64,000 bases of DNA from Thermoanaerobacter ethanolicus JW 200 (GTDB lineage: Bacteria > Bacillota > Thermoanaerobacteria > Thermoanaerobacterales > Thermoanaerobacteraceae), in NCBI RefSeq assembly GCF_003722315.1, contig NZ_CP033580.1, forward strand, positions 1 through 64,000, written 5' to 3'. Made by a program: the position numbers and the translations under genes. The notes beneath the pieces were generated by a model. That model did no database searches. It was given only the letters and a program-made list of their open reading frames with translations, and was not told where the DNA came from. This document shows positions 1 through 64,000 of the stretch, one piece after another (within the stretch, counting starts at the first letter, position 1; every line of letters begins with the position of its first letter).

Positions 1-329
1 GTTAAGTTGTTTACGTCCAGCTGAAGCATGTCAATTTTTTCGTCTATCTCATCAATTTTTTCGTGCAGAAGCTGTCTGTCATCGAATAAAGCTCTTATTT
101 TATCAGTAATTTCAGTATCTATTTTTATTCCTAATTTTTTCACTTCTTCTTCTACATGTTTTATCTTTTCTTCTATTCCCGTTATTTTACCTTCTACTCC
201 TGATATCCTTTTTTCTACTCCTGCTATTCTTTCTTCCACAGCATCAAATCTTTTGGCAAATTCATCAAATTTACTGCTAAACTCAGTATAAACTTTTTCT
301 AATAAATGAAGAATTTTATCCTCATTCAT
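1..329 (-). CDS. Coiled-coil protein, truncated by the window edge
   Basis: This is the N-terminal part of the 129-residue coiled-coil protein seen whole at 52676-53065. The start is the ATG that follows GGAGG by seven bases (MNEDKILHLL). Heptad-like runs rich in Glu, Lys and Ile (VEERIAGVEKRISGVEGKI) point to a long helical coil. No enzymatic motif is seen. Confidence 0.85.
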   Translation of the reverse strand, partial: MNEDKILHLLEKVYTEFSSKFDEFAKRFDAVEERIAGVEKRISGVEGKITGIEEKIKHVEEEVKKLGIKIDTEITDKIRALFDDRQLLHEKIDEIDEKIDMLQLDVNNL

Positions 330-549
330 AAGAAAGCCTCCATTTGCTTTAGTTATAAATCTTGATAACATTTTTTTGCACGCATCTTATTCTTTTTACG
401 TCCTTATTTTCATTCTATGATATTTCTAAGGTTAATTCAAGGTTTAATCTAATCCTTTCTACATGACAAATTCCTATCATTCTAAGTTTTTCAATTATAT
501 ACCGAAATTATATATGTAATGAAAGTTACACAAGATGGAGGTGTTTAAA

Positions 550-1134
550 TTGTCACATATGGAATTACACAAAAACTTGGAGTTTTTTGATAAAAACATC
601 TGGTCATGGTTTATACATTCGATATTCAATTACAACAAATACATTAACAAAAACAAGGAAAAGATAAGAGAAAAAATTCGCACTTATAGATTTCAGAAAA
701 AAATATTGAAAGATATCACCATAGAAAGTAAAGTAAAAAAAGAAGTGGTAGAAAACAGTATGAAAATTTTAACATCAGTTAGCACTGCTTTCTATGTATT
801 ACTACTTCAGTCAGTTTTAACAATATATATTCTTTACATAAACAATATCAATAATTATGCAGTGACTCTTATTTCTAGCATTTTAAACACTTTCCCTAAA
901 TTACAACAGAACATAGATTATAAAAAATATAGTGGATTTCTTGACGTAGTTATTAAAGATGGCTTTAGAACATTCAATGATGCCACATATAAAGTAGTTA
1001 TGATTTTAATGATATGCTTTCTTGGATTGATACTTATGTCGCTCTTTTTTATATACATTGACGCCAAGCGAAAAAGTTATTTAATTGAAATGTATAGTTA
1101 CCAAATAGAACATTCAAAGAAATATTTAAGGTAA
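550..1134 (+). CDS. Hypothetical membrane protein with two transmembrane helices
   Basis: The protein is about 194 residues and I do not recognise the family. The N-terminal third is basic and probably helical and cytoplasmic. Two hydrophobic helices follow, one around residues 75-100 and one around 150-175, with a polar segment of about 50 residues between them. The nearest ATG, at 535, lies within the GGAGGTG ribosome site, so TTG at 550 is the better start. The gene converges on the next one with a two-base gap, so there is no room for a separate terminator. Confidence 0.6.
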   Translation: MSHMELHKNLEFFDKNIWSWFIHSIFNYNKYINKNKEKIREKIRTYRFQKKILKDITIESKVKKEVVENSMKILTSVSTAFYVLLLQSVLTIYILYINNINNYAVTLISSILNTFPKLQQNIDYKKYSGFLDVVIKDGFRTFNDATYKVVMILMICFLGLILMSLFFIYIDAKRKSYLIEMYSYQIEHSKKYLR

Positions 1135-1136
1135 AG

Positions 1137-1514
1137 TTATTGTTTATTCTCGTAACTACTTACTCCAAATTTAATAACTTTTACATTTACATTATAAAGC
1201 AATGAAAATGCTCCATAATCAATTTCTATAAATACTTCTTCACCTTTTGTTTTTCTTTCAAATGTTCCTGTGATAAAATGGTAAGATGTAATGCCTTTGT
1301 AACTCACTGCCTGATCTATTTCATGTTCTATTTTTTTATATATTGTGTAACTTAAATAGCCGTCTCTTTCAACATCTTTGATATATTTTTCTGCAATACT
1401 TTCTATTTTGCTTCTTATAATATGTTCTTTATGTAAACTGTTTATGTTGTAAACCATGGGGAAAATTATAACGAAAATAAAAATTATTAAGCTTATAATA
1501 ACTATTAACCTCAT
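1137..1514 (-). CDS. Small secreted or pilin-like protein with an N-terminal membrane anchor
   Basis: The 125-residue protein starts MRLIVIISLIIFIFVIIFP, one N-terminal hydrophobic segment, and continues as a soluble domain with beta-strand-like patterns. This single-anchor layout resembles the minor proteins of conjugation or pilus machines, such as DUF4320-type or TadE-like proteins, but the match is only in shape. Function unknown. Confidence 0.55.
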   Translation of the reverse strand: MRLIVIISLIIFIFVIIFPMVYNINSLHKEHIIRSKIESIAEKYIKDVERDGYLSYTIYKKIEHEIDQAVSYKGITSYHFITGTFERKTKGEEVFIEIDYGAFSLLYNVNVKVIKFGVSSYENKQ

Positions 1515-1567
1515 TTTTAGCTTCTTCCTTCCAAATAAAAATAAATTGGTTTAAGCTAAAATTTTTA

Positions 1568-2017
1568 TTATTGATCAGATACTCTAAACTGCTTTAACAC
1601 ATTTTTATGCACATAAATTGACCTAGGCAGGTCTGCAGGTCTTTTCCCAGCACTTTCGTTGAAGACAAGCCTTTGTTTTTCTTTGTTGTAGTCATAATGA
1701 AGAATACATAATTTTATAAGAACATCATTATTGAGTCTGCCTTTTCTTGAGAGTGACCGTACAGCGTCCATATGGTCTTTTTGTAATACTTCGTAATCTT
1801 CTTCATCTTGCAGTCTCTTTTGTCTTTTGTACTCATTTCTCCACTCCTTTGCTCTTTTTTCGCTTTCTTTTTTGCGACGTTCTTTTTCCTGATAATATTC
1901 TGGGAATTGTTTTAGCATTTTAGTAACGGCAGGCTGTGAAACGCCTAGTTCTTTAGCTATTTCTACTAACTTAAATCCTTCAAGATATAACTCAAGGGCT
2001 TTGCTTTTTTTGTCCAT
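1568..2017 (-). CDS. HTH DNA-binding protein, copy 1 of a duplicated cassette
   Basis: The protein is 149 residues. Near the N-terminus it has a sigma-region-4/Hin-like helix-turn-helix (LVEIAKELGVSQPAVTKMLK, about residues 15-40), then a very basic charged helix, then a C-terminal domain ending PRSIYVHKNVLKQF. The ATG at 2017 follows GAGGAG by seven bases. A longer reading frame from 2062 has no ribosome site. A paralogue of about 80% identity lies at 5149-5598, also preceded by a small ORF. It may regulate element genes or bind element DNA. The product is otherwise unknown. Confidence 0.65.
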   Translation of the reverse strand: MDKKSKALELYLEGFKLVEIAKELGVSQPAVTKMLKQFPEYYQEKERRKKESEKRAKEWRNEYKRQKRLQDEEDYEVLQKDHMDAVRSLSRKGRLNNDVLIKLCILHYDYNKEKQRLVFNESAGKRPADLPRSIYVHKNVLKQFRVSDQ

Positions 2018-2076
2018 AATCTCACTCCTCAGGTTATATTTTTTGTTCCGTATTTTGGGCATACTTCGGCTATATA

Positions 2077-2205
2077 CTATGTTTTTATCATCAATTTCCA
2101 GCCTTCATCGGCTTTTTCTATTTTGATTTGTGTTATTTTCATGAGAGCTTCTGCTACTTTGAGGAGGAGGTCTTTATTTTTTATTGGTTTGAATTCCAAC
2201 CACAT
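2077..2205 (-). CDS. 42-residue conserved small protein, paralogue 1
   Basis: A short ORF starts MWLEFKPIKNKDLLLKVAEA and ends EGWKLMIKT. GAGGAGG precedes its ATG by nine bases, and the start lies inside the end of the upstream gene, suggesting translational coupling. A close homologue (MWLEFKPMKNKELLLKVAER) occupies the same place in the second cassette at 5658-5786. Many of the differences between the two are conservative or silent, which supports real coding. Function unknown. Confidence 0.6.
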   Translation of the reverse strand: MWLEFKPIKNKDLLLKVAEALMKITQIKIEKADEGWKLMIKT

Positions 2206-2383
2206 TTCTTTTTTCCTCCTCGAGAAATTTTTTTATTTTTGGATAGAGAAGTTGGACGAGTGGTCTATAGAATTCTTCTTCATCTACTTCTTCATAGCCG
2301 ATTATTTCTTCCTTATCTGGTGTGAACTCTCCTGCTATGAGTTTTTCTCTTGATATGGTGGTTTTCACAATTGCCACTTTCAT
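2174..2383 (-). CDS. Hypothetical acidic protein, 69 residues
   Basis: The protein (MKVAIVKTTISREKLIAGEF...) is unrecognised. The ATG follows AAGGAAG at a good distance. Its 3' end overlaps the start of the 42-residue ORF by 32 bases, so the two and the HTH gene behind them look like one operon. In the second cassette a different gene, excisionase-like, takes this position. Confidence 0.5.
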   Translation of the reverse strand: MKVAIVKTTISREKLIAGEFTPDKEEIIGYEEVDEEEFYRPLVQLLYPKIKKFLEEEKRNVVGIQTNKK

Positions 2384-2414
2384 AGAATCACTTCCTTTGC
2401 TGTTTTTATAATTG

Positions 2415-2630
2415 CTATTTTATGTTACCTTTTGGGACATTAATATTTAAAAAAATATCATCATTATTTACCCTAAGAACTCTTTTAATTTTAGTAGCTA
2501 CATCAAAAGACGGATTTTTAATACCTAATTCAATATTAGTATAGCTGGTCCTTGCTATTCCAACCTTTTTAGCTATTTCTGCCTGTGTGAGGCCAGCTTC
2601 TTTTCTTGCTTTTTTTAGGTAGTATCTCAT
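2415..2630 (-). CDS. XRE-family repressor, 71 residues
   Basis: A single lambda/Cro-type helix-turn-helix fills the protein (LTQAEIAKKVGIARTSYTNI, about residues 14-33). GGGAGG precedes the ATG. It is transcribed away from a second XRE gene at 2797, the classic layout of a Cro/CI-like switch with shared operators between them. It probably represses the operon to its left or the divergent promoter. Confidence 0.8.
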   Translation of the reverse strand: MRYYLKKARKEAGLTQAEIAKKVGIARTSYTNIELGIKNPSFDVATKIKRVLRVNNDDIFLNINVPKGNIK

Positions 2631-2639
2631 TTTTATCCT

Positions 2640-2790
2640 CCCGCTTTATGTTCCGTTTAGCAACTTCACCTAATCTTATTATAGTTCCATTTAGAAACAT
2701 TGTCAAGGGATTTTTAAAAAAATTTTTCTTTTTGGGACACATTGTTTATTTTAGGGACATTTTTAGCTACAATAACATAAAAGGAGGTTT
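2640..2790. promoter_or_regulatory. Divergent operator region between two XRE genes
   Basis: Related boxes occur here: TGTTCCGTTTAG near 2648 and AGTTCCATTTAG near 2680, and on the other strand TGTCCC twice, near 2742 and 2757. A further TGTCCC sits at the 3' end of the leftward repressor gene near 2430. I infer these to be binding sites for one or both XRE proteins. Confidence 0.45.
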
Positions 2791-2796
2791 CGAAAA

Positions 2797-3189
2797 ATGA
2801 CATTTTCAGATAGATTGAAAGAGCTACGTAAAGAAAAAAATTTAACCCAAGGAGACCTTGCAAAAATATTAGGAATAAGTCGTTCCACTATAGCGGGATA
2901 CGAAACGGAAAGGAAAGAACCCGATTACGAAACCTTAAAGAAAATAGCTGATTTTTTTAACGTTTCCATTGATTATCTTCTTGGTAGAACAGATATTCGC
3001 TCTCCAGTTGACGAGATTACTGAGGCTGTCTCTGATGATCCAGAGCTGTTTGAGTTTTGGAATACATTGAAAGAAAGGGAGGATTTAAAGCTTTTATTCA
3101 AACAAACAAAAAAACTATCTCCTAAGGACATCAAACAAATAATCAGAATAATAAAAGCTATAGAAGATGAAGAAGAGAAGGAGGAATGA
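2797..3189 (+). CDS. ImmR-like XRE repressor of module 1
   Basis: The 130-residue protein has an N-terminal XRE helix-turn-helix (LTQGDLAKILGISRSTIAGY, about residues 17-36) followed by the DFFNVSIDYLLGRTD signature typical of phage and ICE repressors, then an acidic helical C-terminus. AAGGAGG precedes the ATG. The next gene encodes an HExxH protein, as in the ImmR/ImmA pair of ICEBs1, where the protease inactivates the repressor. By analogy this represses an element promoter until cleaved. Confidence 0.8.
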   Translation: MTFSDRLKELRKEKNLTQGDLAKILGISRSTIAGYETERKEPDYETLKKIADFFNVSIDYLLGRTDIRSPVDEITEAVSDDPELFEFWNTLKEREDLKLLFKQTKKLSPKDIKQIIRIIKAIEDEEEKEE

Positions 3190-3194
3190 TTTAA

Positions 3195-3551
3195 TTGAGC
3201 AGTATCAATTTACTTAACACTTCTCTCATGAAAGCTTTATTGGATGAAACAATCTCATTTCACGATGTTATGAACGCATTTGGTATAAGAACCCACATAA
3301 TGTTTAATCTACCTTCAACAGTGCTGGGGTTTACATATATAAGTAGGAGAGGAAACTATCATTTATTACTAAACGGAAATGTAAATTACAGGACACAAGT
3401 TAAGACATTTATTCATGAAATACAGCATATATTGAACGATATGCCACAACGTAGCTATATTATAGGACTTAACATGAAGCATTTAGAGTTAGAAAATGAA
3501 GCAGATGAAATATCAGAGGAAATACTAAAACATCTTACAAAAGCTGAATAA
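3195..3551 (+). CDS. ImmA/IrrE-like metalloprotease, module 1
   Basis: The short protein (118 residues) carries FIHEIQHILND, the HExxH zinc motif, with a downstream ELENEADEISEE glutamate region that fits the third ligand. It starts at TTG after AAGGAGG, six bases beyond the stop of the repressor gene. The family cleaves partner XRE repressors, so the likely substrate is the product of the preceding gene. It is shorter than many ImmA proteins. Confidence 0.75.
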   Translation: MSSINLLNTSLMKALLDETISFHDVMNAFGIRTHIMFNLPSTVLGFTYISRRGNYHLLLNGNVNYRTQVKTFIHEIQHILNDMPQRSYIIGLNMKHLELENEADEISEEILKHLTKAE

Positions 3552-3573
3552 GATTTGGGAGGGGATTTTATTT

Positions 3574-4296
3574 ATGTACATATATTACTTAGATGAATCA
3601 GGTGATGAGAAAAGTAATGTCTACATTTTTTCTGCATTAGGGATACCGGCAGAAAACTGGAACAATGTGTTTAAAGTTATAAAGAGATTTAGGATATATC
3701 TAAAAAATAGATATGGCATAAGAATAGCTAAAGAACTACATGCTACCGAATTCATTGCTGGACGTGGTAAACTAGGAAGTAAAATTGTTACGAAAAGACA
3801 ACGGGCTTTTATATTTAGACGTTATATTAAACTATTGGCGGCATTAAGCAAATACAATGTTGAATGCATCAACGTAAGTGTTAGAAGCTACGAAGAAGCT
3901 TTAGACAGAATAATAAATAGAATAAATCGATCTCTTGAAGCAAAGAACGACTATGGAATACTTGTGTTTGATAGGGGAGATGAAACAAGAATAAAAAAAG
4001 TACTACGGAAAATGAGAGTTTTTAATCCAATACCAAGTAAGTATGGTGAATGGGAACCAAACGTAAGAACCAAGAACATAACTATTGACAGAATCATTGC
4101 TGATCCCTTCTTTAGAGACTCGCAGGATGACTATCTTATTCAGACAGTTGATTTTATAGCATATGCATTACTAAGATATGATTATCCAACAGGAAAAATA
4201 AAAAAATATGGGTTAGAAAATTTGTTCACAGCATTAAAACCAATACTAAACTTACACGCCCATCCTGCAGACCCGTACGGAGTTGTGAGAAAATAA
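3574..4296 (+). CDS. DUF3800 family protein
   Basis: The protein (240 residues) opens with YIYYLDESGDEKSNVYIFSA, the DUF3800 signature, has LHATEF about 50 residues in, and ends with the conserved acidic segment around SQDDYLIQTVDFIAYAL. DUF3800 is thought to have an RNase-H-like fold with these acidic residues at the active site, and it is frequent in phages and mobile elements. The gene follows the ImmA-like gene by 22 bases with a GGGAGGGG ribosome site, so it is probably co-transcribed and derepressed with that module. Substrate unknown. Confidence 0.8.
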   Translation: MYIYYLDESGDEKSNVYIFSALGIPAENWNNVFKVIKRFRIYLKNRYGIRIAKELHATEFIAGRGKLGSKIVTKRQRAFIFRRYIKLLAALSKYNVECINVSVRSYEEALDRIINRINRSLEAKNDYGILVFDRGDETRIKKVLRKMRVFNPIPSKYGEWEPNVRTKNITIDRIIADPFFRDSQDDYLIQTVDFIAYALLRYDYPTGKIKKYGLENLFTALKPILNLHAHPADPYGVVRK

Positions 4297-4316
4297 GACA
4301 AAAATAAAAGCAAGAC

Positions 4317-4344
4317 CGATTTCCCGGCGACTAATACCGGATCG
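4317..4344. other. Small GC-rich hairpin in an AT-rich gap
   Basis: CGAT and CCGG arms pair with CCGG and ATCG across a nine-base loop, with a three-base bulge. It lies 20 bases beyond the DUF3800 stop and stands out from its AT-rich surroundings. It lacks a T-run, so it is not a standard terminator. Role unknown. Confidence 0.3.
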
Positions 4345-4434
4345 ACCCTGCACTTATAGTATATCATGATGAAAAAAGATTGTCAATGTCAAAATATGTC
4401 AAATAAAGACATTACTAATTAATTGTTAAAAGTT

Positions 4435-4602
4435 ATGAAAAAAATAGGGGTTTCGCCTTTAGTTTTTCTTCTAATTGTATTTGCAATCTTATACTTGTAC
4501 TTTACATTAGATATTACTAAAACATCAAAATTATATTTCCTTGAATTATACAACTATCAGATTAGTTATGCTAATCGATTAATCGAAAGGTATCGGAAAT
4601 AG
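4435..4602 (+). CDS. Possible 55-residue membrane protein
   Basis: The ORF starts MKKIGVSPLVFLLIVFAI, one transmembrane helix, and ends in a basic tail (RLIERYRK). The ribosome site is weak and its last 24 bases overlap the convergent gene to the right. Coding is plausible from the composition but unproven. Confidence 0.35.
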   Translation: MKKIGVSPLVFLLIVFAILYLYFTLDITKTSKLYFLELYNYQISYANRLIERYRK

Positions 4603-5127
4603 TTTATATCTGATAGTTATCATATCCCCATCTTTTTTAACTTCCATTTTAAAAATTTTTTCTACGTAATCTGCAGACAAAAACGTTTCGTTATTTTTTA
4701 CTGATAGAGAATTCCCTAGGCTTATTTTTTCTCTACCAATGGTCACTGTTTTTTCTTTTAAATCAAAATAAATGTCGTTACTTTTTTCGTTCTTTATTAT
4801 TATTCTATTTCCTTCTTTCACAACATTTTCTTCTTCTGTTCCGCTTGCCAATACTATAGCTTCAAGTGGCAAATAAATTTTTGAGTCATAAATAAAAGGT
4901 GCTTCTTTGAGGTATATCCTTTTTGTAGATTGGCCCAAAATAAAATTCTCATTGCTTATAGGCCTTATTCCTATATCTGCAGCGTTAGAGTTTAGATGAA
5001 AGAAACTTGGTGTAGGAGTAGTAAAAAAATATAATGCCCATATGACGAACAATAAAAAAGTAAGTGGAGCAATTATCGTAGCAATAGGGTCTGTAATATT
5101 ATAAAACAATTCTCTTCTTTTTTTCAT
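4579..5127 (-). CDS. Membrane-anchored stalk-domain protein
   Basis: The protein has 182 residues. An N-terminal helix (about residues 15-35) anchors an extracellular domain with the copper-amine-oxidase-N-like 'stalk' pattern: IYLPLEAIVLASGTE, then GNRIIIKNE, then ETFLSADYVEKIF. Related domains occur here in the proteins at 23269-24276 and 43050-44459. The family is common on thermophilic Clostridia surfaces, where it probably supports or attaches other domains. AGAGGTG precedes the ATG. Confidence 0.65.
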   Translation of the reverse strand: MKKRRELFYNITDPIATIIAPLTFLLFVIWALYFFTTPTPSFFHLNSNAADIGIRPISNENFILGQSTKRIYLKEAPFIYDSKIYLPLEAIVLASGTEEENVVKEGNRIIIKNEKSNDIYFDLKEKTVTIGREKISLGNSLSVKNNETFLSADYVEKIFKMEVKKDGDMITIRYKLFPIPFD

Positions 5128-5148
5128 ACGTTCACCTCTTTTAATTTT

Positions 5149-5598
5149 CTAATGCGTTGGTACTCTAAACTGTTTCAACACATTTTTATGCACATAAATC
5201 GACCTAGGCAGGTCCGCTGGTCTTTTTCCAGCACTTCCGTTGAAGACAAGCCTTTCTTTTTCTTTGTTATAATCATAGTGAAGAATGCATAATTTTATAA
5301 GAGTATCATTACTGAGTTTGCCTTTTCTTGAAAGTGACCGTACAGCATCCATATGATCTTTTTGTAATGCTTCATAATCTTCTTTATCTTGTTCTCTTTT
5401 CTGCTTCTTATATTCGTTTCTCCACTGCTTGGCTTTTTCTTGGTTTTCCTTTTTACGGCGTTCTTTCTCATGATGATATTCTGGAAATTGCTTTAGCATT
5501 TTAGTAACAGCTGGCTGTGATACACCAAGCTGCTGCGCTATTTCCACTAACTTAAATCCTTCAAGATATAGTTCGAGGGCTTTATTTTTTTTATCCAT
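5149..5598 (-). CDS. HTH DNA-binding protein, copy 2 of a duplicated cassette
   Basis: This paralogue of the product of 1568-2017 has about 80% identity and the same layout: helix-turn-helix (LVEIAQQLGVSQPAVTKMLK), basic helix, conserved C-terminal PRSIYVHKNVLKQF. GAGGTGG precedes two adjacent ATGs and I take the second. The pair of small ORF plus HTH gene has clearly been duplicated within the element. Confidence 0.65.
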   Translation of the reverse strand: MDKKNKALELYLEGFKLVEIAQQLGVSQPAVTKMLKQFPEYHHEKERRKKENQEKAKQWRNEYKKQKREQDKEDYEALQKDHMDAVRSLSRKGKLSNDTLIKLCILHYDYNKEKERLVFNGSAGKRPADLPRSIYVHKNVLKQFRVPTH

Positions 5599-5657
5599 CA
5601 TTCCACCTCTCAGGTTATATTTTTTGTTCCGTATTTTGGGCATACTGCGGCTATATA

Positions 5658-5786
5658 CTATGTCTTTATCATCAATTTCCAGCCTTCTCCGGCTTTTTCT
5701 ATTCTAATTTGTGCTACCTTCATAAGTCTTTCTGCTACTTTGAGGAGAAGCTCTTTATTTTTCATTGGTTTAAACTCAAGCCACAT
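5658..5786 (-). CDS. 42-residue conserved small protein, paralogue 2
   Basis: Homologue of the ORF at 2077-2205 with the same length and the same C-terminus (GWKLMIKT). Its ATG overlaps the stop of the upstream excisionase-like gene in TAATG, indicating coupled translation. Function unknown. Confidence 0.6.
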   Translation of the reverse strand: MWLEFKPMKNKELLLKVAERLMKVAQIRIEKAGEGWKLMIKT

Positions 5787-6115
5787 TATCTTCTGCCTCC
5801 CATGGCAATTACTTTACTGTTGCCTTTTTCTTCTTCAAACTTCTTCTGCATCCACTCTTCTAAGCCTCTCCTAGGGATGATTATTTTTTTGCCATGTATT
5901 TTCATAGCAGGAAAATCCTTATGTTTTGCAAGCTCATACATATAGCTTTTACTTACACCTAGCACTTTTGCTGCTTCATCTATTGTATAAGCGTCAAGTA
6001 AGGATAAAGGCTTTTGTTCTTCTTTATTCTTTTCTGCAGTGTTGAGAAGCTGGATGATTTGAGTTATAACGTCCGTAATGTCAACTTCAAATTTTATTGT
6101 TATTCTGTTATCCAT
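5786..6115 (-). CDS. Excisionase-like HTH_17 protein
   Basis: The 109-residue protein has an N-terminal extension and then a MerR/excisionase-type helix-turn-helix: YTIDEAAKVLGVSKSYMYEL, then FPAMKIHGKKIIIPRRGLEEWM. This is the 'helix-turn-helix domain 17' pattern of Xis-like proteins. AAGGAGG precedes the ATG. Serine integrases use a directionality factor for excision, and this is one of the better candidates in the element, though the family also includes ordinary regulators. Confidence 0.7.
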   Translation of the reverse strand: MDNRITIKFEVDITDVITQIIQLLNTAEKNKEEQKPLSLLDAYTIDEAAKVLGVSKSYMYELAKHKDFPAMKIHGKKIIIPRRGLEEWMQKKFEEEKGNSKVIAMGGRR

Positions 6116-6207
6116 GATTTTTTACCTCCTTATGTAAAATTGGAAGAAATAAGGGTATAATAGAGACAGAACAGTGGTTATACTTAAAAACTTATTCTGA
6201 ATTATCG

Positions 6208-6411
6208 TTAAGAACTTTTAGTTCGATTATTTGCTAAAAAAATTTCATCTATAGTAGTATTGAAGAAATTTGCAATCTTGATTGCAGTTTCCATACCGGG
6301 AATTCTACCACGTTCAATTTGAGAAACATAATCCGGAGTTATTCCAAGATTCTTTGCTAATTCTTTTTGTGTAAGTTTATATTTCATTCTTAGCTCTTTT
6401 AGTTTATTCAT
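6208..6411 (-). CDS. XRE-family repressor, 67 residues
   Basis: One Cro-type helix-turn-helix (LTQKELAKNLGITPDYVSQI, about residues 13-32) followed by NFFNTTIDEIFL. AGGAGGG precedes the ATG. It is divergent from the ImmR-like gene at 6565, with GAAC-N5-GTTC operators between them and one inside its own 3' end. Confidence 0.8.
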   Translation of the reverse strand: MNKLKELRMKYKLTQKELAKNLGITPDYVSQIERGRIPGMETAIKIANFFNTTIDEIFLANNRTKSS

Positions 6412-6428
6412 TAGTGACCCTCCTGTAT

Positions 6429-6496
6429 GAACTTGCTGTTCTTAATCTATTTATATTATACTGAACATTTAGTTCTATGTCAAGAACTTTTTGTTC
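6429..6496. promoter_or_regulatory. Operator array GAAC-N5-GTTC
   Basis: Three palindromes sit in the divergent promoter region: GAACTTGCTGTTC (6429-6441), GAACATTTAGTTC (6463-6475) and GAACTTTTTGTTC (6484-6496). A fourth, GAACTTTTAGTTC, lies at 6212-6224 within the 3' end of the leftward repressor gene. The last two intergenic sites are 21 bp apart centre to centre, two helical turns. They are probable sites for one of the flanking XRE proteins. Confidence 0.7.
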
Positions 6497-6564
6497 ATTT
6501 AAATATAAAAAATCGAACATTATGTTATAATTAATTTAAAACTAAAGCGAGTGGTGAAAGGAAT

Positions 6565-7047
6565 ATGTTAGGCAAAAGAATAAAGGAACTAAGAAAGAAA
6601 AAAGGACTAACGCAAAAAGATTTAGCCTTATATTTAGGTGTTTCAGATAGAGCAGTAGGATATTATGAAAATGAACAACGAACACCTCCTCCTGATATAC
6701 TACAAAAAATAGCAGATTTTTTTAACGTTTCTGTTGACTATTTATTAGGGCGTACTGATAATCCATCTGAAATAAAAAATTTCTCAAAAGAGATATCAAA
6801 AAACCCTATTATTAACCAACCCCAAGAATGGCAGCCAAAGCTTACAGAGAAAGACAAAAAAGACATTGCTAAAACTCTAAAAGAATGGATGAAAGACCTC
6901 ACAAGCGCAGAAGGACTGGCTTTCTTTAATGGTGAGCCGATTGATGAGGAAACTAAGGAATACTTGAAAGATTCTTTTGAGATGATTTTAAAACACGCTA
7001 GGTTGATGAATAAGAAAAAATATACTCCTAAAAAATACAGAAAGTAA
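6565..7047 (+). CDS. ImmR-like XRE repressor of module 2
   Basis: The protein (160 residues) has an N-terminal XRE domain (LTQKDLALYLGVSDRAVGYY) and the DFFNVSVDYLLGRTDNP signature, then a basic, helical C-terminal half. It is followed by an ImmA-like gene and then integrase, all on the same strand, so this module probably controls excision of the element. Confidence 0.8.
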   Translation: MLGKRIKELRKKKGLTQKDLALYLGVSDRAVGYYENEQRTPPPDILQKIADFFNVSVDYLLGRTDNPSEIKNFSKEISKNPIINQPQEWQPKLTEKDKKDIAKTLKEWMKDLTSAEGLAFFNGEPIDEETKEYLKDSFEMILKHARLMNKKKYTPKKYRK

Positions 7048-7071
7048 TCCCTGAAATGAAGGTGATATAGA

Positions 7072-7500
7072 TTGGTTAAATATTCTCAGGAAGAAATAAA
7101 GCAGCTGGCAGAAAAACTCATTAAAAAAACTGATTCTGCCAGCCCCTTTGAAATAGCTAAATATTTAAATATTAACATTGTAGAATGTGAATTGGGTAAT
7201 ATTCTTGGTTACTATAAATATCATAAACGTAACAAGTACATAATAATTAATCAAAATCTTGATGAGGCTATGAAGCTGATTGTATGCTCGCATGAGCTCG
7301 GGCATGCAGTTTTACATACTCGTGTTAATACTCCATACCTAACTAAATTCACACTGTTTTCAGAGAGTCGAATTGAAAGAGACGCTAATGTATTTGCTAT
7401 GTATGTTTTACAGCAACTAGGTAAATGGAATTACTATGTATTTGTTAATATTTTGAAATTGCCCGAAGTATTAATAAAAAATTCTAGTTGTGTAATCTAA
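7072..7500 (+). CDS. ImmA/IrrE-like metalloprotease, module 2
   Basis: The protein (142 residues) carries CSHELGHAVLHT, an HExxH zinc motif in the typical ImmA setting, and IERDANVFAMYVL, which supplies the third ligand region. It starts at TTG, 24 bases after the repressor gene. In ICEBs1 the equivalent protease degrades ImmR to switch on integrase and excisionase, and the neighbourhood suggests the same job here. Confidence 0.85.
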   Translation: MVKYSQEEIKQLAEKLIKKTDSASPFEIAKYLNINIVECELGNILGYYKYHKRNKYIIINQNLDEAMKLIVCSHELGHAVLHTRVNTPYLTKFTLFSESRIERDANVFAMYVLQQLGKWNYYVFVNILKLPEVLIKNSSCVI

Positions 7501-7507
7501 ACAAAAA

Positions 7508-7535
7508 GCTGGTTAAAAAGAAAACTGGCTTTATT
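7508..7535. terminator. Probable terminator between immA-like gene and integrase
   Basis: GCTGGTT pairs with AACTGGC, including two G-T pairs, across an A-rich loop. A T-rich stretch follows on the plus strand and a run of five T on the minus strand. Termination here would partly uncouple integrase from the regulators. Confidence 0.4.
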
Positions 7536-7593
7536 GTTGAAGAAAATTAGAATACTTCACAAAAGCTAAATAAGGTTGAGGAGGGAATTTCTC

Positions 7594-9099
7594 ATGGTTG
7601 ACACAGAGTTAAGAGCTGCTGCATACGCAAGATACTCTAGCGATAATCAGCGAGAAGAGAGCATTGAGGCCCAATTAAGAGCCATAAAAGAGTACTGCGA
7701 AAAGAATAATATACAGCTTGTAAAGATATATACTGATGAAGCGAAAAGTGCTACAACCGATGACAGACCAGCATTTCTGCAGATGATAAAGGACAGCTCA
7801 TTGGGTCTTTTTAATGCCGTTATTGTTCATAAATTGGACAGGTTCGCTCGCAACAGATATGACAGCGCCTTTTACAGAAGACAGTTGAAAAAGAATGGTG
7901 TAAAATTAATATCGGTATTAGAACAGCTTGACGATAGTCCTGAGTCTATAATTCTTGAGTCGGTACTTGAAGGGATGGCTGAGTACTACTCCAAAAACCT
8001 CGCAAGGGAGGTTATGAAAGGATTGAAAGAAAATGCTTTTCAGGCCAAATTTAATGGAGGTATACCACCTTTGGGATATGATATTGTGGATGGAAAATAT
8101 GTGATAAACGAAAAAGAAGCTGAAGCAGTGAGACTGATTTTTGAGTTATATGCACATGGGTATGGATATAGGCAGATAATTGATGAATTAAACTTAAGAG
8201 GTTACAGAACTAAGAAGGGGAATCCGTTCAGCAAAAACAGCATTCATGAAATTTTAAAAAATGAAAAATATACAGGTAAATATATATTCAACAAAGGCAC
8301 AAAGAAAAATCATAGAATAGTAAAAGAAGACGTAATCGTTATAGAGAATGCTATACCTGCAATCATTGATGAAGACTTATTTAAAAAAGTGCAGGAGAAA
8401 ATGGAAGAAAGAAAAGTAACAAGAGGGGCTAATTCTGCAAAAAGGGTTTATCTTTTGTCAGGTCTTGTTTACTGCGGAATATGCGGTTCTAAAATGGTAG
8501 GGTGTTTAAGCAGAGGAAAATATGTAACTTATAGATGCAGCAGAAAGGACAGAACAAAGCAGTGCACAAATAGAGATATAAATAAAGAAAAAGTAGAAGC
8601 TTTTGTCATAGATGAGCTGAACAAGAGAGTGCTTGACCCAAAAGTAGCGCCGGTATTGGCTAGACTTTTAAACGAGGAGAATCAGAAGCTAAATAAAGAG
8701 AGAGCAGAAGAAATTACTTTTTTAAAAAAGCGCTACAAGGAGGTTGAAGAGCAGATGAAAAACATAGTAGAAGCTATTGCTCAGGGGATGTTCCAGCCAA
8801 TAATGAAAGAAAAAATGAACGAATTAGAAGCAATGAGAAATGAGCTTGCTTACAGAATTAAAGAGCTGGAAAATAAAAAAGAGACAGACTTTATTACACC
8901 AGAAATGATTTTGAAAATCTTTGAAAAAGATAGGGAAATAATTAATTCATCGAAGGACCCTCATGAAATTAAAGAAGTGCTTAAAAACTACATAAAAAAA
9001 ATAATCGTCACCCCAGATGAAATAAAGTGTGAATTTTACTTCTGGATAGGTGACGATTTCCGTTCTTTGCTGGTAGCGGCGAATCGCTCTCAACTTTGA
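7594..9099 (+). CDS. int: Large serine recombinase (integrase), form with attP-encoded C-terminus
   Basis: The 501-residue protein contains a resolvase N-terminal catalytic domain (AAYARYSSDNQ; catalytic Ser about 15; LDRFARNRYD), a recombinase domain (GGIPPLGYDI onward, about 150-270), a zinc ribbon (YCGICGSKM ... YRCSRKD ... QCTN, about 295-335), a long coiled coil and a C-terminal tail. GAGGAGGG precedes ATG 7594. The earlier TTG at 7576 overlaps that site and is unlikely. The gene runs through the attachment site, so its last four residues (NRSQL region) come from the other end of the element. The copy at 60330 ends differently. Confidence 0.95.
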   Translation: MVDTELRAAAYARYSSDNQREESIEAQLRAIKEYCEKNNIQLVKIYTDEAKSATTDDRPAFLQMIKDSSLGLFNAVIVHKLDRFARNRYDSAFYRRQLKKNGVKLISVLEQLDDSPESIILESVLEGMAEYYSKNLAREVMKGLKENAFQAKFNGGIPPLGYDIVDGKYVINEKEAEAVRLIFELYAHGYGYRQIIDELNLRGYRTKKGNPFSKNSIHEILKNEKYTGKYIFNKGTKKNHRIVKEDVIVIENAIPAIIDEDLFKKVQEKMEERKVTRGANSAKRVYLLSGLVYCGICGSKMVGCLSRGKYVTYRCSRKDRTKQCTNRDINKEKVEAFVIDELNKRVLDPKVAPVLARLLNEENQKLNKERAEEITFLKKRYKEVEEQMKNIVEAIAQGMFQPIMKEKMNELEAMRNELAYRIKELENKKETDFITPEMILKIFEKDREIINSSKDPHEIKEVLKNYIKKIIVTPDEIKCEFYFWIGDDFRSLLVAANRSQL

Positions 9100-9104
9100 A
9101 CGGA
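9059..9104. other. attP of the serine integrase
   Basis: The site is an imperfect dyad: TCCGTTC at 9059-9065 mirrors GAACGGA at 9098-9104, and AGCG at 9075-9078 mirrors CGCT at 9085-9088. The axis lies between 9081 and 9082. Identity with the attR sequence ends exactly at 9082, so the exchange dinucleotide is probably GA at 9081-9082. The left arm carries the last bases of tRNA-Met including the CCA end. The layout (two half-sites around a 2-bp core) is as known for serine integrases. Confidence 0.8.
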
Positions 9105-9106
9105 TT

Positions 9107-9493
9107 TTAAATTATGTTTTTACAATAAGAAAAAATTTCTTTAGCATACATTATTGCCTTTTCAGCTGTTTTAATATCTGGCATCCCTAAAGCTGTTGTG
9201 CCTGGCATGGCAGTAGGATATCTCGTTGGAATATAAAATTGGTTTAATACTTGGGCTTTAGATAGGAAGTTTTCAAAAGATTTATCATGTTGTGTACAAA
9301 GATTTACAAGATCTATTAAATTATGAATTCGAGGAGGATTATGTTTTTGACTTACTAAAAATGCTTTTAAAGCTTTTTCTACAGCCTGATGGGAAAAGAA
9401 ACAAACCATATTGTATTTACCTGCTTTAAACATGATTTCTGCTGAGTCAAGGTCATCCATAGCAAAATCAAGCCATTGTTTTGCTTCTTTCAT
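9107..9493 (-). CDS. HEPN-domain protein of a HEPN-MNT pair
   Basis: The protein (128 residues) has the pattern of this HEPN family: AKQWLDFAMDDLDSAEIMF, FFSHQAVEKALKAFL, RIHNLIDLV, and the conserved YIPTRYP. HEPN-MNT pairs act as toxin-antitoxin or abortive-infection modules; in studied cases HEPN is an RNase and MNT modifies it. Its ATG lies 26 bases inside the end of the MNT gene, so translation is coupled. The gene ends within a few bases of attP, making this the first cargo gene of the element. Confidence 0.85.
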   Translation of the reverse strand: MKEAKQWLDFAMDDLDSAEIMFKAGKYNMVCFFSHQAVEKALKAFLVSQKHNPPRIHNLIDLVNLCTQHDKSFENFLSKAQVLNQFYIPTRYPTAMPGTTALGMPDIKTAEKAIMYAKEIFSYCKNII

Positions 9494-9803
9494 AAATAAC
9501 CTTTCCTTTCTTTAATATTTCTTCAACGTAAAACATACTTTCTTTCATTTCTTCTATTTCTTTTGGGGTATACACTATAATATCCGTGCCAATAGTAGGC
9601 TTAGCAACTTTAACAACTTCCTCTAATCTTTCGTAAAAAGACTTGTCAGTATCCTTTATAACTATTAAATCAATATCGCTCCATTCATTTATTTGATTTG
9701 TCGCTAATGAACCAAATAATATTATTTTTTCAGGTTGATACTCTTTTATCAGCACTTCTACAATTCTTGTAAGTTCTCGATTTAATTGTTCTATTCTGCT
9801 CAT
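9468..9803 (-). CDS. MNT-type nucleotidyltransferase (antitoxin of HEPN)
   Basis: The 111-residue protein carries the minimal nucleotidyltransferase motif GSLATNQINEWSDIDLIVI (GS-x10-DxD), with a third acid in TIGTDIIVY. It probably adds nucleotides to the HEPN partner (as known for MntA/HepT). GAGGTG precedes ATG 9803. Confidence 0.85.
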   Translation of the reverse strand: MSRIEQLNRELTRIVEVLIKEYQPEKIILFGSLATNQINEWSDIDLIVIKDTDKSFYERLEEVVKVAKPTIGTDIIVYTPKEIEEMKESMFYVEEILKKGKVIYERSKTMA

Positions 9804-9944
9804 AGAAAACACCTCAATTTGAAGGTTTTACCTTTAATCCGTTATATCAAATTGCAATTATTCTATAAGAGTTTATTTCCGTCTTTTTAATTTTTTATTT
9901 CCTCGCTTTAATTTCTGTAAGATGTGATATAATTATAATTATAG

Positions 9945-10019
9945 ACAGAAAAACACTTCGAGTGTTATGAATATGTGGAATGTGGGAATAGGTAGATGTG
10001 AGCTACCTATTCTTTTTTT
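9945..10019 (+). ncRNA. Candidate small RNA with intrinsic terminator
   Basis: In the 370-bp gap between the MNT gene and the next ORF, two overlapping TATAAT boxes lie at 9928-9939. Behind them are a small hairpin (AACACT-tcg-AGTGTT, 9952-9966) and a strong terminator (GAATAGGTAG/CTACCTATTC with seven T, 9986-10019). A promoter and terminator about 75 bases apart with no ORF suggest a small RNA. The rest of the gap (10020-10150) shows nothing I recognise. Confidence 0.45.
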
Positions 10020-10152
10020 ATGTTTATTTCTATTCTAAGAGTTTTAAATTTCTATTTTAATTGTTTATAGATCTCAAAAATTCTTCTTCACAATTAATTA
10101 TAGCATGCATATTATAACATTTCTATGCAAAATTTCTTAAAGTTTTCTCTTG

Positions 10153-10180
10153 AATGCAGTGGCAAAACTGCCACTGCATT
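10153..10180 (-). terminator. Hairpin downstream of the gene at 10185
   Basis: AATGCAGTGGC pairs perfectly with GCCACTGCATT across six bases. It sits just beyond the stop codon of the leftward gene, so it probably ends that transcript, although the T-run is weak. Confidence 0.6.
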
Positions 10181-10184
10181 GTTA

Positions 10185-10736
10185 TTATACTTTTACTTTA
10201 GTAAAATCGAGACCATACTGATACGACAAAATTGCTAAAGCTTCACTCAATCCATACTCATCAACAGCGTAATAGCTTTCAAGGTTGTCTAAAATACAAC
10301 TCTGTTTGTTTCTTCTACACAACTTAACATGAGGGTAAGTACCATTGTGATGAGGCTGATATAATACCACCAAATCTCCTTTTTCTGCCAATCTCATCAG
10401 CTCATCTTTTTCATATTTGCCTTTCTTTTCTAGTATTTTTCTGGCTGTTTCTTTGAATTCTTCAGCTTTTTCTCTTAAAACTTTATAATCAAAATCAACA
10501 GTAATGTAAGTATTACCTCCAGCAAGTATATCGTTTGTGTAATCATCCCATCTTACATATTCATACTTCTTAACAACAGCTTCTACAAGCTTTTTAGAGA
10601 CCTTCAAGTCTTTAATTCTAACTTCAATTGACTTATCTAAAAGGTATGTTTTAGCTCTGACGCTTACCTGTTTCGATGTTATGCCGTGCTTCCTTAAATT
10701 TTTTCTTATTTCTTCAGCAATTTCTCTAGCAGTCAT
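10185..10736 (-). CDS. Hypothetical protein, LPD29-like
   Basis: The protein (183 residues) starts MTAREIAEEIRKNLRKHGI and continues with SVRAKTYLLDKSIEVRIKDL, a pattern resembling the 'large polyvalent protein associated' domain LPD29 of mobile elements. The second half is basic and ends with a small mixed domain. GGGAGGG precedes the ATG. It is a single-gene unit: repeat copy A lies directly upstream and a hairpin directly downstream. Function unknown. Confidence 0.5.
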   Translation of the reverse strand: MTAREIAEEIRKNLRKHGITSKQVSVRAKTYLLDKSIEVRIKDLKVSKKLVEAVVKKYEYVRWDDYTNDILAGGNTYITVDFDYKVLREKAEEFKETARKILEKKGKYEKDELMRLAEKGDLVVLYQPHHNGTYPHVKLCRRNKQSCILDNLESYYAVDEYGLSEALAILSYQYGLDFTKVKV

Positions 10737-10795
10737 TTTGCATTCCCTCCCCTAAAATTTCTTACTTGCTCGGATTTGATAGTCTACCGCTAGAA

Positions 10796-11016
10796 CTTAC
10801 TCTCTTACGCCATGTGCTTACACCTCCTCATTTTTTGTTTGCTTCTTGTTTGCCCCCGGCAGTTAAAACAAAACAGCCTGCGAGCCGAAGGTCAAGGGGT
10901 CGGGGAGGGATACCGGACCGAGCGTAAACGAGGGAGGATATGCTCACCGACCCGAAGGGCTTGCCCCTTGACCGAAAGGCGAGCAGGCGTATAATTTTTT
11001 GTGCGGGGGCAAACAA
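10796..11016. repeat. Structured repeat, copy A (core 10846-11016)
   Basis: The 171-bp GC-rich core is bounded by TTGTTTGCCCCCG and its exact inverse. Inside are nested pairs: GCCTGC with GCAGGC, GGTCAAGGGG with CCCCTTGACC, GGGTCGG with CCGACCC, GAGCGTA with TATGCTC. A further 50 bp on the left are shared with copy C. Copies C and D are full length and B is partial. It separates the HerA operon from the gene at 10185. The fold could be an RNA, a MITE or a recombination site. Confidence 0.85.
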
Positions 11017-11044
11017 AAAAAACACGTCTGCAAAAGCAGAGGTG
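11012..11044 (-). terminator. Terminator of the HerA operon
   Basis: Read on the minus strand, CACCTCTGC pairs with GCAGACGTG (one mismatch) across a four-T loop and is followed by a run of eight T. The T-run is the outer edge of repeat copy A. Confidence 0.7.
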
Positions 11045-11119
11045 CTTAATTACAACATAGATGAAGTTTACAAAAAACTTTATTTGTGGCTACTAGAAAA
11101 GCTTTATTAACAACATTTA

Positions 11120-12901
11120 TTATATAAAGTGGTTTTCTCGTAAAAAATCTTTTGGAGTATTAAAAGCTGTAAAGAAAAGCGGTGACCCAGCAAAGGATAG
11201 AGGAGATACAGGACCTACTGTCATAAATGCATATTGGCGCGAAAAAACATCAAAAGAACTATGAGGATCGCGGAATGATTGATATAATTTCAATGCATTA
11301 GTATCTCCTCCCACAATTTCTCTCAAAGCCTGAAATTCGGTTCCCAAGGCTAAGCCGAATCCAAAGAAGAAAATTCTAAGTTGTCCTATTATTTCCTTAT
11401 GGAGACTCGACAATGTTTGACTTATAAACATCCATCCAAGACCATATTTTCTTGTAGTTCTTGCGGCATCAATTAATCTATTTTTTATTCTCTCCATTCT
11501 TTCATCTGTCTGTTTTTCTTTTGGTGCTAATCTATGGGCTTCATCTATTAACACTAAGGTATTAAGATTTGTTTTACTATATTTTTTTTCTTGTATTTGC
11601 TCTTTTTCTTTTTTATGATATACCGATTCTGCCATCTCAGTAATAGCTTCTAGAAACCTGTCAATTAACAAAGGTTTTATTTTCCTATCCCACACATCTT
11701 GCTCTACGTCTTCAGGCTTTTGAGATAAATCAATTATAATTAAAGGCCTTTTTTCAGGATAAAGAGATTCATTTACTATCTGCCCAGGACTTTTCCTACC
11801 ATTACCTTGGAAAAATAGAGATACCTTTCGCCATTTTTCAAAAATACTTGTTTCTAAGTTATTTTCAATGTCACTTAAAGTTTTTACTATAGTATTCCTA
11901 ACTCTTTCAACTCCACTTTTATCTGCATAAATTTTTTCAATAATTTGATGAATGTATTGCAATGTTTTCACAAATGTATTTTTATCTAAATTTTCAAGCT
12001 TGATATTTTTATCTTTTCGTAAAAATTCCAAAACATCTTCTGCTACTATTTCTTGATATTCTGAACTTTTTATTCCGAGTTCAAAGAAGAACTTATATTC
12101 TCGAAGTAATTCTACAAAGAGCTCCCATCTATCAAGTTTTAACGTAGAAAGGTCATATATAAACCATTCTTTATTTAACTTTTCTAAAATTGTGTGATTT
12201 AAAATATAAGACATATTATCGCCTTGTTTATTTCTTAAACTGAGAGCAAATTCTCCTTGAGGGTCCAAAACAAATATTCCCATATCTTCATACCTTGCAT
12301 AAGCGAGTAATATCATTTTTGCTAAAACAGATTTTCCCGAACCTGTTTTCCCAAAAATGCCTATATGATAAGCTTCTCCAGCACCACAGGGACCAGAAGA
12401 AAAATCTTTAAACCACAAGGGTAATTTGGGGGTAGAACCATAAACATGACCAAGATAGAAAATTTCTTCTTTATACCTTTCTAAAAGTTTATTTAATATA
12501 TCGTCAGTAACTAATTTAACAAATGTCCCAGTAGGCGGTACTGTTCCCAAGATGCTTGGTACGAATTTATCTCCTTCATCACTAAACACAGCACTTACTG
12601 TCATCTGCCCTAAATGAGTATCCTGTCTACCGCTTATTTGACTGATTTTCCCTTTTTGTCTTGCTAAAGATCTCATAGTAGGATCTTCAAGCCATGCATT
12701 TCTTAATTGAATTTCTGTTATTTGTCCTAAAGCATAATGTCTTTTTCCGTCTTGATTAAAATCAAAAAAAGCTAATTCTCCCACTAGTTTTTTATCCACT
12801 GCAGTTCCTAGAATATCTAAAGCAAGTCCACTAGTTGAAGAAGGCGAACCAATAGTAGCTATGCGTTCAGCATTATCCAATAGTTTTTCAAAATCCCCCA
12901 C
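11120..12901 (-). CDS. herA: HerA-like ATPase/translocase (DUF87) of a DruA-NurA-HerA operon
   Basis: The 593-residue protein has an N-terminal HAS-barrel-type region (about 1-150), then Walker A GIFGKTGSGKSVLAKM near residue 185, FVLDPQGEFALS, and Walker B LNTLVLIDEAHRLAP near residue 445, followed by the HerA arginine and sensor segment (RKYGLGWMFISQ). HerA forms hexamers that pump DNA and pair with the nuclease NurA, whose gene is directly upstream with a two-base gap. It starts at GTG after AAGGAGG. In bacteria, HerA with a nuclease is often a defence system. It is the last gene of the three-gene operon. Confidence 0.9.
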   Translation of the reverse strand: MGDFEKLLDNAERIATIGSPSSTSGLALDILGTAVDKKLVGELAFFDFNQDGKRHYALGQITEIQLRNAWLEDPTMRSLARQKGKISQISGRQDTHLGQMTVSAVFSDEGDKFVPSILGTVPPTGTFVKLVTDDILNKLLERYKEEIFYLGHVYGSTPKLPLWFKDFSSGPCGAGEAYHIGIFGKTGSGKSVLAKMILLAYARYEDMGIFVLDPQGEFALSLRNKQGDNMSYILNHTILEKLNKEWFIYDLSTLKLDRWELFVELLREYKFFFELGIKSSEYQEIVAEDVLEFLRKDKNIKLENLDKNTFVKTLQYIHQIIEKIYADKSGVERVRNTIVKTLSDIENNLETSIFEKWRKVSLFFQGNGRKSPGQIVNESLYPEKRPLIIIDLSQKPEDVEQDVWDRKIKPLLIDRFLEAITEMAESVYHKKEKEQIQEKKYSKTNLNTLVLIDEAHRLAPKEKQTDERMERIKNRLIDAARTTRKYGLGWMFISQTLSSLHKEIIGQLRIFFFGFGLALGTEFQALREIVGGDTNALKLYQSFRDPHSSFDVFSRQYAFMTVGPVSPLSFAGSPLFFTAFNTPKDFLRENHFI

Positions 12902-12903
12902 TT

Positions 12904-14037
12904 TTACTTACCTCCTTCAGTTCTATATCCATGCATAGTAAAAAATATTTCAGAAAAATCTTCGTCCTCGTACAATTCTATTATTTGCCGGGTTGAAGAC
13001 TGCCTAAATGCAGGCATCGCACTTCCTAAATGTTTTACCATCCTATCAGCCATAAACAATGGATAAGGTTCCATAATACCTGCTGTACCACACTGATAAC
13101 GTAATCCTTGAAATAATATAGATAATCGACTTTTATTGGTTGCAACAGAAGAAGGTATTTCTAATCTTAAAGCTGGCATCCATGAATGCGGTTTATAATA
13201 CACAACATGAATTTTTTCAAGAAGTGAAGTTATTTCATCTATAACTCTATCTAATTTCTGGTCATCCTTTGACGAAGCTAAATGCCATTTTCCTATTGGT
13301 TTTTCCAAAGGAATTGGAGTAGTATATTCTCCAGCAGACAAAATAAAAGTCATTAGTGCCCTATCATCATAATGAGAAGCCCATCCTAAGCTTTTTCCAA
13401 GTTCTTGCCTTGTTGTATATTTTGGTAAACTAACCCATATTTTGTCACTCTTTGAAGCCTCAAGGACAGTTCTGTAAGCCATTAGAAACGATTCAAACCT
13501 TTTAATTAATTCTTCAATTATATCTGTATTTTTTTCTTTTGCTTTGGTCACTGCTTGATTCATATAAATTATAGGAGTAGTAAAAGAACCGTCCAACATT
13601 ACAATATCATGAGGAGCATTTACAGCAAGTTCTAATTCCATTTGTATCATAATTCCTCTTACTATAGATGGTGTATCATCATCTCTTTTTTCATGAGCCA
13701 TAAAAGTTAAATGTTTAGGTGCTTCCCAATGCCTTGTCTCAAAAGGAGGAGTTAAACCTTCTACCGCAACCGCAGCACATCCAACAAGGTCCATTGCCAT
13801 AAGTTTTTCAATAGCATAAGATCCATCTACTCCACAAGTAGTAGGAGGTTGAGGAAATTCAAGTTCTCTATCATTCTTTAACATTCCACTTTTCTGAAGC
13901 TGCTCTCGAATTTCTTTTTTCTTCTTTTTAAGTTCTTTAAACATTAAAAGAATTTCTTCTCCTATTTGATTACTTTTTTCTAACATTTCCTCCACAAGAG
14001 CTTCTGGAAGTTCAGAAAAAACGCTTTGTTCTTCCAT
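12904..14037 (-). CDS. nurA: NurA-domain nuclease
   Basis: The 377-residue protein carries TTCGVDGSYAIEKLMAMDLV near residue 70, the NurA motif whose aspartate binds the metal, and later acidic motifs (VMLDGSFTTPI near residue 160). A coiled-coil region precedes the nuclease core. NurA is a 5'-3' nuclease that works on HerA. It sits between the DruA-like gene and herA with small gaps, so the three are one operon. Confidence 0.88.
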   Translation of the reverse strand: MEEQSVFSELPEALVEEMLEKSNQIGEEILLMFKELKKKKKEIREQLQKSGMLKNDRELEFPQPPTTCGVDGSYAIEKLMAMDLVGCAAVAVEGLTPPFETRHWEAPKHLTFMAHEKRDDDTPSIVRGIMIQMELELAVNAPHDIVMLDGSFTTPIIYMNQAVTKAKEKNTDIIEELIKRFESFLMAYRTVLEASKSDKIWVSLPKYTTRQELGKSLGWASHYDDRALMTFILSAGEYTTPIPLEKPIGKWHLASSKDDQKLDRVIDEITSLLEKIHVVYYKPHSWMPALRLEIPSSVATNKSRLSILFQGLRYQCGTAGIMEPYPLFMADRMVKHLGSAMPAFRQSSTRQIIELYEDEDFSEIFFTMHGYRTEGGK

Positions 14038-14070
14038 TTTACTGGATCCTCCACAATTATTTTAATTAAA

Positions 14071-15312
14071 TCATTTAATTAAAAGATACTTTTTTAAATT
14101 ATCCTTATTCCAATATCTCCATTCATCATTAGTTTTTACTCTTCGCTTTAGATATCGTTCCTTCCAATATTCAGCTAATTCTTCAAATTTGTAATCATAA
14201 TATTTAACCTCTTTATCAATACCATTGATATATTCAACTACATTTGAAGCTAGCGGAAAAACAAAAACTTCTCTTTTTACTTCATGCTTTAAAAGCTGTT
14301 TTATGCTTTTTATATTTAAAACTTCTTTCAAATCTATTTCCTTATTTATTTCCTTAATAGCTGTATTAATTAGTCTAAATTTATAGTTAGGACCATTACC
14401 ATATCCACCTTTAACTTCGATTCCTTTTAATAACAAATACTCTTTCATTAACCTTGAAATTTCGTCAGTATACTTAAAAGCCCCAAAACCTTTTGTATAA
14501 CCAAGTGAAAAACATAATAGCTTGTCCTTATATTTGACCCTGTTATATATAGAACTGCGCCCATAAGCTGAAGTTGTTGTGAAAAGTACTAAATGAGGAG
14601 ATATAATATTTTGTTCCATTTCAGTTTTTTTGTTGCTATACTTTTCTCTATAGAAATCTCTAACCTCATTAGCTACGGCGCTCATTGCTACTAATTTGCC
14701 ACCCAGCAACATATTGTAAGGTGGTACTGCACCTAATGTAAAAATATCCATCGTCTCATTAAGTTTATAAACTTTATCTTTCCCTTTTAAGTTGAGCCAC
14801 TCATTCCTTAATTTTATTCCTAGAGCTGGAGAATGGGCTCCCAATATTCCTATAAGTTTCCCATTGTATTCGTCCATTATAAGAAAACACAATCTACGCC
14901 CATAACCATTTGAAAATGGCAAACTCCATGTAAATCTCGCTGTTTTAAAAATATCCCATTCTTCCTTTGTTCTAACAGGAATTAACCTAGGAGATATTTT
15001 TTCTGGTACGATATCATCTCCCTCTGCAAAATATTCATCAATAATCTTTTCGCCCTTTTCAATCAAAAATTTTCTGTGTTTAAGCAAAAGCTCAATTCGA
15101 GCTCTCTCATGCATTTTTCTCAATAGGTCCTTATTTTGTGTGTCTGGAGTGTTTAAAACGTAAGCCTTTATTTGTTCTATGATTTTGTCTCTTAGCATTT
15201 CTCTTTTTTTCTCGAGGCCTACACAATTATTTATTTCATCATCTATTTCCGAATTTATTTCATGCTCCAATATATAATCATTTAGTTGTTGAATCCAAAC
15301 TTTCGTTAACAA
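14071..15312 (-). CDS. DruA-like protein (DUF4338-type), first gene of the HerA-NurA operon
   Basis: The 413-residue protein has a helical N-terminal third and a core with LIGILGAHSPALGIKLRNEW, FTLGAVPPYNMLLGGKLVAM and LVLFTTTSAYGRSSIYNRVKY. This is the pattern I associate with DUF4338 and the Druantia protein DruA. DruA was defined in the Druantia anti-phage system with the helicase DruE, which is absent here; HerA and NurA follow instead. It starts at TTG seven bases after GGAGGTG. The partial repeat copy B lies upstream. Family recall is by motif only. Confidence 0.65.
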   Translation of the reverse strand: MLTKVWIQQLNDYILEHEINSEIDDEINNCVGLEKKREMLRDKIIEQIKAYVLNTPDTQNKDLLRKMHERARIELLLKHRKFLIEKGEKIIDEYFAEGDDIVPEKISPRLIPVRTKEEWDIFKTARFTWSLPFSNGYGRRLCFLIMDEYNGKLIGILGAHSPALGIKLRNEWLNLKGKDKVYKLNETMDIFTLGAVPPYNMLLGGKLVAMSAVANEVRDFYREKYSNKKTEMEQNIISPHLVLFTTTSAYGRSSIYNRVKYKDKLLCFSLGYTKGFGAFKYTDEISRLMKEYLLLKGIEVKGGYGNGPNYKFRLINTAIKEINKEIDLKEVLNIKSIKQLLKHEVKREVFVFPLASNVVEYINGIDKEVKYYDYKFEELAEYWKERYLKRRVKTNDEWRYWNKDNLKKYLLIK

Positions 15313-15369
15313 TTTAAAGCACCTCCATATATTAGTAATTATACCATAATTGTTCCAACTATAAAAACA

Positions 15370-15434
15370 TTTTAAGACAATGAAATTCCAAAAAAAGACT
15401 TCTTTCTACTTCTGCTTGGCAGTACTGGAGCAAG
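15370..15434 (-). pseudogene. Remnant of the 3' end of a CpaE-like gene
   Basis: Read on the minus strand this encodes LLAPVLPSRSRKKSFFGIS, closely matching the C-terminus of the ATPase at 27511-28602 (LLAPVLPSRKKRRTLFGVF). It is fused at base 15434 to the second half of a structured repeat. The joint lies in a GCAAG shared by the gene tail and a D-type repeat, so this is a recombination scar. Confidence 0.65.
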
Positions 15435-15516
15435 AGGATATGCTCACCGACCCGAAGGGCTTGCCCCTTGACCGAAAGGCGAGCAGGCGTATAATCTATG
15501 ACGCGGGGGCAAACAA
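15435..15516. repeat. Structured repeat, partial copy B
   Basis: It holds only the last 82 bp of the 171-bp core, from AGGATATGCTC to the CGGGGGCAAACAA arm, so most stems lack their partner. The linker before the terminal arm differs from that in copies A, C and D, while the stem sequences are the same. The rest of the 290-bp gap (15517-15603) shows a short hairpin (GTCTGC/GCAG) and nothing else. Confidence 0.8.
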
Positions 15517-15603
15517 AAAAAGCACGTCTGCTTTAAGCAGTTATAATACTAAAAAAACGGTCAATATTTTTGTTTCCCCCTTTCAATTTCTAAAAGATTC
15601 GGC

Positions 15604-15858
15604 TTAATTTAAACTGTGGTTAACTTCTTTACCATTTTTCCAAAGCTCATATTCACTCAAATCCATTTCGCTATTCCAACTTACACCATATCCTCCTGGA
15701 TCAACTTTTACCGCTTTGAAAAAAGCTTTGTTTTTCAATAGCTCAAACGGCCACTCATTAAGCTTTGGTTTCATATCGTATTCTTTCACTATTCCATTAT
15801 CAAAAGTAACAAGCAGTTTATAATCATCTGTTGCTTTCACACTGACAACTTTATACAT
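15604..15858 (-). CDS. DUF2442 protein
   Basis: The 84-residue protein has the DUF2442 pattern: a short beta-rich domain (KLLVTFDNGIVKEYDM) and the C-terminal GYGVSWNSEMDLSEYELW. It is routinely found directly after a DUF4160 gene, as here with a six-base gap, and the pair is suspected to be toxin-antitoxin-like. Biochemical function unknown. Confidence 0.85.
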   Translation of the reverse strand: MYKVVSVKATDDYKLLVTFDNGIVKEYDMKPKLNEWPFELLKNKAFFKAVKVDPGGYGVSWNSEMDLSEYELWKNGKEVNHSLN

Positions 15859-15864
15859 GTTCCA

Positions 15865-16113
15865 TCACTCCAATCCAGGCAATTTTCGAAATACCTGAGT
15901 CTCCCACATTTCTAGAAGTTCACGTTGATATTTGCTAGCCCATTCAACGACTAACTCTTTTGCTCTTCTAGGTAAATCTCCTTCAATCATTTTAAGAGTA
16001 TTAATATCAAATACACCTACGTATTCTCCATATATAGCATGAAAGTGTGGCGGAAAGTGATCTCCAAAGTACATTTTAATTACTATGCCATAAAACCTTG
16101 TTATCTCTGGCAT
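15865..16113 (-). CDS. DUF4160 protein
   Basis: The 82-residue protein has the family signature PEITRFYGIVIKMYFGDHFP followed by PHFHAIYGEY. AAGGAGAGG precedes the ATG. Upstream (16114-16274) is AT-rich with no ORF, then repeat copy C. It forms a two-gene cassette with the DUF2442 gene. Confidence 0.85.
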   Translation of the reverse strand: MPEITRFYGIVIKMYFGDHFPPHFHAIYGEYVGVFDINTLKMIEGDLPRRAKELVVEWASKYQRELLEMWETQVFRKLPGLE

Positions 16114-16274
16114 TTTACTATCCTCTCCTTAAGTCTAACATATTTTATCATTATATATCAAAGCAATTAATTATCCCTCAAATATCAAACATTCCTCTTC
16201 ATAAATTGATTATACCACAGCGTAGGGAAATATAATTATATTTTTAACTATTCTCTTAAAACATACTGCTGTAG

Positions 16275-16495
16275 CTTACTCTCTTACGCCATGTGCTTAC
16301 ACCTCCTCATTTTTTGTTTGCTTCTTGTTTGCCCCCGGCAGTTAAAACAAAACAGCCTGCGAGCCGAAGGTCAAGGGGTCGGGGAGGGATACCGGACCGA
16401 GCGTAAACGAGGGAGGATATGCTCACCGACCCGAAGGGCTTGCCCCTTGACCGAAAGGCGAGCAGGCGTATAATTTTTTGTGCGGGGGCAAACAA
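16275..16495. repeat. Structured repeat, copy C (core 16325-16495)
   Basis: Full-length copy, identical to copy A over the compared 221 bp including the 50-bp left extension (offset 5,479). The right-hand hairpin partner (GCAGAGGTGCT) found beside A and D is missing here. It lies between the DUF4160 cassette and the rightward ATPase gene. Confidence 0.85.
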
Positions 16496-16559
16496 AAAAG
16501 CACGTCTTTTCAACTAATATCATTAAATTTAAAATGTAGTTTAAAAAATTGTCTATAAA

Positions 16560-16636
16560 ATATAAAGTATACTTCATATTTTATGTATAAAAACATAAAG
16601 TATGTGTTATAATATTATATGTGGGAGGTGATAAAA
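16560..16636 (+). promoter_or_regulatory. Promoter of the DUF4143 ATPase gene
   Basis: TATAAT (near 16610) stands 20-odd bases before the GGAGGTG ribosome site. Upstream lie the perfect palindrome AAGTATACTT (16565-16574) and a second ATAAAGTAT, which could be operator sites. Inferred from pattern only. Confidence 0.45.
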
Positions 16637-18070
16637 ATGTCTATTACAAGCTCAGAAAATATATTAAGGATTCTATACTCTTATAACCCATGGTGGAGAG
16701 AAGGATATTTTCCTCAGGATCTATCCAAACCCGTAAAGAGAGTAGTCTATCATCAGGCATTTGAATTACTAATGCATCCAACTATCAGAAGATATGTCAT
16801 ACTTTCAGGTGCACGTCGTGTAGGTAAAACCACAATTTTATATCAAATGATAGAAACCCTTTTAAAAAATCAAGTGCATCCAAAAAAGATATTGTATGTA
16901 TCTTTTGATCATCCTTTATTTAAGTTAAGTTCCTTTGACCAAATTCTTAACCTTTATGAAACCACTGTAAATGAAGAAAAAGAGGCTTATATATTTCTAG
17001 ATGAAATTCAATATGCAAGTGATTGGGACAGATGGTTAAAAGTCTATTATGACACCAAACCAAAATGGAGAATTATTGCCACAGGTTCAGCTTCTCCCGC
17101 ACTTATTGAAGGTACAAAAGAAAGTGGTGTTGGCCGCTGGACTGTGATTTCTGTACCTACTCTTTCTTTTTATGAATTTTGTGAAATACTTGGAGTCTCA
17201 GAAAAACCAAATAACTTACCCGATTTAGATTTAAACGAAATTTCAAATTTAAATGAGTCTCAATTAAGTGAGCTTATGTTTTTACTTATGCCATTGCAAA
17301 AGTACTTTAATAAGTATTTAACAATAGGAGGATTCCCCGAATTTGTATTCTCAGAAGACCAATTTTTGGTGCAAAGAATGTTAAGAGAAGATGTGGTTGA
17401 TAAAGTTATTAAAAGAGATATACCTTCCTTGTTTAATGTGAGAAATTTAGCAGTATTAGAGAAGGTTTTTTTGTACTTATGCTTCAATTCTGCAAATGTT
17501 ATAAGTATTTCAACGATAAGTAAAGAAATTGGAGATGTTTCAACAGTAACAGTAGAAAACTATATTCATCTTCTTGAAAATGCAAATTTGATTTATAAAA
17601 GTTTACCCATAGAATTAGGAGGGAAAAAAGTTCTAAAAGCAAAACCAAAAATTTACGTCTCTGATCCTGCTTTAAGAAATGCAGTTTTGATGATAGACAA
17701 TATACTCTTAGACAGTAAAGAGCTTGGAATAACGGTTGAGACAGCAATTTTTAAACATATCTATAATTTTTACTTGCAAACAAATGCTAGAATAGGTTAT
17801 TTTAGAAAATCTTCTGATAATCAAAAAGAAATTGATGTAGTTGTTGAATTCCCACATAGTAAATCCTTAATTGAAGTGAAATTCAGAGAAGATACAACAC
17901 TTTCTGAAAATGAAGCTATCGTTGAGATGAGTCAAAAGGAAAAAAATATTGCTTCAGCAGTATTAGTAACAAAAAGACCAGAAGATTATGGAAAAGTTAA
18001 GATTTCAACAAAGGTACCAATAATAAAAATTCCTGCTTATGCATTTATGTATTTATTTGGGAGACGATAA
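16637..18070 (+). CDS. AAA_14/DUF4143 ATPase
   Basis: The protein (477 residues) has Walker A SGARRVGKTTILYQM near residue 55, Walker B EAYIFLDEIQYASDW, sensor ATGSASPAL, and a C-terminal DUF4143 region (EIDVVVEFPHSKSLIEVKFR) that resembles a restriction-endonuclease-like fold. The family is widespread and mobile and its function is unclear. The ATG at 16637 follows GGAGGTG; an upstream ATG at 16619 overlaps that site. It is one of few rightward genes in the cargo region and has its own promoter and a strong terminator. Confidence 0.88.
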   Translation: MSITSSENILRILYSYNPWWREGYFPQDLSKPVKRVVYHQAFELLMHPTIRRYVILSGARRVGKTTILYQMIETLLKNQVHPKKILYVSFDHPLFKLSSFDQILNLYETTVNEEKEAYIFLDEIQYASDWDRWLKVYYDTKPKWRIIATGSASPALIEGTKESGVGRWTVISVPTLSFYEFCEILGVSEKPNNLPDLDLNEISNLNESQLSELMFLLMPLQKYFNKYLTIGGFPEFVFSEDQFLVQRMLREDVVDKVIKRDIPSLFNVRNLAVLEKVFLYLCFNSANVISISTISKEIGDVSTVTVENYIHLLENANLIYKSLPIELGGKKVLKAKPKIYVSDPALRNAVLMIDNILLDSKELGITVETAIFKHIYNFYLQTNARIGYFRKSSDNQKEIDVVVEFPHSKSLIEVKFREDTTLSENEAIVEMSQKEKNIASAVLVTKRPEDYGKVKISTKVPIIKIPAYAFMYLFGRR

Positions 18071-18117
18071 CTTATTCATTTCATTGAAAATTGGAGTATG
18101 AATGAAATAAAAAATAT

Positions 18118-18155
18118 GCCCTGTATAGAGCAGTTACTCTATACAGGGCTTTTTA
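18118..18155. terminator. Bidirectional terminator
   Basis: GCCCTGTATAGAG pairs with CTCTATACAGGGC (13 bp, perfect) across six bases, with T-runs on one side and A-runs on the other. It separates the converging ATPase and surface-protein genes. Confidence 0.9.
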
Positions 18156-21100
18156 TTAAAACTTTGGTCCGATAATTTGTGATTTTGAATTGTCGTATAT
18201 TGAACCTTTCACTCTGACGGTAATAGTATTTGTAGCTGTTTTTACTCCTCCGCCTGCCAGCTGCTTATAAGCCGTAAATACTATCTTGTAAGTACCGTCA
18301 GGCATATTTTTAGGAATAATTACAACAACATCTCTTCCTTCTTCCTTAGTATGTTTAGTATGCCATGACATTATATTTTGTGGTGGAGTGGTTAAAGGTA
18401 TGTCAGGTGCTAAAGTGGTCACATTGGAAGAAGTAAATTCATTTTTCGGGTACCACATTTTTGCTTCTACACGGTAGACCTTTCCTTCCGTTCGGGCATA
18501 AAGAATCATTGCTTCTCCTGCTTTGTATGTGGTCTTATTAGAGCTTCCAATAACAACAAGCTTTCCTTGAACTTGTACTGTAACTATATAAGGATCTGAC
18601 CACATCGGCGTGAGGTTTGGGTTTCTGCCTGTTGGGTCATCCAATACTCTCAGCTGTATCTTGTATATTCCATCATCTCCAAGTCCCATTTCCTCAAAAG
18701 TAGGCTTCCATTGATTTATTGTTACCCATGTCCCATCAGGCTTCTGCACTTTCCATTCTCTTGCCACAATCGGGTCACCGTCGGGGTCATAGCTTTGATC
18801 TGTTATTATAAATGGTTCATCAGCTACTACTGGATTAGGACTTATTGTAAATTTAGCTACAGGTTTATTATTTTCAGGTATTATCGTTACTGTTTGTGTA
18901 TACGGCTCTGACCAAAGTGGTGTCCCAACACGAGGATTATCCCTAACCTTAAGCTCTATTGTATATGTTCCAATTCCTAATGAAGGTATATTGTTAGGTA
19001 CAGTGCTGCCGTAGTTTATCCATGTCCCATCGGGTTTCTGCACTCTCCACTGCCACTCTGCAATAGGATCTCCATTTGGGTCATAGCTTTGGTCAGTTAT
19101 AGTTATTGTCTTATTTACAACTTGGACAATTGGATTTACAGTAAACTGTGCAACAGGCGGTAAGTTTATATTCTGCGTCGTTATTGTCTGTACTTTTGGC
19201 TCGCTCCATGCTCCTTCTAAATCCTGTACCCTAAGGTATACTAAGTAGGTCTTTCCTACAGGGAATGTGCCAGACATTTTCCCATCATGCCACGTTGTTT
19301 CATTTACTTCCTTCCACTTCCACTCCCACGCCTGTATACCTTTATTAGGCAGTGACATATGGTCTAGGTCATAGCTTTGGTCTGTAATAGAGATAATATA
19401 ATTTGAGCCGCTTGAGGTCATAGTCACAGCGAACTGTGCAATAGGTCTTCTGTGAACATAGATGTACATAGTGCTTAAAGGCTTATAGCTCCACAGCCTG
19501 TAGTTGTCAAATCTATCATCATCTTTTGGATTATCTCTTGCTTGATAATCTACTTCGTATTTTCCAACCTTATCAAAGACAGTTACAGGAACATCTAGAT
19601 ATTTTCCATTAAAGCTTGCAAGTCCTAAGCTGTTTTCAAAGTAATTTGGGTCATGAAGGTACATCCATCTTTCTTGATATTTTGGGTCATTTTCTGGGTC
19701 ATTGTAGTAAGTTTTTATCTCAATTGGTTCGCCTAATATAACATATTTTTCAATTATCCTTTGTTGGTTTTCTAAGTCTTTTGCAATATACTCTGCAATA
19801 GCAGTCAGTTGATTGCTTATGCTGTCATCAATAACTTTAAATCCACCATTTGTGATTAAGCTTATAAGCCCATCTGCTTGTGATGCAGGAAATGTTGTCT
19901 GCCCTGCAATTACTAATTTTGAAGATAATTGATTTATTGCATTTGCAAACTTTGTTTTTGCATTATTATCGTTGTAATCCAAGAAAGATAGGTCATTAAA
20001 AACTAGTACATATTTTCCAGCATTTAAATTATTAAAAACAACATTTAAGAGGCTATCTCCAAGCATATCAAGTTTTGCTTCTGTCGGTCTTTCTATACCC
20101 AGCAGTGTAGTAATACTTCTCTGTTGATTGGATGCAACACTCTGGGAGTGCCACCACAAACTTATTGCCGTATCACCCGTCTGATATGTTTGTCCAACGT
20201 AATAACTGCTGCTGAAATGTGCTCTGCCGTCATCGTAAGGAAAATAAGTATAGTTACTGCCGCTCCATGTTTCCATTCGCCAGTCTGTAGGAGGAGTAAT
20301 TACTGGATTATCTTTCAATATCCCTACTGCTCTAACCTGATATGTGTCATTGTAAATCTCAAATCCCTTATTCGTTACTTTTATTGGAGAACCATCATTA
20401 CCTGCTACGCAAGTATCATAGTATACCTTAAATCCTATGTTCTTTTGTACAGTAGTTTTATTCGTCGCAACAAAATTTATGAGCACATATTTATCGTCAT
20501 AGATTGTGTATATTACCTTTATCTCTACTCCATTTATTGTACCGTAATTAACTACTATTTTGCCATTTTCTGTAGTAATTGACGTGGGTGTGTAATTATA
20601 CAGGTTATACAAATTCCCATCAATTTTCACTACAAGTGCTGACGTAGTTGATACGTCTCCTCTATAAAGCAAGTACTGATTATCATCAGAAGTAATGCCC
20701 GGAAAACCTTCCACAGTGGTAATCCCGAATCTCCCTGCAGTATCTACAGTAGCTTTAATTACATAGCTTGATACAGTATATCTGCTACCATCAAAACTCG
20801 TATTTCCTCCATAAGTTCCTGTCCCAAAGTCACTGTCTATCACTTTTGCATCAATGTTTTTGCTGTTTAAAAGAGGTATCAGCAAATTATTTATTCCATC
20901 CTCCAGCTGTTTTATCCTTGCATCATAATTGTTCAATTTACCAACCCTTATAACCAACTCTGCTTTCTTCTTTTCATACATTTCAAAATCCACAACAGGC
21001 TGTAAGTTTATCACTTCACATATTTTATCCTTCATCGGCTTATTTGAAGTATCGCTGGTTTTATAATCCGAAGGAGATATAAACTCAGGTATGGTTTCTT

Positions 21101-23210
21101 CTCCAAAATCTTCTTTAACTGAAAGTTCAAATAAATACTTTCCTACATCTTTTGTATAGAGTACTGGGTGAGTATTATTGCCGCTGTCCAAAGTTATCCA
21201 CTGCTCATCATCAAAACTGCCATTGTTGTTGCTGTCATATTTATATTTCCATATCCTCTGCACAATTTTATCACCATCTGGAGAATAAGAAGCATCTATA
21301 AGCTCTATTTTGGCCATATTGCCGTTTGAAGGGTCCCTCAAAGCAGTGGCCATCACAAAGAAATCTGCAACAGGAGGTAAATCTTCTACAACAGTTAATG
21401 TCCTTTCATACCAGTCAGAATAATTTCCTGCACTGTTTTTTACCCTTACTCTTACTTTGTAATCTCCTGCCTTTTTAAAAAGAACCGTTCTTGTTTTCAT
21501 ATCTGTAGAAGGTACTATCTTTATGTCATTCTGTGTCAAGCCGCTGCTTACAGGTGTTATCTCCCACTCTGTTGCATCCCATACCATTGGATACTTCGGT
21601 GATGTATAGCTGCCTGACGCATCTAAAACTACTTTTCTATTTTCTTTCAGAGCACCCGTGTAGTCAAAAAATGCTTTAGGTACTGCAGGTTTTACTTCTA
21701 TAGTTTTTTGTGCCATATCTGTTAAGCCGTCATTGTCTGTCACTGTCAGCCTTACTGTGTACGTTCCTACCTTGTCAAAAAATACTGTACCGCTTTCACC
21801 TGAAAGAGTACCTACTACACCACTTGAAGGAGAAATGCTCCAGCTGTAGTTGACGATAGTCCCATCGGGGTCATAGCTCCCAGAGCTTATATACACATCA
21901 TCACCCTGAATCACTTCTGAAGGAGCATTTATCACTGCAACAGGAGGTACAGGCTCTGGTGCTGGAGGTGGTGTCGGCTCTGGAGTAGGCACATCCTCAT
22001 ACTGCCCTATTACTTTAGTTGTTTCTGCTTCTGAAGTTTTGTTTATGCTTGCATCCCATACTCTTACTTTTGCCCAAACCTTGTCGCCGGGCTTTGCATT
22101 AGTAATAAGTTTTGTATATTTTGCTTGAGAAAGAGAAGTCAAATTCTGCACAGCCACACCGTCTGAACCTAATAGATCTACTCCATTCACCTGCAACCAA
22201 AATCTTGCCGAATAAGGACCTGTTCCGCTTGACACAGAAGATGTCGCATCTATTGTTGCATTCACATCTCCTGTTGTTCCTGCTTTGAGAGATGGAGGAT
22301 CTAAAATAAGATTTATCTTTGCCTGTATGCCTCCGGGAGGAGGTGGTGGCGTAGGTGCAGCACTTACTGTGAAAGTATAGTCCTTCCTTGTAAGCCTGTC
22401 TACTGCATCTTTCACATATAGAGTTATAGTATGCTGTCCTGCGGAGAATTTCCTTGTAATTACATCAGTAAAACCCTGCTGATTTATTAAAGTTTTAGCA
22501 CTAATTACTCTTTCACCATCTATATCCACTGTATATACAATTTTATCTTGAAGCCCTAAGGCACTTTTTAAATCGGTGTTCCAAAAATTAAAGAAGGAGG
22601 TACCCGAAACTGTAATTTTTACGTCATCACTTTCCCTTGGATTGGCCGGTGAAATAGATATATTTGCAGAAGGAGGTCTTGTTGTAGCAACATATACCTC
22701 ACCATTACCGGCTTTTTCGTCCAATACTTTATATCCTGTCACATGAGCACCGGAAAGTTCAGCCAAATAACGTATATACACACGGTCTGAACCTGATATG
22801 CTTAGTCTAATTTGATTTAGATACGTATTAACAAAAGTAGGATTGCCCCCAAGTACATTTATCCACTGAGGGACAGTGCTGTACTTTATGAAATTGTACT
22901 GCTCTGCGTTGCTTTTCACATAAATATGCTTTATGACTTTATCATAACCTGCTAGTGTACCGTCAACAAGCACGCTCCATTTACCAGAATAGAGTTTCTT
23001 GTCGTTAGGTTTTGGAGGTATTGGGTTGGGGACTAGTGGTTTAGAACTATCCGGGCTTAATGTTACAGGGGTATCAATAGCTAGATTTAAATCTCCGACG
23101 TCGTCAATTACTGCTGCATAGGCATTTTCTGATTTGGGAATGTATATTAACCCTGCCAGAAATGTAATAAGAACGAGTACAGAAACAATTCTTTTGAACA
23201 AAAACACCAT
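18156..23210 (-). CDS. Giant secreted surface protein with PKD repeats
   Basis: The 1684-residue protein has an N-terminal signal peptide (FKRIVSVLVLITFLAGL). It contains many Ig/PKD-type domains (for example PPVAVINAPSEV ... GSYDPDGTIVNYSW, and two adjacent repeats with ITDQSYDPNGDPI and ITDQSYDPDGDPI) and a central part of about 450 residues without clear repeats. No LPXTG or S-layer motif is seen at the C-terminus (YDNSKSQIIGPKF), so attachment may involve the stalk-domain partner upstream. TTG at 23201 fits the AAAGGAG spacing better than ATG 23210. An adhesin or mating-contact role is possible. Confidence 0.85.
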   Translation of the reverse strand: MVFLFKRIVSVLVLITFLAGLIYIPKSENAYAAVIDDVGDLNLAIDTPVTLSPDSSKPLVPNPIPPKPNDKKLYSGKWSVLVDGTLAGYDKVIKHIYVKSNAEQYNFIKYSTVPQWINVLGGNPTFVNTYLNQIRLSISGSDRVYIRYLAELSGAHVTGYKVLDEKAGNGEVYVATTRPPSANISISPANPRESDDVKITVSGTSFFNFWNTDLKSALGLQDKIVYTVDIDGERVISAKTLINQQGFTDVITRKFSAGQHTITLYVKDAVDRLTRKDYTFTVSAAPTPPPPPGGIQAKINLILDPPSLKAGTTGDVNATIDATSSVSSGTGPYSARFWLQVNGVDLLGSDGVAVQNLTSLSQAKYTKLITNAKPGDKVWAKVRVWDASINKTSEAETTKVIGQYEDVPTPEPTPPPAPEPVPPVAVINAPSEVIQGDDVYISSGSYDPDGTIVNYSWSISPSSGVVGTLSGESGTVFFDKVGTYTVRLTVTDNDGLTDMAQKTIEVKPAVPKAFFDYTGALKENRKVVLDASGSYTSPKYPMVWDATEWEITPVSSGLTQNDIKIVPSTDMKTRTVLFKKAGDYKVRVRVKNSAGNYSDWYERTLTVVEDLPPVADFFVMATALRDPSNGNMAKIELIDASYSPDGDKIVQRIWKYKYDSNNNGSFDDEQWITLDSGNNTHPVLYTKDVGKYLFELSVKEDFGEETIPEFISPSDYKTSDTSNKPMKDKICEVINLQPVVDFEMYEKKKAELVIRVGKLNNYDARIKQLEDGINNLLIPLLNSKNIDAKVIDSDFGTGTYGGNTSFDGSRYTVSSYVIKATVDTAGRFGITTVEGFPGITSDDNQYLLYRGDVSTTSALVVKIDGNLYNLYNYTPTSITTENGKIVVNYGTINGVEIKVIYTIYDDKYVLINFVATNKTTVQKNIGFKVYYDTCVAGNDGSPIKVTNKGFEIYNDTYQVRAVGILKDNPVITPPTDWRMETWSGSNYTYFPYDDGRAHFSSSYYVGQTYQTGDTAISLWWHSQSVASNQQRSITTLLGIERPTEAKLDMLGDSLLNVVFNNLNAGKYVLVFNDLSFLDYNDNNAKTKFANAINQLSSKLVIAGQTTFPASQADGLISLITNGGFKVIDDSISNQLTAIAEYIAKDLENQQRIIEKYVILGEPIEIKTYYNDPENDPKYQERWMYLHDPNYFENSLGLASFNGKYLDVPVTVFDKVGKYEVDYQARDNPKDDDRFDNYRLWSYKPLSTMYIYVHRRPIAQFAVTMTSSGSNYIISITDQSYDLDHMSLPNKGIQAWEWKWKEVNETTWHDGKMSGTFPVGKTYLVYLRVQDLEGAWSEPKVQTITTQNINLPPVAQFTVNPIVQVVNKTITITDQSYDPNGDPIAEWQWRVQKPDGTWINYGSTVPNNIPSLGIGTYTIELKVRDNPRVGTPLWSEPYTQTVTIIPENNKPVAKFTISPNPVVADEPFIITDQSYDPDGDPIVAREWKVQKPDGTWVTINQWKPTFEEMGLGDDGIYKIQLRVLDDPTGRNPNLTPMWSDPYIVTVQVQGKLVVIGSSNKTTYKAGEAMILYARTEGKVYRVEAKMWYPKNEFTSSNVTTLAPDIPLTTPPQNIMSWHTKHTKEEGRDVVVIIPKNMPDGTYKIVFTAYKQLAGGGVKTATNTITVRVKGSIYDNSKSQIIGPKF

Positions 23211-23239
23211 CTCCTTTCAGTAATTTTTTAGAAAAATAA

Positions 23240-23264
23240 AAGAAGCTTCAGACTAAGCTGAAGC
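23240..23264 (-). terminator. Hairpin between stalk-domain gene and PKD gene
   Basis: GCTTCAG pairs with CTGAAGC across six bases. On the minus strand it is followed by TTCTTTTATTTTTCT, so it may lower transcription into the PKD gene. Confidence 0.6.
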
Positions 23265-23268
23265 CCCT

Positions 23269-24276
23269 TTATATACTCGGTGGTGTAGTGTATTTTGCCC
23301 TCCAAATCATTATTGTGCCGTCATTCAAGTATTCTACTGCATGGTCTAAATTTTCAGCAACAAACCTTAAAGGAAGCATTGTGTATCCATTTTTCACGTA
23401 TACTTTTCTCGGCATTTTAACTGCTTTGCCGTCTACCAGTGCCGTGTCAGAGCCTATTTTTAGCACAACAGTTTTACCTTTATCTTTTATGGTTATCTGC
23501 TGTGTTTTAGCATTGTAATCGACAGCTGCTCCTAATTCTTCCATAACACCACGTAGGGGTATCATCGCAACACCATTGTCTGATATGACTTTTGTAGGCA
23601 GCTTTTTATTGTATTCTTTCAGTTCATATCTTACGGTAATATCATCTTTGCCTATCCATACATCTACACCATCCCACCAATATATACAACCCATAGTATA
23701 CCCATTCCATTTGGGGTCAACCAAATACTTGTTATATGCAGGGTCCTTTAAACCTTCCCATCTACTGTATAAAGCTTGCAATATTACATCTTTATAGGGT
23801 GTTTTTTGCCAATCCACACCATTCACTGTAATTAGTCCTACAGTAAATTGTTTCCAAAGTGCTACTTTAAACGTATCTGGATGGTTATATCTTACTGTAC
23901 CTATATAATCATTTGCTAAATAACCTTCTCCAACTTGCTCAACTTTTGTAGTTAAGTCAAAAAGTTCAACATTGCTGTAGCCATATTTTAGATAACTTTC
24001 CAAATCATTATTGTAATATTCACCAGCAACTACAATCAACCTATCTGTATTCTTAAGTTTATCACTGTAAGCTATTTCTTTTTCTTTTCCGGGCATAATT
24101 CGGTACCAACCTAATCTATCATGGCCTTTCTCATCAGGAGAAACTGCTTTTATCCATCCTTTATCTATCCACTCTTGATAGGGGAGCTGTTCTTCTTGAC
24201 TTCCAGTTTGCGCAAATGCAGGAATGGATAAAAAGATTAATAAGACAGCGATTATCATTGAAATTATCTTTCTCAT
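23269..24276 (-). CDS. Secreted stalk-domain (copper-amine-oxidase-N-like) protein
   Basis: The protein (335 residues) has a signal peptide (IISMIIAVLLIFLSIPAFA), an unrecognised 200-residue middle domain, and a C-terminal stalk domain: VAMIPLRGVMEELGAAVDYN, TVVLKIGSDTALVDGK, YTMLPLRFVAENLDHAVEY. The domain was named from copper amine oxidase but has no known catalysis alone. It lies 58 bases upstream of the PKD gene on the same strand, so the two are probably one surface unit. Confidence 0.8.
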   Translation of the reverse strand: MRKIISMIIAVLLIFLSIPAFAQTGSQEEQLPYQEWIDKGWIKAVSPDEKGHDRLGWYRIMPGKEKEIAYSDKLKNTDRLIVVAGEYYNNDLESYLKYGYSNVELFDLTTKVEQVGEGYLANDYIGTVRYNHPDTFKVALWKQFTVGLITVNGVDWQKTPYKDVILQALYSRWEGLKDPAYNKYLVDPKWNGYTMGCIYWWDGVDVWIGKDDITVRYELKEYNKKLPTKVISDNGVAMIPLRGVMEELGAAVDYNAKTQQITIKDKGKTVVLKIGSDTALVDGKAVKMPRKVYVKNGYTMLPLRFVAENLDHAVEYLNDGTIMIWRAKYTTPPSI

Positions 24277-24304
24277 AGTAAAAACTCCTTTCTATTTAAA
24301 ATTT

Positions 24305-24446
24305 TTAAATAACTTTCCTTAAAATTTCTTCAATGAATTTATCGGTGCTTTTTCCCTCTTTTTTAGCTTTATCTTCCAGCAGGTTGTAAAGTTCTTTAGA
24401 AATTTTTACAGCATTTTCTTCTTCACCTCCTTTTATTTCTTTTAAT
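24305..24446 (-). pseudogene. Separated C-terminal part of the MqsA-like antitoxin gene
   Basis: The frame reads LLKEIKGGEEENAVKISKEL and on to EEILRKVI-stop. It has no start of its own. Joining it to the gene at 26089-26544 through the 10-bp duplication TTCTTTTAAT keeps the frame and gives a protein of about 194 residues. The detached part looks like a small helical dimerisation or ribbon-helix-helix-like tail. Confidence 0.75.
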
Positions 24447-26091
24447 AGACTTGTGCAAAATTCAGAAGCCTTAATTTAAGCCATTCTACAGACATACTTT
24501 TTTCCTATCACTCTTGAATTTTTTATCTTTTATGTAGGATTTCCCCTCCCATTTGTCGAATTATTATATATACACTATAAAAAATTTTTTAAGAAGGAGG
24601 AAATCCTACATGTACCAGCTTCAATTGCTTTTAAATATACCTGAACTCTTTACCTCTCAGTCTAAAATTGATTTCTATTCTTCTATGTTTGAAAATCTTG
24701 ACCTGTCTTCAATACCTGAATTCCCTTCCTCTAGTCCTGGCCGTAAGGGTTATTCTCACCATGCACTTTTTAGAGCTTTTATTGTCATGAAAGCTGAAAG
24801 ATTCGGCACAATTTCTGACCTTTTAGATTATCTCCGCAATAATCTTATCATTGCTCATCTTTGTGGCTTCGACATTTCTAAACCTCTTCCTTCTTATTGG
24901 ACTTTTCGCCGTTTTATTAATGACTTCTCTCATGATTATTTGACCTCTATTTTTCAAAATCAGGTCAATATCCTCAAAAATATGGGTATTATCTCCGGTG
25001 AGTTTATTTCCATGGATTCTACCCCTATTAAAGCTAACACTAAGTTAAATAACCCTAAGTCTTTTTCTAAAAATAAATTCTCTAAAGATAATCAGCCTAA
25101 GTCAGATAAGGATTGTAAATTAGGCGTTTATTCTGCTTCTAACGATTCTTCTAATAAACGCTATAAGTTTTATTGGGGCTATAAAAATCACATTATTGTT
25201 GATGCTATCTCTGGTTTACCCATCGCTGAAACTACTACCCCCGCTGATGCCCCTGATTTTGAAGCCGCTTTATCTTTGCTTGAGAAGACTAATAAGTGGT
25301 TTAACCTTAAGTATGTTAATTTTATTGCTGATAAAGGCTATGATGTTAAGAAACTTTATAATTATGTTAGAAATATTCTCCACGGTCATTGCTTTATTCC
25401 TCTTAACAAGCGTAATTCTAAAAATCCCCCTCTGACTGATGATGGTTATATGGTCTGTGAAGCGGGTATTAAAATGCTTAAAGATGGCAAGCAATATTTT
25501 GATGGTTTTATTAAGCAAAAATTTGTTTGCAAGTTCTGTAATTCTAAGGATGATTCTGCCTGCCCTATAAATCATCCTAAATATTTTAATGGCAAAAAGC
25601 ATAGAGGCTGTACTAAGTATGCTATTATATCTTCTGATTATAGGTCCTCTATTAATAGAGACTCCCTATATTTTAAGGCCGTCTACAAATTGAGAATTGA
25701 ATCAGAAAGATATAATTCCCGCTTTAAAGCTCTGGATTTTGAAAAGGCTTATGTTAGAAATATTAATTCTGTGAGCAACCTTAATACTTTTGGCCATATT
25801 ACTTTGCTTACTGTCGCTATTGTAGCTATTAAATTGGGCAAATATGATGAGTTTAGATCTCTTGTTGCTTTGATGCAATCGGCCTAATTTTTATTGAATC
25901 TATTTCATGCCATTTTTTAACATTTGACTTCTACAGGATATTTATGCCCTTTTTTAGCTCCTCTTTTTGTCTTTTCTTTTCCCTTACCACTTCCTTTATG
26001 TTTGATTGTCAGTGTTGATTACTATATATTGTATGTAATACATATTTTGGTTTTTGATTATGATTATTTTAATTAATTTTGCACATCCCTA
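24447..26091 (+). mobile_element. Insertion sequence, about 1,645 bp, inside the MqsA-like gene
   Basis: The ends carry inverted TGTGCAAAATT (24452-24462 and 26075-26085), with weaker matches outside. The 10-bp direct repeat TTCTTTTAAT at 24437-24446 and 26092-26101 is the probable target duplication. One intact transposase gene fills it. The right tip supplies the TAG that now ends the antitoxin frame. Confidence 0.8.
24610..25887 (+). CDS. DDE transposase (IS1182/IS4-like)
   Basis: The 425-residue protein shows DDE features: SMDSTPIKAN (first Asp) and FIADKGYDVKKLY (second Asp), with a glutamate later. A cysteine group (KFVCKFCNSK ... ACPINHP ... RGCTKY) is typical of IS1182-type enzymes. 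AAGGAGG precedes ATG 24610. The frame is open throughout, so the element may still be active. Confidence 0.85.
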   Translation: MYQLQLLLNIPELFTSQSKIDFYSSMFENLDLSSIPEFPSSSPGRKGYSHHALFRAFIVMKAERFGTISDLLDYLRNNLIIAHLCGFDISKPLPSYWTFRRFINDFSHDYLTSIFQNQVNILKNMGIISGEFISMDSTPIKANTKLNNPKSFSKNKFSKDNQPKSDKDCKLGVYSASNDSSNKRYKFYWGYKNHIIVDAISGLPIAETTTPADAPDFEAALSLLEKTNKWFNLKYVNFIADKGYDVKKLYNYVRNILHGHCFIPLNKRNSKNPPLTDDGYMVCEAGIKMLKDGKQYFDGFIKQKFVCKFCNSKDDSACPINHPKYFNGKKHRGCTKYAIISSDYRSSINRDSLYFKAVYKLRIESERYNSRFKALDFEKAYVRNINSVSNLNTFGHITLLTVAIVAIKLGKYDEFRSLVALMQSA

Positions 26092-26544
26092 TTCTTTTAA
26101 TCTACGCAGAAGCCTTATCTTTTCCCTAGGGGTTAAAGCTTCCTCATTTTTTTCTAACAACTTCTCCATATTTTTTGGATCTTTCAAAAGCATTATCATG
26201 TTGCTCAAAGATTTTTCAGGTAAAGCTCCAGTTTCATACCTTGCAATAGAAGCTTCACCAATACCTAAAAGCTTGGCAAAGGCTCTCTGGCTTAACCCAT
26301 AACTTTCTCTGATGTTTTTTATTTCTTTAGGTGAGAGTATGCCGTGTTTTTTTCGATATATATCATAGACCCTCTGTATATTTTCTTCTTCTAATTCTTC
26401 ATCAAACAGCTCTTCACCACAAACACTGCACACCCTTATCCTCGCCAAAACCTTTATTTCATCTCCTCTAACATTTGATACCTCTTCTTTTTCAATCACC
26501 TCTGTTTCTTGTTCCGTACCACAGACAGGACAGAATTTCTTCAC
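26089..26544 (-). CDS. MqsA-like antitoxin, truncated by the insertion sequence
   Basis: The protein has an N-terminal YgiT-type zinc finger (FCPVCGTEQ ... RVCSVCGEELFD) and a central XRE helix-turn-helix (LSQRAFAKLLGIGEASIARY). In MqsA the zinc domain binds the toxin and the HTH binds the operator. Here the frame stops at a TAG created by the insertion sequence, losing about 43 residues found at 24305-24446. Both known functional domains remain. GTG 26544 fits GAGGAGG spacing; GTG 26553 is the alternative. Confidence 0.8.
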   Translation of the reverse strand: MKKFCPVCGTEQETEVIEKEEVSNVRGDEIKVLARIRVCSVCGEELFDEELEEENIQRVYDIYRKKHGILSPKEIKNIRESYGLSQRAFAKLLGIGEASIARYETGALPEKSLSNMIMLLKDPKNMEKLLEKNEEALTPREKIRLLRRLKE

Positions 26545-26557
26545 ATTTTCCACCTCC

Positions 26558-26911
26558 TCACTTATACGGATAAACTAATGGCTGTTCTGCTTTGTGGAAA
26601 GAAAGACACACTAAACATTCTTTTTCTCCTCTTTTTTCAACTTTAAGCTTTATGTAAAAGTCTGTTCCTTCAATATCATACCCAAATTCCCATATAAAAC
26701 CTTCCCTGTTGCTTCCCAAATCTTTATTAGGGCCTCTATAATAATTTTTGTAAGTTAAATCCATAATAATCTCTTTAACATGCTTAATTGTTAGGCCAGC
26801 TTCTTTAATTGAATCCATATTTTTCTTTCGAGGAACAAAATCAAAAGCACCTGATTTCATCAATTCTTTAGCATTATTGAGGAATTTCTTAATTTCCTCA
26901 ATTTCAGTCAT
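26558..26911 (-). CDS. MqsR-family toxin
   Basis: The protein (117 residues) carries the family core VKEIIMDLTYKNYYRGPNKD and a C-terminal FYIKLKVE ... CLVCLSFHKAE. MqsR is an mRNA interferase in the RelE superfamily. As in the mqsRA operon, the toxin gene comes first and the zinc-finger antitoxin follows at a short distance. AAAGGAG precedes ATG 26911. Confidence 0.8.
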   Translation of the reverse strand: MTEIEEIKKFLNNAKELMKSGAFDFVPRKKNMDSIKEAGLTIKHVKEIIMDLTYKNYYRGPNKDLGSNREGFIWEFGYDIEGTDFYIKLKVEKRGEKECLVCLSFHKAEQPLVYPYK

Positions 26912-26996
26912 AGCATATACTCCTTTCACTTAGTATTTTATCACATTCCAAACAATTTTGCAATCATTTGATAGTATTTTTTATAAAATTCTTTAA

Positions 26997-27191
26997 TTAT
27001 TTTTCATCTTCAAACCAATAATCCACTTTATCTTTCATAAAATCGTAAAAAACCAGCATGCTTTTACCTTCTCTGTCCTTTACAAAAACACCTCCCGGCA
27101 TAAGGTCGCATTTCTCTAATATAACCTTGTCAAGTTCCAATTGCTCTCTCAAAAACTCCATAACTCTTTCTCTCATCTCTTTCATACTCAC
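26997..27191 (-). CDS. Hypothetical protein, 64 residues
   Basis: An unrecognised small acidic protein (MRERVMEFLREQLELDKVIL ... VFYDFMKDKVDYWFEDEK). The GTG start follows GGAGGTG by nine bases. It sits directly downstream of repeat copy D and before the MqsR operon. Confidence 0.5.
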   Translation of the reverse strand: MSMKEMRERVMEFLREQLELDKVILEKCDLMPGGVFVKDREGKSMLVFYDFMKDKVDYWFEDEK

Positions 27192-27227
27192 TTAAGAGCA
27201 CCTCCCTAAAAAATTCAAAATCAAATT

Positions 27228-27398
27228 TTGTTTGCCCCCGGCAGTTAAAACAAAACAGCCTGCGAGCCTAAGGTCAAGGGGTCGGGGAGGGATACCGGAC
27301 CGAGCGTAAGCAAGGGAGGATATGCTCACCGACCCGAAGGGCTTGCCCCTTGACCGAAAGGCGAGCAGGCGTATAATCTTTGGTGCGGGGGCAAACAA
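27228..27398. repeat. Structured repeat, copy D
   Basis: Full-length 171-bp core with the same terminal arms as A and C but different flanks. Base changes against A fall in loops or linkers (CGTAAGCAAGG for CGTAAACGAGG; CTTTGGTG for TTTTTTGTG), while the paired stems are unchanged. It separates the conjugation region from the MqsR cassette. Confidence 0.85.
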
Positions 27399-27401
27399 AA
27401 A

Positions 27402-27427
27402 AGCACGTCTGCGAAAGCAGAGGTGCT
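27402..27427 (-). terminator. Terminator at the end of the conjugation operon
   Basis: AGCACCTCTGC pairs with GCAGACGTGCT (one mismatch) on the minus strand, followed by six T that enter repeat copy D. A further inverted pair CGGATTTTT/AAAAATCCG lies at 27438-27470. Confidence 0.75.
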
Positions 27428-27510
27428 ATCTTAATCGGATTTTTGTTTTGAGCGAAGCGAAAATGAAAAATCCGTACCGCTGTTATTTTTCAGAAGTTTC
27501 GCTTTTTAGT

Positions 27511-28602
27511 TTAAAAAACTCCAAACAAAGTTCTCCTTTTCTTCCTGCTTGGCAGTACAGGAGCAAGCAGTTTTAGAAAAACAGAATCATTTTCTTTGGC
27601 AAAAGGGTTTGGACAGTAAGGTAAAGCTGTCCCTTTAATTCCTGCATAAAAAGAAATTTCTTCTGCATCACTCTGCGAAGCTGAAGGGAAAATAACACTA
27701 AATTCAGAATCAATCCTGTCAATAACCTCATGCCATCGCCATTTTGCAGCTGAAGCCACGACAAAAGCTATATCAGCTCTATACATTTCTCTTTTCCTTG
27801 CTGAATCCAAAATCCCAAGGTCTCTAACAACATACTCGTACTGTCCTGCTTTAATTTTTTTAAGAAGCATATCATAATTCCAATTACCATTGTCTCCGCT
27901 CTCGCATATTGGAAAAATATCTATTCCATGAACTGCACAAGACCCCTCTACTTTTCCTTCTTTTGATTTTAAGACACTGCATAAAAAAGAAAATGCAGGC
28001 CTCTGGCTGTCTTCTATAACTGCTGTAGAATGTCCTAAACGGGCAAGAAATGAAGAAATAGAGAGAGCTATATGAGTACATCCTACACCGTGAGCAGTAC
28101 CGGCTATTGCTATAGTGACAATACCAGCCGGCCTTTCTTCTATAATAACCCTTTCCTTTGCCTGTATAGAAGCATTTAAAAACTGACCTGTATGCCATCT
28201 TGCGGCTTGAGCATATGTAGCTGGAGGAGAAAATAAAATATTTTTTATTATCTCACCCCAATTGGATTCTTTTTCTCCTTCTGCTATGTCGTATATACCC
28301 AAGCCGACTACAGAAGAAATTATTTCATCACCCGGCTTCCTCTCAGGTGCAATAACAATTATTCTGGTATTAGGTCTTGCAATTCTGAAACCTTGAAGAG
28401 CAGAAATAATTTCTTTACCTGAAAAAACATCGAGGTCTATAATAAGCACATCTGCAGAGACCCGAGAAGCAGAATAAAATATTTCTTTAACACTCTCAGA
28501 ATCCAATTTACCAATATGCTCAAAAATCAGATCTCCTGCATCAGCTAAAGCTTTTTTTATCTCCTCAGCCATCTGCTTTGTAGCAATAAGTGAAACAAGC
28601 AA
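27511..28602 (-). CDS. CpaE/TadZ-like ATPase with degenerate P-loop
   Basis: The 363-residue protein has a receiver-like N-terminal half (ADVLIIDLDVFSGKEIISAL) and a ParA/MinD-like C-terminal half where the P-loop is GTAHGVGCTHIALSIS instead of GKGGxGKT. ATP binding is doubtful. CpaE/TadZ proteins place Tad pili at the cell. This is the second such protein in the element, distant from the Tad operon and at the end of the conjugation operon, so it may position the secretion channel. TTG at 28602 is seven bases after AAAGGAGG. Confidence 0.65.
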   Translation of the reverse strand: MLVSLIATKQMAEEIKKALADAGDLIFEHIGKLDSESVKEIFYSASRVSADVLIIDLDVFSGKEIISALQGFRIARPNTRIIVIAPERKPGDEIISSVVGLGIYDIAEGEKESNWGEIIKNILFSPPATYAQAARWHTGQFLNASIQAKERVIIEERPAGIVTIAIAGTAHGVGCTHIALSISSFLARLGHSTAVIEDSQRPAFSFLCSVLKSKEGKVEGSCAVHGIDIFPICESGDNGNWNYDMLLKKIKAGQYEYVVRDLGILDSARKREMYRADIAFVVASAAKWRWHEVIDRIDSEFSVIFPSASQSDAEEISFYAGIKGTALPYCPNPFAKENDSVFLKLLAPVLPSRKKRRTLFGVF

Positions 28603-28618
28603 GCCCGAACCTCCTTTC

Positions 28619-29530
28619 TTACTTAAAAAAGTCAAGTGGATTTACAGCTCTTCCTCCAACTCTTACTTCAAAATGAAGGTGAGGGCCTGTGCTTTTTCCT
28701 GTGGAGCCTACATATCCAATCACATCACCAGCTTTAACAATTTGCCTCTGCTTAACTGCTATGGAAGATAGATGAGCATATCTTGTTTCTAAATTGTTGT
28801 TGTGCCATATAAAAACAACTAAGCCGTAACCGTCATTCCACCCAGCATAGACTACTTCTCCATCCAGAGCAGCTGTGACCGGTGTTCCTGCTGGTGCGCC
28901 TATATCCACACCAGAGTGAAATTTTTCTACTCCGTATACCGGGTCAATTCGAGGACCGAAGGGAGAAGTAATTTTATAAACCCCCGGCACAGGCCACTTA
29001 AGATTTTTCTCAGCAGGCACCCATCCCTCAGGTATTCCTGCATCTAACAAAAAAGAAAGGTCTGTGTTTTTGAGAAACTCAAGAAACTCCTTAACTTTAT
29101 CTTTTTCTTCTTCTGTGAAGTCAAGCATATCTAAAACCTCGTCTAAACTCAAAAGTTTATATACCGGAAAGTGCATTCCATTCTCTGTAACAACTTCTCC
29201 TGTGTTTTTCACAAACATTGAAGCAAGCTTATAAGCACTTTCAGGAGTAGCTTTAGAAAAGTCCTGCTTAAACCTTACAGCATCTACAGCAACAAGCTCC
29301 CTCCAGTCAGGGCCCATATTAAATTCTTTCTTCACCTTTTCTGCTGCATCGATGTAGAATTTGGCCTGCTCTGCAGTAATAAGTGGAACTTTCTCAAAAG
29401 CAGTAATGGGACCGGCAAAAATTACAGCAATCACTAAAACAGGAACAACAACAAAAAGGAGAGCAAACTTAAAAATGCTCTCCAAATCATCTGGAAGAAG
29501 TGCTAAAAGCACTTTCCCTAAGGTATGCAT
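28619..29530 (-). CDS. M23 (LytM) peptidase of the conjugation machine
   Basis: The 303-residue protein has one N-terminal transmembrane helix (about 17-40), a helical middle, and a C-terminal M23 domain with SPFGPRIDPVYGVEKFHSGVDIG and PHLHFEVRVGG (zinc ligands H, D and HxH). It cuts peptidoglycan cross-links so the transfer channel can cross the wall, the VirB1/TrsG role in Gram-positive systems. Its ATG overlaps the VirB4 stop (TGATG). Confidence 0.9.
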   Translation of the reverse strand: MHTLGKVLLALLPDDLESIFKFALLFVVVPVLVIAVIFAGPITAFEKVPLITAEQAKFYIDAAEKVKKEFNMGPDWRELVAVDAVRFKQDFSKATPESAYKLASMFVKNTGEVVTENGMHFPVYKLLSLDEVLDMLDFTEEEKDKVKEFLEFLKNTDLSFLLDAGIPEGWVPAEKNLKWPVPGVYKITSPFGPRIDPVYGVEKFHSGVDIGAPAGTPVTAALDGEVVYAGWNDGYGLVVFIWHNNNLETRYAHLSSIAVKQRQIVKAGDVIGYVGSTGKSTGPHLHFEVRVGGRAVNPLDFFK

Positions 29531-31323
29531 CAGCTTCCGCCTCCAGTCAAGTACTGCATTTCATGATGTGCTGCCTCAATCTTTATGTGAATTCTCTGTG
29601 TGCCCGCAACAAAAAGGCCTTCTCCTCTTTTTGCATTTGCTAGAAGGTCGTGCTCTGCTTCAGAAAGGTTCATAAGAGCTGTTATTGCTTCTAAGTCTTT
29701 TTCTCCCTGTGCTAAAAGGAGCTTATATGTTGGATTATCCAGTAGTGCTTGGCCGTACCTCTGCACTTCTGGTGCTAAAAAGTCTATGACATTCTGGCTT
29801 ATAACAATAAGACTTCCATTATACTTTCGTATTCGCTTTGATGTATCTCTCAAAAATGCAATAGCCTGAGGCGTCTGAGGGTCAACAAGCATCCATGCTT
29901 CATCGACGACTAAAACAGTCCTTTCTCTTCTGTCTCTTTCAAGGATGTTCCATGCAAAAGAAAGTACATTGAAGTACTGCGCTCTTTTAACTTGGTCTTC
30001 AGCATTCTGCAGATCATGAACATCAAAGACAATAAAATCGGAGTCGGCCTCTACAGCAGTTGACCCTGCCCATAAATATGAGTCTGCTCCTTTTGCTGCT
30101 CTTTTCAAAAGTACTGAAAGCCTTCCATAGGCTTCAGGATTTTCTTCCGCTTTTTTAACAAGGTATTCATAAAGTTCTTTCACAGTAGGCCATTTGTCAT
30201 TAGGAACACTTTTAGGGTCTGTATCCCATGTTATTCCTGCTTCCTTATACACTTCCACTAATGCATCCTCTAATGCTGCTTTTTCTGTGTCTGTGAGGTC
30301 TCGGAGGTATAGACTGAAAAATGTCCTTAATGTTTGGATGTGTAAGGCTAACGGACTTTGAAAAGATGAATCTTGCTTTTCTTCTTCCTCCTCAACAGGC
30401 CTTAATCTCACCTGAAGTGGATTTATCTTTCCTTCACCGCCTGCTGCATTAATCCACACCCCTCCAAGCTTATTGCACATATCTTTGTACTCTCTCTCAG
30501 GGTCTATGATTATAATTCTGCTTCCCTGCATGTACTCTCTTAAAAGAAGCATTTTAGCAGTAAAGCTCTTTCCTGCGCCGGGCTTTGCAAGAATTGTCCA
30601 GTTTGAGTTTGTCCTGTCTCCTCCTCTTTTCCATATATCAACCAGTACCAATCCTCCATCTCTGTCTTTTCCCAAAACAACACCGCTTCCATCATTTATG
30701 CCTGAAGCAGTGAAGGGAAAGGAGGCAGCAGCAGTTTCAGCAGGCATATTCCTTGCCCCTGCATCTTTTACCTCATCCGGCAGTGTGCAGAAGGGCCCTG
30801 CAGCTTTTAAGCCTTCTTCTTGGCGGAATATAAGGACTCTTCCTCTCATACCTGAAGCAGCTAAAGAAGCCTCAACCTGACGTGTTTTTCTGTCAAGCTC
30901 CTGCTGATTAGGAGCAAGGACCATAAGAACTACCGTTACGTAAAATACCTGCTGCTGTTCCTGATCTATTTTCCTCATGAGCTCTTCTGCATCTTTTAAA
31001 GCCTGCTCTGTCCTCTGCATTGTGAGGGCATTTCCTCCCATTTCAAGCCTTCCTGCATATTCACCAATAGCCTTATTTAAACTCATGATTAAATTTGTAG
31101 GGTCGGTAGGTTCAATGTGGACAGAGCACACCACACCCGGCATTCCTGCGATTCTTGAAAGCCATGCAGCATTTACTTTGGGAGGATAGCCTGCAATGAC
31201 TAGAATTCTTGCAAGCTGGTCATTGAAAACAATCTGTCTTGCATTAAACTCCAATGCCTGTGGCGAAATCATATCAATTAAACCTGAAAGTATATTTACT
31301 TCTTTTTTCTTCACATTTCTCAC
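29530..31323 (-). CDS. virB4: VirB4/TrsE-type conjugation ATPase
   Basis: The 597-residue protein has Walker A LAKPGAGKSFTAKMLLLREY near residue 250, IIIDPEREY, and Walker B RTVLVVDEAWMLVDP near residue 475, with the usual N-terminal VirB4 region before them. It powers assembly of the type IV secretion channel at the inner face of the membrane. The start may be GTG 31323 or GTG 31314; ribosome-site spacing does not decide. Confidence 0.92.
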   Translation of the reverse strand: MRNVKKKEVNILSGLIDMISPQALEFNARQIVFNDQLARILVIAGYPPKVNAAWLSRIAGMPGVVCSVHIEPTDPTNLIMSLNKAIGEYAGRLEMGGNALTMQRTEQALKDAEELMRKIDQEQQQVFYVTVVLMVLAPNQQELDRKTRQVEASLAASGMRGRVLIFRQEEGLKAAGPFCTLPDEVKDAGARNMPAETAAASFPFTASGINDGSGVVLGKDRDGGLVLVDIWKRGGDRTNSNWTILAKPGAGKSFTAKMLLLREYMQGSRIIIIDPEREYKDMCNKLGGVWINAAGGEGKINPLQVRLRPVEEEEEKQDSSFQSPLALHIQTLRTFFSLYLRDLTDTEKAALEDALVEVYKEAGITWDTDPKSVPNDKWPTVKELYEYLVKKAEENPEAYGRLSVLLKRAAKGADSYLWAGSTAVEADSDFIVFDVHDLQNAEDQVKRAQYFNVLSFAWNILERDRRERTVLVVDEAWMLVDPQTPQAIAFLRDTSKRIRKYNGSLIVISQNVIDFLAPEVQRYGQALLDNPTYKLLLAQGEKDLEAITALMNLSEAEHDLLANAKRGEGLFVAGTQRIHIKIEAAHHEMQYLTGGGS

Positions 31324-31328
31324 CTCAC

Positions 31329-31955
31329 TTAAGAATACACAGGTGGTAAGTATGGTCCATTAAAAGCTGGCGCTCTTTCAAATGCAGCCTGAGAAGGATG
31401 GCTGAAGCTAAAGAGAAGGTCTATTATGTCTTGGTCTTGCGCTAACTCTACTTTTAAACCTGATTTTTCAAGATTGTTGGCAAGCTCATGGGCTTTTGCT
31501 TTAAGCTCTTCTTTTTCTTTGCCTGAAAGCATAATAAAAAAGCGCCTTTCTATTGCCTCGCCACTTGTAACGATAGAAGCAACATATTTTAAATATTCCT
31601 GAAGTAATCTTTTTTTAGTCATGTTAATCTCTTCCTTAGATTTTGTCTGAAGATAGCCGATGTAAGAGTCAAGGTCTACTGGCCTGCCTATAGAAAATAT
31701 CTGCATAGACTCTTTAAAGCCGTTTAAAGCTTCATAAACTGTTTGTATAATTCTTTTCTTTTCATTTTCACTTTTTAAGCTGATATTCAAAGGCATAACT
31801 TTTAAAACACACACATAACGACCGTCTTTTAACAAAATCATATCCTCTGCAACATCTCTTACAGGAATCCATTCCTGAACAGCCTTTCTTTTCTGCTCTT
31901 CTATTTTTGCTTTATCTTTTTTTACAGCTTTCTCTTTTTTAAAAATCCCAATCAA
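31329..31955 (-). CDS. TrsD/TraC-like conjugation protein
   Basis: The protein has about 208 residues (EWIPVRDVAEDMILLKDGRY ... FSIGRPVDLDSYIGYL). The pattern fits the TraC-like N-terminal domain encoded separately before virB4 in Gram-positive systems such as the trs operon of pGO1. TTG 31955 is nine bases after AAGGAGG and overlaps the stop of the PrgI gene (TTGA). The longer frame from 32006 would overlap that gene by 55 bases. Confidence 0.75.
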   Translation of the reverse strand: MIGIFKKEKAVKKDKAKIEEQKRKAVQEWIPVRDVAEDMILLKDGRYVCVLKVMPLNISLKSENEKKRIIQTVYEALNGFKESMQIFSIGRPVDLDSYIGYLQTKSKEEINMTKKRLLQEYLKYVASIVTSGEAIERRFFIMLSGKEKEELKAKAHELANNLEKSGLKVELAQDQDIIDLLFSFSHPSQAAFERAPAFNGPYLPPVYS

Positions 31956-32251
31956 TCTCTGCAACCTCCTTGCACATAAAGGTATCTCTTCTGCTTTTTG
32001 CTCCATTTGAGGTAGTATTTAATAAGATTTAGCACGCTGCTCCCGTCAGGTCCGGGAATAACCAGAAAGTAAGCAAGGCCTGTAAAAATAAACACTGCCA
32101 AGTACCTAGCAGGAGAGTGAGTAAAGATAGATAAAATCAAATAAACAGCAAAGCCTAACAAAAGCCCTGCAAGCACAAAAAAGAGCTCTTTCCATCCAAA
32201 GCCCGGAAAAAACTCAAACTTTGCAGAAATATTTTTAGGCACTTGATACAA
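31952..32251 (-). CDS. PrgI family protein (VirB3/TrsC-like)
   Basis: The 99-residue protein starts YQVPKNISAKFEFFPGFGWK, the PrgI family signature, and has two transmembrane helices (about 23-43 and 50-68). It is the membrane partner of VirB4 in Gram-positive secretion channels. TTG start. Confidence 0.88.
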   Translation of the reverse strand: MYQVPKNISAKFEFFPGFGWKELFFVLAGLLLGFAVYLILSIFTHSPARYLAVFIFTGLAYFLVIPGPDGSSVLNLIKYYLKWSKKQKRYLYVQGGCRD

Positions 32252-32257
32252 CCCACA

Positions 32258-33124
32258 TCATCCTCTCATCATAACTCTTCTTAATATATACATGCTGCCT
32301 GCTGTCTGTCCTGCATGGCCTATGGCAGAGCCAAGTCCTGAATGATATGCAAACTGCCTTAAAACAGCAGGAGTCTTAAATGCAACCCACAGCCAGCCTA
32401 TGAGCATTAAAAGATTTAGTACAGGCTGGCTAAACTGCATATTAACTCCTGTTGAGAGAAAGCCCCTAATCATAAAAGTCTGCACAGCTTGAGATAAAGA
32501 TAAAACAACAAGCTCTCTCCACCAGACAGACCACACACCTTCATCAGGTCTTGTCAGCCCTACTGCCATGATTGGAGCTGACACTGCAAGAAAAGCAACT
32601 TCCACAGCCCTTATGCCTGTCTGAATAAGAATTAAAATCCATATAACTGCTGCTGTAAGGGCAATGAAAATAACAGCAGAAGAAAAAGAAGAAAGCTGCT
32701 GAAGAATTGAAGTAATTCCTGCCGTAGGATTGCCCGTCTGTGTTGAAGGTAAGGCCGCTACAGCCTTTGCAAGTTCTGTGCCCCACTCATACACCGTTGT
32801 CACTGCCCAAGGACCTGCTGAAATCATCAAAGCAGCAAAGGCAGTTCTTTTAAGAAGCTCTAAGGGCTGTGCTGATGAATCACCTGAATTGTATAAGATG
32901 TATGTCTTTAATGCTTCAGCAGCTACCTTTACTCCTAAAAGAGTACCTGCTACTACTTTTGTAAGGTAAATTGCGTTGGTTACATAAGGCGTATTTAAAA
33001 TTTTTAAAGCCAGTGCCATCTCATCTCCCAAAAATGAAACAAAAAGGGAGAGAAGCGAATCCAGTATATTCGTGAAAAAATTATTTACAGCATTCATAAT
33101 CATGTTCTCTATCGCAGCAAACAA
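32258..33124 (-). CDS. VirB6/TrsL-like polytopic channel protein
   Basis: The protein (288 residues) has five to six transmembrane helices and the TrbL/VirB6-like pattern (MAVGLTRPDEGVWSVWWREL between helices). It forms part of the membrane channel. TTG 33124 lies six bases after GGAGGTG; the GTG at 33133 is inside that site. Confidence 0.82.
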   Translation of the reverse strand: MFAAIENMIMNAVNNFFTNILDSLLSLFVSFLGDEMALALKILNTPYVTNAIYLTKVVAGTLLGVKVAAEALKTYILYNSGDSSAQPLELLKRTAFAALMISAGPWAVTTVYEWGTELAKAVAALPSTQTGNPTAGITSILQQLSSFSSAVIFIALTAAVIWILILIQTGIRAVEVAFLAVSAPIMAVGLTRPDEGVWSVWWRELVVLSLSQAVQTFMIRGFLSTGVNMQFSQPVLNLLMLIGWLWVAFKTPAVLRQFAYHSGLGSAIGHAGQTAGSMYILRRVMMRG

Positions 33125-33139
33125 GAAAAACACCTCCAG

Positions 33140-33165
33140 AAAGGGCCGGATTATCCCGACCCTTT
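33140..33165 (-). other. Hairpin behind the VirB2-like pilin gene
   Basis: AAAGGG-CGG pairs with CCG-CCCTTT with one mismatch across six bases. It lies directly after the pilin stop and has no T-run after it on the minus strand. It probably stabilises a pilin-only transcript or attenuates read-through, giving more pilin than channel proteins. Confidence 0.5.
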
Positions 33166-33169
33166 AGAA

Positions 33170-33412
33170 TTACTTGAAGTAGGATAAAAATACTTTAACA
33201 ATTGAAGCTGCGCTCATTCCTATTGCGCCGCCGATTAGGATGTTCCTTATAGACCTGTTATGCGCTGCAGTAACAGCAGGGTCGCCGTCTCCCATCTGCT
33301 TCATTAGAGCGTGGTATCCTATAGCTGCGCCAGAAGCAGCAGGAATGATATAAAGAATCCATGTTAAGACATCATTTAAAAGATTAACAGCACCAGAAAC
33401 AAAACTTGGCAT
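33170..33412 (-). CDS. VirB2/TrbC-like conjugative pilin
   Basis: The 80-residue protein has two hydrophobic helices (LTWILYIIPAASGAAIGYHA and NILIGGAIGMSAASIVKVFL) around a short polar loop, the VirB2/TrbC shape, next to virD4 and virB6 genes. AAGGAGG precedes the ATG. Confidence 0.75.
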   Translation of the reverse strand: MPSFVSGAVNLLNDVLTWILYIIPAASGAAIGYHALMKQMGDGDPAVTAAHNRSIRNILIGGAIGMSAASIVKVFLSYFK

Positions 33413-33425
33413 AAATAAAACCTCC

Positions 33426-35261
33426 TTACCTTAATTTTGATAATAAATTCTCATTAGTTCTCTCTATATCTTTACTTTTACCTTCTTCTAAAAGACTAAT
33501 GTCGGGTATCCATGTAGGTACTGACACCACCTCCTTTTTAAGTTCTTCTAAAGCAGCAGGAATTAAATCTTTTGCTGCAGGCCATTTAGAAAGGTCAGGT
33601 AAAGGAAGCCATGCGGGATTCTGCCTTGCCTGAAGTATAAGTGCTCTATCCTGTGGCCACCTCAAAACTTCATCGGGAATTAATAAAGGCCTTCCTGTGA
33701 GGCCCTCTGATGTGCTGTGGCTGTAATCTGTATGTCTAACCTGCGAAGAGTAGCTTTCTGTCCTTATTGTATACTGTCCTGTCTTTAAGCTTATTATCTT
33801 TGCTGTCTCCGGGTCTGTTGTGAGGATGTATACCCAGACAGCGCAGTTTCCTGTAATTGTTTGAGCTAATTCTCTGTATTTCGCTTTAATCTGTGATATA
33901 TCCTGAACAGCCAGTAAAAACCTCATATTGCGCCCTGCTGCTACAGTGATTTTCTTATCAAAGTCAGGTATTGGAGGAAGGTTCCCGAATTCATCTAGAA
34001 TAAAGTTTACTCTTTTAGGAAGTTTTCCTCCACTTTTATTTGCAAGGTCAACTAAAGCTTGATAGGCTTGAGAAATATAAAGCGTTGCTAATACGTTTCG
34101 TGTGCTCCTTTCATCAGGGATAACTATAAACACAGCTGCTTTTTCTTTTCCTACAACATCTAAATCATGGTCCTTATTAGATGTAAGCCATACAATAGCA
34201 GGGTCGCTCCAAAGTCTCAACTGTGCTGCTGTTCCTGTGAATATGGAGCTTCTTAATCTATCTTCTGAAAGAGCTGCAACCCCATAGGCTGAAGCTGCAG
34301 GATGGTTATTAGGAAGTGATTTAAAATACTTGTCTAAAAGTTCTCCTCCACCTGTGCCTAAGCGGTGGAGCATCTCATAAGCACTGCCTAAATGTTTTGC
34401 CTCCTTTGGCGCAGAAGAAGCAACAGCCAAAATTAAAGCAGCAGTAAGACTTTCCTGAGACTGAGGCCATATGGGGTCTACCCCTATGTGAGGCTGCTGA
34501 TTTGTTATTATGTTTGCTATGTCCCATGCGCTCTGACTTGCAAGAGAATAATCACCGGCTTCAAGATAAGATGCTACTTCTAAAACTGGATTCCATTGAT
34601 TGCCTCTGTATGGATTTCGCAAATCTATGAGAATTACCTTATACCCAAGCTTTTTTAAATACTCTGATGAATATCCATATAGCTCTCCTTTAGGGTCAGA
34701 TACAATCATACTTTCTTTAGCCTTTGCAAGAGTCCATATAGTGGGCAGTATTATCCTTCTTGATTTACCGCTTCTTGTTGAGCCTATAACTAGTAAGTGA
34801 GTATCTCCTGCATCAAGCCATGCTTTTGAAGTAGAAGGATTAAAGCCTACAATAAAGCCCCCTTTCGGGGGGTTGTTGTTGCGTAGATTCCACACAGTAA
34901 AAGTTTTTGATACTTCTTTTTCTGTTCTCCATCTTGCAGTTCCATATTCTCCTCTTCCTGCAGCTTCAGGAAGCCCTAACTCATCAGTTTTTCTTTTCTT
35001 CCTCCCATAAATAGGGAAGAGCACAGAAACTAAAGCTGCAAAAACAGCAGGCTGTAGCCACAGCCATGGAGTTTTTACATCTTCTCTTTTGAGCAGTAAA
35101 GATATTCCTGATAAAGGCTTCTCTTTTATATATGCCTCCCATTTAGGCAGGCCTTCTTTAAAGCCGTAATCTTTAGCGTAAATCGGGAAAAGCAGTAAAA
35201 AAGGTGTAAATAAAAAATCAAGCATAAGAATTAAAGTCGCTATTATAGCTCTAAACCTCAC
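33426..35261 (-). CDS. virD4: VirD4/TraG coupling protein
   Basis: The 611-residue protein has two N-terminal helices, Walker A VIGSTRSGKSRRIILPTIW near residue 155, MIVSDPKGELYGYSSEYL, and Walker B VNFILDEFGNLPPIPDF near residue 410. It brings the relaxase-DNA complex to the channel. GTG 35261 is spaced six bases from GAGAGAGGTG and overlaps the relaxase end by 11 bases. Confidence 0.93.
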   Translation of the reverse strand: MRFRAIIATLILMLDFLFTPFLLLFPIYAKDYGFKEGLPKWEAYIKEKPLSGISLLLKREDVKTPWLWLQPAVFAALVSVLFPIYGRKKRKTDELGLPEAAGRGEYGTARWRTEKEVSKTFTVWNLRNNNPPKGGFIVGFNPSTSKAWLDAGDTHLLVIGSTRSGKSRRIILPTIWTLAKAKESMIVSDPKGELYGYSSEYLKKLGYKVILIDLRNPYRGNQWNPVLEVASYLEAGDYSLASQSAWDIANIITNQQPHIGVDPIWPQSQESLTAALILAVASSAPKEAKHLGSAYEMLHRLGTGGGELLDKYFKSLPNNHPAASAYGVAALSEDRLRSSIFTGTAAQLRLWSDPAIVWLTSNKDHDLDVVGKEKAAVFIVIPDERSTRNVLATLYISQAYQALVDLANKSGGKLPKRVNFILDEFGNLPPIPDFDKKITVAAGRNMRFLLAVQDISQIKAKYRELAQTITGNCAVWVYILTTDPETAKIISLKTGQYTIRTESYSSQVRHTDYSHSTSEGLTGRPLLIPDEVLRWPQDRALILQARQNPAWLPLPDLSKWPAAKDLIPAALEELKKEVVSVPTWIPDISLLEEGKSKDIERTNENLLSKLR

Positions 35262-36522
35262 GGCTTTCACCTCTCTCTGCCATTCTTCTTTTCTTTTCCA
35301 TTTCTTTTTGAGCTGCAGTGATGGACTCTGCTTCTGCTCTCAATCTTTCTCTTTCTAAAGCTCTCCATGCTGAGCGCCATACTGAATTTGTGAGTCTTGT
35401 AGTATCTACTGCTTTTTCTTCCTGCAGTGCTGCTGCGCCCTTCAGCACAATCTGAGCTGTTCTTTTCTGTATGTCTTCATATGCCTTTTCTGCTGCTTTT
35501 TCTAAAACTTCAGGATTTGATGTGTAGTGGCTGGCCAGCTCTTTAGCAAGTTCTTTATACCTTTCAACAGATTGAGAAAATCCCGGTTGCTTTAAAAGCC
35601 AGTCTGCAACTTCTTTTGCTTTTTCTTTTACTTCAGAAGGCATGTAAGCAAAAACGATGCGTCCTTTTTGGGGCATAATTTTTGACAGCTCTTTGAGCTT
35701 TTCTAAAAGCTCTTCTCTCGTCTGCTGGTCAAGAGTGGGAGGGAGGCCGGGCTTTTCTCCATTTAGTGCTCTTATTTCTATTCTTGCTTTTTTGACTTCT
35801 TCCAGCACTTCTGAAACATCTCTTTTAGCTGTATCTCTTATCAAATCTCTTAAGGCTGATTTTTCTGCTGTAAGTGCCAGTCTTTCTTTTGCGTATATTT
35901 CATTTAAAAATACTTTTTTTATGTCTTTTATCTCACCTCTTGATAGTTTTCCTCGATTCCTCTGAGGTGTTTTCTCCCACATCACGATATGGACGTGAGG
36001 ATGTCCTTTCTTTTGATGAAAAGCAGCAACCCATCTTAGATTTGACTCGGAAATTCCCATCTTTGCAGCTGCATCTGATATTGTAGCTCTAAGAGCTTTT
36101 TCCCATGAGTCTCTTGTAGTGTATCCAAGCTTTACAGCATCTTCTTCTTTCAATGACAGAATAAATCGCCAAACGATGCCAGAATGTCTGCTTAACTCTT
36201 TCATTGTTTCTTTTAAACTAACATTTTTGTCAGAGCTGAAAAGCCCATGGCTTCCCGGTCTTTCATCCATGTACTTTACATGTCCTGCAGGAGTGCCAGC
36301 AGTATTTATTTCAAAATTATCAATAAAATCATCAAGACTTTCATACTTTGAAAGTATTTTCTCTGCATATTTATTTCCTGCGTCTAATTCTTCTAATTCA
36401 TTTAATTCACCTCTGTCTACTTCAGATTTAGTTCCTATATACACAAGGTGCGCAACATTTTTAGCTTGATTTTCATGTGTAGGTAAATAAAATTTTGCTA
36501 TCATTACAAAAGGAGCGGTCAT
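35251..36522 (-). CDS. MobP3-type relaxase
   Basis: The protein has 423 residues. The N-terminal relaxase domain includes HLVYIGTKSE (possible nicking Tyr), VWRFILSLKEEDAVKLGY, and the HxH metal motif KKGHPHVHIVMWE near residue 160. The rest is long, basic and helical. The product would nick oriT and carry the strand to the recipient. Its ATG overlaps the stop of the RHH gene (ATGA), so the two are coupled. Confidence 0.85.
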   Translation of the reverse strand: MTAPFVMIAKFYLPTHENQAKNVAHLVYIGTKSEVDRGELNELEELDAGNKYAEKILSKYESLDDFIDNFEINTAGTPAGHVKYMDERPGSHGLFSSDKNVSLKETMKELSRHSGIVWRFILSLKEEDAVKLGYTTRDSWEKALRATISDAAAKMGISESNLRWVAAFHQKKGHPHVHIVMWEKTPQRNRGKLSRGEIKDIKKVFLNEIYAKERLALTAEKSALRDLIRDTAKRDVSEVLEEVKKARIEIRALNGEKPGLPPTLDQQTREELLEKLKELSKIMPQKGRIVFAYMPSEVKEKAKEVADWLLKQPGFSQSVERYKELAKELASHYTSNPEVLEKAAEKAYEDIQKRTAQIVLKGAAALQEEKAVDTTRLTNSVWRSAWRALERERLRAEAESITAAQKEMEKKRRMAERGESREV

Positions 36523-36887
36523 TCATTATCATCTCTTTCCTTGAGATAAGCAGCTGCTTTAACTCTTGCTTCATTGTAAATTTCAACAGCATTGTGCTTT
36601 CCCAGATCTGCTATAGTCTGCACATTCATGTACATTGCTGTTGCAGCTGCTACTGCTGCCTTTGCCATGAGTTTGGCCAGCCGGTCCTCTGTTGGTCTTA
36701 GTACATCTCGCATGGCTTTCCTCACGGCTTCGGTGACTTTATCAATCCCATCATTTGCAGCTTCATTAGTAATTGATTCTGTAAGTATTCTTCTTGCAAC
36801 AGCAGAAATGGGCTCATTTCTTCTAGAAGCTAAATTAATTAAAGCATTATAAATATCTTCTGGAAGCCAGACATATATTTTTTTCAG
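36519..36887 (-). CDS. Ribbon-helix-helix relaxosome accessory protein with non-ATG start
   Basis: The frame encodes KKIYVWLPEDIYNALINLAS then RRNEPISAVARRILTESI, a ribbon-helix-helix pattern, about 122 residues. No ATG, GTG or TTG lies near the ribosome site. GGGAGGG is followed by ATA ATT CTG AAA, so CTG at 36887 (six-base spacing) or ATT at 36890 is the probable start. An internal ATG at 36725 would remove the whole DNA-binding part. Such proteins bind oriT and help the relaxase. Confidence 0.7.
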   Translation of the reverse strand: MKKIYVWLPEDIYNALINLASRRNEPISAVARRILTESITNEAANDGIDKVTEAVRKAMRDVLRPTEDRLAKLMAKAAVAAATAMYMNVQTIADLGKHNAVEIYNEARVKAAAYLKERDDNE

Positions 36888-36914
36888 AATTATCCCTCCC
36901 TTAAAATTTTGTAA

Positions 36915-36945
36915 AAAAAGAAACGGGCGGTAATCCCGTTTCGTA
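36915..36945 (-). terminator. Terminator between the radical SAM gene and the mob genes
   Basis: GAAACGGG pairs with CCCGTTTC across seven bases and is followed by seven T on the minus strand. It stands just before the RHH gene, leaving little room for a separate promoter; mob genes may depend on read-through or a promoter overlapping the T-run (TTTACA ... GATAAT). Confidence 0.85.
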
Positions 36946-36966
36946 GAAAACCTTAATAATTGAGTT

Positions 36967-37815
36967 TTATTTTATAGCTACTTTTTTATTAGTGTAAAAT
37001 AATTTTTGTGTGTCTTTTTTATAACCTTCAAGTATATAAGGAGCATCTTCTGTAATAGTACCCTCTTTTATATGATACTCTATATTGTGTTGTTCACAGA
37101 ATTTTATTACTACATCAGTGCAATAATTGTAGAATTCCTTATACCACAAATATTCACTAACTTTTTTATTGTAGTTAAGTCTGCCAAATACGATTTTATC
37201 AACAAACGATATTTCATTTAAAATATCTCTTAAGTCTTGATTAACAATATTCGGAGTTGGATAAGGTTCAATACTTACCCAAGTTTTGAGTCCTGCATTG
37301 TGAAGTTTTTTTAAGCTTTCTATTCTATCTCTGTAGTTTGAAGAATGTGGCTCATAAATCCTTTTAAAATTTTCATCCAACGAAACTAAGGTAATTCCGT
37401 ATTCATTACCAGTATCATAATTTGTTTTGTCTAGTAACTCGTCAGGATATAAACCCTTAGTCAATGTGGTCACCTTTATTCCATTTTTATTTAATTTTTT
37501 TATTATCTCTAGAGATAATTTAACAACTTCCGGATACCCTATCATAAACGGATCTGTCATAAAACTTAGGTGCACAAAGTGAATCTTATCTTTTAATTTT
37601 GGTATCTCTTTATCCAAAAGTTCTAAGGCATTAGAAACTATCTTAGGTTTAATCCATTCTTCATAAGACTTTACTCTTCCAAATCGTTTGGATAGCATAA
37701 ACGCATAGCAAGGAAAATTACAGCCATGAGAACATCCAATAACATGATTTATTGTATAATCTCCATATTCAACCCCTGATTTATAGAGTAAACTTTTCCT
37801 AATAATCTTATCCAT
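36967..37815 (-). CDS. Three-Cys-motif radical SAM-like protein, partner of TcmP
   Basis: The 282-residue protein has GCSHGCNFPCYAFMLSKRFG near residue 30, a C-x3-C-x3-C cluster motif (the 'three-Cys motif'), and a TIM-barrel-like remainder (VHLSFMTDPFMIGYPEVVKL, VTTLTKGLYPDELL, WVSIEPYPTPN) like the DUF5131/Gp37 group. Such proteins occur beside TcmP, as here with a seven-base gap. Reaction unknown; the cluster suggests radical SAM chemistry. ATG 37815 follows AAGGAG; a longer frame from 37872 would overlap tcmP. Confidence 0.82.
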   Translation of the reverse strand: MDKIIRKSLLYKSGVEYGDYTINHVIGCSHGCNFPCYAFMLSKRFGRVKSYEEWIKPKIVSNALELLDKEIPKLKDKIHFVHLSFMTDPFMIGYPEVVKLSLEIIKKLNKNGIKVTTLTKGLYPDELLDKTNYDTGNEYGITLVSLDENFKRIYEPHSSNYRDRIESLKKLHNAGLKTWVSIEPYPTPNIVNQDLRDILNEISFVDKIVFGRLNYNKKVSEYLWYKEFYNYCTDVVIKFCEQHNIEYHIKEGTITEDAPYILEGYKKDTQKLFYTNKKVAIK

Positions 37816-37822
37816 TTTGTTT

Positions 37823-38920
37823 TCACTCCTTAAAAACAATAATATCATTCTCTTCAATGCCTTTCCTTTCATGTCCTTGTAAAGTATACTGTGGTTTACG
37901 AATTATACGAATTTTACCATCATCCTCTAACTTCAATAATGCTTTTCTTACAAAAGTTTCGGCATATCCATTTTTTATACATTCAATAACTAGAGTCAAA
38001 AAACTTACTTGCCTATTTTTGTAATTTCCTAATAAAAAGTTACTTATTTCATCTATTTTAACTTCTTCCATGTCTAAGAATGATTGCTGATCTTGTTTAG
38101 GTCCCCTATATTCTAAATTTCCATCGTTATGCTTTGCAAAAGAAGAGCTCATTATTCTAAGTCCTTTTCCATGATTAGTTCCGTGGATTAAATAGTAATA
38201 TGTTCTATCTTTATCAGGAAAACTTATTCTATATTCTTTTACATGCGAAAATGTTTCTTCTAGTTTTTTGACAAATAAACCTACAGCAGCTTTTTCACGT
38301 TCACGTCCTTTTAAATTTTTTATTTTTTCCCACTCATCTGTTCCATACAAGTTATTTATTGTTTGTTTCACTTTTTCAATGGAAATCCCCCTATTCAATG
38401 CATTGTACATAAAGTTTACTATTATTTCTGACCTTCTATCATTACGCGTTGTTTTGAAAAACTTATAGTCCAAGGAATATCCAAAAGGATCTATTAGATA
38501 GAAGGTAGGAGTAAATGGATATTTGTGTAGAACTTTTTCTGTACCTTCTTTATAGTTATCATTAATTAGTTCTATAGGTAGTGTTATATTCTTAAATTTA
38601 ATTATTTTTCGAAGATTATCTAAATTCTCCTTATCTGTATCTATAACAAAAATCTTAATCTCACGATTTAGTTTTTCTATATTTTCTTGTGCTACGAATG
38701 CTGCTAAAATAGGAGACCCAAAATAGATATTCTGTTTTTCGTCAATATATGCTCCACATCCACCAAAACAATCAATATAATTGATATTATGATGTTTTCC
38801 AACTATCTTTACATATTTATCAAAATATTCTGCTAAAACTCTATGTTTGACTTTAGTATGTTCTTTAATTTCCCAAAAATAAAATGGATATCCTTCCATG
38901 TATATCTTTCTGTTTGCCAT
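37823..38920 (-). CDS. tcmP: Three-Cys-motif partner protein TcmP
   Basis: The 365-residue protein has the TcmP pattern: N-terminal EIKEHTKVKHRVLAEYFDKY, YIDCFGGCGAYIDE, FYLIDPFGYSLDY and a winged-helix-like C-terminus (LEDDGKIRIIRKPQYTLQGH). The first part looks like a Rossmann/methyltransferase fold. It co-occurs with three-Cys radical SAM proteins in mobile elements; function unknown, with defence or DNA/RNA modification possible. AAGGAG precedes the ATG. Confidence 0.85.
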   Translation of the reverse strand: MANRKIYMEGYPFYFWEIKEHTKVKHRVLAEYFDKYVKIVGKHHNINYIDCFGGCGAYIDEKQNIYFGSPILAAFVAQENIEKLNREIKIFVIDTDKENLDNLRKIIKFKNITLPIELINDNYKEGTEKVLHKYPFTPTFYLIDPFGYSLDYKFFKTTRNDRRSEIIVNFMYNALNRGISIEKVKQTINNLYGTDEWEKIKNLKGREREKAAVGLFVKKLEETFSHVKEYRISFPDKDRTYYYLIHGTNHGKGLRIMSSSFAKHNDGNLEYRGPKQDQQSFLDMEEVKIDEISNFLLGNYKNRQVSFLTLVIECIKNGYAETFVRKALLKLEDDGKIRIIRKPQYTLQGHERKGIEENDIIVFKE

Positions 38921-39153
38921 AAGCCTACTCCTTGTCCACTTTTAGTTACATATTAGAATTCGACATTTTCTTTTAATTTCCTCCTTTCCTTGAAACTTTT
39001 AGAGAAAAATATTTCTTTGTCTAACATTTATCTCCTAACAAGCACCTTAAAAAGGTGTAGAATTTAAAATGATTTTGCATATACTCAAGGTGTTTTAGAA
39101 CATCCTTAATTTTAAAGAAGCCCCTTAAAAAGCACCTCTTATAAATTTGTTTC

Positions 39154-39196
39154 CGTCGGGCACTGCCCGACGTGTGTGCAGCGCGAAGCGCACCTT
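39154..39196. other. Two adjacent GC-rich hairpins in a 364-bp gap
   Basis: CGTCGGGC pairs perfectly with GCCCGACG across a three-base loop (39154-39172), and a second hairpin around GCGC-gaa-GCGC follows. They stand in an AT-rich gap (38921-39284) that otherwise shows only a terminator at its right end. The spot could be an oriT or the end of a transcript; a nick site is not recognised. Confidence 0.4.
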
Positions 39197-39253
39197 GCCT
39201 TATCCTGCATTATAAAAACAAAGCATAAAAGCTCAGCAGGTTTTGAAAGATAG

Positions 39254-39286
39254 AAAACCACCCCTGTATACTGCAGAGGTGGTTTT
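39254..39286 (-). terminator. Terminator of the partition operon
   Basis: AAAACCACC pairs with GGTGGTTTT across 15 bases at the stop codon of the leftward gene. T-runs flank both sides. Confidence 0.65.
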
Positions 39287-39821
39287 AGGTAGCATCTTTC
39301 TCAATATGATGCTTTATTTTTGAGATTTCATATATAACTTCTCTGCGAAAATCTATTAAACTATCTTCTAATTTCTGGCACCTTAAATCCTCTTTAATCA
39401 TATCAAGGATAAAGTTTATCACCCGAATTTTGTCTTCTTTTTTTGTCTCATCTTTTAGAACTTGATTAGTAAACTCGATGGCATATTGAAAGTCGTAAGA
39501 ATTGTATATAACCTCTTTTTCCAAAAGTTTAAGGACGTTGTAATAAATTCTGCCTTGAAGAAAAGGTTCATAGTGCATTAGTGAAATTAGTTCATTACAT
39601 GCTCTCATATATTTCTTCTCGTCAAGAGCTTTTTTTATTTTAACGAGGTAAGGAATATATGAGAAGTGAGCTATGTTTTTCTCATACTTTTTAGAAGGCC
39701 TTAACTTTTTCAGCTCTTTATAAAAATCCTGCAAAGCCTTTCTTGCTTCTAAATTTTTCTCTTCTCCTTCGTCATTCCACCAGCTGTCATAAGGTTCCAA
39801 AATAGAATAAAGCTTCTCCAT
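39285..39821 (-). CDS. Hypothetical all-helical protein
   Basis: The protein (178 residues, MEKLYSILEPYDSWWNDEGE ...) is charged and probably all helical, with no motif I recognise. GGGAGG precedes ATG 39821 by seven bases. It follows the ribbon-helix-helix gene by 23 bases and may belong to the partition unit. Confidence 0.55.
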   Translation of the reverse strand: MEKLYSILEPYDSWWNDEGEEKNLEARKALQDFYKELKKLRPSKKYEKNIAHFSYIPYLVKIKKALDEKKYMRACNELISLMHYEPFLQGRIYYNVLKLLEKEVIYNSYDFQYAIEFTNQVLKDETKKEDKIRVINFILDMIKEDLRCQKLEDSLIDFRREVIYEISKIKHHIEKDAT

Positions 39822-39844
39822 CTTTATGCCTCCCATAAGTTTAC

Positions 39845-40132
39845 CTAAAGGGATAAAATATCTTCTAGGCTTTCAAGGAGAATTTTTTCATCATTTGAGG
39901 TTTCACTTTCAGTAGCTGGTTCAGGTTCTGCAGGCTGTGGTGGTATTTGGGCTTTTATACCTGACTGCTCCAGCTTTTCTAATATGGCTTCAATTTTTGC
40001 TATTTTGGCTCCAAAGTCTCTGTAGAAGCGCAGAGCATTCTTTATGTATTGACTTTTGTCTTCCTTTAATGATTCAAGAAGCTCCTCAATGTCCTTATCT
40101 TCTTTATTTGTGCGGAAGCTGTGGACTTTCAA
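39845..40132 (-). CDS. Probable ParR-like DNA-binding adaptor
   Basis: The 95-residue protein has an N-terminal part compatible with a ribbon-helix-helix fold (VHSFRTNKEDKDIEELLESL, SQYIKNALRFYRDF), a Pro/Glu-rich linker and an acidic tail (LLESLEDILSL). Next to a repeat array and near a ParM-like gene, this layout fits ParR, which binds the centromere and caps the filament. Assigned from context. Confidence 0.55.
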   Translation of the reverse strand: MKVHSFRTNKEDKDIEELLESLKEDKSQYIKNALRFYRDFGAKIAKIEAILEKLEQSGIKAQIPPQPAEPEPATESETSNDEKILLESLEDILSL

Positions 40133-40141
40133 TTTGCTTCA

Positions 40142-40433
40142 CTCCCATCTATGTTTACACCTTCAAAAGCAGTTAGAAGAACAGGGGAGAGGAGGTAAAC
40201 TGCAAAATTGTATTACAATCTTGATTTTTAACTGCTTAAAGATGTAATACAAAATTAAAAATAAATCTTTGCAAAAGCAGTTGTTTTAAGGATTTAGATG
40301 TGTAAACATATGCTTAATCAGAAGTGTAATACAAAGTATAAAAATAAAGCCTTCTTATTTAGACAATGTGAGGCTTAGAAGGTGTAAACACTATTTTAAA
40401 GTAGTTGTAATACAAATTCAAAGAAAGCAGTTT
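40142..40433. repeat. parC-like repeat array
   Basis: This 290-bp gap holds TGTAATACAAA three times direct (starting 40243, 40325, 40406) and once inverted (near 40208). TGTAAAC boxes occur at 40301 and 40383 and inverted near 40153, and AAAGCAG is repeated. The array is next to a ParR-like gene and near a ParM-like gene, so it is a probable centromere, or iterons of an origin. Confidence 0.65.
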
Positions 40434-40703
40434 TTAAGCGTCCATTTCTTCTGAATTTGGCTCTGTAAACATATCTTCATCTGCTCTGTCGGTGCAGCTG
40501 TGTGCAGCTTCTTCAATTATGCTTTCTTTTGGCAGTTTCTTTTTAAGAATCTCTAGAGAAATTTCTCTTTCAGGCTCAAGCGTAACTACATAGCTTTTAT
40601 CCTTCTGCTCTATAAGCATGTGGCCGGTAAGCTTCAGCTCATCCCACATTTCATAAACTTTCTCTCTCATGCCTTTTTTCTTAGGAAGAGTTATTTTAAT
40701 CAT
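40434..40703 (-). CDS. Hypothetical protein, 89 residues
   Basis: Unrecognised (MIKITLPKKKGMREKVYEMW ... then an acidic tail). Its ATG overlaps the stop of the next upstream gene, which itself overlaps the ParM-like gene, so all three are co-translated. It lies between that gene and the repeat array. Confidence 0.55.
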   Translation of the reverse strand: MIKITLPKKKGMREKVYEMWDELKLTGHMLIEQKDKSYVVTLEPEREISLEILKKKLPKESIIEEAAHSCTDRADEDMFTEPNSEEMDA

Positions 40704-40888
40704 GTTTTTGCTCCTCCTTTGTCATCATCTATGATTTTAATAACTTTCTCATCTTTATTTTCGCACACTCGTATGATGTACTTTATTTCTCTCCTTGTGA
40801 GGTACTTCTTTTCTCCCGTGTAGTAGTCAACCATCTGCTTCATTAGCTCCCATGCACCCTTATAATCCAGCTCCCTTTCTTTTGTCAT
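40700..40888 (-). CDS. Hypothetical protein, 62 residues
   Basis: Unrecognised charged small protein (ELDYKGAWELMKQMVDYYTG ...). It overlaps both neighbours by four bases (ATGA-type junctions), showing a tight operon with the ParM-like gene. Confidence 0.55.
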   Translation of the reverse strand: MTKERELDYKGAWELMKQMVDYYTGEKKYLTRREIKYIIRVCENKDEKVIKIIDDDKGGAKT

Positions 40889-41922
40889 TCCCTATCCCTC
40901 TCTTTTTTCTCCTCCAGTTCGGCTACTTTAAGAAATCCTTTTGCATTGGCAAATTGAGAATTCTTTACTAACACTGTGTTTTCATACAGGTTCTTTAAGC
41001 TGTCAAATAGGCTTACGGCTCCACCTCCCGCTAAGAAAATTGTGTTGAAGAAGTCCAGCTTACTTCCCCATACTGCCTTTATTCTATCTTGTATTACACG
41101 AGATATTTCAAGCTTTACCTCATTCAGCTCTTTTTCAAAGTTCAAAACTTTTCCTCTGTAAAATATGCTTCCTTCATTCACAAGCTGAATGAGCTCGGGT
41201 ATATCAAGCTTAGAGCCGGTCTTCTGAGTAAATAATTTATCAGCAGCATTGCTTAGCTGAGACATGCCTATGTCTAAAGTGCCCGAAAGGTCTTCTCTCA
41301 GTGGGAGCTTTCCATCAACAACAAAAACTATATAGTCTGTTGTCCTGTAGCCTATGTCAATAAGCCCTATGTAGCTTCCTTTTATGAGGTACTTCTGCAA
41401 ATCGTCCATTATGGCATAGTACACTGCGCCTGCAGCTTGAGGGAAAACTGTTACCCTGTCGAATTTGACTATCTTTAAGATGTTGTATCCTTTAAACTCA
41501 ACAATTGCTTTGAAATTTTTAATCATATCTCTAAGCTCGTCTTTCTGATGGATGTACTGCTCTAAAGGAAGGCCTGACACAATGTGTACAGGCTCATCAT
41601 TTGAGGGAAATAGAAGTGCTGAAGCGCTGGCTAAAACTGCTTTTGTGTTGGGATGATTTATTTTATTTTCGTCAAAGGCATAGGATACATTCCTTCCTTC
41701 TCTTCTTGCTAAATCGCCAATGAAATATTCTTCCTGCTCTTCTTTCCCGTTTCTTAAAACCACGTGCATGTTTTCAATGAGGTTATTTAGATTCTGCCCG
41801 AACAGCCCTATTAAATTTCTCTGATATGCATTCCCAACAAGTGAAGGGAAAAGGACAGTTTTGCCCGCTTCATTTACCCCTTTCACATACCCATATCCCA
41901 AGTCAAGCCCTATTTTAAACAT
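40885..41922 (-). CDS. parM: ParM/Alp-type actin-like segregation ATPase
   Basis: The 345-residue protein has actin-fold motifs: FKIGLDLGYGYVKGV (phosphate 1), IGLIDIGYRTTDYIVFVVDG (phosphate 2) and IFLAGGGAVSLFDSL (adenosine). It forms filaments that push plasmid copies apart, and implies that the element segregates as an extrachromosomal circle at some stage. ATG 41922 follows GAGGAGG; the first ATG in frame, at 41952, does not fit. Confidence 0.85.
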   Translation of the reverse strand: MFKIGLDLGYGYVKGVNEAGKTVLFPSLVGNAYQRNLIGLFGQNLNNLIENMHVVLRNGKEEQEEYFIGDLARREGRNVSYAFDENKINHPNTKAVLASASALLFPSNDEPVHIVSGLPLEQYIHQKDELRDMIKNFKAIVEFKGYNILKIVKFDRVTVFPQAAGAVYYAIMDDLQKYLIKGSYIGLIDIGYRTTDYIVFVVDGKLPLREDLSGTLDIGMSQLSNAADKLFTQKTGSKLDIPELIQLVNEGSIFYRGKVLNFEKELNEVKLEISRVIQDRIKAVWGSKLDFFNTIFLAGGGAVSLFDSLKNLYENTVLVKNSQFANAKGFLKVAELEEKKERDRE

Positions 41923-42589
41923 TAGCCATCTCCTCCTCATGTGTAATTTCAATCATTGTCCTTGCAACCATAGGGTCAAATTGACTTCCTGAGTTTTTAA
42001 GTAGCTCTTCAATTATAAACTTTTTTTCAACAGCTGCCTTATAATGTCTCCCTGACATCATAGCATCAGCTGCGTCACATACAGCTAGAATCCTCGCTAA
42101 GAAAGGTATTTCATTCCCTTTCAATCCATAAGGATAACCTATCCCGTCGTATCTTTCATGATGAGTTTCAACAATTGTTACAATTTCCTCAGGAAAACCT
42201 CTTTCTCTGAGCCACTCTGCACCCTTTGAAGGGTGAAACTCCATTATTCGCCTTTCAAAGGGTGAAAGTGATGTATCCTTTGACAGAATTTTAAAATTTA
42301 TTAGCAATTTTCCTATATCATGCAACAGTGCAGATTGAATTAAAATTCTTTTTTCGCTTTCATCGAGAGAAAAAGCTTTTGATACTTTTTTACATAACTC
42401 AGCTGTTCTTGTCTGGTGGTCTAGAACGTACTTTTGATAAAACTCTGCATTTTCTTCTCTGATGAGTGTGACAATGTTTCTGTTGTTTGTGCATTTCCTG
42501 CACACACTGCAGTTTCCGTCACAGTATCCGCCTGCAATTTCAAGCTTATAGTAGCCGTCATAGTCTAAAACGAGAAGTGCAAATTCCAC
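41915..42589 (-). CDS. HD-GYP domain phosphohydrolase
   Basis: The protein (224 residues) has an N-terminal cysteine group (GYCDGNCSVCRKCTN) that may bind metal, then an HD-GYP domain: LLHDIGKLLINFKIL, EFHPSKGAEWL, VETHHERYDGIGYPYGLKG and ILAVCDAADAM. The family hydrolyses cyclic di-GMP or related nucleotides. Between prepilin peptidase and ParM-like genes it could tune pilus activity. It starts at GTG after GGAGGTG. Confidence 0.85.
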   Translation of the reverse strand: MEFALLVLDYDGYYKLEIAGGYCDGNCSVCRKCTNNRNIVTLIREENAEFYQKYVLDHQTRTAELCKKVSKAFSLDESEKRILIQSALLHDIGKLLINFKILSKDTSLSPFERRIMEFHPSKGAEWLRERGFPEEIVTIVETHHERYDGIGYPYGLKGNEIPFLARILAVCDAADAMMSGRHYKAAVEKKFIIEELLKNSGSQFDPMVARTMIEITHEEEMANV

Positions 42590-43002
42590 GAAAACACCTC
42601 CATAGAAAAATAGAACAGGTATGATACAAACACATAAGGTACAAGAGGCACAGAATACTTTAAGCCTTTTCTTTTAATTAGTCCGTAAATTAGAGTGGCA
42701 ACAAGAAGGATAAACATTGGTAATGCCAGCATAGAGAAATTTTTTCCCATAAAGAAAGCTAAAGCAGTTAAAAGTTTAATATCTCCGCCTCCAATACTTC
42801 CTTCAAATATAATTGATGGAATGAGAAGAAGTATAAAAACTGCTGCTGCCGTCAAAAAGCTTTCTTTAAAATTGCTGCAGGTAAATAAGGAATAAATAAA
42901 AAGGGCAAGTACCGCAAAATCTGGCACCTCCCTTTTTTTAAGGTCTAGATAGCTTAAATAAAAGAGAAGCACTGCAACCGGGATATACTTTATTTCCTCC
43001 AC
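42565..43002 (-). CDS. tadV: TadV/CpaA-type prepilin peptidase (A24)
   Basis: The 145-residue protein has four or more transmembrane helices, YLDLKKREVPDF (first catalytic Asp) and GGGDIKLLTALAFFMG (second Asp, GxGD motif). It lacks the N-methylase domain, as is usual for the short TadV/CpaA form. It cleaves Flp and TadE-type prepilins. The start is uncertain because GTG 43002 overlaps the ribosome site. Confidence 0.87.
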   Translation of the reverse strand: MEEIKYIPVAVLLFYLSYLDLKKREVPDFAVLALFIYSLFTCSNFKESFLTAAAVFILLLIPSIIFEGSIGGGDIKLLTALAFFMGKNFSMLALPMFILLVATLIYGLIKRKGLKYSVPLVPYVFVSYLFYFSMEVFSWNLHFSF

Positions 43003-43049
43003 CTCCTCAATAAAATAAAGGCCTCATACATTTTGTGCAGGCCCAAACT

Positions 43050-44459
43050 TTATTTGTAGAATATCAGCGCATTACTTAAGTTTCTACCGGGTGCTGTAAG
43101 ATACTTTCCTTTAAAGTACAATCCAGAAGAAGCTCCGCCGTCAAGATTCATAGCGTTGTAAGCACCTAATTGCTTCATAATCTGCGCTAACTGATACACA
43201 GTAGCATTCGGTACAGTCACAAGGAGAATGTCTCCCTGAGGAGTTACTCCTATTGCACTTCTAGCAAAGGATAGACTCAAAATCTTAGCTTCAGTAAAAC
43301 CTTCACTAACAGGATCAACATTTATCTCACCATTCCTAACAAGAGTAGGACCTGCTCCTACTGCCTCAACCACATCCGACCAGTCCACTTTGTTTCCATC
43401 TGCATCTGTATAAACAATTCTGTACTCTACTGTTTTTCCAATTTCAAACACTCTTGCCAGATACTCTTCACTTCCAGTAAGATTTATGACATATCCATTA
43501 GCAGGAATATTAACATCTTGGTTTTCCTTAATGTATTTGACAACACCATTTTCCACTACAATATTTATTCCATAGCTAAATCCTAAACTTATTCCCCATT
43601 CAGGTGTAAATATGTACACACCATTTCCATTAGGTGTATGATTAAATCCATAAGCGTACCAGTTATTTGGCCATGAGTAAGACCCATTCGTACCGCCTTC
43701 TATTTTTATCCTTAATTTCTCCATCTTAACTCTTCCATCTGCAGTAAATCCAAACACAGTTCCTATGTTACCTATATGAACCACTTTTCCTGACTTGATA
43801 ATTGTATCCCACGGATCAGGATGACCATTATAGGCGCTAAAAAATGTTCCATTAATTGCTGCAGAAGCATTATAGAGTTTAGCCATATCATATAGGCTCT
43901 GAGTAGTCCCTATTTGATTATTAGCCAGAACAACTAAAGGTTTATAAGGTGAATTGTAAGGAATCTTTACACCAGTTACGGAAATTCCGTTAATTTTTGT
44001 GCTGAAACTCTGTATTTCAGCATCGTAATCTACTGCCCTCACATATATAGCTGAATCATTGAAAGGAATTACAGCTGTTTGAGTGGCATCTTCCCACTTT
44101 ACTTTATTTCCACCTATTAGCTCAGCTAAAAATCGAAGGGGTAAAAAAGTAGAGTCATTTTTAATTATTGCCGGTACAGGCATTTCTCTGCTTTTCCCGT
44201 TTACAACTGCTTTTGTACTGTTAATTTGAAGGACAATTTTTAGGTCATCCTTTGTAATTTCAACAGTTTGAGTATCACCAAACCATTTAACTTCAGCTCC
44301 CATGCTCTGAAATACGCCTCTTGCAGGCACCATCATGTAGGTGTTGTTCTGATAAGTGTACAAAAATCCCTTGTAATATGAATCAGCAAAGGAAGGGGAG
44401 GGGAAAGCAAAATAAAAGAGTAAAAAACCTAAAAAAGCCGCTGATAATGTTCTTTTCAT
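43050..44459 (-). CDS. Secreted stalk-domain protein with phosphodiester glycosidase (NAGPA) domain
   Basis: The protein has 469 residues. A signal peptide (FLGFLLFYFAFPSPSFA) is followed by a stalk domain (YMMVPARGVFQSMGAEVKWF, TFLPLRFLAELIGGNKV) and a NAGPA-type domain (AAINGTFFSAYNGHPDP, SFARSAIGVTPQGDILLVTV, AYNAMNLDGGASSGLY). The family acts on sugar phosphodiesters and often works on the cell wall. Its place within the Tad operon suggests wall remodelling for the pilus, a role I infer. Confidence 0.85.
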   Translation of the reverse strand: MKRTLSAAFLGFLLFYFAFPSPSFADSYYKGFLYTYQNNTYMMVPARGVFQSMGAEVKWFGDTQTVEITKDDLKIVLQINSTKAVVNGKSREMPVPAIIKNDSTFLPLRFLAELIGGNKVKWEDATQTAVIPFNDSAIYVRAVDYDAEIQSFSTKINGISVTGVKIPYNSPYKPLVVLANNQIGTTQSLYDMAKLYNASAAINGTFFSAYNGHPDPWDTIIKSGKVVHIGNIGTVFGFTADGRVKMEKLRIKIEGGTNGSYSWPNNWYAYGFNHTPNGNGVYIFTPEWGISLGFSYGINIVVENGVVKYIKENQDVNIPANGYVINLTGSEEYLARVFEIGKTVEYRIVYTDADGNKVDWSDVVEAVGAGPTLVRNGEINVDPVSEGFTEAKILSLSFARSAIGVTPQGDILLVTVPNATVYQLAQIMKQLGAYNAMNLDGGASSGLYFKGKYLTAPGRNLSNALIFYK

Positions 44460-44535
44460 CGTTTTATTACCTCGCTTCCTTTTCTTAGGCTTTTCTAATT
44501 ATATTTTCGGTCAGCTGCTTCTTTTTGTAAAGTCC

Positions 44536-45174
44536 TTAATACCCTAGCAAAAACAAACTTCCTTTAGCTTCATATTCCTTTATAATAACTGCCTGCTCAG
44601 GCGTAACAATTAAAGTCACTGCTGCAGGAATTAAAGACTCCTTATCATACTGATTGTTTTTATCAGCCTTTCTAACATCTTCTCCTGACTTATTTACAAC
44701 ATCATATATTTGAACCTTCTCAGCTACTATCTTAGAAGCACCATCTTTAGCTTCATCCTTGGGCACCCATCCAATATCCACAAAATCACCCGGCTTAATT
44801 TTTCCTGCAAGAGATGATGTCAAATTTACGCCTATTGTTACTCTTCTCATATCCTCCTTCAAGACAGGTACTTCTTCATGTGAAACCATGCTTTTCAGCA
44901 CATATGACCCTGCAGCAATATCTACTTTTGCATAGCCGGTAGCTTTCTCATTTGCCAAGTACATTTCTTTTACATATGCTGATTGGGGTATCTCTTTTAT
45001 CCCGAGCTTTGTATCTATTTTTTCTCCTGATTTAATATCAGAAACCGCAGCAATTACCTGTATCTTTTTATCACTTTCTGCCATGCTTTTGAAGTATTGA
45101 TACTGGAAAAATGACAAACCTCCTGCGAGAATTAAACTTAATGCTATAAGTATCGCTTTCTTCTTCACAAACAT
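44536..45174 (-). CDS. cpaB: CpaB/RcpC pilus assembly protein
   Basis: The 212-residue protein has an N-terminal helix (AILIALSLILAGGLSFFQYQ), a SAF domain (VAAVSDIKSGEKIDTKLGIK) and a C-terminal RcpC/CpaB region (LTSSLAGKIKPGDFVDIGWV). It is the periplasmic-side or wall-side Tad assembly protein. The gene follows the TadE/F-like gene with a three-base gap. Confidence 0.88.
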   Translation of the reverse strand: MFVKKKAILIALSLILAGGLSFFQYQYFKSMAESDKKIQVIAAVSDIKSGEKIDTKLGIKEIPQSAYVKEMYLANEKATGYAKVDIAAGSYVLKSMVSHEEVPVLKEDMRRVTIGVNLTSSLAGKIKPGDFVDIGWVPKDEAKDGASKIVAEKVQIYDVVNKSGEDVRKADKNNQYDKESLIPAAVTLIVTPEQAVIIKEYEAKGSLFLLGY

Positions 45175-45177
45175 CTA

Positions 45178-45738
45178 TCATTCCTCCTGTAAATTATAGA
45201 AATTATCAACATCACGGTGTATAACAATGTCAACATATTTTCCAAACAAACCTGTTAAAGCTGGTCTTTTAGCTTTAAAGCTTACAACAACATGAATAGA
45301 CGTGTTTTTTATAAACGTTCCTCTAGTGCAGAATGTCGGGTAGCTGCCGGGGTTGTAAACTATAAACTCGTCAACATGCACCGGCCCTGCTGCAACACTT
45401 CCCGGCAGTGGATTCATATTTTCATCAAGCTTCATGTTCTTCTTAAGGTATTCATAAAAAGTATCTCTTGCAGCATTAGGATCAAGGACATATTCTCCAT
45501 AGGCTATATCCACTGGATTTGTGCTTTTTAGTGCTGCTAGGGCTGCTGCAACAACAGCATCATCAGCACTGTTTTTAATGGTATACAAGAATCTGCTTTC
45601 TATCAAAAACATGCTGAATGTCATAAAAGGAATTAGAAAAAGCAGTGCAATAAATATAGAACTTATGCCCTTTTTATCTTTCATACTTCTTGCTGATAGA
45701 CGAAATAGGCCCATAAACCATCTGAGTACTCTCATCAA
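45178..45738 (-). CDS. TadE/TadF-like minor pseudopilin
   Basis: The protein of 186 residues has a basic leader, then DKKGISSIFIALLFLIPFMT, a processed pilin-type helix with Gly before the cleavage site, and an extracellular domain. Starting at ATG 45738 it overlaps the previous gene by 65 bases; ATG 45684 (KDKKG) would leave only about 11. Substrate of the prepilin peptidase. Confidence 0.75.
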   Translation of the reverse strand: MMRVLRWFMGLFRLSARSMKDKKGISSIFIALLFLIPFMTFSMFLIESRFLYTIKNSADDAVVAAALAALKSTNPVDIAYGEYVLDPNAARDTFYEYLKKNMKLDENMNPLPGSVAAGPVHVDEFIVYNPGSYPTFCTRGTFIKNTSIHVVVSFKAKRPALTGLFGKYVDIVIHRDVDNFYNLQEE

Positions 45739-46147
45739 CTCTTTTTATACCTCCAAGCGTAATAGTGTACCTCCTCATTACAGTATCCATAGCTATCCTT
45801 ATTTTCACTTCCTCCCCATAAGGAACAGGGTATGGTGTGTAATCAATATGCACCTTATTAAGGTCTATCCCTTTTGACTGGAGAAAAGCCTCAAGATTGT
45901 AAAGCCCATCAGAAGTCAGTCCTCCTTCAATCTCCATTCTCAAAACCGCCTGTCTTGCTGCTTGGCGCAGAGTATCGTACCTCACCAAATCTGTAAGCAT
46001 ATTAACTGTGTTGGCAATTGGGAGTATAAGAAAAGGGAGCACAAGAACAAAAGCAATTATTTCCGCAGTTCCTTTTCTCCAGAAATTTTTCATAAGTGGG
46101 GCAGGAAGGCTAAAAAGTCCTCCTGCCTTCACCTCCTTACTGGCCAT
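45674..46147 (-). CDS. tadE: TadE-like minor pseudopilin
   Basis: The 157-residue protein has a leader ending RKGTAEIIAFVLVLPFLILP, the type-IV-pilin-like helix with a Glu near position 5, and a short extracellular domain. It overlaps the flp gene end by 11 bases. It is expected to be cleaved by TadV. Confidence 0.75.
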   Translation of the reverse strand: MASKEVKAGGLFSLPAPLMKNFWRKGTAEIIAFVLVLPFLILPIANTVNMLTDLVRYDTLRQAARQAVLRMEIEGGLTSDGLYNLEAFLQSKGIDLNKVHIDYTPYPVPYGEEVKIRIAMDTVMRRYTITLGGIKRVDESTQMVYGPISSISKKYER

Positions 46148-46334
46148 TTAATACCTGCTCCATCTGAGAGTTGAGGTTTGAAATTCCTCTGCTTGTAGTC
46201 TGACCAGTACTTTTAATAGGATTTGCTACAACAAGAATTACAAATAAGATTATCAAAGCCACAGCAACAATTTCACTAAATCCCTTAGAGTTTCCTAAAG
46301 CCCTTTTGATTGACTCTTTAATCTTCCTAAACAT
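46137..46334 (-). CDS. flp: Flp-type major pilin
   Basis: The 65-residue protein has a short basic leader, cleavage-like site SKG-FSEI and one hydrophobic helix (IVAVALIILFVILVVANPIK). The usual Flp Glu-Tyr pair is not present: Glu is there but Tyr is replaced. GGAGGT precedes the ATG. It would be the pilus fibre subunit. Confidence 0.75.
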   Translation of the reverse strand: MFRKIKESIKRALGNSKGFSEIVAVALIILFVILVVANPIKSTGQTTSRGISNLNSQMEQVLNGQ

Positions 46335-46347
46335 TAAATCTACCTCC

Positions 46348-47166
46348 TCAAAAAATTAATCTTAATCCACCTTGAATGTTTGTGAAGTAGGAGTAAATAT
46401 AAAGCGTCACAATAGAAGCCATTAAAAAGAAAACAGCTGCAAGGACTTTGTACTCCATAGATTTATCTTGTCTGGCTATTTTGGATGCTGCCGTGTTGAA
46501 AAGTGAAGTAGAAAGAGTAGATAAAATCTCTAAAGTTCTTCCTGTCCTTTCTCCCTGCAGTAATGCCATAGCTAGAACATTTGCTTCAGGAAGATTCACT
46601 TCATTTATAAACCTTTTTAAAGCCACCTCCTTCTCTTTTGTCATAATGTACTCTGCAGCAAGCTTTGTTAATGCATTTCTCACCTCCTTCGCTTGAGCTG
46701 ACTGAGCTGTAATTAAAAATATGTCCTCAAGCGGCACATCGGCCGCTGCTCCCAGCTCGAATAAGTCCACTATTTCAGGCATTTCTCTTCTAAACTTCTC
46801 CTGTCTGTCTTTTTTTACAGAAGAAATGTATATGTCAAGGCCAAAAAATCCAAGAATAATTAGTAAAGCAGCCTGAATTCCGCTCATTCCTGTCAAATAA
46901 GCGTAAGCAATTGAAAATAAAAAAAGCCCTGCACGAGCAAGGATGTACGTCTCAGCAGTAAGGCCTAAGGGATTCCCTGCCGCTTTAAGCTTATCGTTTA
47001 TCTTTTGCAATACATCTTTTTTTACTGTTTTACCCACAATTTTTGAAATCTCATCAGCAGGTTTTATGCGGTAAATTCTTTTTTTAAGCGAGTAAATCTC
47101 ATACTCTTTTATCAAGCTGTATATTAAAAAAGTCAGTACTGGTATAAGAAAAGCACTGTAAATAAT
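46348..47166 (-). CDS. tadC: TadC-like membrane platform protein, probable ATT start
   Basis: The protein (about 272 residues) is a type II secretion F-domain protein with N-terminal and C-terminal helices and EMPEIVDLFELGAAADVPLE in the middle. The first standard start codon, TTG 47115, has no ribosome site and would cut the first helix. AAGGAGG stands seven bases before ATT 47166, in the same frame with no stop between, and the extra residues (IYSAFLIPVLTFLIYS) form the expected helix. I therefore take ATT as the start. Confidence 0.8.
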   Translation of the reverse strand: MIYSAFLIPVLTFLIYSLIKEYEIYSLKKRIYRIKPADEISKIVGKTVKKDVLQKINDKLKAAGNPLGLTAETYILARAGLFLFSIAYAYLTGMSGIQAALLIILGFFGLDIYISSVKKDRQEKFRREMPEIVDLFELGAAADVPLEDIFLITAQSAQAKEVRNALTKLAAEYIMTKEKEVALKRFINEVNLPEANVLAMALLQGERTGRTLEILSTLSTSLFNTAASKIARQDKSMEYKVLAAVFFLMASIVTLYIYSYFTNIQGGLRLIF

Positions 47167-47178
47167 CTTAATCCCTCC

Positions 47179-48072
47179 TTACGAAGAAGAATTAATGTTT
47201 TTAATCATGTAAAGCCCGAATATAATTGACACAGCATTTGAAATGGCTATAGCCTGTCCTGTTATGGTGTTTTTCACAATATACACAATGTCCGGGTCAG
47301 TAGAAATATTCATCATCAGGAGAAGATTTATCACTATCATGATGAGTATAACCATGCTTCCCACAGATGCATTTGCTGCTTTAATAGACTCAAGAGAAAA
47401 AAGTTTTTCACCTTGCTCTCTTAGCTTCATGAGCGCTTTATTAAAATTTCCTCCATATTTTGCATTCATCTTAGCAAAATTTATAAACTTCCTGAACTCT
47501 CTATTTCCTGCTTCAACAGCCATATTTTCAAGACATTCATCAACACTCATTTGAGTCTTTTCATACAAAAACACGTTTCTCTTGATGATTGACCTCAAAG
47601 GTTCAGAAATATAAGGTGTTGTTGATTTTAAGGCATTGATAATATTTCCTTCAATGTTGTAAAAGCCCATAAATGTTGTCAAAAAAGACAAATACGCTTC
47701 TTTAATTTTCTTAGCATTCACAGTCGACATGAGCATCATAGCAGCATAAGGGACATACACAATCGAAGAAGCATAAAACAAAGCTGCAAAACCTAATTTT
47801 CGAAAAAGATAAATACCTACTGCAAAGAGCAGTAGACTAACAATCATCATATTTTTCGAATCAAGAAAAGGTAATTTACTTTTAACACCCGATCTTGCTA
47901 AAAGCACATCTATGCTTTTTAAAAGTTTAGACCCTTTTTCTGATAACACTCCTGTCTTTTTAAACTGCCATTTGGATAAGCGCTTTTTAAACTTTAGACG
48001 CTCAATACCCAATGCAGCAGCATATATAACTAAAGCCAGAAGAGCAGACTCTACAAAAACCAAATAAATCAA
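47179..48072 (-). CDS. tadB: TadB-like membrane platform protein
   Basis: The 297-residue type II secretion F-domain protein has helices at both ends and in the middle (MIYLVFVESALLALVIYAAA; SMVILIMIVINLLLM). It pairs with TadC to form the inner-membrane platform driven by TadA. TTG start after GGAGGTG, overlapping the tadA stop. Confidence 0.87.
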   Translation of the reverse strand: MIYLVFVESALLALVIYAAALGIERLKFKKRLSKWQFKKTGVLSEKGSKLLKSIDVLLARSGVKSKLPFLDSKNMMIVSLLLFAVGIYLFRKLGFAALFYASSIVYVPYAAMMLMSTVNAKKIKEAYLSFLTTFMGFYNIEGNIINALKSTTPYISEPLRSIIKRNVFLYEKTQMSVDECLENMAVEAGNREFRKFINFAKMNAKYGGNFNKALMKLREQGEKLFSLESIKAANASVGSMVILIMIVINLLLMMNISTDPDIVYIVKNTITGQAIAISNAVSIIFGLYMIKNINSSS

Positions 48073-49214
48073 TTAACACCTCCTCCCCTCAAATCCAGTA
48101 TTTCTTTTACTTTGTAGTCTTCCATAAAAACAATCAAATCCAATGAGGCAAAGAGCATTTCCCTTAAATCATCCACTGGCACATCAGTACCTGAGCGCTT
48201 CATGAGAAGAATCAACCTGTTTACGACTTCTCCTGCAGAATTTGCATGGACTGTTGCCATACTCCCACGGTGGCCCGTATACACGGCATTGAAAAAGTCC
48301 ATGGCTTCCCTGTCTTTTATTTCACCTATAAAAATCCTGTCCATACTCATAAGAAGACCTATCTTTGTGAGCTCAAACAGAGTATAATCTTTTACTTCAG
48401 GATTGTCAGAAATCCTTACAAGCTTGCAGACAATATCAGGGTGTCTTGGCTTAATTTCAAACGTCTCCTGAATCAAAAGTCCTCTTTCTTCATGCGGGAC
48501 TATGTCAATTAAAGCACCTAAAAGAGTCGTTTTTCCACTTCCACCCTTACCTGCTATGACAATAGTTTTCCTGTCCAGTACAGCCTTTTTAAAAAATTCT
48601 TTCTGCTCATCAGAAAGCATCCCTTTTACAACAAGCTCCTCCAGTGTAAAGCTTGTGGTGGGCTTTCTGATTGAAATAGAAGGGGAGAGGACATTAATTG
48701 GCTTTAGTGATATGACAATTCTTAGGTTCCTTTTTCTGTCAGTGAGCACGGCTTCAGCATTAGAGTTCTCATCCAGTTTTCCTCCGCACATTGCAGCTAT
48801 TCTGTAGCAGTACCTTGTCAGCCTTTCTTCACTGCCAAAATCCACTGGCACACGAAATTTTTTGCCAAACTTTTTGATATAGACAACGTTGAAGGAATTT
48901 ACGAGTACATCCGATACTTCCGGGTCTTCAATGTACGGTTGTAATGGCCCATAACCAAAAAGCACATCAAACACTCTTTGTGTAAATTCCTCAACACTGC
49001 CTTTGTACAGCTTTTTATCAATCACCAGCTCTCTTATTTTGTTTTCTAGTAGTATCCGTGGCTGTATCCCACTTTCCACTCCTGCAACAAGATCTGGATG
49101 CTCCTCGACAATTTTAGCAACAATCTCATCAACAGCTGTATTTACACTAAAGTCTATCTCTTTTCTGTTCTGATAACTAATTTCTTCTGGCACAAAAGGA
49201 TTAATTAACGCCAA
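48069..49214 (-). CDS. tadA: TadA/CpaF secretion ATPase
   Basis: The protein (381 residues) has Walker A IVIAGKGGSGKTTLLGALID near residue 220, an Asp box, ATVHANSAGEVVNRLILLM and the conserved N-terminal FGYGPLQPYIEDPEVSDVLV. It powers pilus polymerisation. TTG 49214 is nine bases after GAGGAGG; the longer frame to 49247 would overlap tadZ more. Confidence 0.93.
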   Translation of the reverse strand: MALINPFVPEEISYQNRKEIDFSVNTAVDEIVAKIVEEHPDLVAGVESGIQPRILLENKIRELVIDKKLYKGSVEEFTQRVFDVLFGYGPLQPYIEDPEVSDVLVNSFNVVYIKKFGKKFRVPVDFGSEERLTRYCYRIAAMCGGKLDENSNAEAVLTDRKRNLRIVISLKPINVLSPSISIRKPTTSFTLEELVVKGMLSDEQKEFFKKAVLDRKTIVIAGKGGSGKTTLLGALIDIVPHEERGLLIQETFEIKPRHPDIVCKLVRISDNPEVKDYTLFELTKIGLLMSMDRIFIGEIKDREAMDFFNAVYTGHRGSMATVHANSAGEVVNRLILLMKRSGTDVPVDDLREMLFASLDLIVFMEDYKVKEILDLRGGGVN

Positions 49215-49920
49215 AGCTTTTCGCCTCCTCAGCTTTTTTGATGTCAATTACTTTCTCTAAATCTTTTTTAAGCAAAGACTCTGCTATTCTGCTTATATCC
49301 CTAAGTATATTTTTCTGGCCGTACCTCACACTGAAGGTTTCAATTTCAAGGATTTGAGAAGCAGTAAAAGTGTCTACTTCTTCTCTGCTGACAGCGTTTA
49401 ATACTGCCTTAAATTTTTCTTTTTCAACACCCCATCTATTTGAGACAAAATCAATCATTTGTGCTGTATCCTCAATGTTCCAAACAGTAGGCGCTGTAAC
49501 GGCAAAAATAACATCGCTGTTTTTTAGCGCAGTATAGGTAGAAGAGAAAAATATCCCTGCACTTGTATCAATAACAACATACTCAAATTCATTTTTCAGT
49601 ACTTCAAGCACGGCAGAGAAGTGCTTTTCCTCAAACTTTGTAAAATCATTTATCCCAAAGCCTGTTAAAATCCATATACCCTGTTTTTTCTGTAAATGCT
49701 CATTAACTGCGTCTGCTGTATTATTCCCATTTTCCACAGTTTCGTATATATTCGATTTATCGCTAAGTTCAATCCCAAAATGCCTGTGAATGTGCGGTGT
49801 GACTTCCTTAAAATCAGCTAAAACAATTTCTTTCTTGTACTTTTTTAGACTTAAAGCAAAAGCAGAGGCTAGTGTTGTTTTTCCTGTACCTCCTCCTGCA
49901 CTCCAGAAAGATATTACCAA
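49201..49920 (-). CDS. tadZ: TadZ/CpaE-type ParA-like ATPase
   Basis: The protein (239 residues) has an intact deviant Walker A at its N-terminus (SFWSAGGGTGKTTLASAFAL), EFEYVVIDTSAGIFFSST, and VTAPTVWNIEDTAQMIDFV. It has no receiver domain, unlike the copy at 27511. It probably places the Tad machine. TTG 49920 follows GGAGGTGG by five bases. First gene of the Tad operon. Confidence 0.82.
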   Translation of the reverse strand: MVISFWSAGGGTGKTTLASAFALSLKKYKKEIVLADFKEVTPHIHRHFGIELSDKSNIYETVENGNNTADAVNEHLQKKQGIWILTGFGINDFTKFEEKHFSAVLEVLKNEFEYVVIDTSAGIFFSSTYTALKNSDVIFAVTAPTVWNIEDTAQMIDFVSNRWGVEKEKFKAVLNAVSREEVDTFTASQILEIETFSVRYGQKNILRDISRIAESLLKKDLEKVIDIKKAEEAKSFGVN

Positions 49921-49960
49921 TCTTACCACCTCCAAATTTGTGCTTCTGTATTACCTCATT

Positions 49961-50869
49961 TTACGACGAATCATCAAATTTTGAGAAAAACTCTTTTCTG
50001 CTGTGTTCAAGAAGCTTTCTTTCCAACTCTTCTACGTCGTAAGTTCTTTGAGTGTAGCTATTGAAATAATTTTTAGGGACATGGAATTCCTTTTGACTCT
50101 TACGTTCAAACGGCTGTGTATCCCAGTTTTCTTTGAGTGCAGAGATGAGAAAGCCCTCTGGATTATCAATTTTCCCTCGTAGCATTGCTTTCTCTAAATA
50201 GGCTACAGCGTTCATTATCTTTTCTGCAGGATATACCTTTAGAAGAGCAGCAAAAAAGGAGAGTTTATCTCTCCCTGCAACTTTTTTGTATAGTTCATTT
50301 ATTTCAACAACAACCCCAGCCGAAGGCTGGGAATTTGTTCCGCTTTGCGGGTTGTTGTTGTTTATATTTGTTTGTTTTATATTTGTATGTTTATATTTGT
50401 TATTATAAGTACATTGGGGCAAACTGCACTCATGCATTGGGTCATTTTGCACCATTCCATTGGTGCAATTTGCACCAATGCATTGGGCAGTACTTCTTTT
50501 TTCATACTCATCGTATAGCAAATTTAGTTTTTCATAGTCTATTGTGTACCATTTTGTTTGGTCTAACTTATCATCGTTAAATTTTGCAGAAATTAACAGT
50601 CCCATTTTTTCAAGTTTTTGAAAAGTCCTTTTAACAGTATCATAGCTCCAAAAATCAAAATACTGTTCATGCCACTCTTTTATACTGTTATAAGTCCAGT
50701 ACCTGCCATCAATAAAGTTTATTTGGTTTCTTGAATTATATACAAGCCAGTAATGCACTTGCTGAAGGACAATTGCTTCATTAAGACCAATAACTTTGGC
50801 TAATGTTTTATCAACTACTATCGGGTTTTCCTCGAAAAGAAGTTTACTCCTTACGGTGGAATCTGTCAT
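49961..50869 (-). CDS. Replication initiator/DnaD-like winged-helix protein
   Basis: The 302-residue protein has an N-terminal winged-helix region (LFEENPIVVDKTLAKVIGLN, AIVLQQVHYWLVYNSRNQIN, TVKRTFQKLEKMGLLISAKF) typical of phage and plasmid replication or helicase-loading proteins, a low-complexity middle, and a C-terminal part (SFFAALLKVYPAEKIMNAVA, NPEGFLISALKENWDTQPFE). The middle is encoded by a cluster of palindromes that may be the origin. ATG 50869 follows GGAGAG. Confidence 0.75.
   Translation of the reverse strand: MTDSTVRSKLLFEENPIVVDKTLAKVIGLNEAIVLQQVHYWLVYNSRNQINFIDGRYWTYNSIKEWHEQYFDFWSYDTVKRTFQKLEKMGLLISAKFNDDKLDQTKWYTIDYEKLNLLYDEYEKRSTAQCIGANCTNGMVQNDPMHECSLPQCTYNNKYKHTNIKQTNINNNNPQSGTNSQPSAGVVVEINELYKKVAGRDKLSFFAALLKVYPAEKIMNAVAYLEKAMLRGKIDNPEGFLISALKENWDTQPFERKSQKEFHVPKNYFNSYTQRTYDVEELERKLLEHSRKEFFSKFDDSS
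50434..50487. repeat. Palindrome cluster inside the replication gene (possible origin)
   Basis: CATTGGTGCAA-T-TTGCACCAATG is a 23-bp palindrome (50458-50480). It overlaps the 12-bp palindrome CCAATGCATTGG (50475-50486). TGCATTGGG and TTTGCACCA each occur twice. The encoded amino acids are not themselves a conserved domain. Confidence 0.65.
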
Positions 50870-50874
50870 TTTTC

Positions 50875-51270
50875 TCACTCTCCAATAATGTTATTAATAT
50901 TCCTATCCTCTTTTATTTTAAGAAGTGATATAATTTTTTCGAAAAGGCCTGTGAAGTCGTAGTAGTTTGCTATTTGTCCGCCACGTTCATTAGTACGGCT
51001 GATGACACGAAGATAGCCTTTTTCAATGAGAGAGTTTTTGTAATTGTGCAGAGTGCGCTCGGAAACTCCGGTGTACTCTGCCATTTTTCTAAGTGAGGGC
51101 CTTGGCAGTTCTGTTGTCCACTTAAAACGCAGTATCTGAGCTACAAACCAGCATTCTCCGACAGACAGCCCCAGTTCTTTTTGAAAAGAAAAAACAGCAT
51201 CCGGGATGCTGGCAATTCCGCTTCTTACAATAACTTCACCAAATCTGGCAGTAAAATTTGATGAAAGCAT
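50875..51270 (-). CDS. HTH replication/regulatory protein
   Basis: The protein (131 residues) has a helix-turn-helix of the HTH_36 type (PSLRKMAEYTGVSERTLHNY) within a winged domain ending YLRVISRTNERGGQIANYYD. AAGGAGG precedes the ATG. It sits just upstream of the replication-type gene with the stops and starts nearly touching, so the two are probably one replication operon. Confidence 0.75.
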   Translation of the reverse strand: MLSSNFTARFGEVIVRSGIASIPDAVFSFQKELGLSVGECWFVAQILRFKWTTELPRPSLRKMAEYTGVSERTLHNYKNSLIEKGYLRVISRTNERGGQIANYYDFTGLFEKIISLLKIKEDRNINNIIGE

Positions 51271-51289
51271 AACATTAACCTCCTTATGA

Positions 51290-51340
51290 CTGAAAAATTC
51301 CTGCTAGGTTCCCGAAGGAGTCCTGTCAGGAATTTTTCAG
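51290..51340. other. Long inverted repeat upstream of the replication operon
   Basis: CTGAAAAATTCCTG (51290-51303) pairs perfectly with CAGGAATTTTTCAG (51327-51340) across a 23-base loop. It lies 20 bases before the HTH gene start. It could be a leader control of replication, a terminator for the other strand, or an origin element. Confidence 0.65.
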
Positions 51341-51433
51341 GGTAGTGTTTTATTAAATGAAATACATGTTTCTCAATTTTTTAGTATATTTCTCGATAAT
51401 ATAGTTGTAAAACTAAATAGGAGTGTAAAAAAC

Positions 51434-51922
51434 ATGAAATTTGATCTTAGCATAATATTAGGTATTATTAGTATTCTTTTAACTATTCTTTTTGGGATAA
51501 TTCCTTTATTCCAAAAACAACCATGGTTTATAAACATTATTTCAGACGATGCTTATGTTTATCAGACACGTATCAATATATATTCCCTACAAAACACATA
51601 CAATAAAGAAAGTAGTCACGATTCAGATTATCTTTACATAATAGTTGCCATTATTGTTTCTTTTATTATTGTAGTTATATATTTTAGATTTAAAGACATT
51701 GTTGCAGTCGTGCTTTCAATATTTAATTTTGTAGGGCTTCTTATTAGTTTTTATATTTTGTTTAAAAAAACACCTCAAAATTATATACGTTTAAGGTTAA
51801 TAAATATATTAGGATGGTTACCTCTTATTTTTTATCCCATATTTTTAAATTATCCATTATTCCAGCCAACAGATTTTTTACAAATTCAAAGCAACATTAA
51901 ATTTACACGGAACAGAACTTAG
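51434..51922 (+). CDS. Hypothetical membrane protein, possibly frameshifted
   Basis: The protein (162 residues) has four predicted helices (ILGIISILLTILFGIIPLF; YLYIIVAIIVSFIIVVIYF; IVAVVLSIFNFVGLLISFYI; LGWLPLIFYPIFL). GGAGTG precedes the ATG. Near 51873-51878 there is a run of six T where a one-base shift would join this frame to the ORF at 51924, giving one longer protein. No family recognised. Confidence 0.5.
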   Translation: MKFDLSIILGIISILLTILFGIIPLFQKQPWFINIISDDAYVYQTRINIYSLQNTYNKESSHDSDYLYIIVAIIVSFIIVVIYFRFKDIVAVVLSIFNFVGLLISFYILFKKTPQNYIRLRLINILGWLPLIFYPIFLNYPLFQPTDFLQIQSNIKFTRNRT

Positions 51923-51923
51923 T

Positions 51924-52148
51924 TTGTATATATGGAAAATCTTTACGAAACGTGCTGACATATTTGGGTTAATAATCTTACAATTTATAGGACTTATATT
52001 TTACCCGATTTTCTATTATGTAAACTTTAAATATTTAAAACTAGAAAAATTAGTAAGAGAATATAAAAAATATATTTTCTACTTAATCTTATACTTTGCT
52101 TCAGTAAATATCTTGTTTAGCGGGCTTATATTGAGATTTTGGTATTAA
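51924..52148 (+). CDS. Short membrane ORF, probable continuation of 51434-51922
   Basis: The frame (IWKIFTKRADIFGLIILQFI ...) has two helices. Upstream of its ATG the same frame is open back to 51849 and reads ATLNLHGTELSLYIWKIFTK, so the ATG may not be a true start. No convincing ribosome site. A frameshifted tail of the preceding gene is the likeliest reading. Confidence 0.4.
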   Translation: MYIWKIFTKRADIFGLIILQFIGLIFYPIFYYVNFKYLKLEKLVREYKKYIFYLILYFASVNILFSGLILRFWY

Positions 52149-52461
52149 TAAAAATTACTCCCTTTATATACAAAGCACCAATAAAACACCACACAAGCCA
52201 CAAAAAGACAACTAAATATGCTAAAACACCTGCAGCTATAATTATGGTGTATAGCAAAAATTTTATATTATTTCTTTTCTGAATTCTTTTTACCTTATTT
52301 ACCATAATCTTTAAATCATGAAATATTGAAAGTACTGTAACAAAATTAAGTAAACTAACAAAAATAAAATTTACATACACATTCTTTAGTGTAGCTAACG
52401 GGAAAACGATAATTAGGGTCGGCAAGATAATAAAAAATATTTTCTGCATTCCCTTTATCAC
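52126..52461 (-). CDS. Hypothetical membrane protein, 111 residues
   Basis: Two pairs of helices (IFFIILPTLIIVFPLATL, VNFIFVSLLNFVTVLSIF, FLLYTIIIAAGVLAYLVVFL) and little else. It overlaps the convergent ORF by 23 bases. GGAGG precedes the start. Unknown function. Confidence 0.5.
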   Translation of the reverse strand: MIKGMQKIFFIILPTLIIVFPLATLKNVYVNFIFVSLLNFVTVLSIFHDLKIMVNKVKRIQKRNNIKFLLYTIIIAAGVLAYLVVFLWLVWCFIGALYIKGVIFINTKISI

Positions 52462-52506
52462 AATGAATACCTCCTATATTTCATTTTGCTCGCATTCATT
52501 ACCTAA

Positions 52507-52629
52507 TTACCTGCTTCCATACTTTTTTGAGTTGAGTAAAATAACAAAGGTTATTACTAGTCCCAAAACTATCCCAAAGAAAATACCGGCTGCTAAGCCG
52601 GCAGTGTAAAGCATATTCAAGTTTTCCAT
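52507..52629 (-). CDS. 40-residue single-helix membrane protein
   Basis: The ORF reads MENLNMLYTAGLAAGIFFGI, then VLGLVITFVILL and ends KKYGSR. AAAGGAG precedes the ATG. One hydrophobic helix with GxxxG-like small residues suggests packing with another membrane protein. It lies directly upstream of the larger membrane-protein gene on the same strand; its product is unknown. Confidence 0.55.
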   Translation of the reverse strand: MENLNMLYTAGLAAGIFFGIVLGLVITFVILLNSKKYGSR

Positions 52630-52660
52630 CTCCTTTCATAAAAAATCCTCAATAAAATAG

Positions 52661-52693
52661 AAAAAACCGGGCTTATCAAACACCCAGTTTTTT
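52661..52693 (-). terminator. Terminator spanning the end of the coiled-coil gene
   Basis: On the minus strand AAAAAACTGGG pairs with CCCGGTTTTTT (one G-T pair) and a T-run follows. The stop codon of the coiled-coil gene lies in the loop. Confidence 0.65.
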
Positions 52694-53065
52694 GCTCAGC
52701 TCTTTTATGCGGTTGTCGTGATATAATGTTTTAACTGTTAAGTTGTTTACGTCCAGCTGAAGCATGTCAATTTTTTCGTCTATCTCATCAATTTTTTCGT
52801 GCAGAAGCTGTCTGTCATCGAATAAAGCTCTTATTTTATCAGTAATTTCAGTATCTATTTTTATTCCTAATTTTTTCACTTCTTCTTCTACATGTTTTAT
52901 CTTTTCTTCTATTCCCGTTATTTTACCTTCTACTCCTGATATCCTTTTTTCTACTCCTGCTATTCTTTCTTCCACAGCATCAAATCTTTTGGCAAATTCA
53001 TCAAATTTACTGCTAAACTCAGTATAAACTTTTTCTAATAAATGAAGAATTTTATCCTCATTCAT
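52676..53065 (-). CDS. Coiled-coil protein (complete copy)
   Basis: The 129-residue protein is one long charged helix: VEERIAGVEKRISGVEGKIT, IEEKIKHVEEEVKKLGIKI, LHEKIDEIDEKIDMLQLDV. Ile/Val/Leu heptads indicate a coiled coil, with no transmembrane helix or enzyme motif. ATG 53065 lies seven bases after GGAGG; the frame from 53107 includes the ribosome site. It may be a structural or tethering protein. Confidence 0.8.
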   Translation of the reverse strand: MNEDKILHLLEKVYTEFSSKFDEFAKRFDAVEERIAGVEKRISGVEGKITGIEEKIKHVEEEVKKLGIKIDTEITDKIRALFDDRQLLHEKIDEIDEKIDMLQLDVNNLTVKTLYHDNRIKELSKKLGV

Positions 53066-53285
53066 AAGAAAGCCTCCATTTGCTTTAGTTATAAATCTTG
53101 ATAACATTTTTTTGCACGCATCTTATTCTTTTTACGTCCTTATTTTCATTCTATGATATTTCTAAGGTTAATTCAAGGTTTAATCTAATCCTTTCTACAT
53201 GACAAATTCCTATCATTCTAAGTTTTTCAATTATATACCGAAATTATATATGTAATGAAAGTTACACAAGATGGAGGTGTTTAAA

Positions 53286-53870
53286 TTGTCACATATGGAA
53301 TTACACAAAAACTTGGAGTTTTTTGATAAAAACATCTGGTCATGGTTTATACATTCGATATTCAATTACAACAAATACATTAACAAAAACAAGGAAAAGA
53401 TAAGAGAAAAAATTCGCACTTATAGATTTCAGAAAAAAATATTGAAAGATATCACCATAGAAAGTAAAGTAAAAAAAGAAGTGGTAGAAAACAGTATGAA
53501 AATTTTAACATCAGTTAGCACTGCTTTCTATGTATTACTACTTCAGTCAGTTTTAACAATATATATTCTTTACATAAACAATATCAATAATTATGCAGTG
53601 ACTCTTATTTCTAGCATTTTAAACACTTTCCCTAAATTACAACAGAACATAGATTATAAAAAATATAGTGGATTTCTTGACGTAGTTATTAAAGATGGCT
53701 TTAGAACATTCAATGATGCCACATATAAAGTAGTTATGATTTTAATGATATGCTTTCTTGGATTGATACTTATGTCGCTCTTTTTTATATACATTGACGC
53801 CAAGCGAAAAAGTTATTTAATTGAAATGTATAGTTACCAAATAGAACATTCAAAGAAATATTTAAGGTAA
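53286..53870 (+). CDS. Hypothetical two-helix membrane protein, second copy
   Basis: Identical to the product of 550-1134, with the same TTG start behind GGAGGTG. In this copy its upstream neighbour, the coiled-coil gene, is complete and divergent. Confidence 0.6.
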   Translation: MSHMELHKNLEFFDKNIWSWFIHSIFNYNKYINKNKEKIREKIRTYRFQKKILKDITIESKVKKEVVENSMKILTSVSTAFYVLLLQSVLTIYILYINNINNYAVTLISSILNTFPKLQQNIDYKKYSGFLDVVIKDGFRTFNDATYKVVMILMICFLGLILMSLFFIYIDAKRKSYLIEMYSYQIEHSKKYLR

Positions 53871-53872
53871 AG

Positions 53873-54250
53873 TTATTGTTTATTCTCGTAACTACTTACT
53901 CCAAATTTAATAACTTTTACATTTACATTATAAAGCAATGAAAATGCTCCATAATCAATTTCTATAAATACTTCTTCACCTTTTGTTTTTCTTTCAAATG
54001 TTCCTGTGATAAAATGGTAAGATGTAATGCCTTTGTAACTCACTGCCTGATCTATTTCATGTTCTATTTTTTTATATATTGTGTAACTTAAATAGCCGTC
54101 TCTTTCAACATCTTTGATATATTTTTCTGCAATACTTTCTATTTTGCTTCTTATAATATGTTCTTTATGTAAACTGTTTATGTTGTAAACCATGGGGAAA
54201 ATTATAACGAAAATAAAAATTATTAAGCTTATAATAACTATTAACCTCAT
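53873..54250 (-). CDS. Small pilin-like or secreted protein, second copy
   Basis: Identical to the product of 1137-1514: one N-terminal hydrophobic anchor and a soluble domain. Unknown function. Confidence 0.55.
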   Translation of the reverse strand: MRLIVIISLIIFIFVIIFPMVYNINSLHKEHIIRSKIESIAEKYIKDVERDGYLSYTIYKKIEHEIDQAVSYKGITSYHFITGTFERKTKGEEVFIEIDYGAFSLLYNVNVKVIKFGVSSYENKQ

Positions 54251-54303
54251 TTTTAGCTTCTTCCTTCCAAATAAAAATAAATTGGTTTAAGCTAAAATTT
54301 TTA

Positions 54304-54753
54304 TTATTGATCAGATACTCTAAACTGCTTTAACACATTTTTATGCACATAAATTGACCTAGGCAGGTCTGCAGGTCTTTTCCCAGCACTTTCGTTGAAG
54401 ACAAGCCTTTGTTTTTCTTTGTTGTAGTCATAATGAAGAATACATAATTTTATAAGAACATCATTATTGAGTCTGCCTTTTCTTGAGAGTGACCGTACAG
54501 CGTCCATATGGTCTTTTTGTAATACTTCGTAATCTTCTTCATCTTGCAGTCTCTTTTGTCTTTTGTACTCATTTCTCCACTCCTTTGCTCTTTTTTCGCT
54601 TTCTTTTTTGCGACGTTCTTTTTCCTGATAATATTCTGGGAATTGTTTTAGCATTTTAGTAACGGCAGGCTGTGAAACGCCTAGTTCTTTAGCTATTTCT
54701 ACTAACTTAAATCCTTCAAGATATAACTCAAGGGCTTTGCTTTTTTTGTCCAT
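54304..54753 (-). CDS. HTH DNA-binding protein, cassette copy 1, second element copy
   Basis: Identical to the product of 1568-2017, with the LVEIAKELGVSQPAVTKMLK helix-turn-helix. Its paralogue in this copy is at 57885-58334. Confidence 0.65.
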   Translation of the reverse strand: MDKKSKALELYLEGFKLVEIAKELGVSQPAVTKMLKQFPEYYQEKERRKKESEKRAKEWRNEYKRQKRLQDEEDYEVLQKDHMDAVRSLSRKGRLNNDVLIKLCILHYDYNKEKQRLVFNESAGKRPADLPRSIYVHKNVLKQFRVSDQ

Positions 54754-54812
54754 AATCTCACTCCTCAGGTTATATTTTTTGTTCCGTATTTTGGGCATAC
54801 TTCGGCTATATA

Positions 54813-54941
54813 CTATGTTTTTATCATCAATTTCCAGCCTTCATCGGCTTTTTCTATTTTGATTTGTGTTATTTTCATGAGAGCTTCTGCTACTTTGAGG
54901 AGGAGGTCTTTATTTTTTATTGGTTTGAATTCCAACCACAT
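54813..54941 (-). CDS. 42-residue small protein, second copy of paralogue 1
   Basis: Identical to the ORF at 2077-2205, with its start again nested in the upstream gene. Confidence 0.6.
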   Translation of the reverse strand: MWLEFKPIKNKDLLLKVAEALMKITQIKIEKADEGWKLMIKT

Positions 54942-55119
54942 TTCTTTTTTCCTCCTCGAGAAATTTTTTTATTTTTGGATAGAGAAGTTGGACGAGTGGT
55001 CTATAGAATTCTTCTTCATCTACTTCTTCATAGCCGATTATTTCTTCCTTATCTGGTGTGAACTCTCCTGCTATGAGTTTTTCTCTTGATATGGTGGTTT
55101 TCACAATTGCCACTTTCAT
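54910..55119 (-). CDS. Hypothetical acidic protein, second copy
   Basis: Identical to the product of 2174-2383; unrecognised, 69 residues. Confidence 0.5.
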   Translation of the reverse strand: MKVAIVKTTISREKLIAGEFTPDKEEIIGYEEVDEEEFYRPLVQLLYPKIKKFLEEEKRNVVGIQTNKK

Positions 55120-55150
55120 AGAATCACTTCCTTTGCTGTTTTTATAATTG

Positions 55151-55366
55151 CTATTTTATGTTACCTTTTGGGACATTAATATTTAAAAAAATATCATCAT
55201 TATTTACCCTAAGAACTCTTTTAATTTTAGTAGCTACATCAAAAGACGGATTTTTAATACCTAATTCAATATTAGTATAGCTGGTCCTTGCTATTCCAAC
55301 CTTTTTAGCTATTTCTGCCTGTGTGAGGCCAGCTTCTTTTCTTGCTTTTTTTAGGTAGTATCTCAT
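55151..55366 (-). CDS. XRE-family repressor (71 residues), second copy
   Basis: Identical to the product of 2415-2630. The operator-like TGTCCC/GTTCC boxes between it and the divergent repressor gene recur at 55376-55526. Confidence 0.8.
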   Translation of the reverse strand: MRYYLKKARKEAGLTQAEIAKKVGIARTSYTNIELGIKNPSFDVATKIKRVLRVNNDDIFLNINVPKGNIK

Positions 55367-55532
55367 TTTTATCCTCCCGCTTTATGTTCCGTTTAGCAAC
55401 TTCACCTAATCTTATTATAGTTCCATTTAGAAACATTGTCAAGGGATTTTTAAAAAAATTTTTCTTTTTGGGACACATTGTTTATTTTAGGGACATTTTT
55501 AGCTACAATAACATAAAAGGAGGTTTCGAAAA

Positions 55533-55925
55533 ATGACATTTTCAGATAGATTGAAAGAGCTACGTAAAGAAAAAAATTTAACCCAAGGAGACCTTGCAAA
55601 AATATTAGGAATAAGTCGTTCCACTATAGCGGGATACGAAACGGAAAGGAAAGAACCCGATTACGAAACCTTAAAGAAAATAGCTGATTTTTTTAACGTT
55701 TCCATTGATTATCTTCTTGGTAGAACAGATATTCGCTCTCCAGTTGACGAGATTACTGAGGCTGTCTCTGATGATCCAGAGCTGTTTGAGTTTTGGAATA
55801 CATTGAAAGAAAGGGAGGATTTAAAGCTTTTATTCAAACAAACAAAAAAACTATCTCCTAAGGACATCAAACAAATAATCAGAATAATAAAAGCTATAGA
55901 AGATGAAGAAGAGAAGGAGGAATGA
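55533..55925 (+). CDS. ImmR-like repressor of module 1, second copy
   Basis: Identical to the product of 2797-3189; followed by the HExxH gene as in the left copy. Confidence 0.8.
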   Translation: MTFSDRLKELRKEKNLTQGDLAKILGISRSTIAGYETERKEPDYETLKKIADFFNVSIDYLLGRTDIRSPVDEITEAVSDDPELFEFWNTLKEREDLKLLFKQTKKLSPKDIKQIIRIIKAIEDEEEKEE

Positions 55926-55930
55926 TTTAA

Positions 55931-56287
55931 TTGAGCAGTATCAATTTACTTAACACTTCTCTCATGAAAGCTTTATTGGATGAAACAATCTCATTTCACG
56001 ATGTTATGAACGCATTTGGTATAAGAACCCACATAATGTTTAATCTACCTTCAACAGTGCTGGGGTTTACATATATAAGTAGGAGAGGAAACTATCATTT
56101 ATTACTAAACGGAAATGTAAATTACAGGACACAAGTTAAGACATTTATTCATGAAATACAGCATATATTGAACGATATGCCACAACGTAGCTATATTATA
56201 GGACTTAACATGAAGCATTTAGAGTTAGAAAATGAAGCAGATGAAATATCAGAGGAAATACTAAAACATCTTACAAAAGCTGAATAA
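55931..56287 (+). CDS. ImmA/IrrE-like metalloprotease of module 1, second copy
   Basis: Identical to the product of 3195-3551 (FIHEIQHILND; TTG start). Confidence 0.75.
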   Translation: MSSINLLNTSLMKALLDETISFHDVMNAFGIRTHIMFNLPSTVLGFTYISRRGNYHLLLNGNVNYRTQVKTFIHEIQHILNDMPQRSYIIGLNMKHLELENEADEISEEILKHLTKAE

Positions 56288-56309
56288 GATTTGGGAGGGG
56301 ATTTTATTT

Positions 56310-57032
56310 ATGTACATATATTACTTAGATGAATCAGGTGATGAGAAAAGTAATGTCTACATTTTTTCTGCATTAGGGATACCGGCAGAAAACTGGAACA
56401 ATGTGTTTAAAGTTATAAAGAGATTTAGGATATATCTAAAAAATAGATATGGCATAAGAATAGCTAAAGAACTACATGCTACCGAATTCATTGCTGGACG
56501 TGGTAAACTAGGAAGTAAAATTGTTACGAAAAGACAACGGGCTTTTATATTTAGACGTTATATTAAACTATTGGCGGCATTAAGCAAATACAATGTTGAA
56601 TGCATCAACGTAAGTGTTAGAAGCTACGAAGAAGCTTTAGACAGAATAATAAATAGAATAAATCGATCTCTTGAAGCAAAGAACGACTATGGAATACTTG
56701 TGTTTGATAGGGGAGATGAAACAAGAATAAAAAAAGTACTACGGAAAATGAGAGTTTTTAATCCAATACCAAGTAAGTATGGTGAATGGGAACCAAACGT
56801 AAGAACCAAGAACATAACTATTGACAGAATCATTGCTGATCCCTTCTTTAGAGACTCGCAGGATGACTATCTTATTCAGACAGTTGATTTTATAGCATAT
56901 GCATTACTAAGATATGATTATCCAACAGGAAAAATAAAAAAATATGGGTTAGAAAATTTGTTCACAGCATTAAAACCAATACTAAACTTACACGCCCATC
57001 CTGCAGACCCGTACGGAGTTGTGAGAAAATAA
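56310..57032 (+). CDS. DUF3800 protein, second copy
   Basis: Identical to the product of 3574-4296 (YIYYLDESGDE signature; LHATEF). Confidence 0.8.
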   Translation: MYIYYLDESGDEKSNVYIFSALGIPAENWNNVFKVIKRFRIYLKNRYGIRIAKELHATEFIAGRGKLGSKIVTKRQRAFIFRRYIKLLAALSKYNVECINVSVRSYEEALDRIINRINRSLEAKNDYGILVFDRGDETRIKKVLRKMRVFNPIPSKYGEWEPNVRTKNITIDRIIADPFFRDSQDDYLIQTVDFIAYALLRYDYPTGKIKKYGLENLFTALKPILNLHAHPADPYGVVRK

Positions 57033-57170
57033 GACAAAAATAAAAGCAAGACCGATTTCCCGGCGACTAATACCGGATCGACCCTGCACTTATAGTATAT
57101 CATGATGAAAAAAGATTGTCAATGTCAAAATATGTCAAATAAAGACATTACTAATTAATTGTTAAAAGTT

Positions 57171-57338
57171 ATGAAAAAAATAGGGGTTTCGCCTTTAGTT
57201 TTTCTTCTAATTGTATTTGCAATCTTATACTTGTACTTTACATTAGATATTACTAAAACATCAAAATTATATTTCCTTGAATTATACAACTATCAGATTA
57301 GTTATGCTAATCGATTAATCGAAAGGTATCGGAAATAG
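57171..57338 (+). CDS. Possible 55-residue membrane protein, second copy
   Basis: Identical to the ORF at 4435-4602; weak ribosome site and overlap with the convergent gene make it uncertain. Confidence 0.35.
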   Translation: MKKIGVSPLVFLLIVFAILYLYFTLDITKTSKLYFLELYNYQISYANRLIERYRK

Positions 57339-57863
57339 TTTATATCTGATAGTTATCATATCCCCATCTTTTTTAACTTCCATTTTAAAAATTTTTTCTA
57401 CGTAATCTGCAGACAAAAACGTTTCGTTATTTTTTACTGATAGAGAATTCCCTAGGCTTATTTTTTCTCTACCAATGGTCACTGTTTTTTCTTTTAAATC
57501 AAAATAAATGTCGTTACTTTTTTCGTTCTTTATTATTATTCTATTTCCTTCTTTCACAACATTTTCTTCTTCTGTTCCGCTTGCCAATACTATAGCTTCA
57601 AGTGGCAAATAAATTTTTGAGTCATAAATAAAAGGTGCTTCTTTGAGGTATATCCTTTTTGTAGATTGGCCCAAAATAAAATTCTCATTGCTTATAGGCC
57701 TTATTCCTATATCTGCAGCGTTAGAGTTTAGATGAAAGAAACTTGGTGTAGGAGTAGTAAAAAAATATAATGCCCATATGACGAACAATAAAAAAGTAAG
57801 TGGAGCAATTATCGTAGCAATAGGGTCTGTAATATTATAAAACAATTCTCTTCTTTTTTTCAT
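57315..57863 (-). CDS. Membrane-anchored stalk-domain protein, second copy
   Basis: Identical to the product of 4579-5127: N-terminal helix, then a stalk domain. Confidence 0.65.
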   Translation of the reverse strand: MKKRRELFYNITDPIATIIAPLTFLLFVIWALYFFTTPTPSFFHLNSNAADIGIRPISNENFILGQSTKRIYLKEAPFIYDSKIYLPLEAIVLASGTEEENVVKEGNRIIIKNEKSNDIYFDLKEKTVTIGREKISLGNSLSVKNNETFLSADYVEKIFKMEVKKDGDMITIRYKLFPIPFD

Positions 57864-57884
57864 ACGTTCACCTCTTTTAATTTT

Positions 57885-58334
57885 CTAATGCGTTGGTACT
57901 CTAAACTGTTTCAACACATTTTTATGCACATAAATCGACCTAGGCAGGTCCGCTGGTCTTTTTCCAGCACTTCCGTTGAAGACAAGCCTTTCTTTTTCTT
58001 TGTTATAATCATAGTGAAGAATGCATAATTTTATAAGAGTATCATTACTGAGTTTGCCTTTTCTTGAAAGTGACCGTACAGCATCCATATGATCTTTTTG
58101 TAATGCTTCATAATCTTCTTTATCTTGTTCTCTTTTCTGCTTCTTATATTCGTTTCTCCACTGCTTGGCTTTTTCTTGGTTTTCCTTTTTACGGCGTTCT
58201 TTCTCATGATGATATTCTGGAAATTGCTTTAGCATTTTAGTAACAGCTGGCTGTGATACACCAAGCTGCTGCGCTATTTCCACTAACTTAAATCCTTCAA
58301 GATATAGTTCGAGGGCTTTATTTTTTTTATCCAT
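57885..58334 (-). CDS. HTH DNA-binding protein, cassette copy 2, second element copy
   Basis: Identical to the product of 5149-5598, with the LVEIAQQLGVSQPAVTKMLK helix-turn-helix. Confidence 0.65.
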   Translation of the reverse strand: MDKKNKALELYLEGFKLVEIAQQLGVSQPAVTKMLKQFPEYHHEKERRKKENQEKAKQWRNEYKKQKREQDKEDYEALQKDHMDAVRSLSRKGKLSNDTLIKLCILHYDYNKEKERLVFNGSAGKRPADLPRSIYVHKNVLKQFRVPTH

Positions 58335-58393
58335 CATTCCACCTCTCAGGTTATATTTTTTGTTCCGTATTTTGGGCATACTGCGGCTATATA

Positions 58394-58522
58394 CTATGTC
58401 TTTATCATCAATTTCCAGCCTTCTCCGGCTTTTTCTATTCTAATTTGTGCTACCTTCATAAGTCTTTCTGCTACTTTGAGGAGAAGCTCTTTATTTTTCA
58501 TTGGTTTAAACTCAAGCCACAT
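58394..58522 (-). CDS. 42-residue small protein, second copy of paralogue 2
   Basis: Identical to the ORF at 5658-5786; start overlaps the stop of the excisionase-like gene (TAATG). Confidence 0.6.
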   Translation of the reverse strand: MWLEFKPMKNKELLLKVAERLMKVAQIRIEKAGEGWKLMIKT

Positions 58523-58851
58523 TATCTTCTGCCTCCCATGGCAATTACTTTACTGTTGCCTTTTTCTTCTTCAAACTTCTTCTGCATCCACTCTTCTAAG
58601 CCTCTCCTAGGGATGATTATTTTTTTGCCATGTATTTTCATAGCAGGAAAATCCTTATGTTTTGCAAGCTCATACATATAGCTTTTACTTACACCTAGCA
58701 CTTTTGCTGCTTCATCTATTGTATAAGCGTCAAGTAAGGATAAAGGCTTTTGTTCTTCTTTATTCTTTTCTGCAGTGTTGAGAAGCTGGATGATTTGAGT
58801 TATAACGTCCGTAATGTCAACTTCAAATTTTATTGTTATTCTGTTATCCAT
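58522..58851 (-). CDS. Excisionase-like HTH_17 protein, second copy
   Basis: Identical to the product of 5786-6115 (YTIDEAAKVLGVSKSYMYEL). Confidence 0.7.
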   Translation of the reverse strand: MDNRITIKFEVDITDVITQIIQLLNTAEKNKEEQKPLSLLDAYTIDEAAKVLGVSKSYMYELAKHKDFPAMKIHGKKIIIPRRGLEEWMQKKFEEEKGNSKVIAMGGRR

Positions 58852-58943
58852 GATTTTTTACCTCCTTATGTAAAATTGGAAGAAATAAGGGTATAATAGA
58901 GACAGAACAGTGGTTATACTTAAAAACTTATTCTGAATTATCG

Positions 58944-59147
58944 TTAAGAACTTTTAGTTCGATTATTTGCTAAAAAAATTTCATCTATAGTAGTATTGAA
59001 GAAATTTGCAATCTTGATTGCAGTTTCCATACCGGGAATTCTACCACGTTCAATTTGAGAAACATAATCCGGAGTTATTCCAAGATTCTTTGCTAATTCT
59101 TTTTGTGTAAGTTTATATTTCATTCTTAGCTCTTTTAGTTTATTCAT
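58944..59147 (-). CDS. XRE-family repressor (67 residues), second copy
   Basis: Identical to the product of 6208-6411. GAAC-N5-GTTC operators recur at 58948-58960 inside the gene and at 59165-59232 upstream. Confidence 0.8.
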   Translation of the reverse strand: MNKLKELRMKYKLTQKELAKNLGITPDYVSQIERGRIPGMETAIKIANFFNTTIDEIFLANNRTKSS

Positions 59148-59300
59148 TAGTGACCCTCCTGTATGAACTTGCTGTTCTTAATCTATTTATATTATACTGA
59201 ACATTTAGTTCTATGTCAAGAACTTTTTGTTCATTTAAATATAAAAAATCGAACATTATGTTATAATTAATTTAAAACTAAAGCGAGTGGTGAAAGGAAT

Positions 59301-59783
59301 ATGTTAGGCAAAAGAATAAAGGAACTAAGAAAGAAAAAAGGACTAACGCAAAAAGATTTAGCCTTATATTTAGGTGTTTCAGATAGAGCAGTAGGATATT
59401 ATGAAAATGAACAACGAACACCTCCTCCTGATATACTACAAAAAATAGCAGATTTTTTTAACGTTTCTGTTGACTATTTATTAGGGCGTACTGATAATCC
59501 ATCTGAAATAAAAAATTTCTCAAAAGAGATATCAAAAAACCCTATTATTAACCAACCCCAAGAATGGCAGCCAAAGCTTACAGAGAAAGACAAAAAAGAC
59601 ATTGCTAAAACTCTAAAAGAATGGATGAAAGACCTCACAAGCGCAGAAGGACTGGCTTTCTTTAATGGTGAGCCGATTGATGAGGAAACTAAGGAATACT
59701 TGAAAGATTCTTTTGAGATGATTTTAAAACACGCTAGGTTGATGAATAAGAAAAAATATACTCCTAAAAAATACAGAAAGTAA
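59301..59783 (+). CDS. ImmR-like repressor of module 2, second copy
   Basis: Identical to the product of 6565-7047. Confidence 0.8.
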   Translation: MLGKRIKELRKKKGLTQKDLALYLGVSDRAVGYYENEQRTPPPDILQKIADFFNVSVDYLLGRTDNPSEIKNFSKEISKNPIINQPQEWQPKLTEKDKKDIAKTLKEWMKDLTSAEGLAFFNGEPIDEETKEYLKDSFEMILKHARLMNKKKYTPKKYRK

Positions 59784-59807
59784 TCCCTGAAATGAAGGTG
59801 ATATAGA

Positions 59808-60236
59808 TTGGTTAAATATTCTCAGGAAGAAATAAAGCAGCTGGCAGAAAAACTCATTAAAAAAACTGATTCTGCCAGCCCCTTTGAAATAGCTAAATAT
59901 TTAAATATTAACATTGTAGAATGTGAATTGGGTAATATTCTTGGTTACTATAAATATCATAAACGTAACAAGTACATAATAATTAATCAAAATCTTGATG
60001 AGGCTATGAAGCTGATTGTATGCTCGCATGAGCTCGGGCATGCAGTTTTACATACTCGTGTTAATACTCCATACCTAACTAAATTCACACTGTTTTCAGA
60101 GAGTCGAATTGAAAGAGACGCTAATGTATTTGCTATGTATGTTTTACAGCAACTAGGTAAATGGAATTACTATGTATTTGTTAATATTTTGAAATTGCCC
60201 GAAGTATTAATAAAAAATTCTAGTTGTGTAATCTAA
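59808..60236 (+). CDS. ImmA/IrrE-like metalloprotease of module 2, second copy
   Basis: Identical to the product of 7072-7500 (CSHELGHAVLHT; TTG start). Confidence 0.85.
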   Translation: MVKYSQEEIKQLAEKLIKKTDSASPFEIAKYLNINIVECELGNILGYYKYHKRNKYIIINQNLDEAMKLIVCSHELGHAVLHTRVNTPYLTKFTLFSESRIERDANVFAMYVLQQLGKWNYYVFVNILKLPEVLIKNSSCVI

Positions 60237-60329
60237 ACAAAAAGCTGGTTAAAAAGAAAACTGGCTTTATTGTTGAAGAAAATTAGAATACTTCACAAAA
60301 GCTAAATAAGGTTGAGGAGGGAATTTCTC

Positions 60330-61850
60330 ATGGTTGACACAGAGTTAAGAGCTGCTGCATACGCAAGATACTCTAGCGATAATCAGCGAGAAGAGAGCAT
60401 TGAGGCCCAATTAAGAGCCATAAAAGAGTACTGCGAAAAGAATAATATACAGCTTGTAAAGATATATACTGATGAAGCGAAAAGTGCTACAACCGATGAC
60501 AGACCAGCATTTCTGCAGATGATAAAGGACAGCTCATTGGGTCTTTTTAATGCCGTTATTGTTCATAAATTGGACAGGTTCGCTCGCAACAGATATGACA
60601 GCGCCTTTTACAGAAGACAGTTGAAAAAGAATGGTGTAAAATTAATATCGGTATTAGAACAGCTTGACGATAGTCCTGAGTCTATAATTCTTGAGTCGGT
60701 ACTTGAAGGGATGGCTGAGTACTACTCCAAAAACCTCGCAAGGGAGGTTATGAAAGGATTGAAAGAAAATGCTTTTCAGGCCAAATTTAATGGAGGTATA
60801 CCACCTTTGGGATATGATATTGTGGATGGAAAATATGTGATAAACGAAAAAGAAGCTGAAGCAGTGAGACTGATTTTTGAGTTATATGCACATGGGTATG
60901 GATATAGGCAGATAATTGATGAATTAAACTTAAGAGGTTACAGAACTAAGAAGGGGAATCCGTTCAGCAAAAACAGCATTCATGAAATTTTAAAAAATGA
61001 AAAATATACAGGTAAATATATATTCAACAAAGGCACAAAGAAAAATCATAGAATAGTAAAAGAAGACGTAATCGTTATAGAGAATGCTATACCTGCAATC
61101 ATTGATGAAGACTTATTTAAAAAAGTGCAGGAGAAAATGGAAGAAAGAAAAGTAACAAGAGGGGCTAATTCTGCAAAAAGGGTTTATCTTTTGTCAGGTC
61201 TTGTTTACTGCGGAATATGCGGTTCTAAAATGGTAGGGTGTTTAAGCAGAGGAAAATATGTAACTTATAGATGCAGCAGAAAGGACAGAACAAAGCAGTG
61301 CACAAATAGAGATATAAATAAAGAAAAAGTAGAAGCTTTTGTCATAGATGAGCTGAACAAGAGAGTGCTTGACCCAAAAGTAGCGCCGGTATTGGCTAGA
61401 CTTTTAAACGAGGAGAATCAGAAGCTAAATAAAGAGAGAGCAGAAGAAATTACTTTTTTAAAAAAGCGCTACAAGGAGGTTGAAGAGCAGATGAAAAACA
61501 TAGTAGAAGCTATTGCTCAGGGGATGTTCCAGCCAATAATGAAAGAAAAAATGAACGAATTAGAAGCAATGAGAAATGAGCTTGCTTACAGAATTAAAGA
61601 GCTGGAAAATAAAAAAGAGACAGACTTTATTACACCAGAAATGATTTTGAAAATCTTTGAAAAAGATAGGGAAATAATTAATTCATCGAAGGACCCTCAT
61701 GAAATTAAAGAAGTGCTTAAAAACTACATAAAAAAAATAATCGTCACCCCAGATGAAATAAAGTGTGAATTTTACTTCTGGATAGGTGACGATTTCCGTT
61801 CTTTGCTGGTAGCGGCGAGTGGATTTGAACCACCGACACTGCGGGTATGA
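60330..61850 (+). CDS. int: Large serine recombinase (integrase), form with tRNA-encoded C-terminus
   Basis: Identical to the integrase at 7594-9099 up to residue Ala before the junction, then SGFEPPTLRV is read from the complement of tRNA-Met, giving 506 residues. The integrated element therefore borrows its last ten codons and its stop from host DNA. Whether the two forms differ in activity is unknown. Confidence 0.95.
   Translation: MVDTELRAAAYARYSSDNQREESIEAQLRAIKEYCEKNNIQLVKIYTDEAKSATTDDRPAFLQMIKDSSLGLFNAVIVHKLDRFARNRYDSAFYRRQLKKNGVKLISVLEQLDDSPESIILESVLEGMAEYYSKNLAREVMKGLKENAFQAKFNGGIPPLGYDIVDGKYVINEKEAEAVRLIFELYAHGYGYRQIIDELNLRGYRTKKGNPFSKNSIHEILKNEKYTGKYIFNKGTKKNHRIVKEDVIVIENAIPAIIDEDLFKKVQEKMEERKVTRGANSAKRVYLLSGLVYCGICGSKMVGCLSRGKYVTYRCSRKDRTKQCTNRDINKEKVEAFVIDELNKRVLDPKVAPVLARLLNEENQKLNKERAEEITFLKKRYKEVEEQMKNIVEAIAQGMFQPIMKEKMNELEAMRNELAYRIKELENKKETDFITPEMILKIFEKDREIINSSKDPHEIKEVLKNYIKKIIVTPDEIKCEFYFWIGDDFRSLLVAASGFEPPTLRV
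61795..61841. other. attR, junction of the element with tRNA-Met
   Basis: Left half is the attP left arm (TCCGTTC ... AGCGGC), right half is host tRNA-Met T-arm sequence. The exchange dinucleotide is probably GA at 61817-61818. The element supplies the last 10-12 bases of the tRNA gene, including CCA, so the tRNA stays intact. Confidence 0.8.
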
Positions 61851-61883
61851 ACCGCATGCTCTGGCCAACTGAGCTACGCCGCC
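61807..61883 (-). tRNA. tRNA-Met (CAT), elongator; integration target
   Basis: The 77-nt gene folds with acceptor GGCGGCG/CGCCGCT, anticodon loop TTCATAC and T-loop TTCAAAT, and encodes CCA. The anticodon stem lacks the three G-C pairs of initiators, so it is the elongator. Its 3' end forms half of the recombination site. Confidence 0.93.
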
Positions 61884-61890
61884 ATATTTT

Positions 61891-61967
<77 letters not shown>

Positions 61968-61971
61968 CCAT

Positions 61972-62061
61972 TGGTGCCGGAGACCGGACTCGAACCGGTA
62001 CGGGCTTTTAGGGCCCGCAGGATTTTAAGTCCTGTGCGTCTGCCAGTTCCGCCACTCCGGC
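61972..62061 (-). tRNA. tRNA-Leu (TAA)
   Basis: 90 nt, class II with a long variable arm (CGGGCCC-taaaa-GCCCG), anticodon loop ACTTAAA with TAA, T-loop TTCGAGT, CCA encoded. First gene of the tRNA operon. Confidence 0.93.
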
Positions 62062-62084
62062 TTCATCTCCTTGAGACAGTATTT

Positions 62085-62113
62085 ATTATATTATATCTAT
62101 ATCTTTAAGTCAA
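62085..62113 (-). promoter_or_regulatory. Promoter of the tRNA operon
   Basis: On the minus strand TTGACT (62113-62108), a 17-bp spacer and TATAAT (62090-62085) form a near-consensus sigma-A promoter, about 24 bases before tRNA-Leu. It drives Leu-fMet-Met and would read on into attR, antisense to the 3' end of integrase. Confidence 0.85.
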
Positions 62114-62157
62114 TAGTTTTTTATCCACTTTTGCAACTTCAAATGAAAATTCCATTT

Positions 62158-63063
62158 CTATAGCTTAAATTCCCCAAATTTATAGAGGACTGCTCCTTCT
62201 AAATTATCCCACTCACTAACCGTTATTTCTTTGAAACTCAGCATTTCTAATATAGTCAGTAATATAGCAGTTCCCGCAATTATTATATCAGCCCTTTGGG
62301 GCTGCAATCCAAAAATTTTTTTTCGTTCTTCCAATGTAACAGACATAAATTTATCTAAAATCCTTTTAATTTCTTCCTTTTTTAACTGATAGCCATGGAC
62401 TTTTTCTTGAGAATAAATTTCTAATTGCTGAGAAACTGCGGCAAGAGTTGTTATCGTTCCTCCTATGCCGATAACATTTTCAACCTCTTTGTACTTATCA
62501 ATGGAATTTACCACTGCATCTATTATGTGTAACCTAATTTCATCATATTCCTCAGTTGTAGGAGGATCATTTTTAATAAATTTTTCAGTAAGCCTCACAG
62601 CCCCTATATCAAAACTTTTTTTTACAAATTCTCTACCTTTGTACGCTAATTCAGTACTTCCTCCTCCTATATCTAACACCAGAGCATCTTCCTTATTAAC
62701 TCCCATCACCGCTCCGATGTATCCAAACAAGCTCTCTGTTTCTCCATCTATAATTTCTACCTCTAGCCCAAGTTTTCCAATTTGCTCAAAAAAAGCATCT
62801 TTATTTTTAGCATCCCTCATCGCAGATGTTGCAAAAGCATATATAACTTCTGCGCCTTTTTCTTGGGCCAATTTCACAAAGCGTTCAATCACTTCAATGC
62901 TTCTCTGTATCGCATTATTATTTAACTTCCCCGTTTTAGAAATTCCTTCCCCTAATCGAGTTATTTCAACGTCTTTTTGTATCTTGTTTATATTTTCATT
63001 ATCTATGTCACATATAAGTTGGCGTATTGAATTTGTCCCTATATCAATCGCACAAATTCTCAT
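62158..63063 (-). CDS. ppx: Ppx/GppA exopolyphosphatase family protein
   Basis: The 301-residue protein has the actin-like fold motifs ICAIDIGTNSIRQLICDI (phosphate 1), ALVLDIGGGSTELAY (phosphate 2) and VIGIGGTITTLAAV. It hydrolyses polyphosphate and/or pppGpp; about 300 residues is the short form without the HD domain. ATG 63063 follows GGGGG; TTG 63075 is less likely. Core chromosome, outside the element. Confidence 0.9.
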   Translation of the reverse strand: MRICAIDIGTNSIRQLICDIDNENINKIQKDVEITRLGEGISKTGKLNNNAIQRSIEVIERFVKLAQEKGAEVIYAFATSAMRDAKNKDAFFEQIGKLGLEVEIIDGETESLFGYIGAVMGVNKEDALVLDIGGGSTELAYKGREFVKKSFDIGAVRLTEKFIKNDPPTTEEYDEIRLHIIDAVVNSIDKYKEVENVIGIGGTITTLAAVSQQLEIYSQEKVHGYQLKKEEIKRILDKFMSVTLEERKKIFGLQPQRADIIIAGTAILLTILEMLSFKEITVSEWDNLEGAVLYKFGEFKL

Positions 63064-63099
63064 AATAACCCCCAACTATCACAGGTAAAAACCCTTTAT

Positions 63100-63125
63100 G
63101 AAAAATCTTCGGGCATAACCCGAAG
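63100..63125 (-). terminator. Terminator after the S1-domain gene
   Basis: CTTCGGG pairs with CCCGAAG across five bases; ATTTTTCAT follows on the minus strand, directly after the stop codon. Confidence 0.8.
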
Positions 63126-63557
63126 TTAATATCCATTGCTTCTTCTGTAGCCTGTGTTTCTTCTCTTGGAATCAAAATTCTTTCGCAGCTGTTGCTGTCT
63201 TTCGTCTGAATCCTTTAAAAACTTAAGCAATCTCTCTTCAAAAGAACTATTAGTATTATAATTCCTATTGCTCTGCCATACAAAATCCTTTGGATCTCTT
63301 TCTTTATTATTATTATTTTTTTTAGGCAAAGCCTTTTTGATTGACAAACTTATTCTTCCATTAGCATCCATGGACAATATTTTTACTTTTACTTTATCAT
63401 GCTCCTTCAAATGCTCCCTAATGTCTTTTACATAGGTATTAGCAACTTCCGAAATATGCACCAACCCAGTTTTTCCCTCTGGTAGCTGAATAAATGCTCC
63501 AAAGTCTGTGATGTTTAACACAGTGCCCTCAACAACATCTCCAACCTCAAATGGCAT
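63126..63557 (-). CDS. S1 RNA-binding domain protein (YabR-like)
   Basis: The protein (143 residues) is an S1 domain over residues 1-72 (FEVGDVVEGTVLNITDFGAF, GLVHISEVANTYVKDI, KVKILSMDANGRISLSIKKA) and a basic, Asn/Gln-rich tail. It sits after divIC, as yabR does in Bacillus. GGGAGG precedes the ATG. Confidence 0.9.
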   Translation of the reverse strand: MPFEVGDVVEGTVLNITDFGAFIQLPEGKTGLVHISEVANTYVKDIREHLKEHDKVKVKILSMDANGRISLSIKKALPKKNNNNKERDPKDFVWQSNRNYNTNSSFEERLLKFLKDSDERQQQLRKNFDSKRRNTGYRRSNGY

Positions 63558-63644
63558 ATAAATAAAGATCCTCCCTCTAAAAATTTTATTAATGAGTTCA
63601 TTATATATTAAAATACAAAATATTTCAAGATAAATTTTTCGAAA

Positions 63645-63932
63645 TCACTTTTTTGTCTCTTGTGTCTTAGTTTTTGAAATATCTACATAAATTATTTCTC
63701 CTTTTTTAACCAACCCCAATTTTTGCCTTGCCTCATTTTCAATAAAACTTTCACTATTTATCTGGTGAAGTAATTCATTTAAATACTTATTTTCTTTCAT
63801 TACTGCAGCTTCTTTATTTTTCAAATCCCTATACCTATTATTAAGTTTCTCTAATGCAACTTGCTGCTGAAAAAAAGTAAATCCAATATATGCAATAAAG
63901 GCAAAAAACAATATCTTCTTTAGTTTTTTCAC
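63645..63932 (-). CDS. divIC: DivIC/FtsB septum formation initiator
   Basis: The 95-residue protein has one N-terminal helix (ILFFAFIAYIGFTFF), a coiled coil and the conserved FIENEARQKLGLVKKGEIIY. It joins FtsL and the septal synthases at division. Base 63933 to the window end shows only its upstream region with AGGTG before the start. Confidence 0.9.
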   Translation of the reverse strand: MKKLKKILFFAFIAYIGFTFFQQQVALEKLNNRYRDLKNKEAAVMKENKYLNELLHQINSESFIENEARQKLGLVKKGEIIYVDISKTKTQETKK

Positions 63933-64000
63933 TCAAAACACCTACTTTCACAATGCGGATTAATCTATTATTTTTATTCGACATCTCTTTAAAAAATCCT

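Follow-up and report, generated by a model that had tools for sequence, protein, structure and literature searches.

A mobile DruA-NurA-HerA operon as a candidate defence system against invading DNA

What does a DruA-like protein do when it is encoded together with a NurA nuclease and a HerA translocase? The question is raised by three adjacent genes on the minus strand of the window, i.e. the whole stretch of 64,000 nucleotides of Thermoanaerobacter ethanolicus JW 200 analysed here. The preliminary description, made from the sequence alone, had read them as a tight operon headed by a DUF4338/DruA-like protein, and both claims held: the open reading frames are in place and tightly coupled, and each has its Pfam match. 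The first gene, druA (14071-15312, TTG start), encodes a PF14236/DUF4338 protein of 413 aa, modelled as a helical N-terminal region and a GNAT-fold core (Pfam, E = 5.4e-70 in the HMM check; PADLOC, E = 1.3e-88). It is followed after 33 nt by nurA (12904-14037), encoding an RNase H-like nuclease of 377 aa (PF09376, E = 6.4e-8, 32.8 bits against the curated Pfam cut-off of 21), and after a further 2 nt by herA (11120-12901, GTG start), encoding a putative hexameric translocase of 593 aa whose central domain matches PF01935 (Pfam, E = 4.8e-15). Shine-Dalgarno-like GGAGG motifs, as read from the sequence, are located upstream of each of the three starts. A promoter-like site, TTTATA-16-TATAAT with an extended TG (15338-15365, minus strand), lies approximately 25 nt before the druA start and is a consensus match only. 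The claim that the operon possesses its own terminator is weakly supported: a single short, weak hairpin with a T-run was found 3' of herA (11027-11040, minus strand), and such matches are near chance level (5 versus 3.5 in shuffled sequence, s.d. 2.3).

The structure model of NurA (pLDDT 92) matched the solved NurA nucleases 9x1m and 2ygk (Foldseek E of about 1e-11), and the protein is accordingly predicted to have the NurA fold. Across 76 homologues D71 and D149 do not vary and E134 hardly does; by analogy to published NurA, for which Asp49 of the Thermococcus kodakarensis protein is the reference (PMC12977600), we take these three as putative metal-binding residues of the active site. In HerA, both Walker A (GKTGSGKS) and Walker B (DEAH) are invariant across the homologues aligned. 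A search of solved structures with the sequence profiles of NurA and DruA returned no true relatives.

For DruA, nearly all best PDB matches listed for the structure model (pLDDT 87.8) were GNAT proteins, with a best Z of 9.7, and a GNAT fold is thus predicted for its core, in agreement with a published remark calling DUF4338 a GNAT domain (PMC10853773). The list is topped, at Z 9.7, by Mom of phage Mu, a DNA-base-modifying enzyme, but several other GNATs are tied with it within Z 1. The two families are connected by a further, distant group of DUF4338 proteins (alignment A10), with up to seven matches per genome: its profile matched DruA with a probability of 96.8% and Mom with 95.8%, and one of its members matches Pfam Mom below the cut-off of that model (E = 1.6e-4). 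The direct comparison is negative, since hhalign of DruA against Mom gave a probability of 0.1%, single-sequence comparison gave nothing, and the invariant His48 and Asp139 of Mom are absent among the conserved residues of DruA (alignment A4). The reading of this DruA as a Mom enzyme was therefore rejected. Because the first place of Mom in the structural list is shared with other GNATs, our claim goes no further than the superfamily: via the distant DUF4338 group, DruA is placed in the GNAT branch that also contains Mom, and no common chemistry is implied.

Is the association of the three genes more than a local accident? Genomes of 84,980 prokaryotes, one per species, were searched together with viral contigs for matches to a profile of the NurA of the window, and 82 loci with NurA homologues were kept, 77 of them readable on both sides. 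The order DruA-NurA-HerA, in the same direction, was found at 66 of the 82, and NurA-HerA-DruA at three; one locus reads DruA-NurA up to the contig end, four are cut upstream, and eight have NurA-HerA without DruA. All three genes are thus adjacent in 69/77 readable loci, which is not a matter of chance. The coupling is tight, the median gap being -8 nt for DruA-NurA and +2 nt for NurA-HerA (49 loci measured). The carriers, judged from record titles and the tree, come from about 20 phyla of bacteria and archaea; as metagenome bins are frequent among them, single assignments may err. One copy, L060, belongs to Methylococcus capsulatus Texas. Many carriers are thermophiles, and the trio is also present in two viral contigs.

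Within the phylum of the window, PF14236 is matched in 37 of 299 genomes and DruA of the trio type in nine (G000, G130, G264, G226, G295, G098, G115, G031 and G179). NurA/HerA genes adjoin DruA in eight of these nine, in two cases as very divergent forms, arranged DruA-NurA'-HerA' in G098 and NurA'-HerA'-DruA in G115. Both NurA' proteins were missed by the family profile and were assigned by position, size and DG motifs only. Evolutionary distances of NurA and HerA correlate strongly (r = 0.87), whereas those of DruA do so less (0.46 with NurA and 0.37 with HerA; null s.d. about 0.06), and it is therefore possible that DruA is a replaceable partner, exchanged from time to time, of a fixed NurA-HerA engine. 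It should be added that the shared ancestry of the hosts was not removed from these correlations.

The operon is accessory, patchy and mobile. The preliminary description had placed it in the cargo zone of an integrative and conjugative element (ICE), and the element is real: it occupies 9071-61818, at the 3' end of tRNA-Met, is bounded by the 12-bp ends TGGTAGCGGCGA (9071-9082 and 61807-61818) and carries the operon near one end. The operon lies in a cassette with a 234-bp structured repeat at its left border (10796-11029) and a 99% identical copy at its right (16275-16507); a partial third copy (15434-15529) is situated between druA and the DUF2442 gene, all three being on the plus strand. 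In G303, a genome of the same genus, the flanks are joined around a single repeat copy and the operon is absent, i.e. the site is exactly empty (the joined-flank query of 1122 bp matches over 1115 bp at 94%). NurA of the trio type is found in 6/299 genomes of the phylum and 3/24 of the order, and was absent from the same-species genome G302. Neighbouring toxin-antitoxin pairs, also claimed, were confirmed in part. Of the flanking pairs only HEPN/MNT (9107-9812, Pfam) is of a known toxin-antitoxin type, and not the pair at 15604-16113, formed by the DUF2442 (15604-15858) and DUF4160 (15865-16113) genes on the minus strand, which share the repeat-bounded stretch with the operon and occur at another place in the related ICE of G303.

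This distribution bears on the reading of the trio as a module for repair or end resection, in which DruA would assist a variant form of the archaeal HerA-NurA-Mre11-Rad50 set. In its favour, HerA-NurA is a classical repair pair, and the window proteins share with it the pairing, the predicted NurA fold and the HerA motifs; DruA-less relatives in Nitrososphaeraceae (thaumarchaea) adjoin Mre11- and Rad50-like genes, and the thermophily of many carriers could be cited as well. Against it, none of the DruA-bearing loci has homologues of the Mre11/Rad50 of locus L084, these being confined to L083, L084 and L087, where no DruA was found, and the trio is mobile and missing even within a species. Since the thaumarchaeal copies next to Mre11/Rad50 lack DruA, we regard repair as the business of a separate, DruA-less branch of NurA-HerA relatives, from which the trio differs by its mobility, the added DruA and the absence of Mre11-Rad50 beside it. 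Patchiness and this separate branch led us to reject housekeeping repair as the main reading, and we consider a repair function very unlikely.

The strongest rival is a DNA-donation module, in which HerA and NurA would process DNA or pump it out of the donor for ICE and chromosome transfer and DruA would be an accessory. The precedent is ICEth1 of Thermus, where efficient transjugation depends on the NurA-like TTC1878 (377 aa), the HerA-like TdtA and also the type IIG enzyme Tth111II (PMC5365140). For this pair, donation of DNA is the role demonstrated, and the likeness consists in a 377-aa NurA-like protein beside a HerA-type ATPase in an ICE, next to a restriction-modification enzyme. The operon of the window resides inside an ICE too, the NurA'-HerA'-DruA operon of G115 comes after a VirB4-like gene, and at locus L015 a large methylase (1103 aa) adjoins the trio. 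However, no DruA is mentioned for ICEth1; the trio operon has received insertions of known defence genes; trio loci occur in many settings, including viral contigs and a prophage-like one (L015, among phage-type replication genes); and the ICE of the window has a further DUF87-type gene of its own (30202-30594). We therefore hold donation to be improbable, without excluding it.

Genes embedded in the operon provide the best indirect evidence for a defence role. An extra gene was found inside it at five loci: sacsin-like HATPases matching TmtA at L027 (E = 3.7e-98) and L028, GmrSD-type proteins matching HEC-06/Orf5 at L040 and L030 (E of about 1e-46 to 1e-48), and a P-loop/pentapeptide protein at L023, i.e. 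known or likely defence genes in all five. Defence loci habitually take up other defence genes inside their operons, and for this reason the insertions argue for defence. The immediate flanks were set aside as evidence, since their tally exceeds that of random regions only modestly: PADLOC matches among 254 flanking genes included, for example, five type II methylase members, type I, IIG and III restriction-modification genes and reverse transcriptases, versus a few methylases, one DndD and one CARF among 137 random control genes. The mad3 model was uninformative, matching both sets about equally.

Published work on HerA complexes also speaks for such a role. Defence against phage has been proven for one pair of a HerA ATPase and a nuclease (PMC11291478). 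In T. kodakarensis, six HerA and two NurA assemble into a complex that pumps double-stranded DNA and degrades both of its strands; those who described it are doubtful that it acts directly in resection and propose an antiviral function (PMC12977600). Like HerA-DUF4297 and HerA-Sir2, the trio is a small operon in which a HerA-family ATPase ring, with intact Walker motifs, is coupled to an effector. It differs from them in that its effector is a NurA nuclease, its third component is DruA, and its HerA stands far from the HerA models of defence systems: the curated HerA_antiphage equivalogs gave 17.6 and 21.7 bits, where 800 and 850 are required.

Could the operon instead be a subtype of Druantia, with DruE swapped for NurA-HerA and DruA acting exactly as in Druantia? 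DruA is clearly homologous: it is the first gene (PF14236) in Druantia type I, on plasmids it opens Druantia-I-like operons whose last gene encodes a DEAD/DEAH helicase, and the approximately 400-aa plasmid proteins of Pseudomonas putida and Nitrosococcus are 32-33% identical to ours and branch inside the tree of this family. Nevertheless, beside DruA the operons of Druantia type I encode DruB-D and a giant helicase of the YprA family, DruE; in the trio these places are taken by NurA and HerA. The DruE marker domain MZB (PF09369) had no match in the whole genome, the same model used as a control matching 8/14 genomes; no large helicase adjoins the trio, and DruB, DruC and DruD are absent, only NurA and HerA following DruA in the operon. 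As the defining helicase is lacking, membership in Druantia was rejected, and a subtype in this sense appears highly improbable.

We thus lean, by a modest margin, towards the trio being a mobile defence system against invading DNA, be it a phage, a plasmid or a rival element. This is an inference made without any phage or plasmid assay; the linkage of the three genes across many phyla, their accessory presence, the embedded defence genes and the GNAT- and NurA-fold models are results. What weighs against it, apart from the lack of assays, is the merely modest flank tally, the looser correlation of DruA with NurA and HerA, and the donation role of the comparable pair in Thermus. In the mechanism proposed, HerA would assemble into a hexameric ring and drive double-stranded DNA into a dimer of NurA, which would cut both strands, on the model of the solved HerA-NurA complex of Thermococcus. 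DruA would be the part conferring specificity or licensing, either by recognising or marking the invader or an unusual DNA state, whereupon the motor is loaded, or by marking host DNA, which is then spared. Because the same family is coupled to the DruE helicase in Druantia type I, DruA looks like an exchangeable front end that may serve different motor-nuclease back ends.

A bolder reading, which we think unlikely taken as a whole, is that DruA, as a member of the Mom/DUF4338 GNAT superfamily, modifies or reads DNA bases, and that a non-methyl base mark decides whether HerA-NurA destroys a DNA molecule, which would make the trio a self/non-self system. A precedent comes from jumbo phages, where a GNAT of the Mom type and the nuclease coupled to it are predicted to constitute a modification-restriction pair (PMC7824862). 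Were this reading correct, Druantia type I would use the same base mark with a different motor.

The preliminary description had called the joining of the three genes undescribed, and within the literature searched this held. No paper there names both DruA and NurA (preprints and most subscription journals were not covered, and an earlier description is possible), and the operon is not described in the DUF4338-mentioning papers examined, which were most of the few in that literature. Likewise, its call for counting the trio across genomes has been answered by the survey above, with the modest flank enrichment noted, and a candidate defence system remains supported as a candidate, anti-phage activity not having been shown.

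The trio is most likely an undescribed defence of the HerA-nuclease kind, to which DruA has been added. If the defence reading is true, it would be a widespread addition to the HerA-nuclease class of prokaryotic immunity, and DruA would be a front end common to Druantia and to a quite different motor-nuclease. It would also open what DruA does to tests with only three genes, and it has a bearing on which of repair, defence and DNA transfer is the task of HerA-NurA pairs in bacteria.

The stretches of the window at positions 1-9082 and 52737-61818 were 100% identical, and within the first of these the right end of the ICE runs into the left one at position 9071. The segment 9071-19497 was also present again at the end of the contig (2900854-2911280). 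The joint is tail-to-head, and it means that in the strain sequenced the ICE was present either as an excised circle or in tandem.

Copies of a 234-bp repeat were located at 10796-11029, 15434-15529, 16275-16507 and 27228-27410, at the borders of cargo modules. The repeat is an imperfect palindrome (z -3.9 for single-strand folding) and, within the JW 200 genome, was confined to the ICE. In the related ICE of the same-genus genome G303, one copy marked the empty site and another flanked the DUF4160/DUF2442 pair, which was located elsewhere than in the window. It is conceivable that this repeat helps to swap cargo modules. Adjoining the cassette, on the opposite strand, lies an AAA_14/DUF4143 ATPase gene (16619-18070), assigned by PADLOC to PDC-S01, which is a separate defence candidate in its own right.

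Among loci lacking DruA, those of Nitrososphaeraceae (L083, L084 and L087) carried a NurA-HerA pair belonging to the same family, with genes resembling Mre11 and Rad50 after it, and constitute a repair-type branch. In Methanolobus (L092), DruA-less NurA-HerA was bordered on one side by an N6/N4 methylase plus HATPase protein and on the other by a type I restriction-modification set, possibly the same engine with a different front end. A further case of DruA paired with a translocase was the Haloplanus plasmid locus L159, in whose operon a large DruA was accompanied by an FtsK-type translocase and by two unknown proteins, with a DEAD/DEAH helicase gene opposite.

A distant DUF4338 group (L112-L120 and L123; alignment A10) matched, in profile comparison, both DruA and Mom of phage Mu, with at most 7 matches per genome (maximum in genome G111). 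These proteins are perhaps carried on transposons, and may represent a missing link between DruA and Mom.
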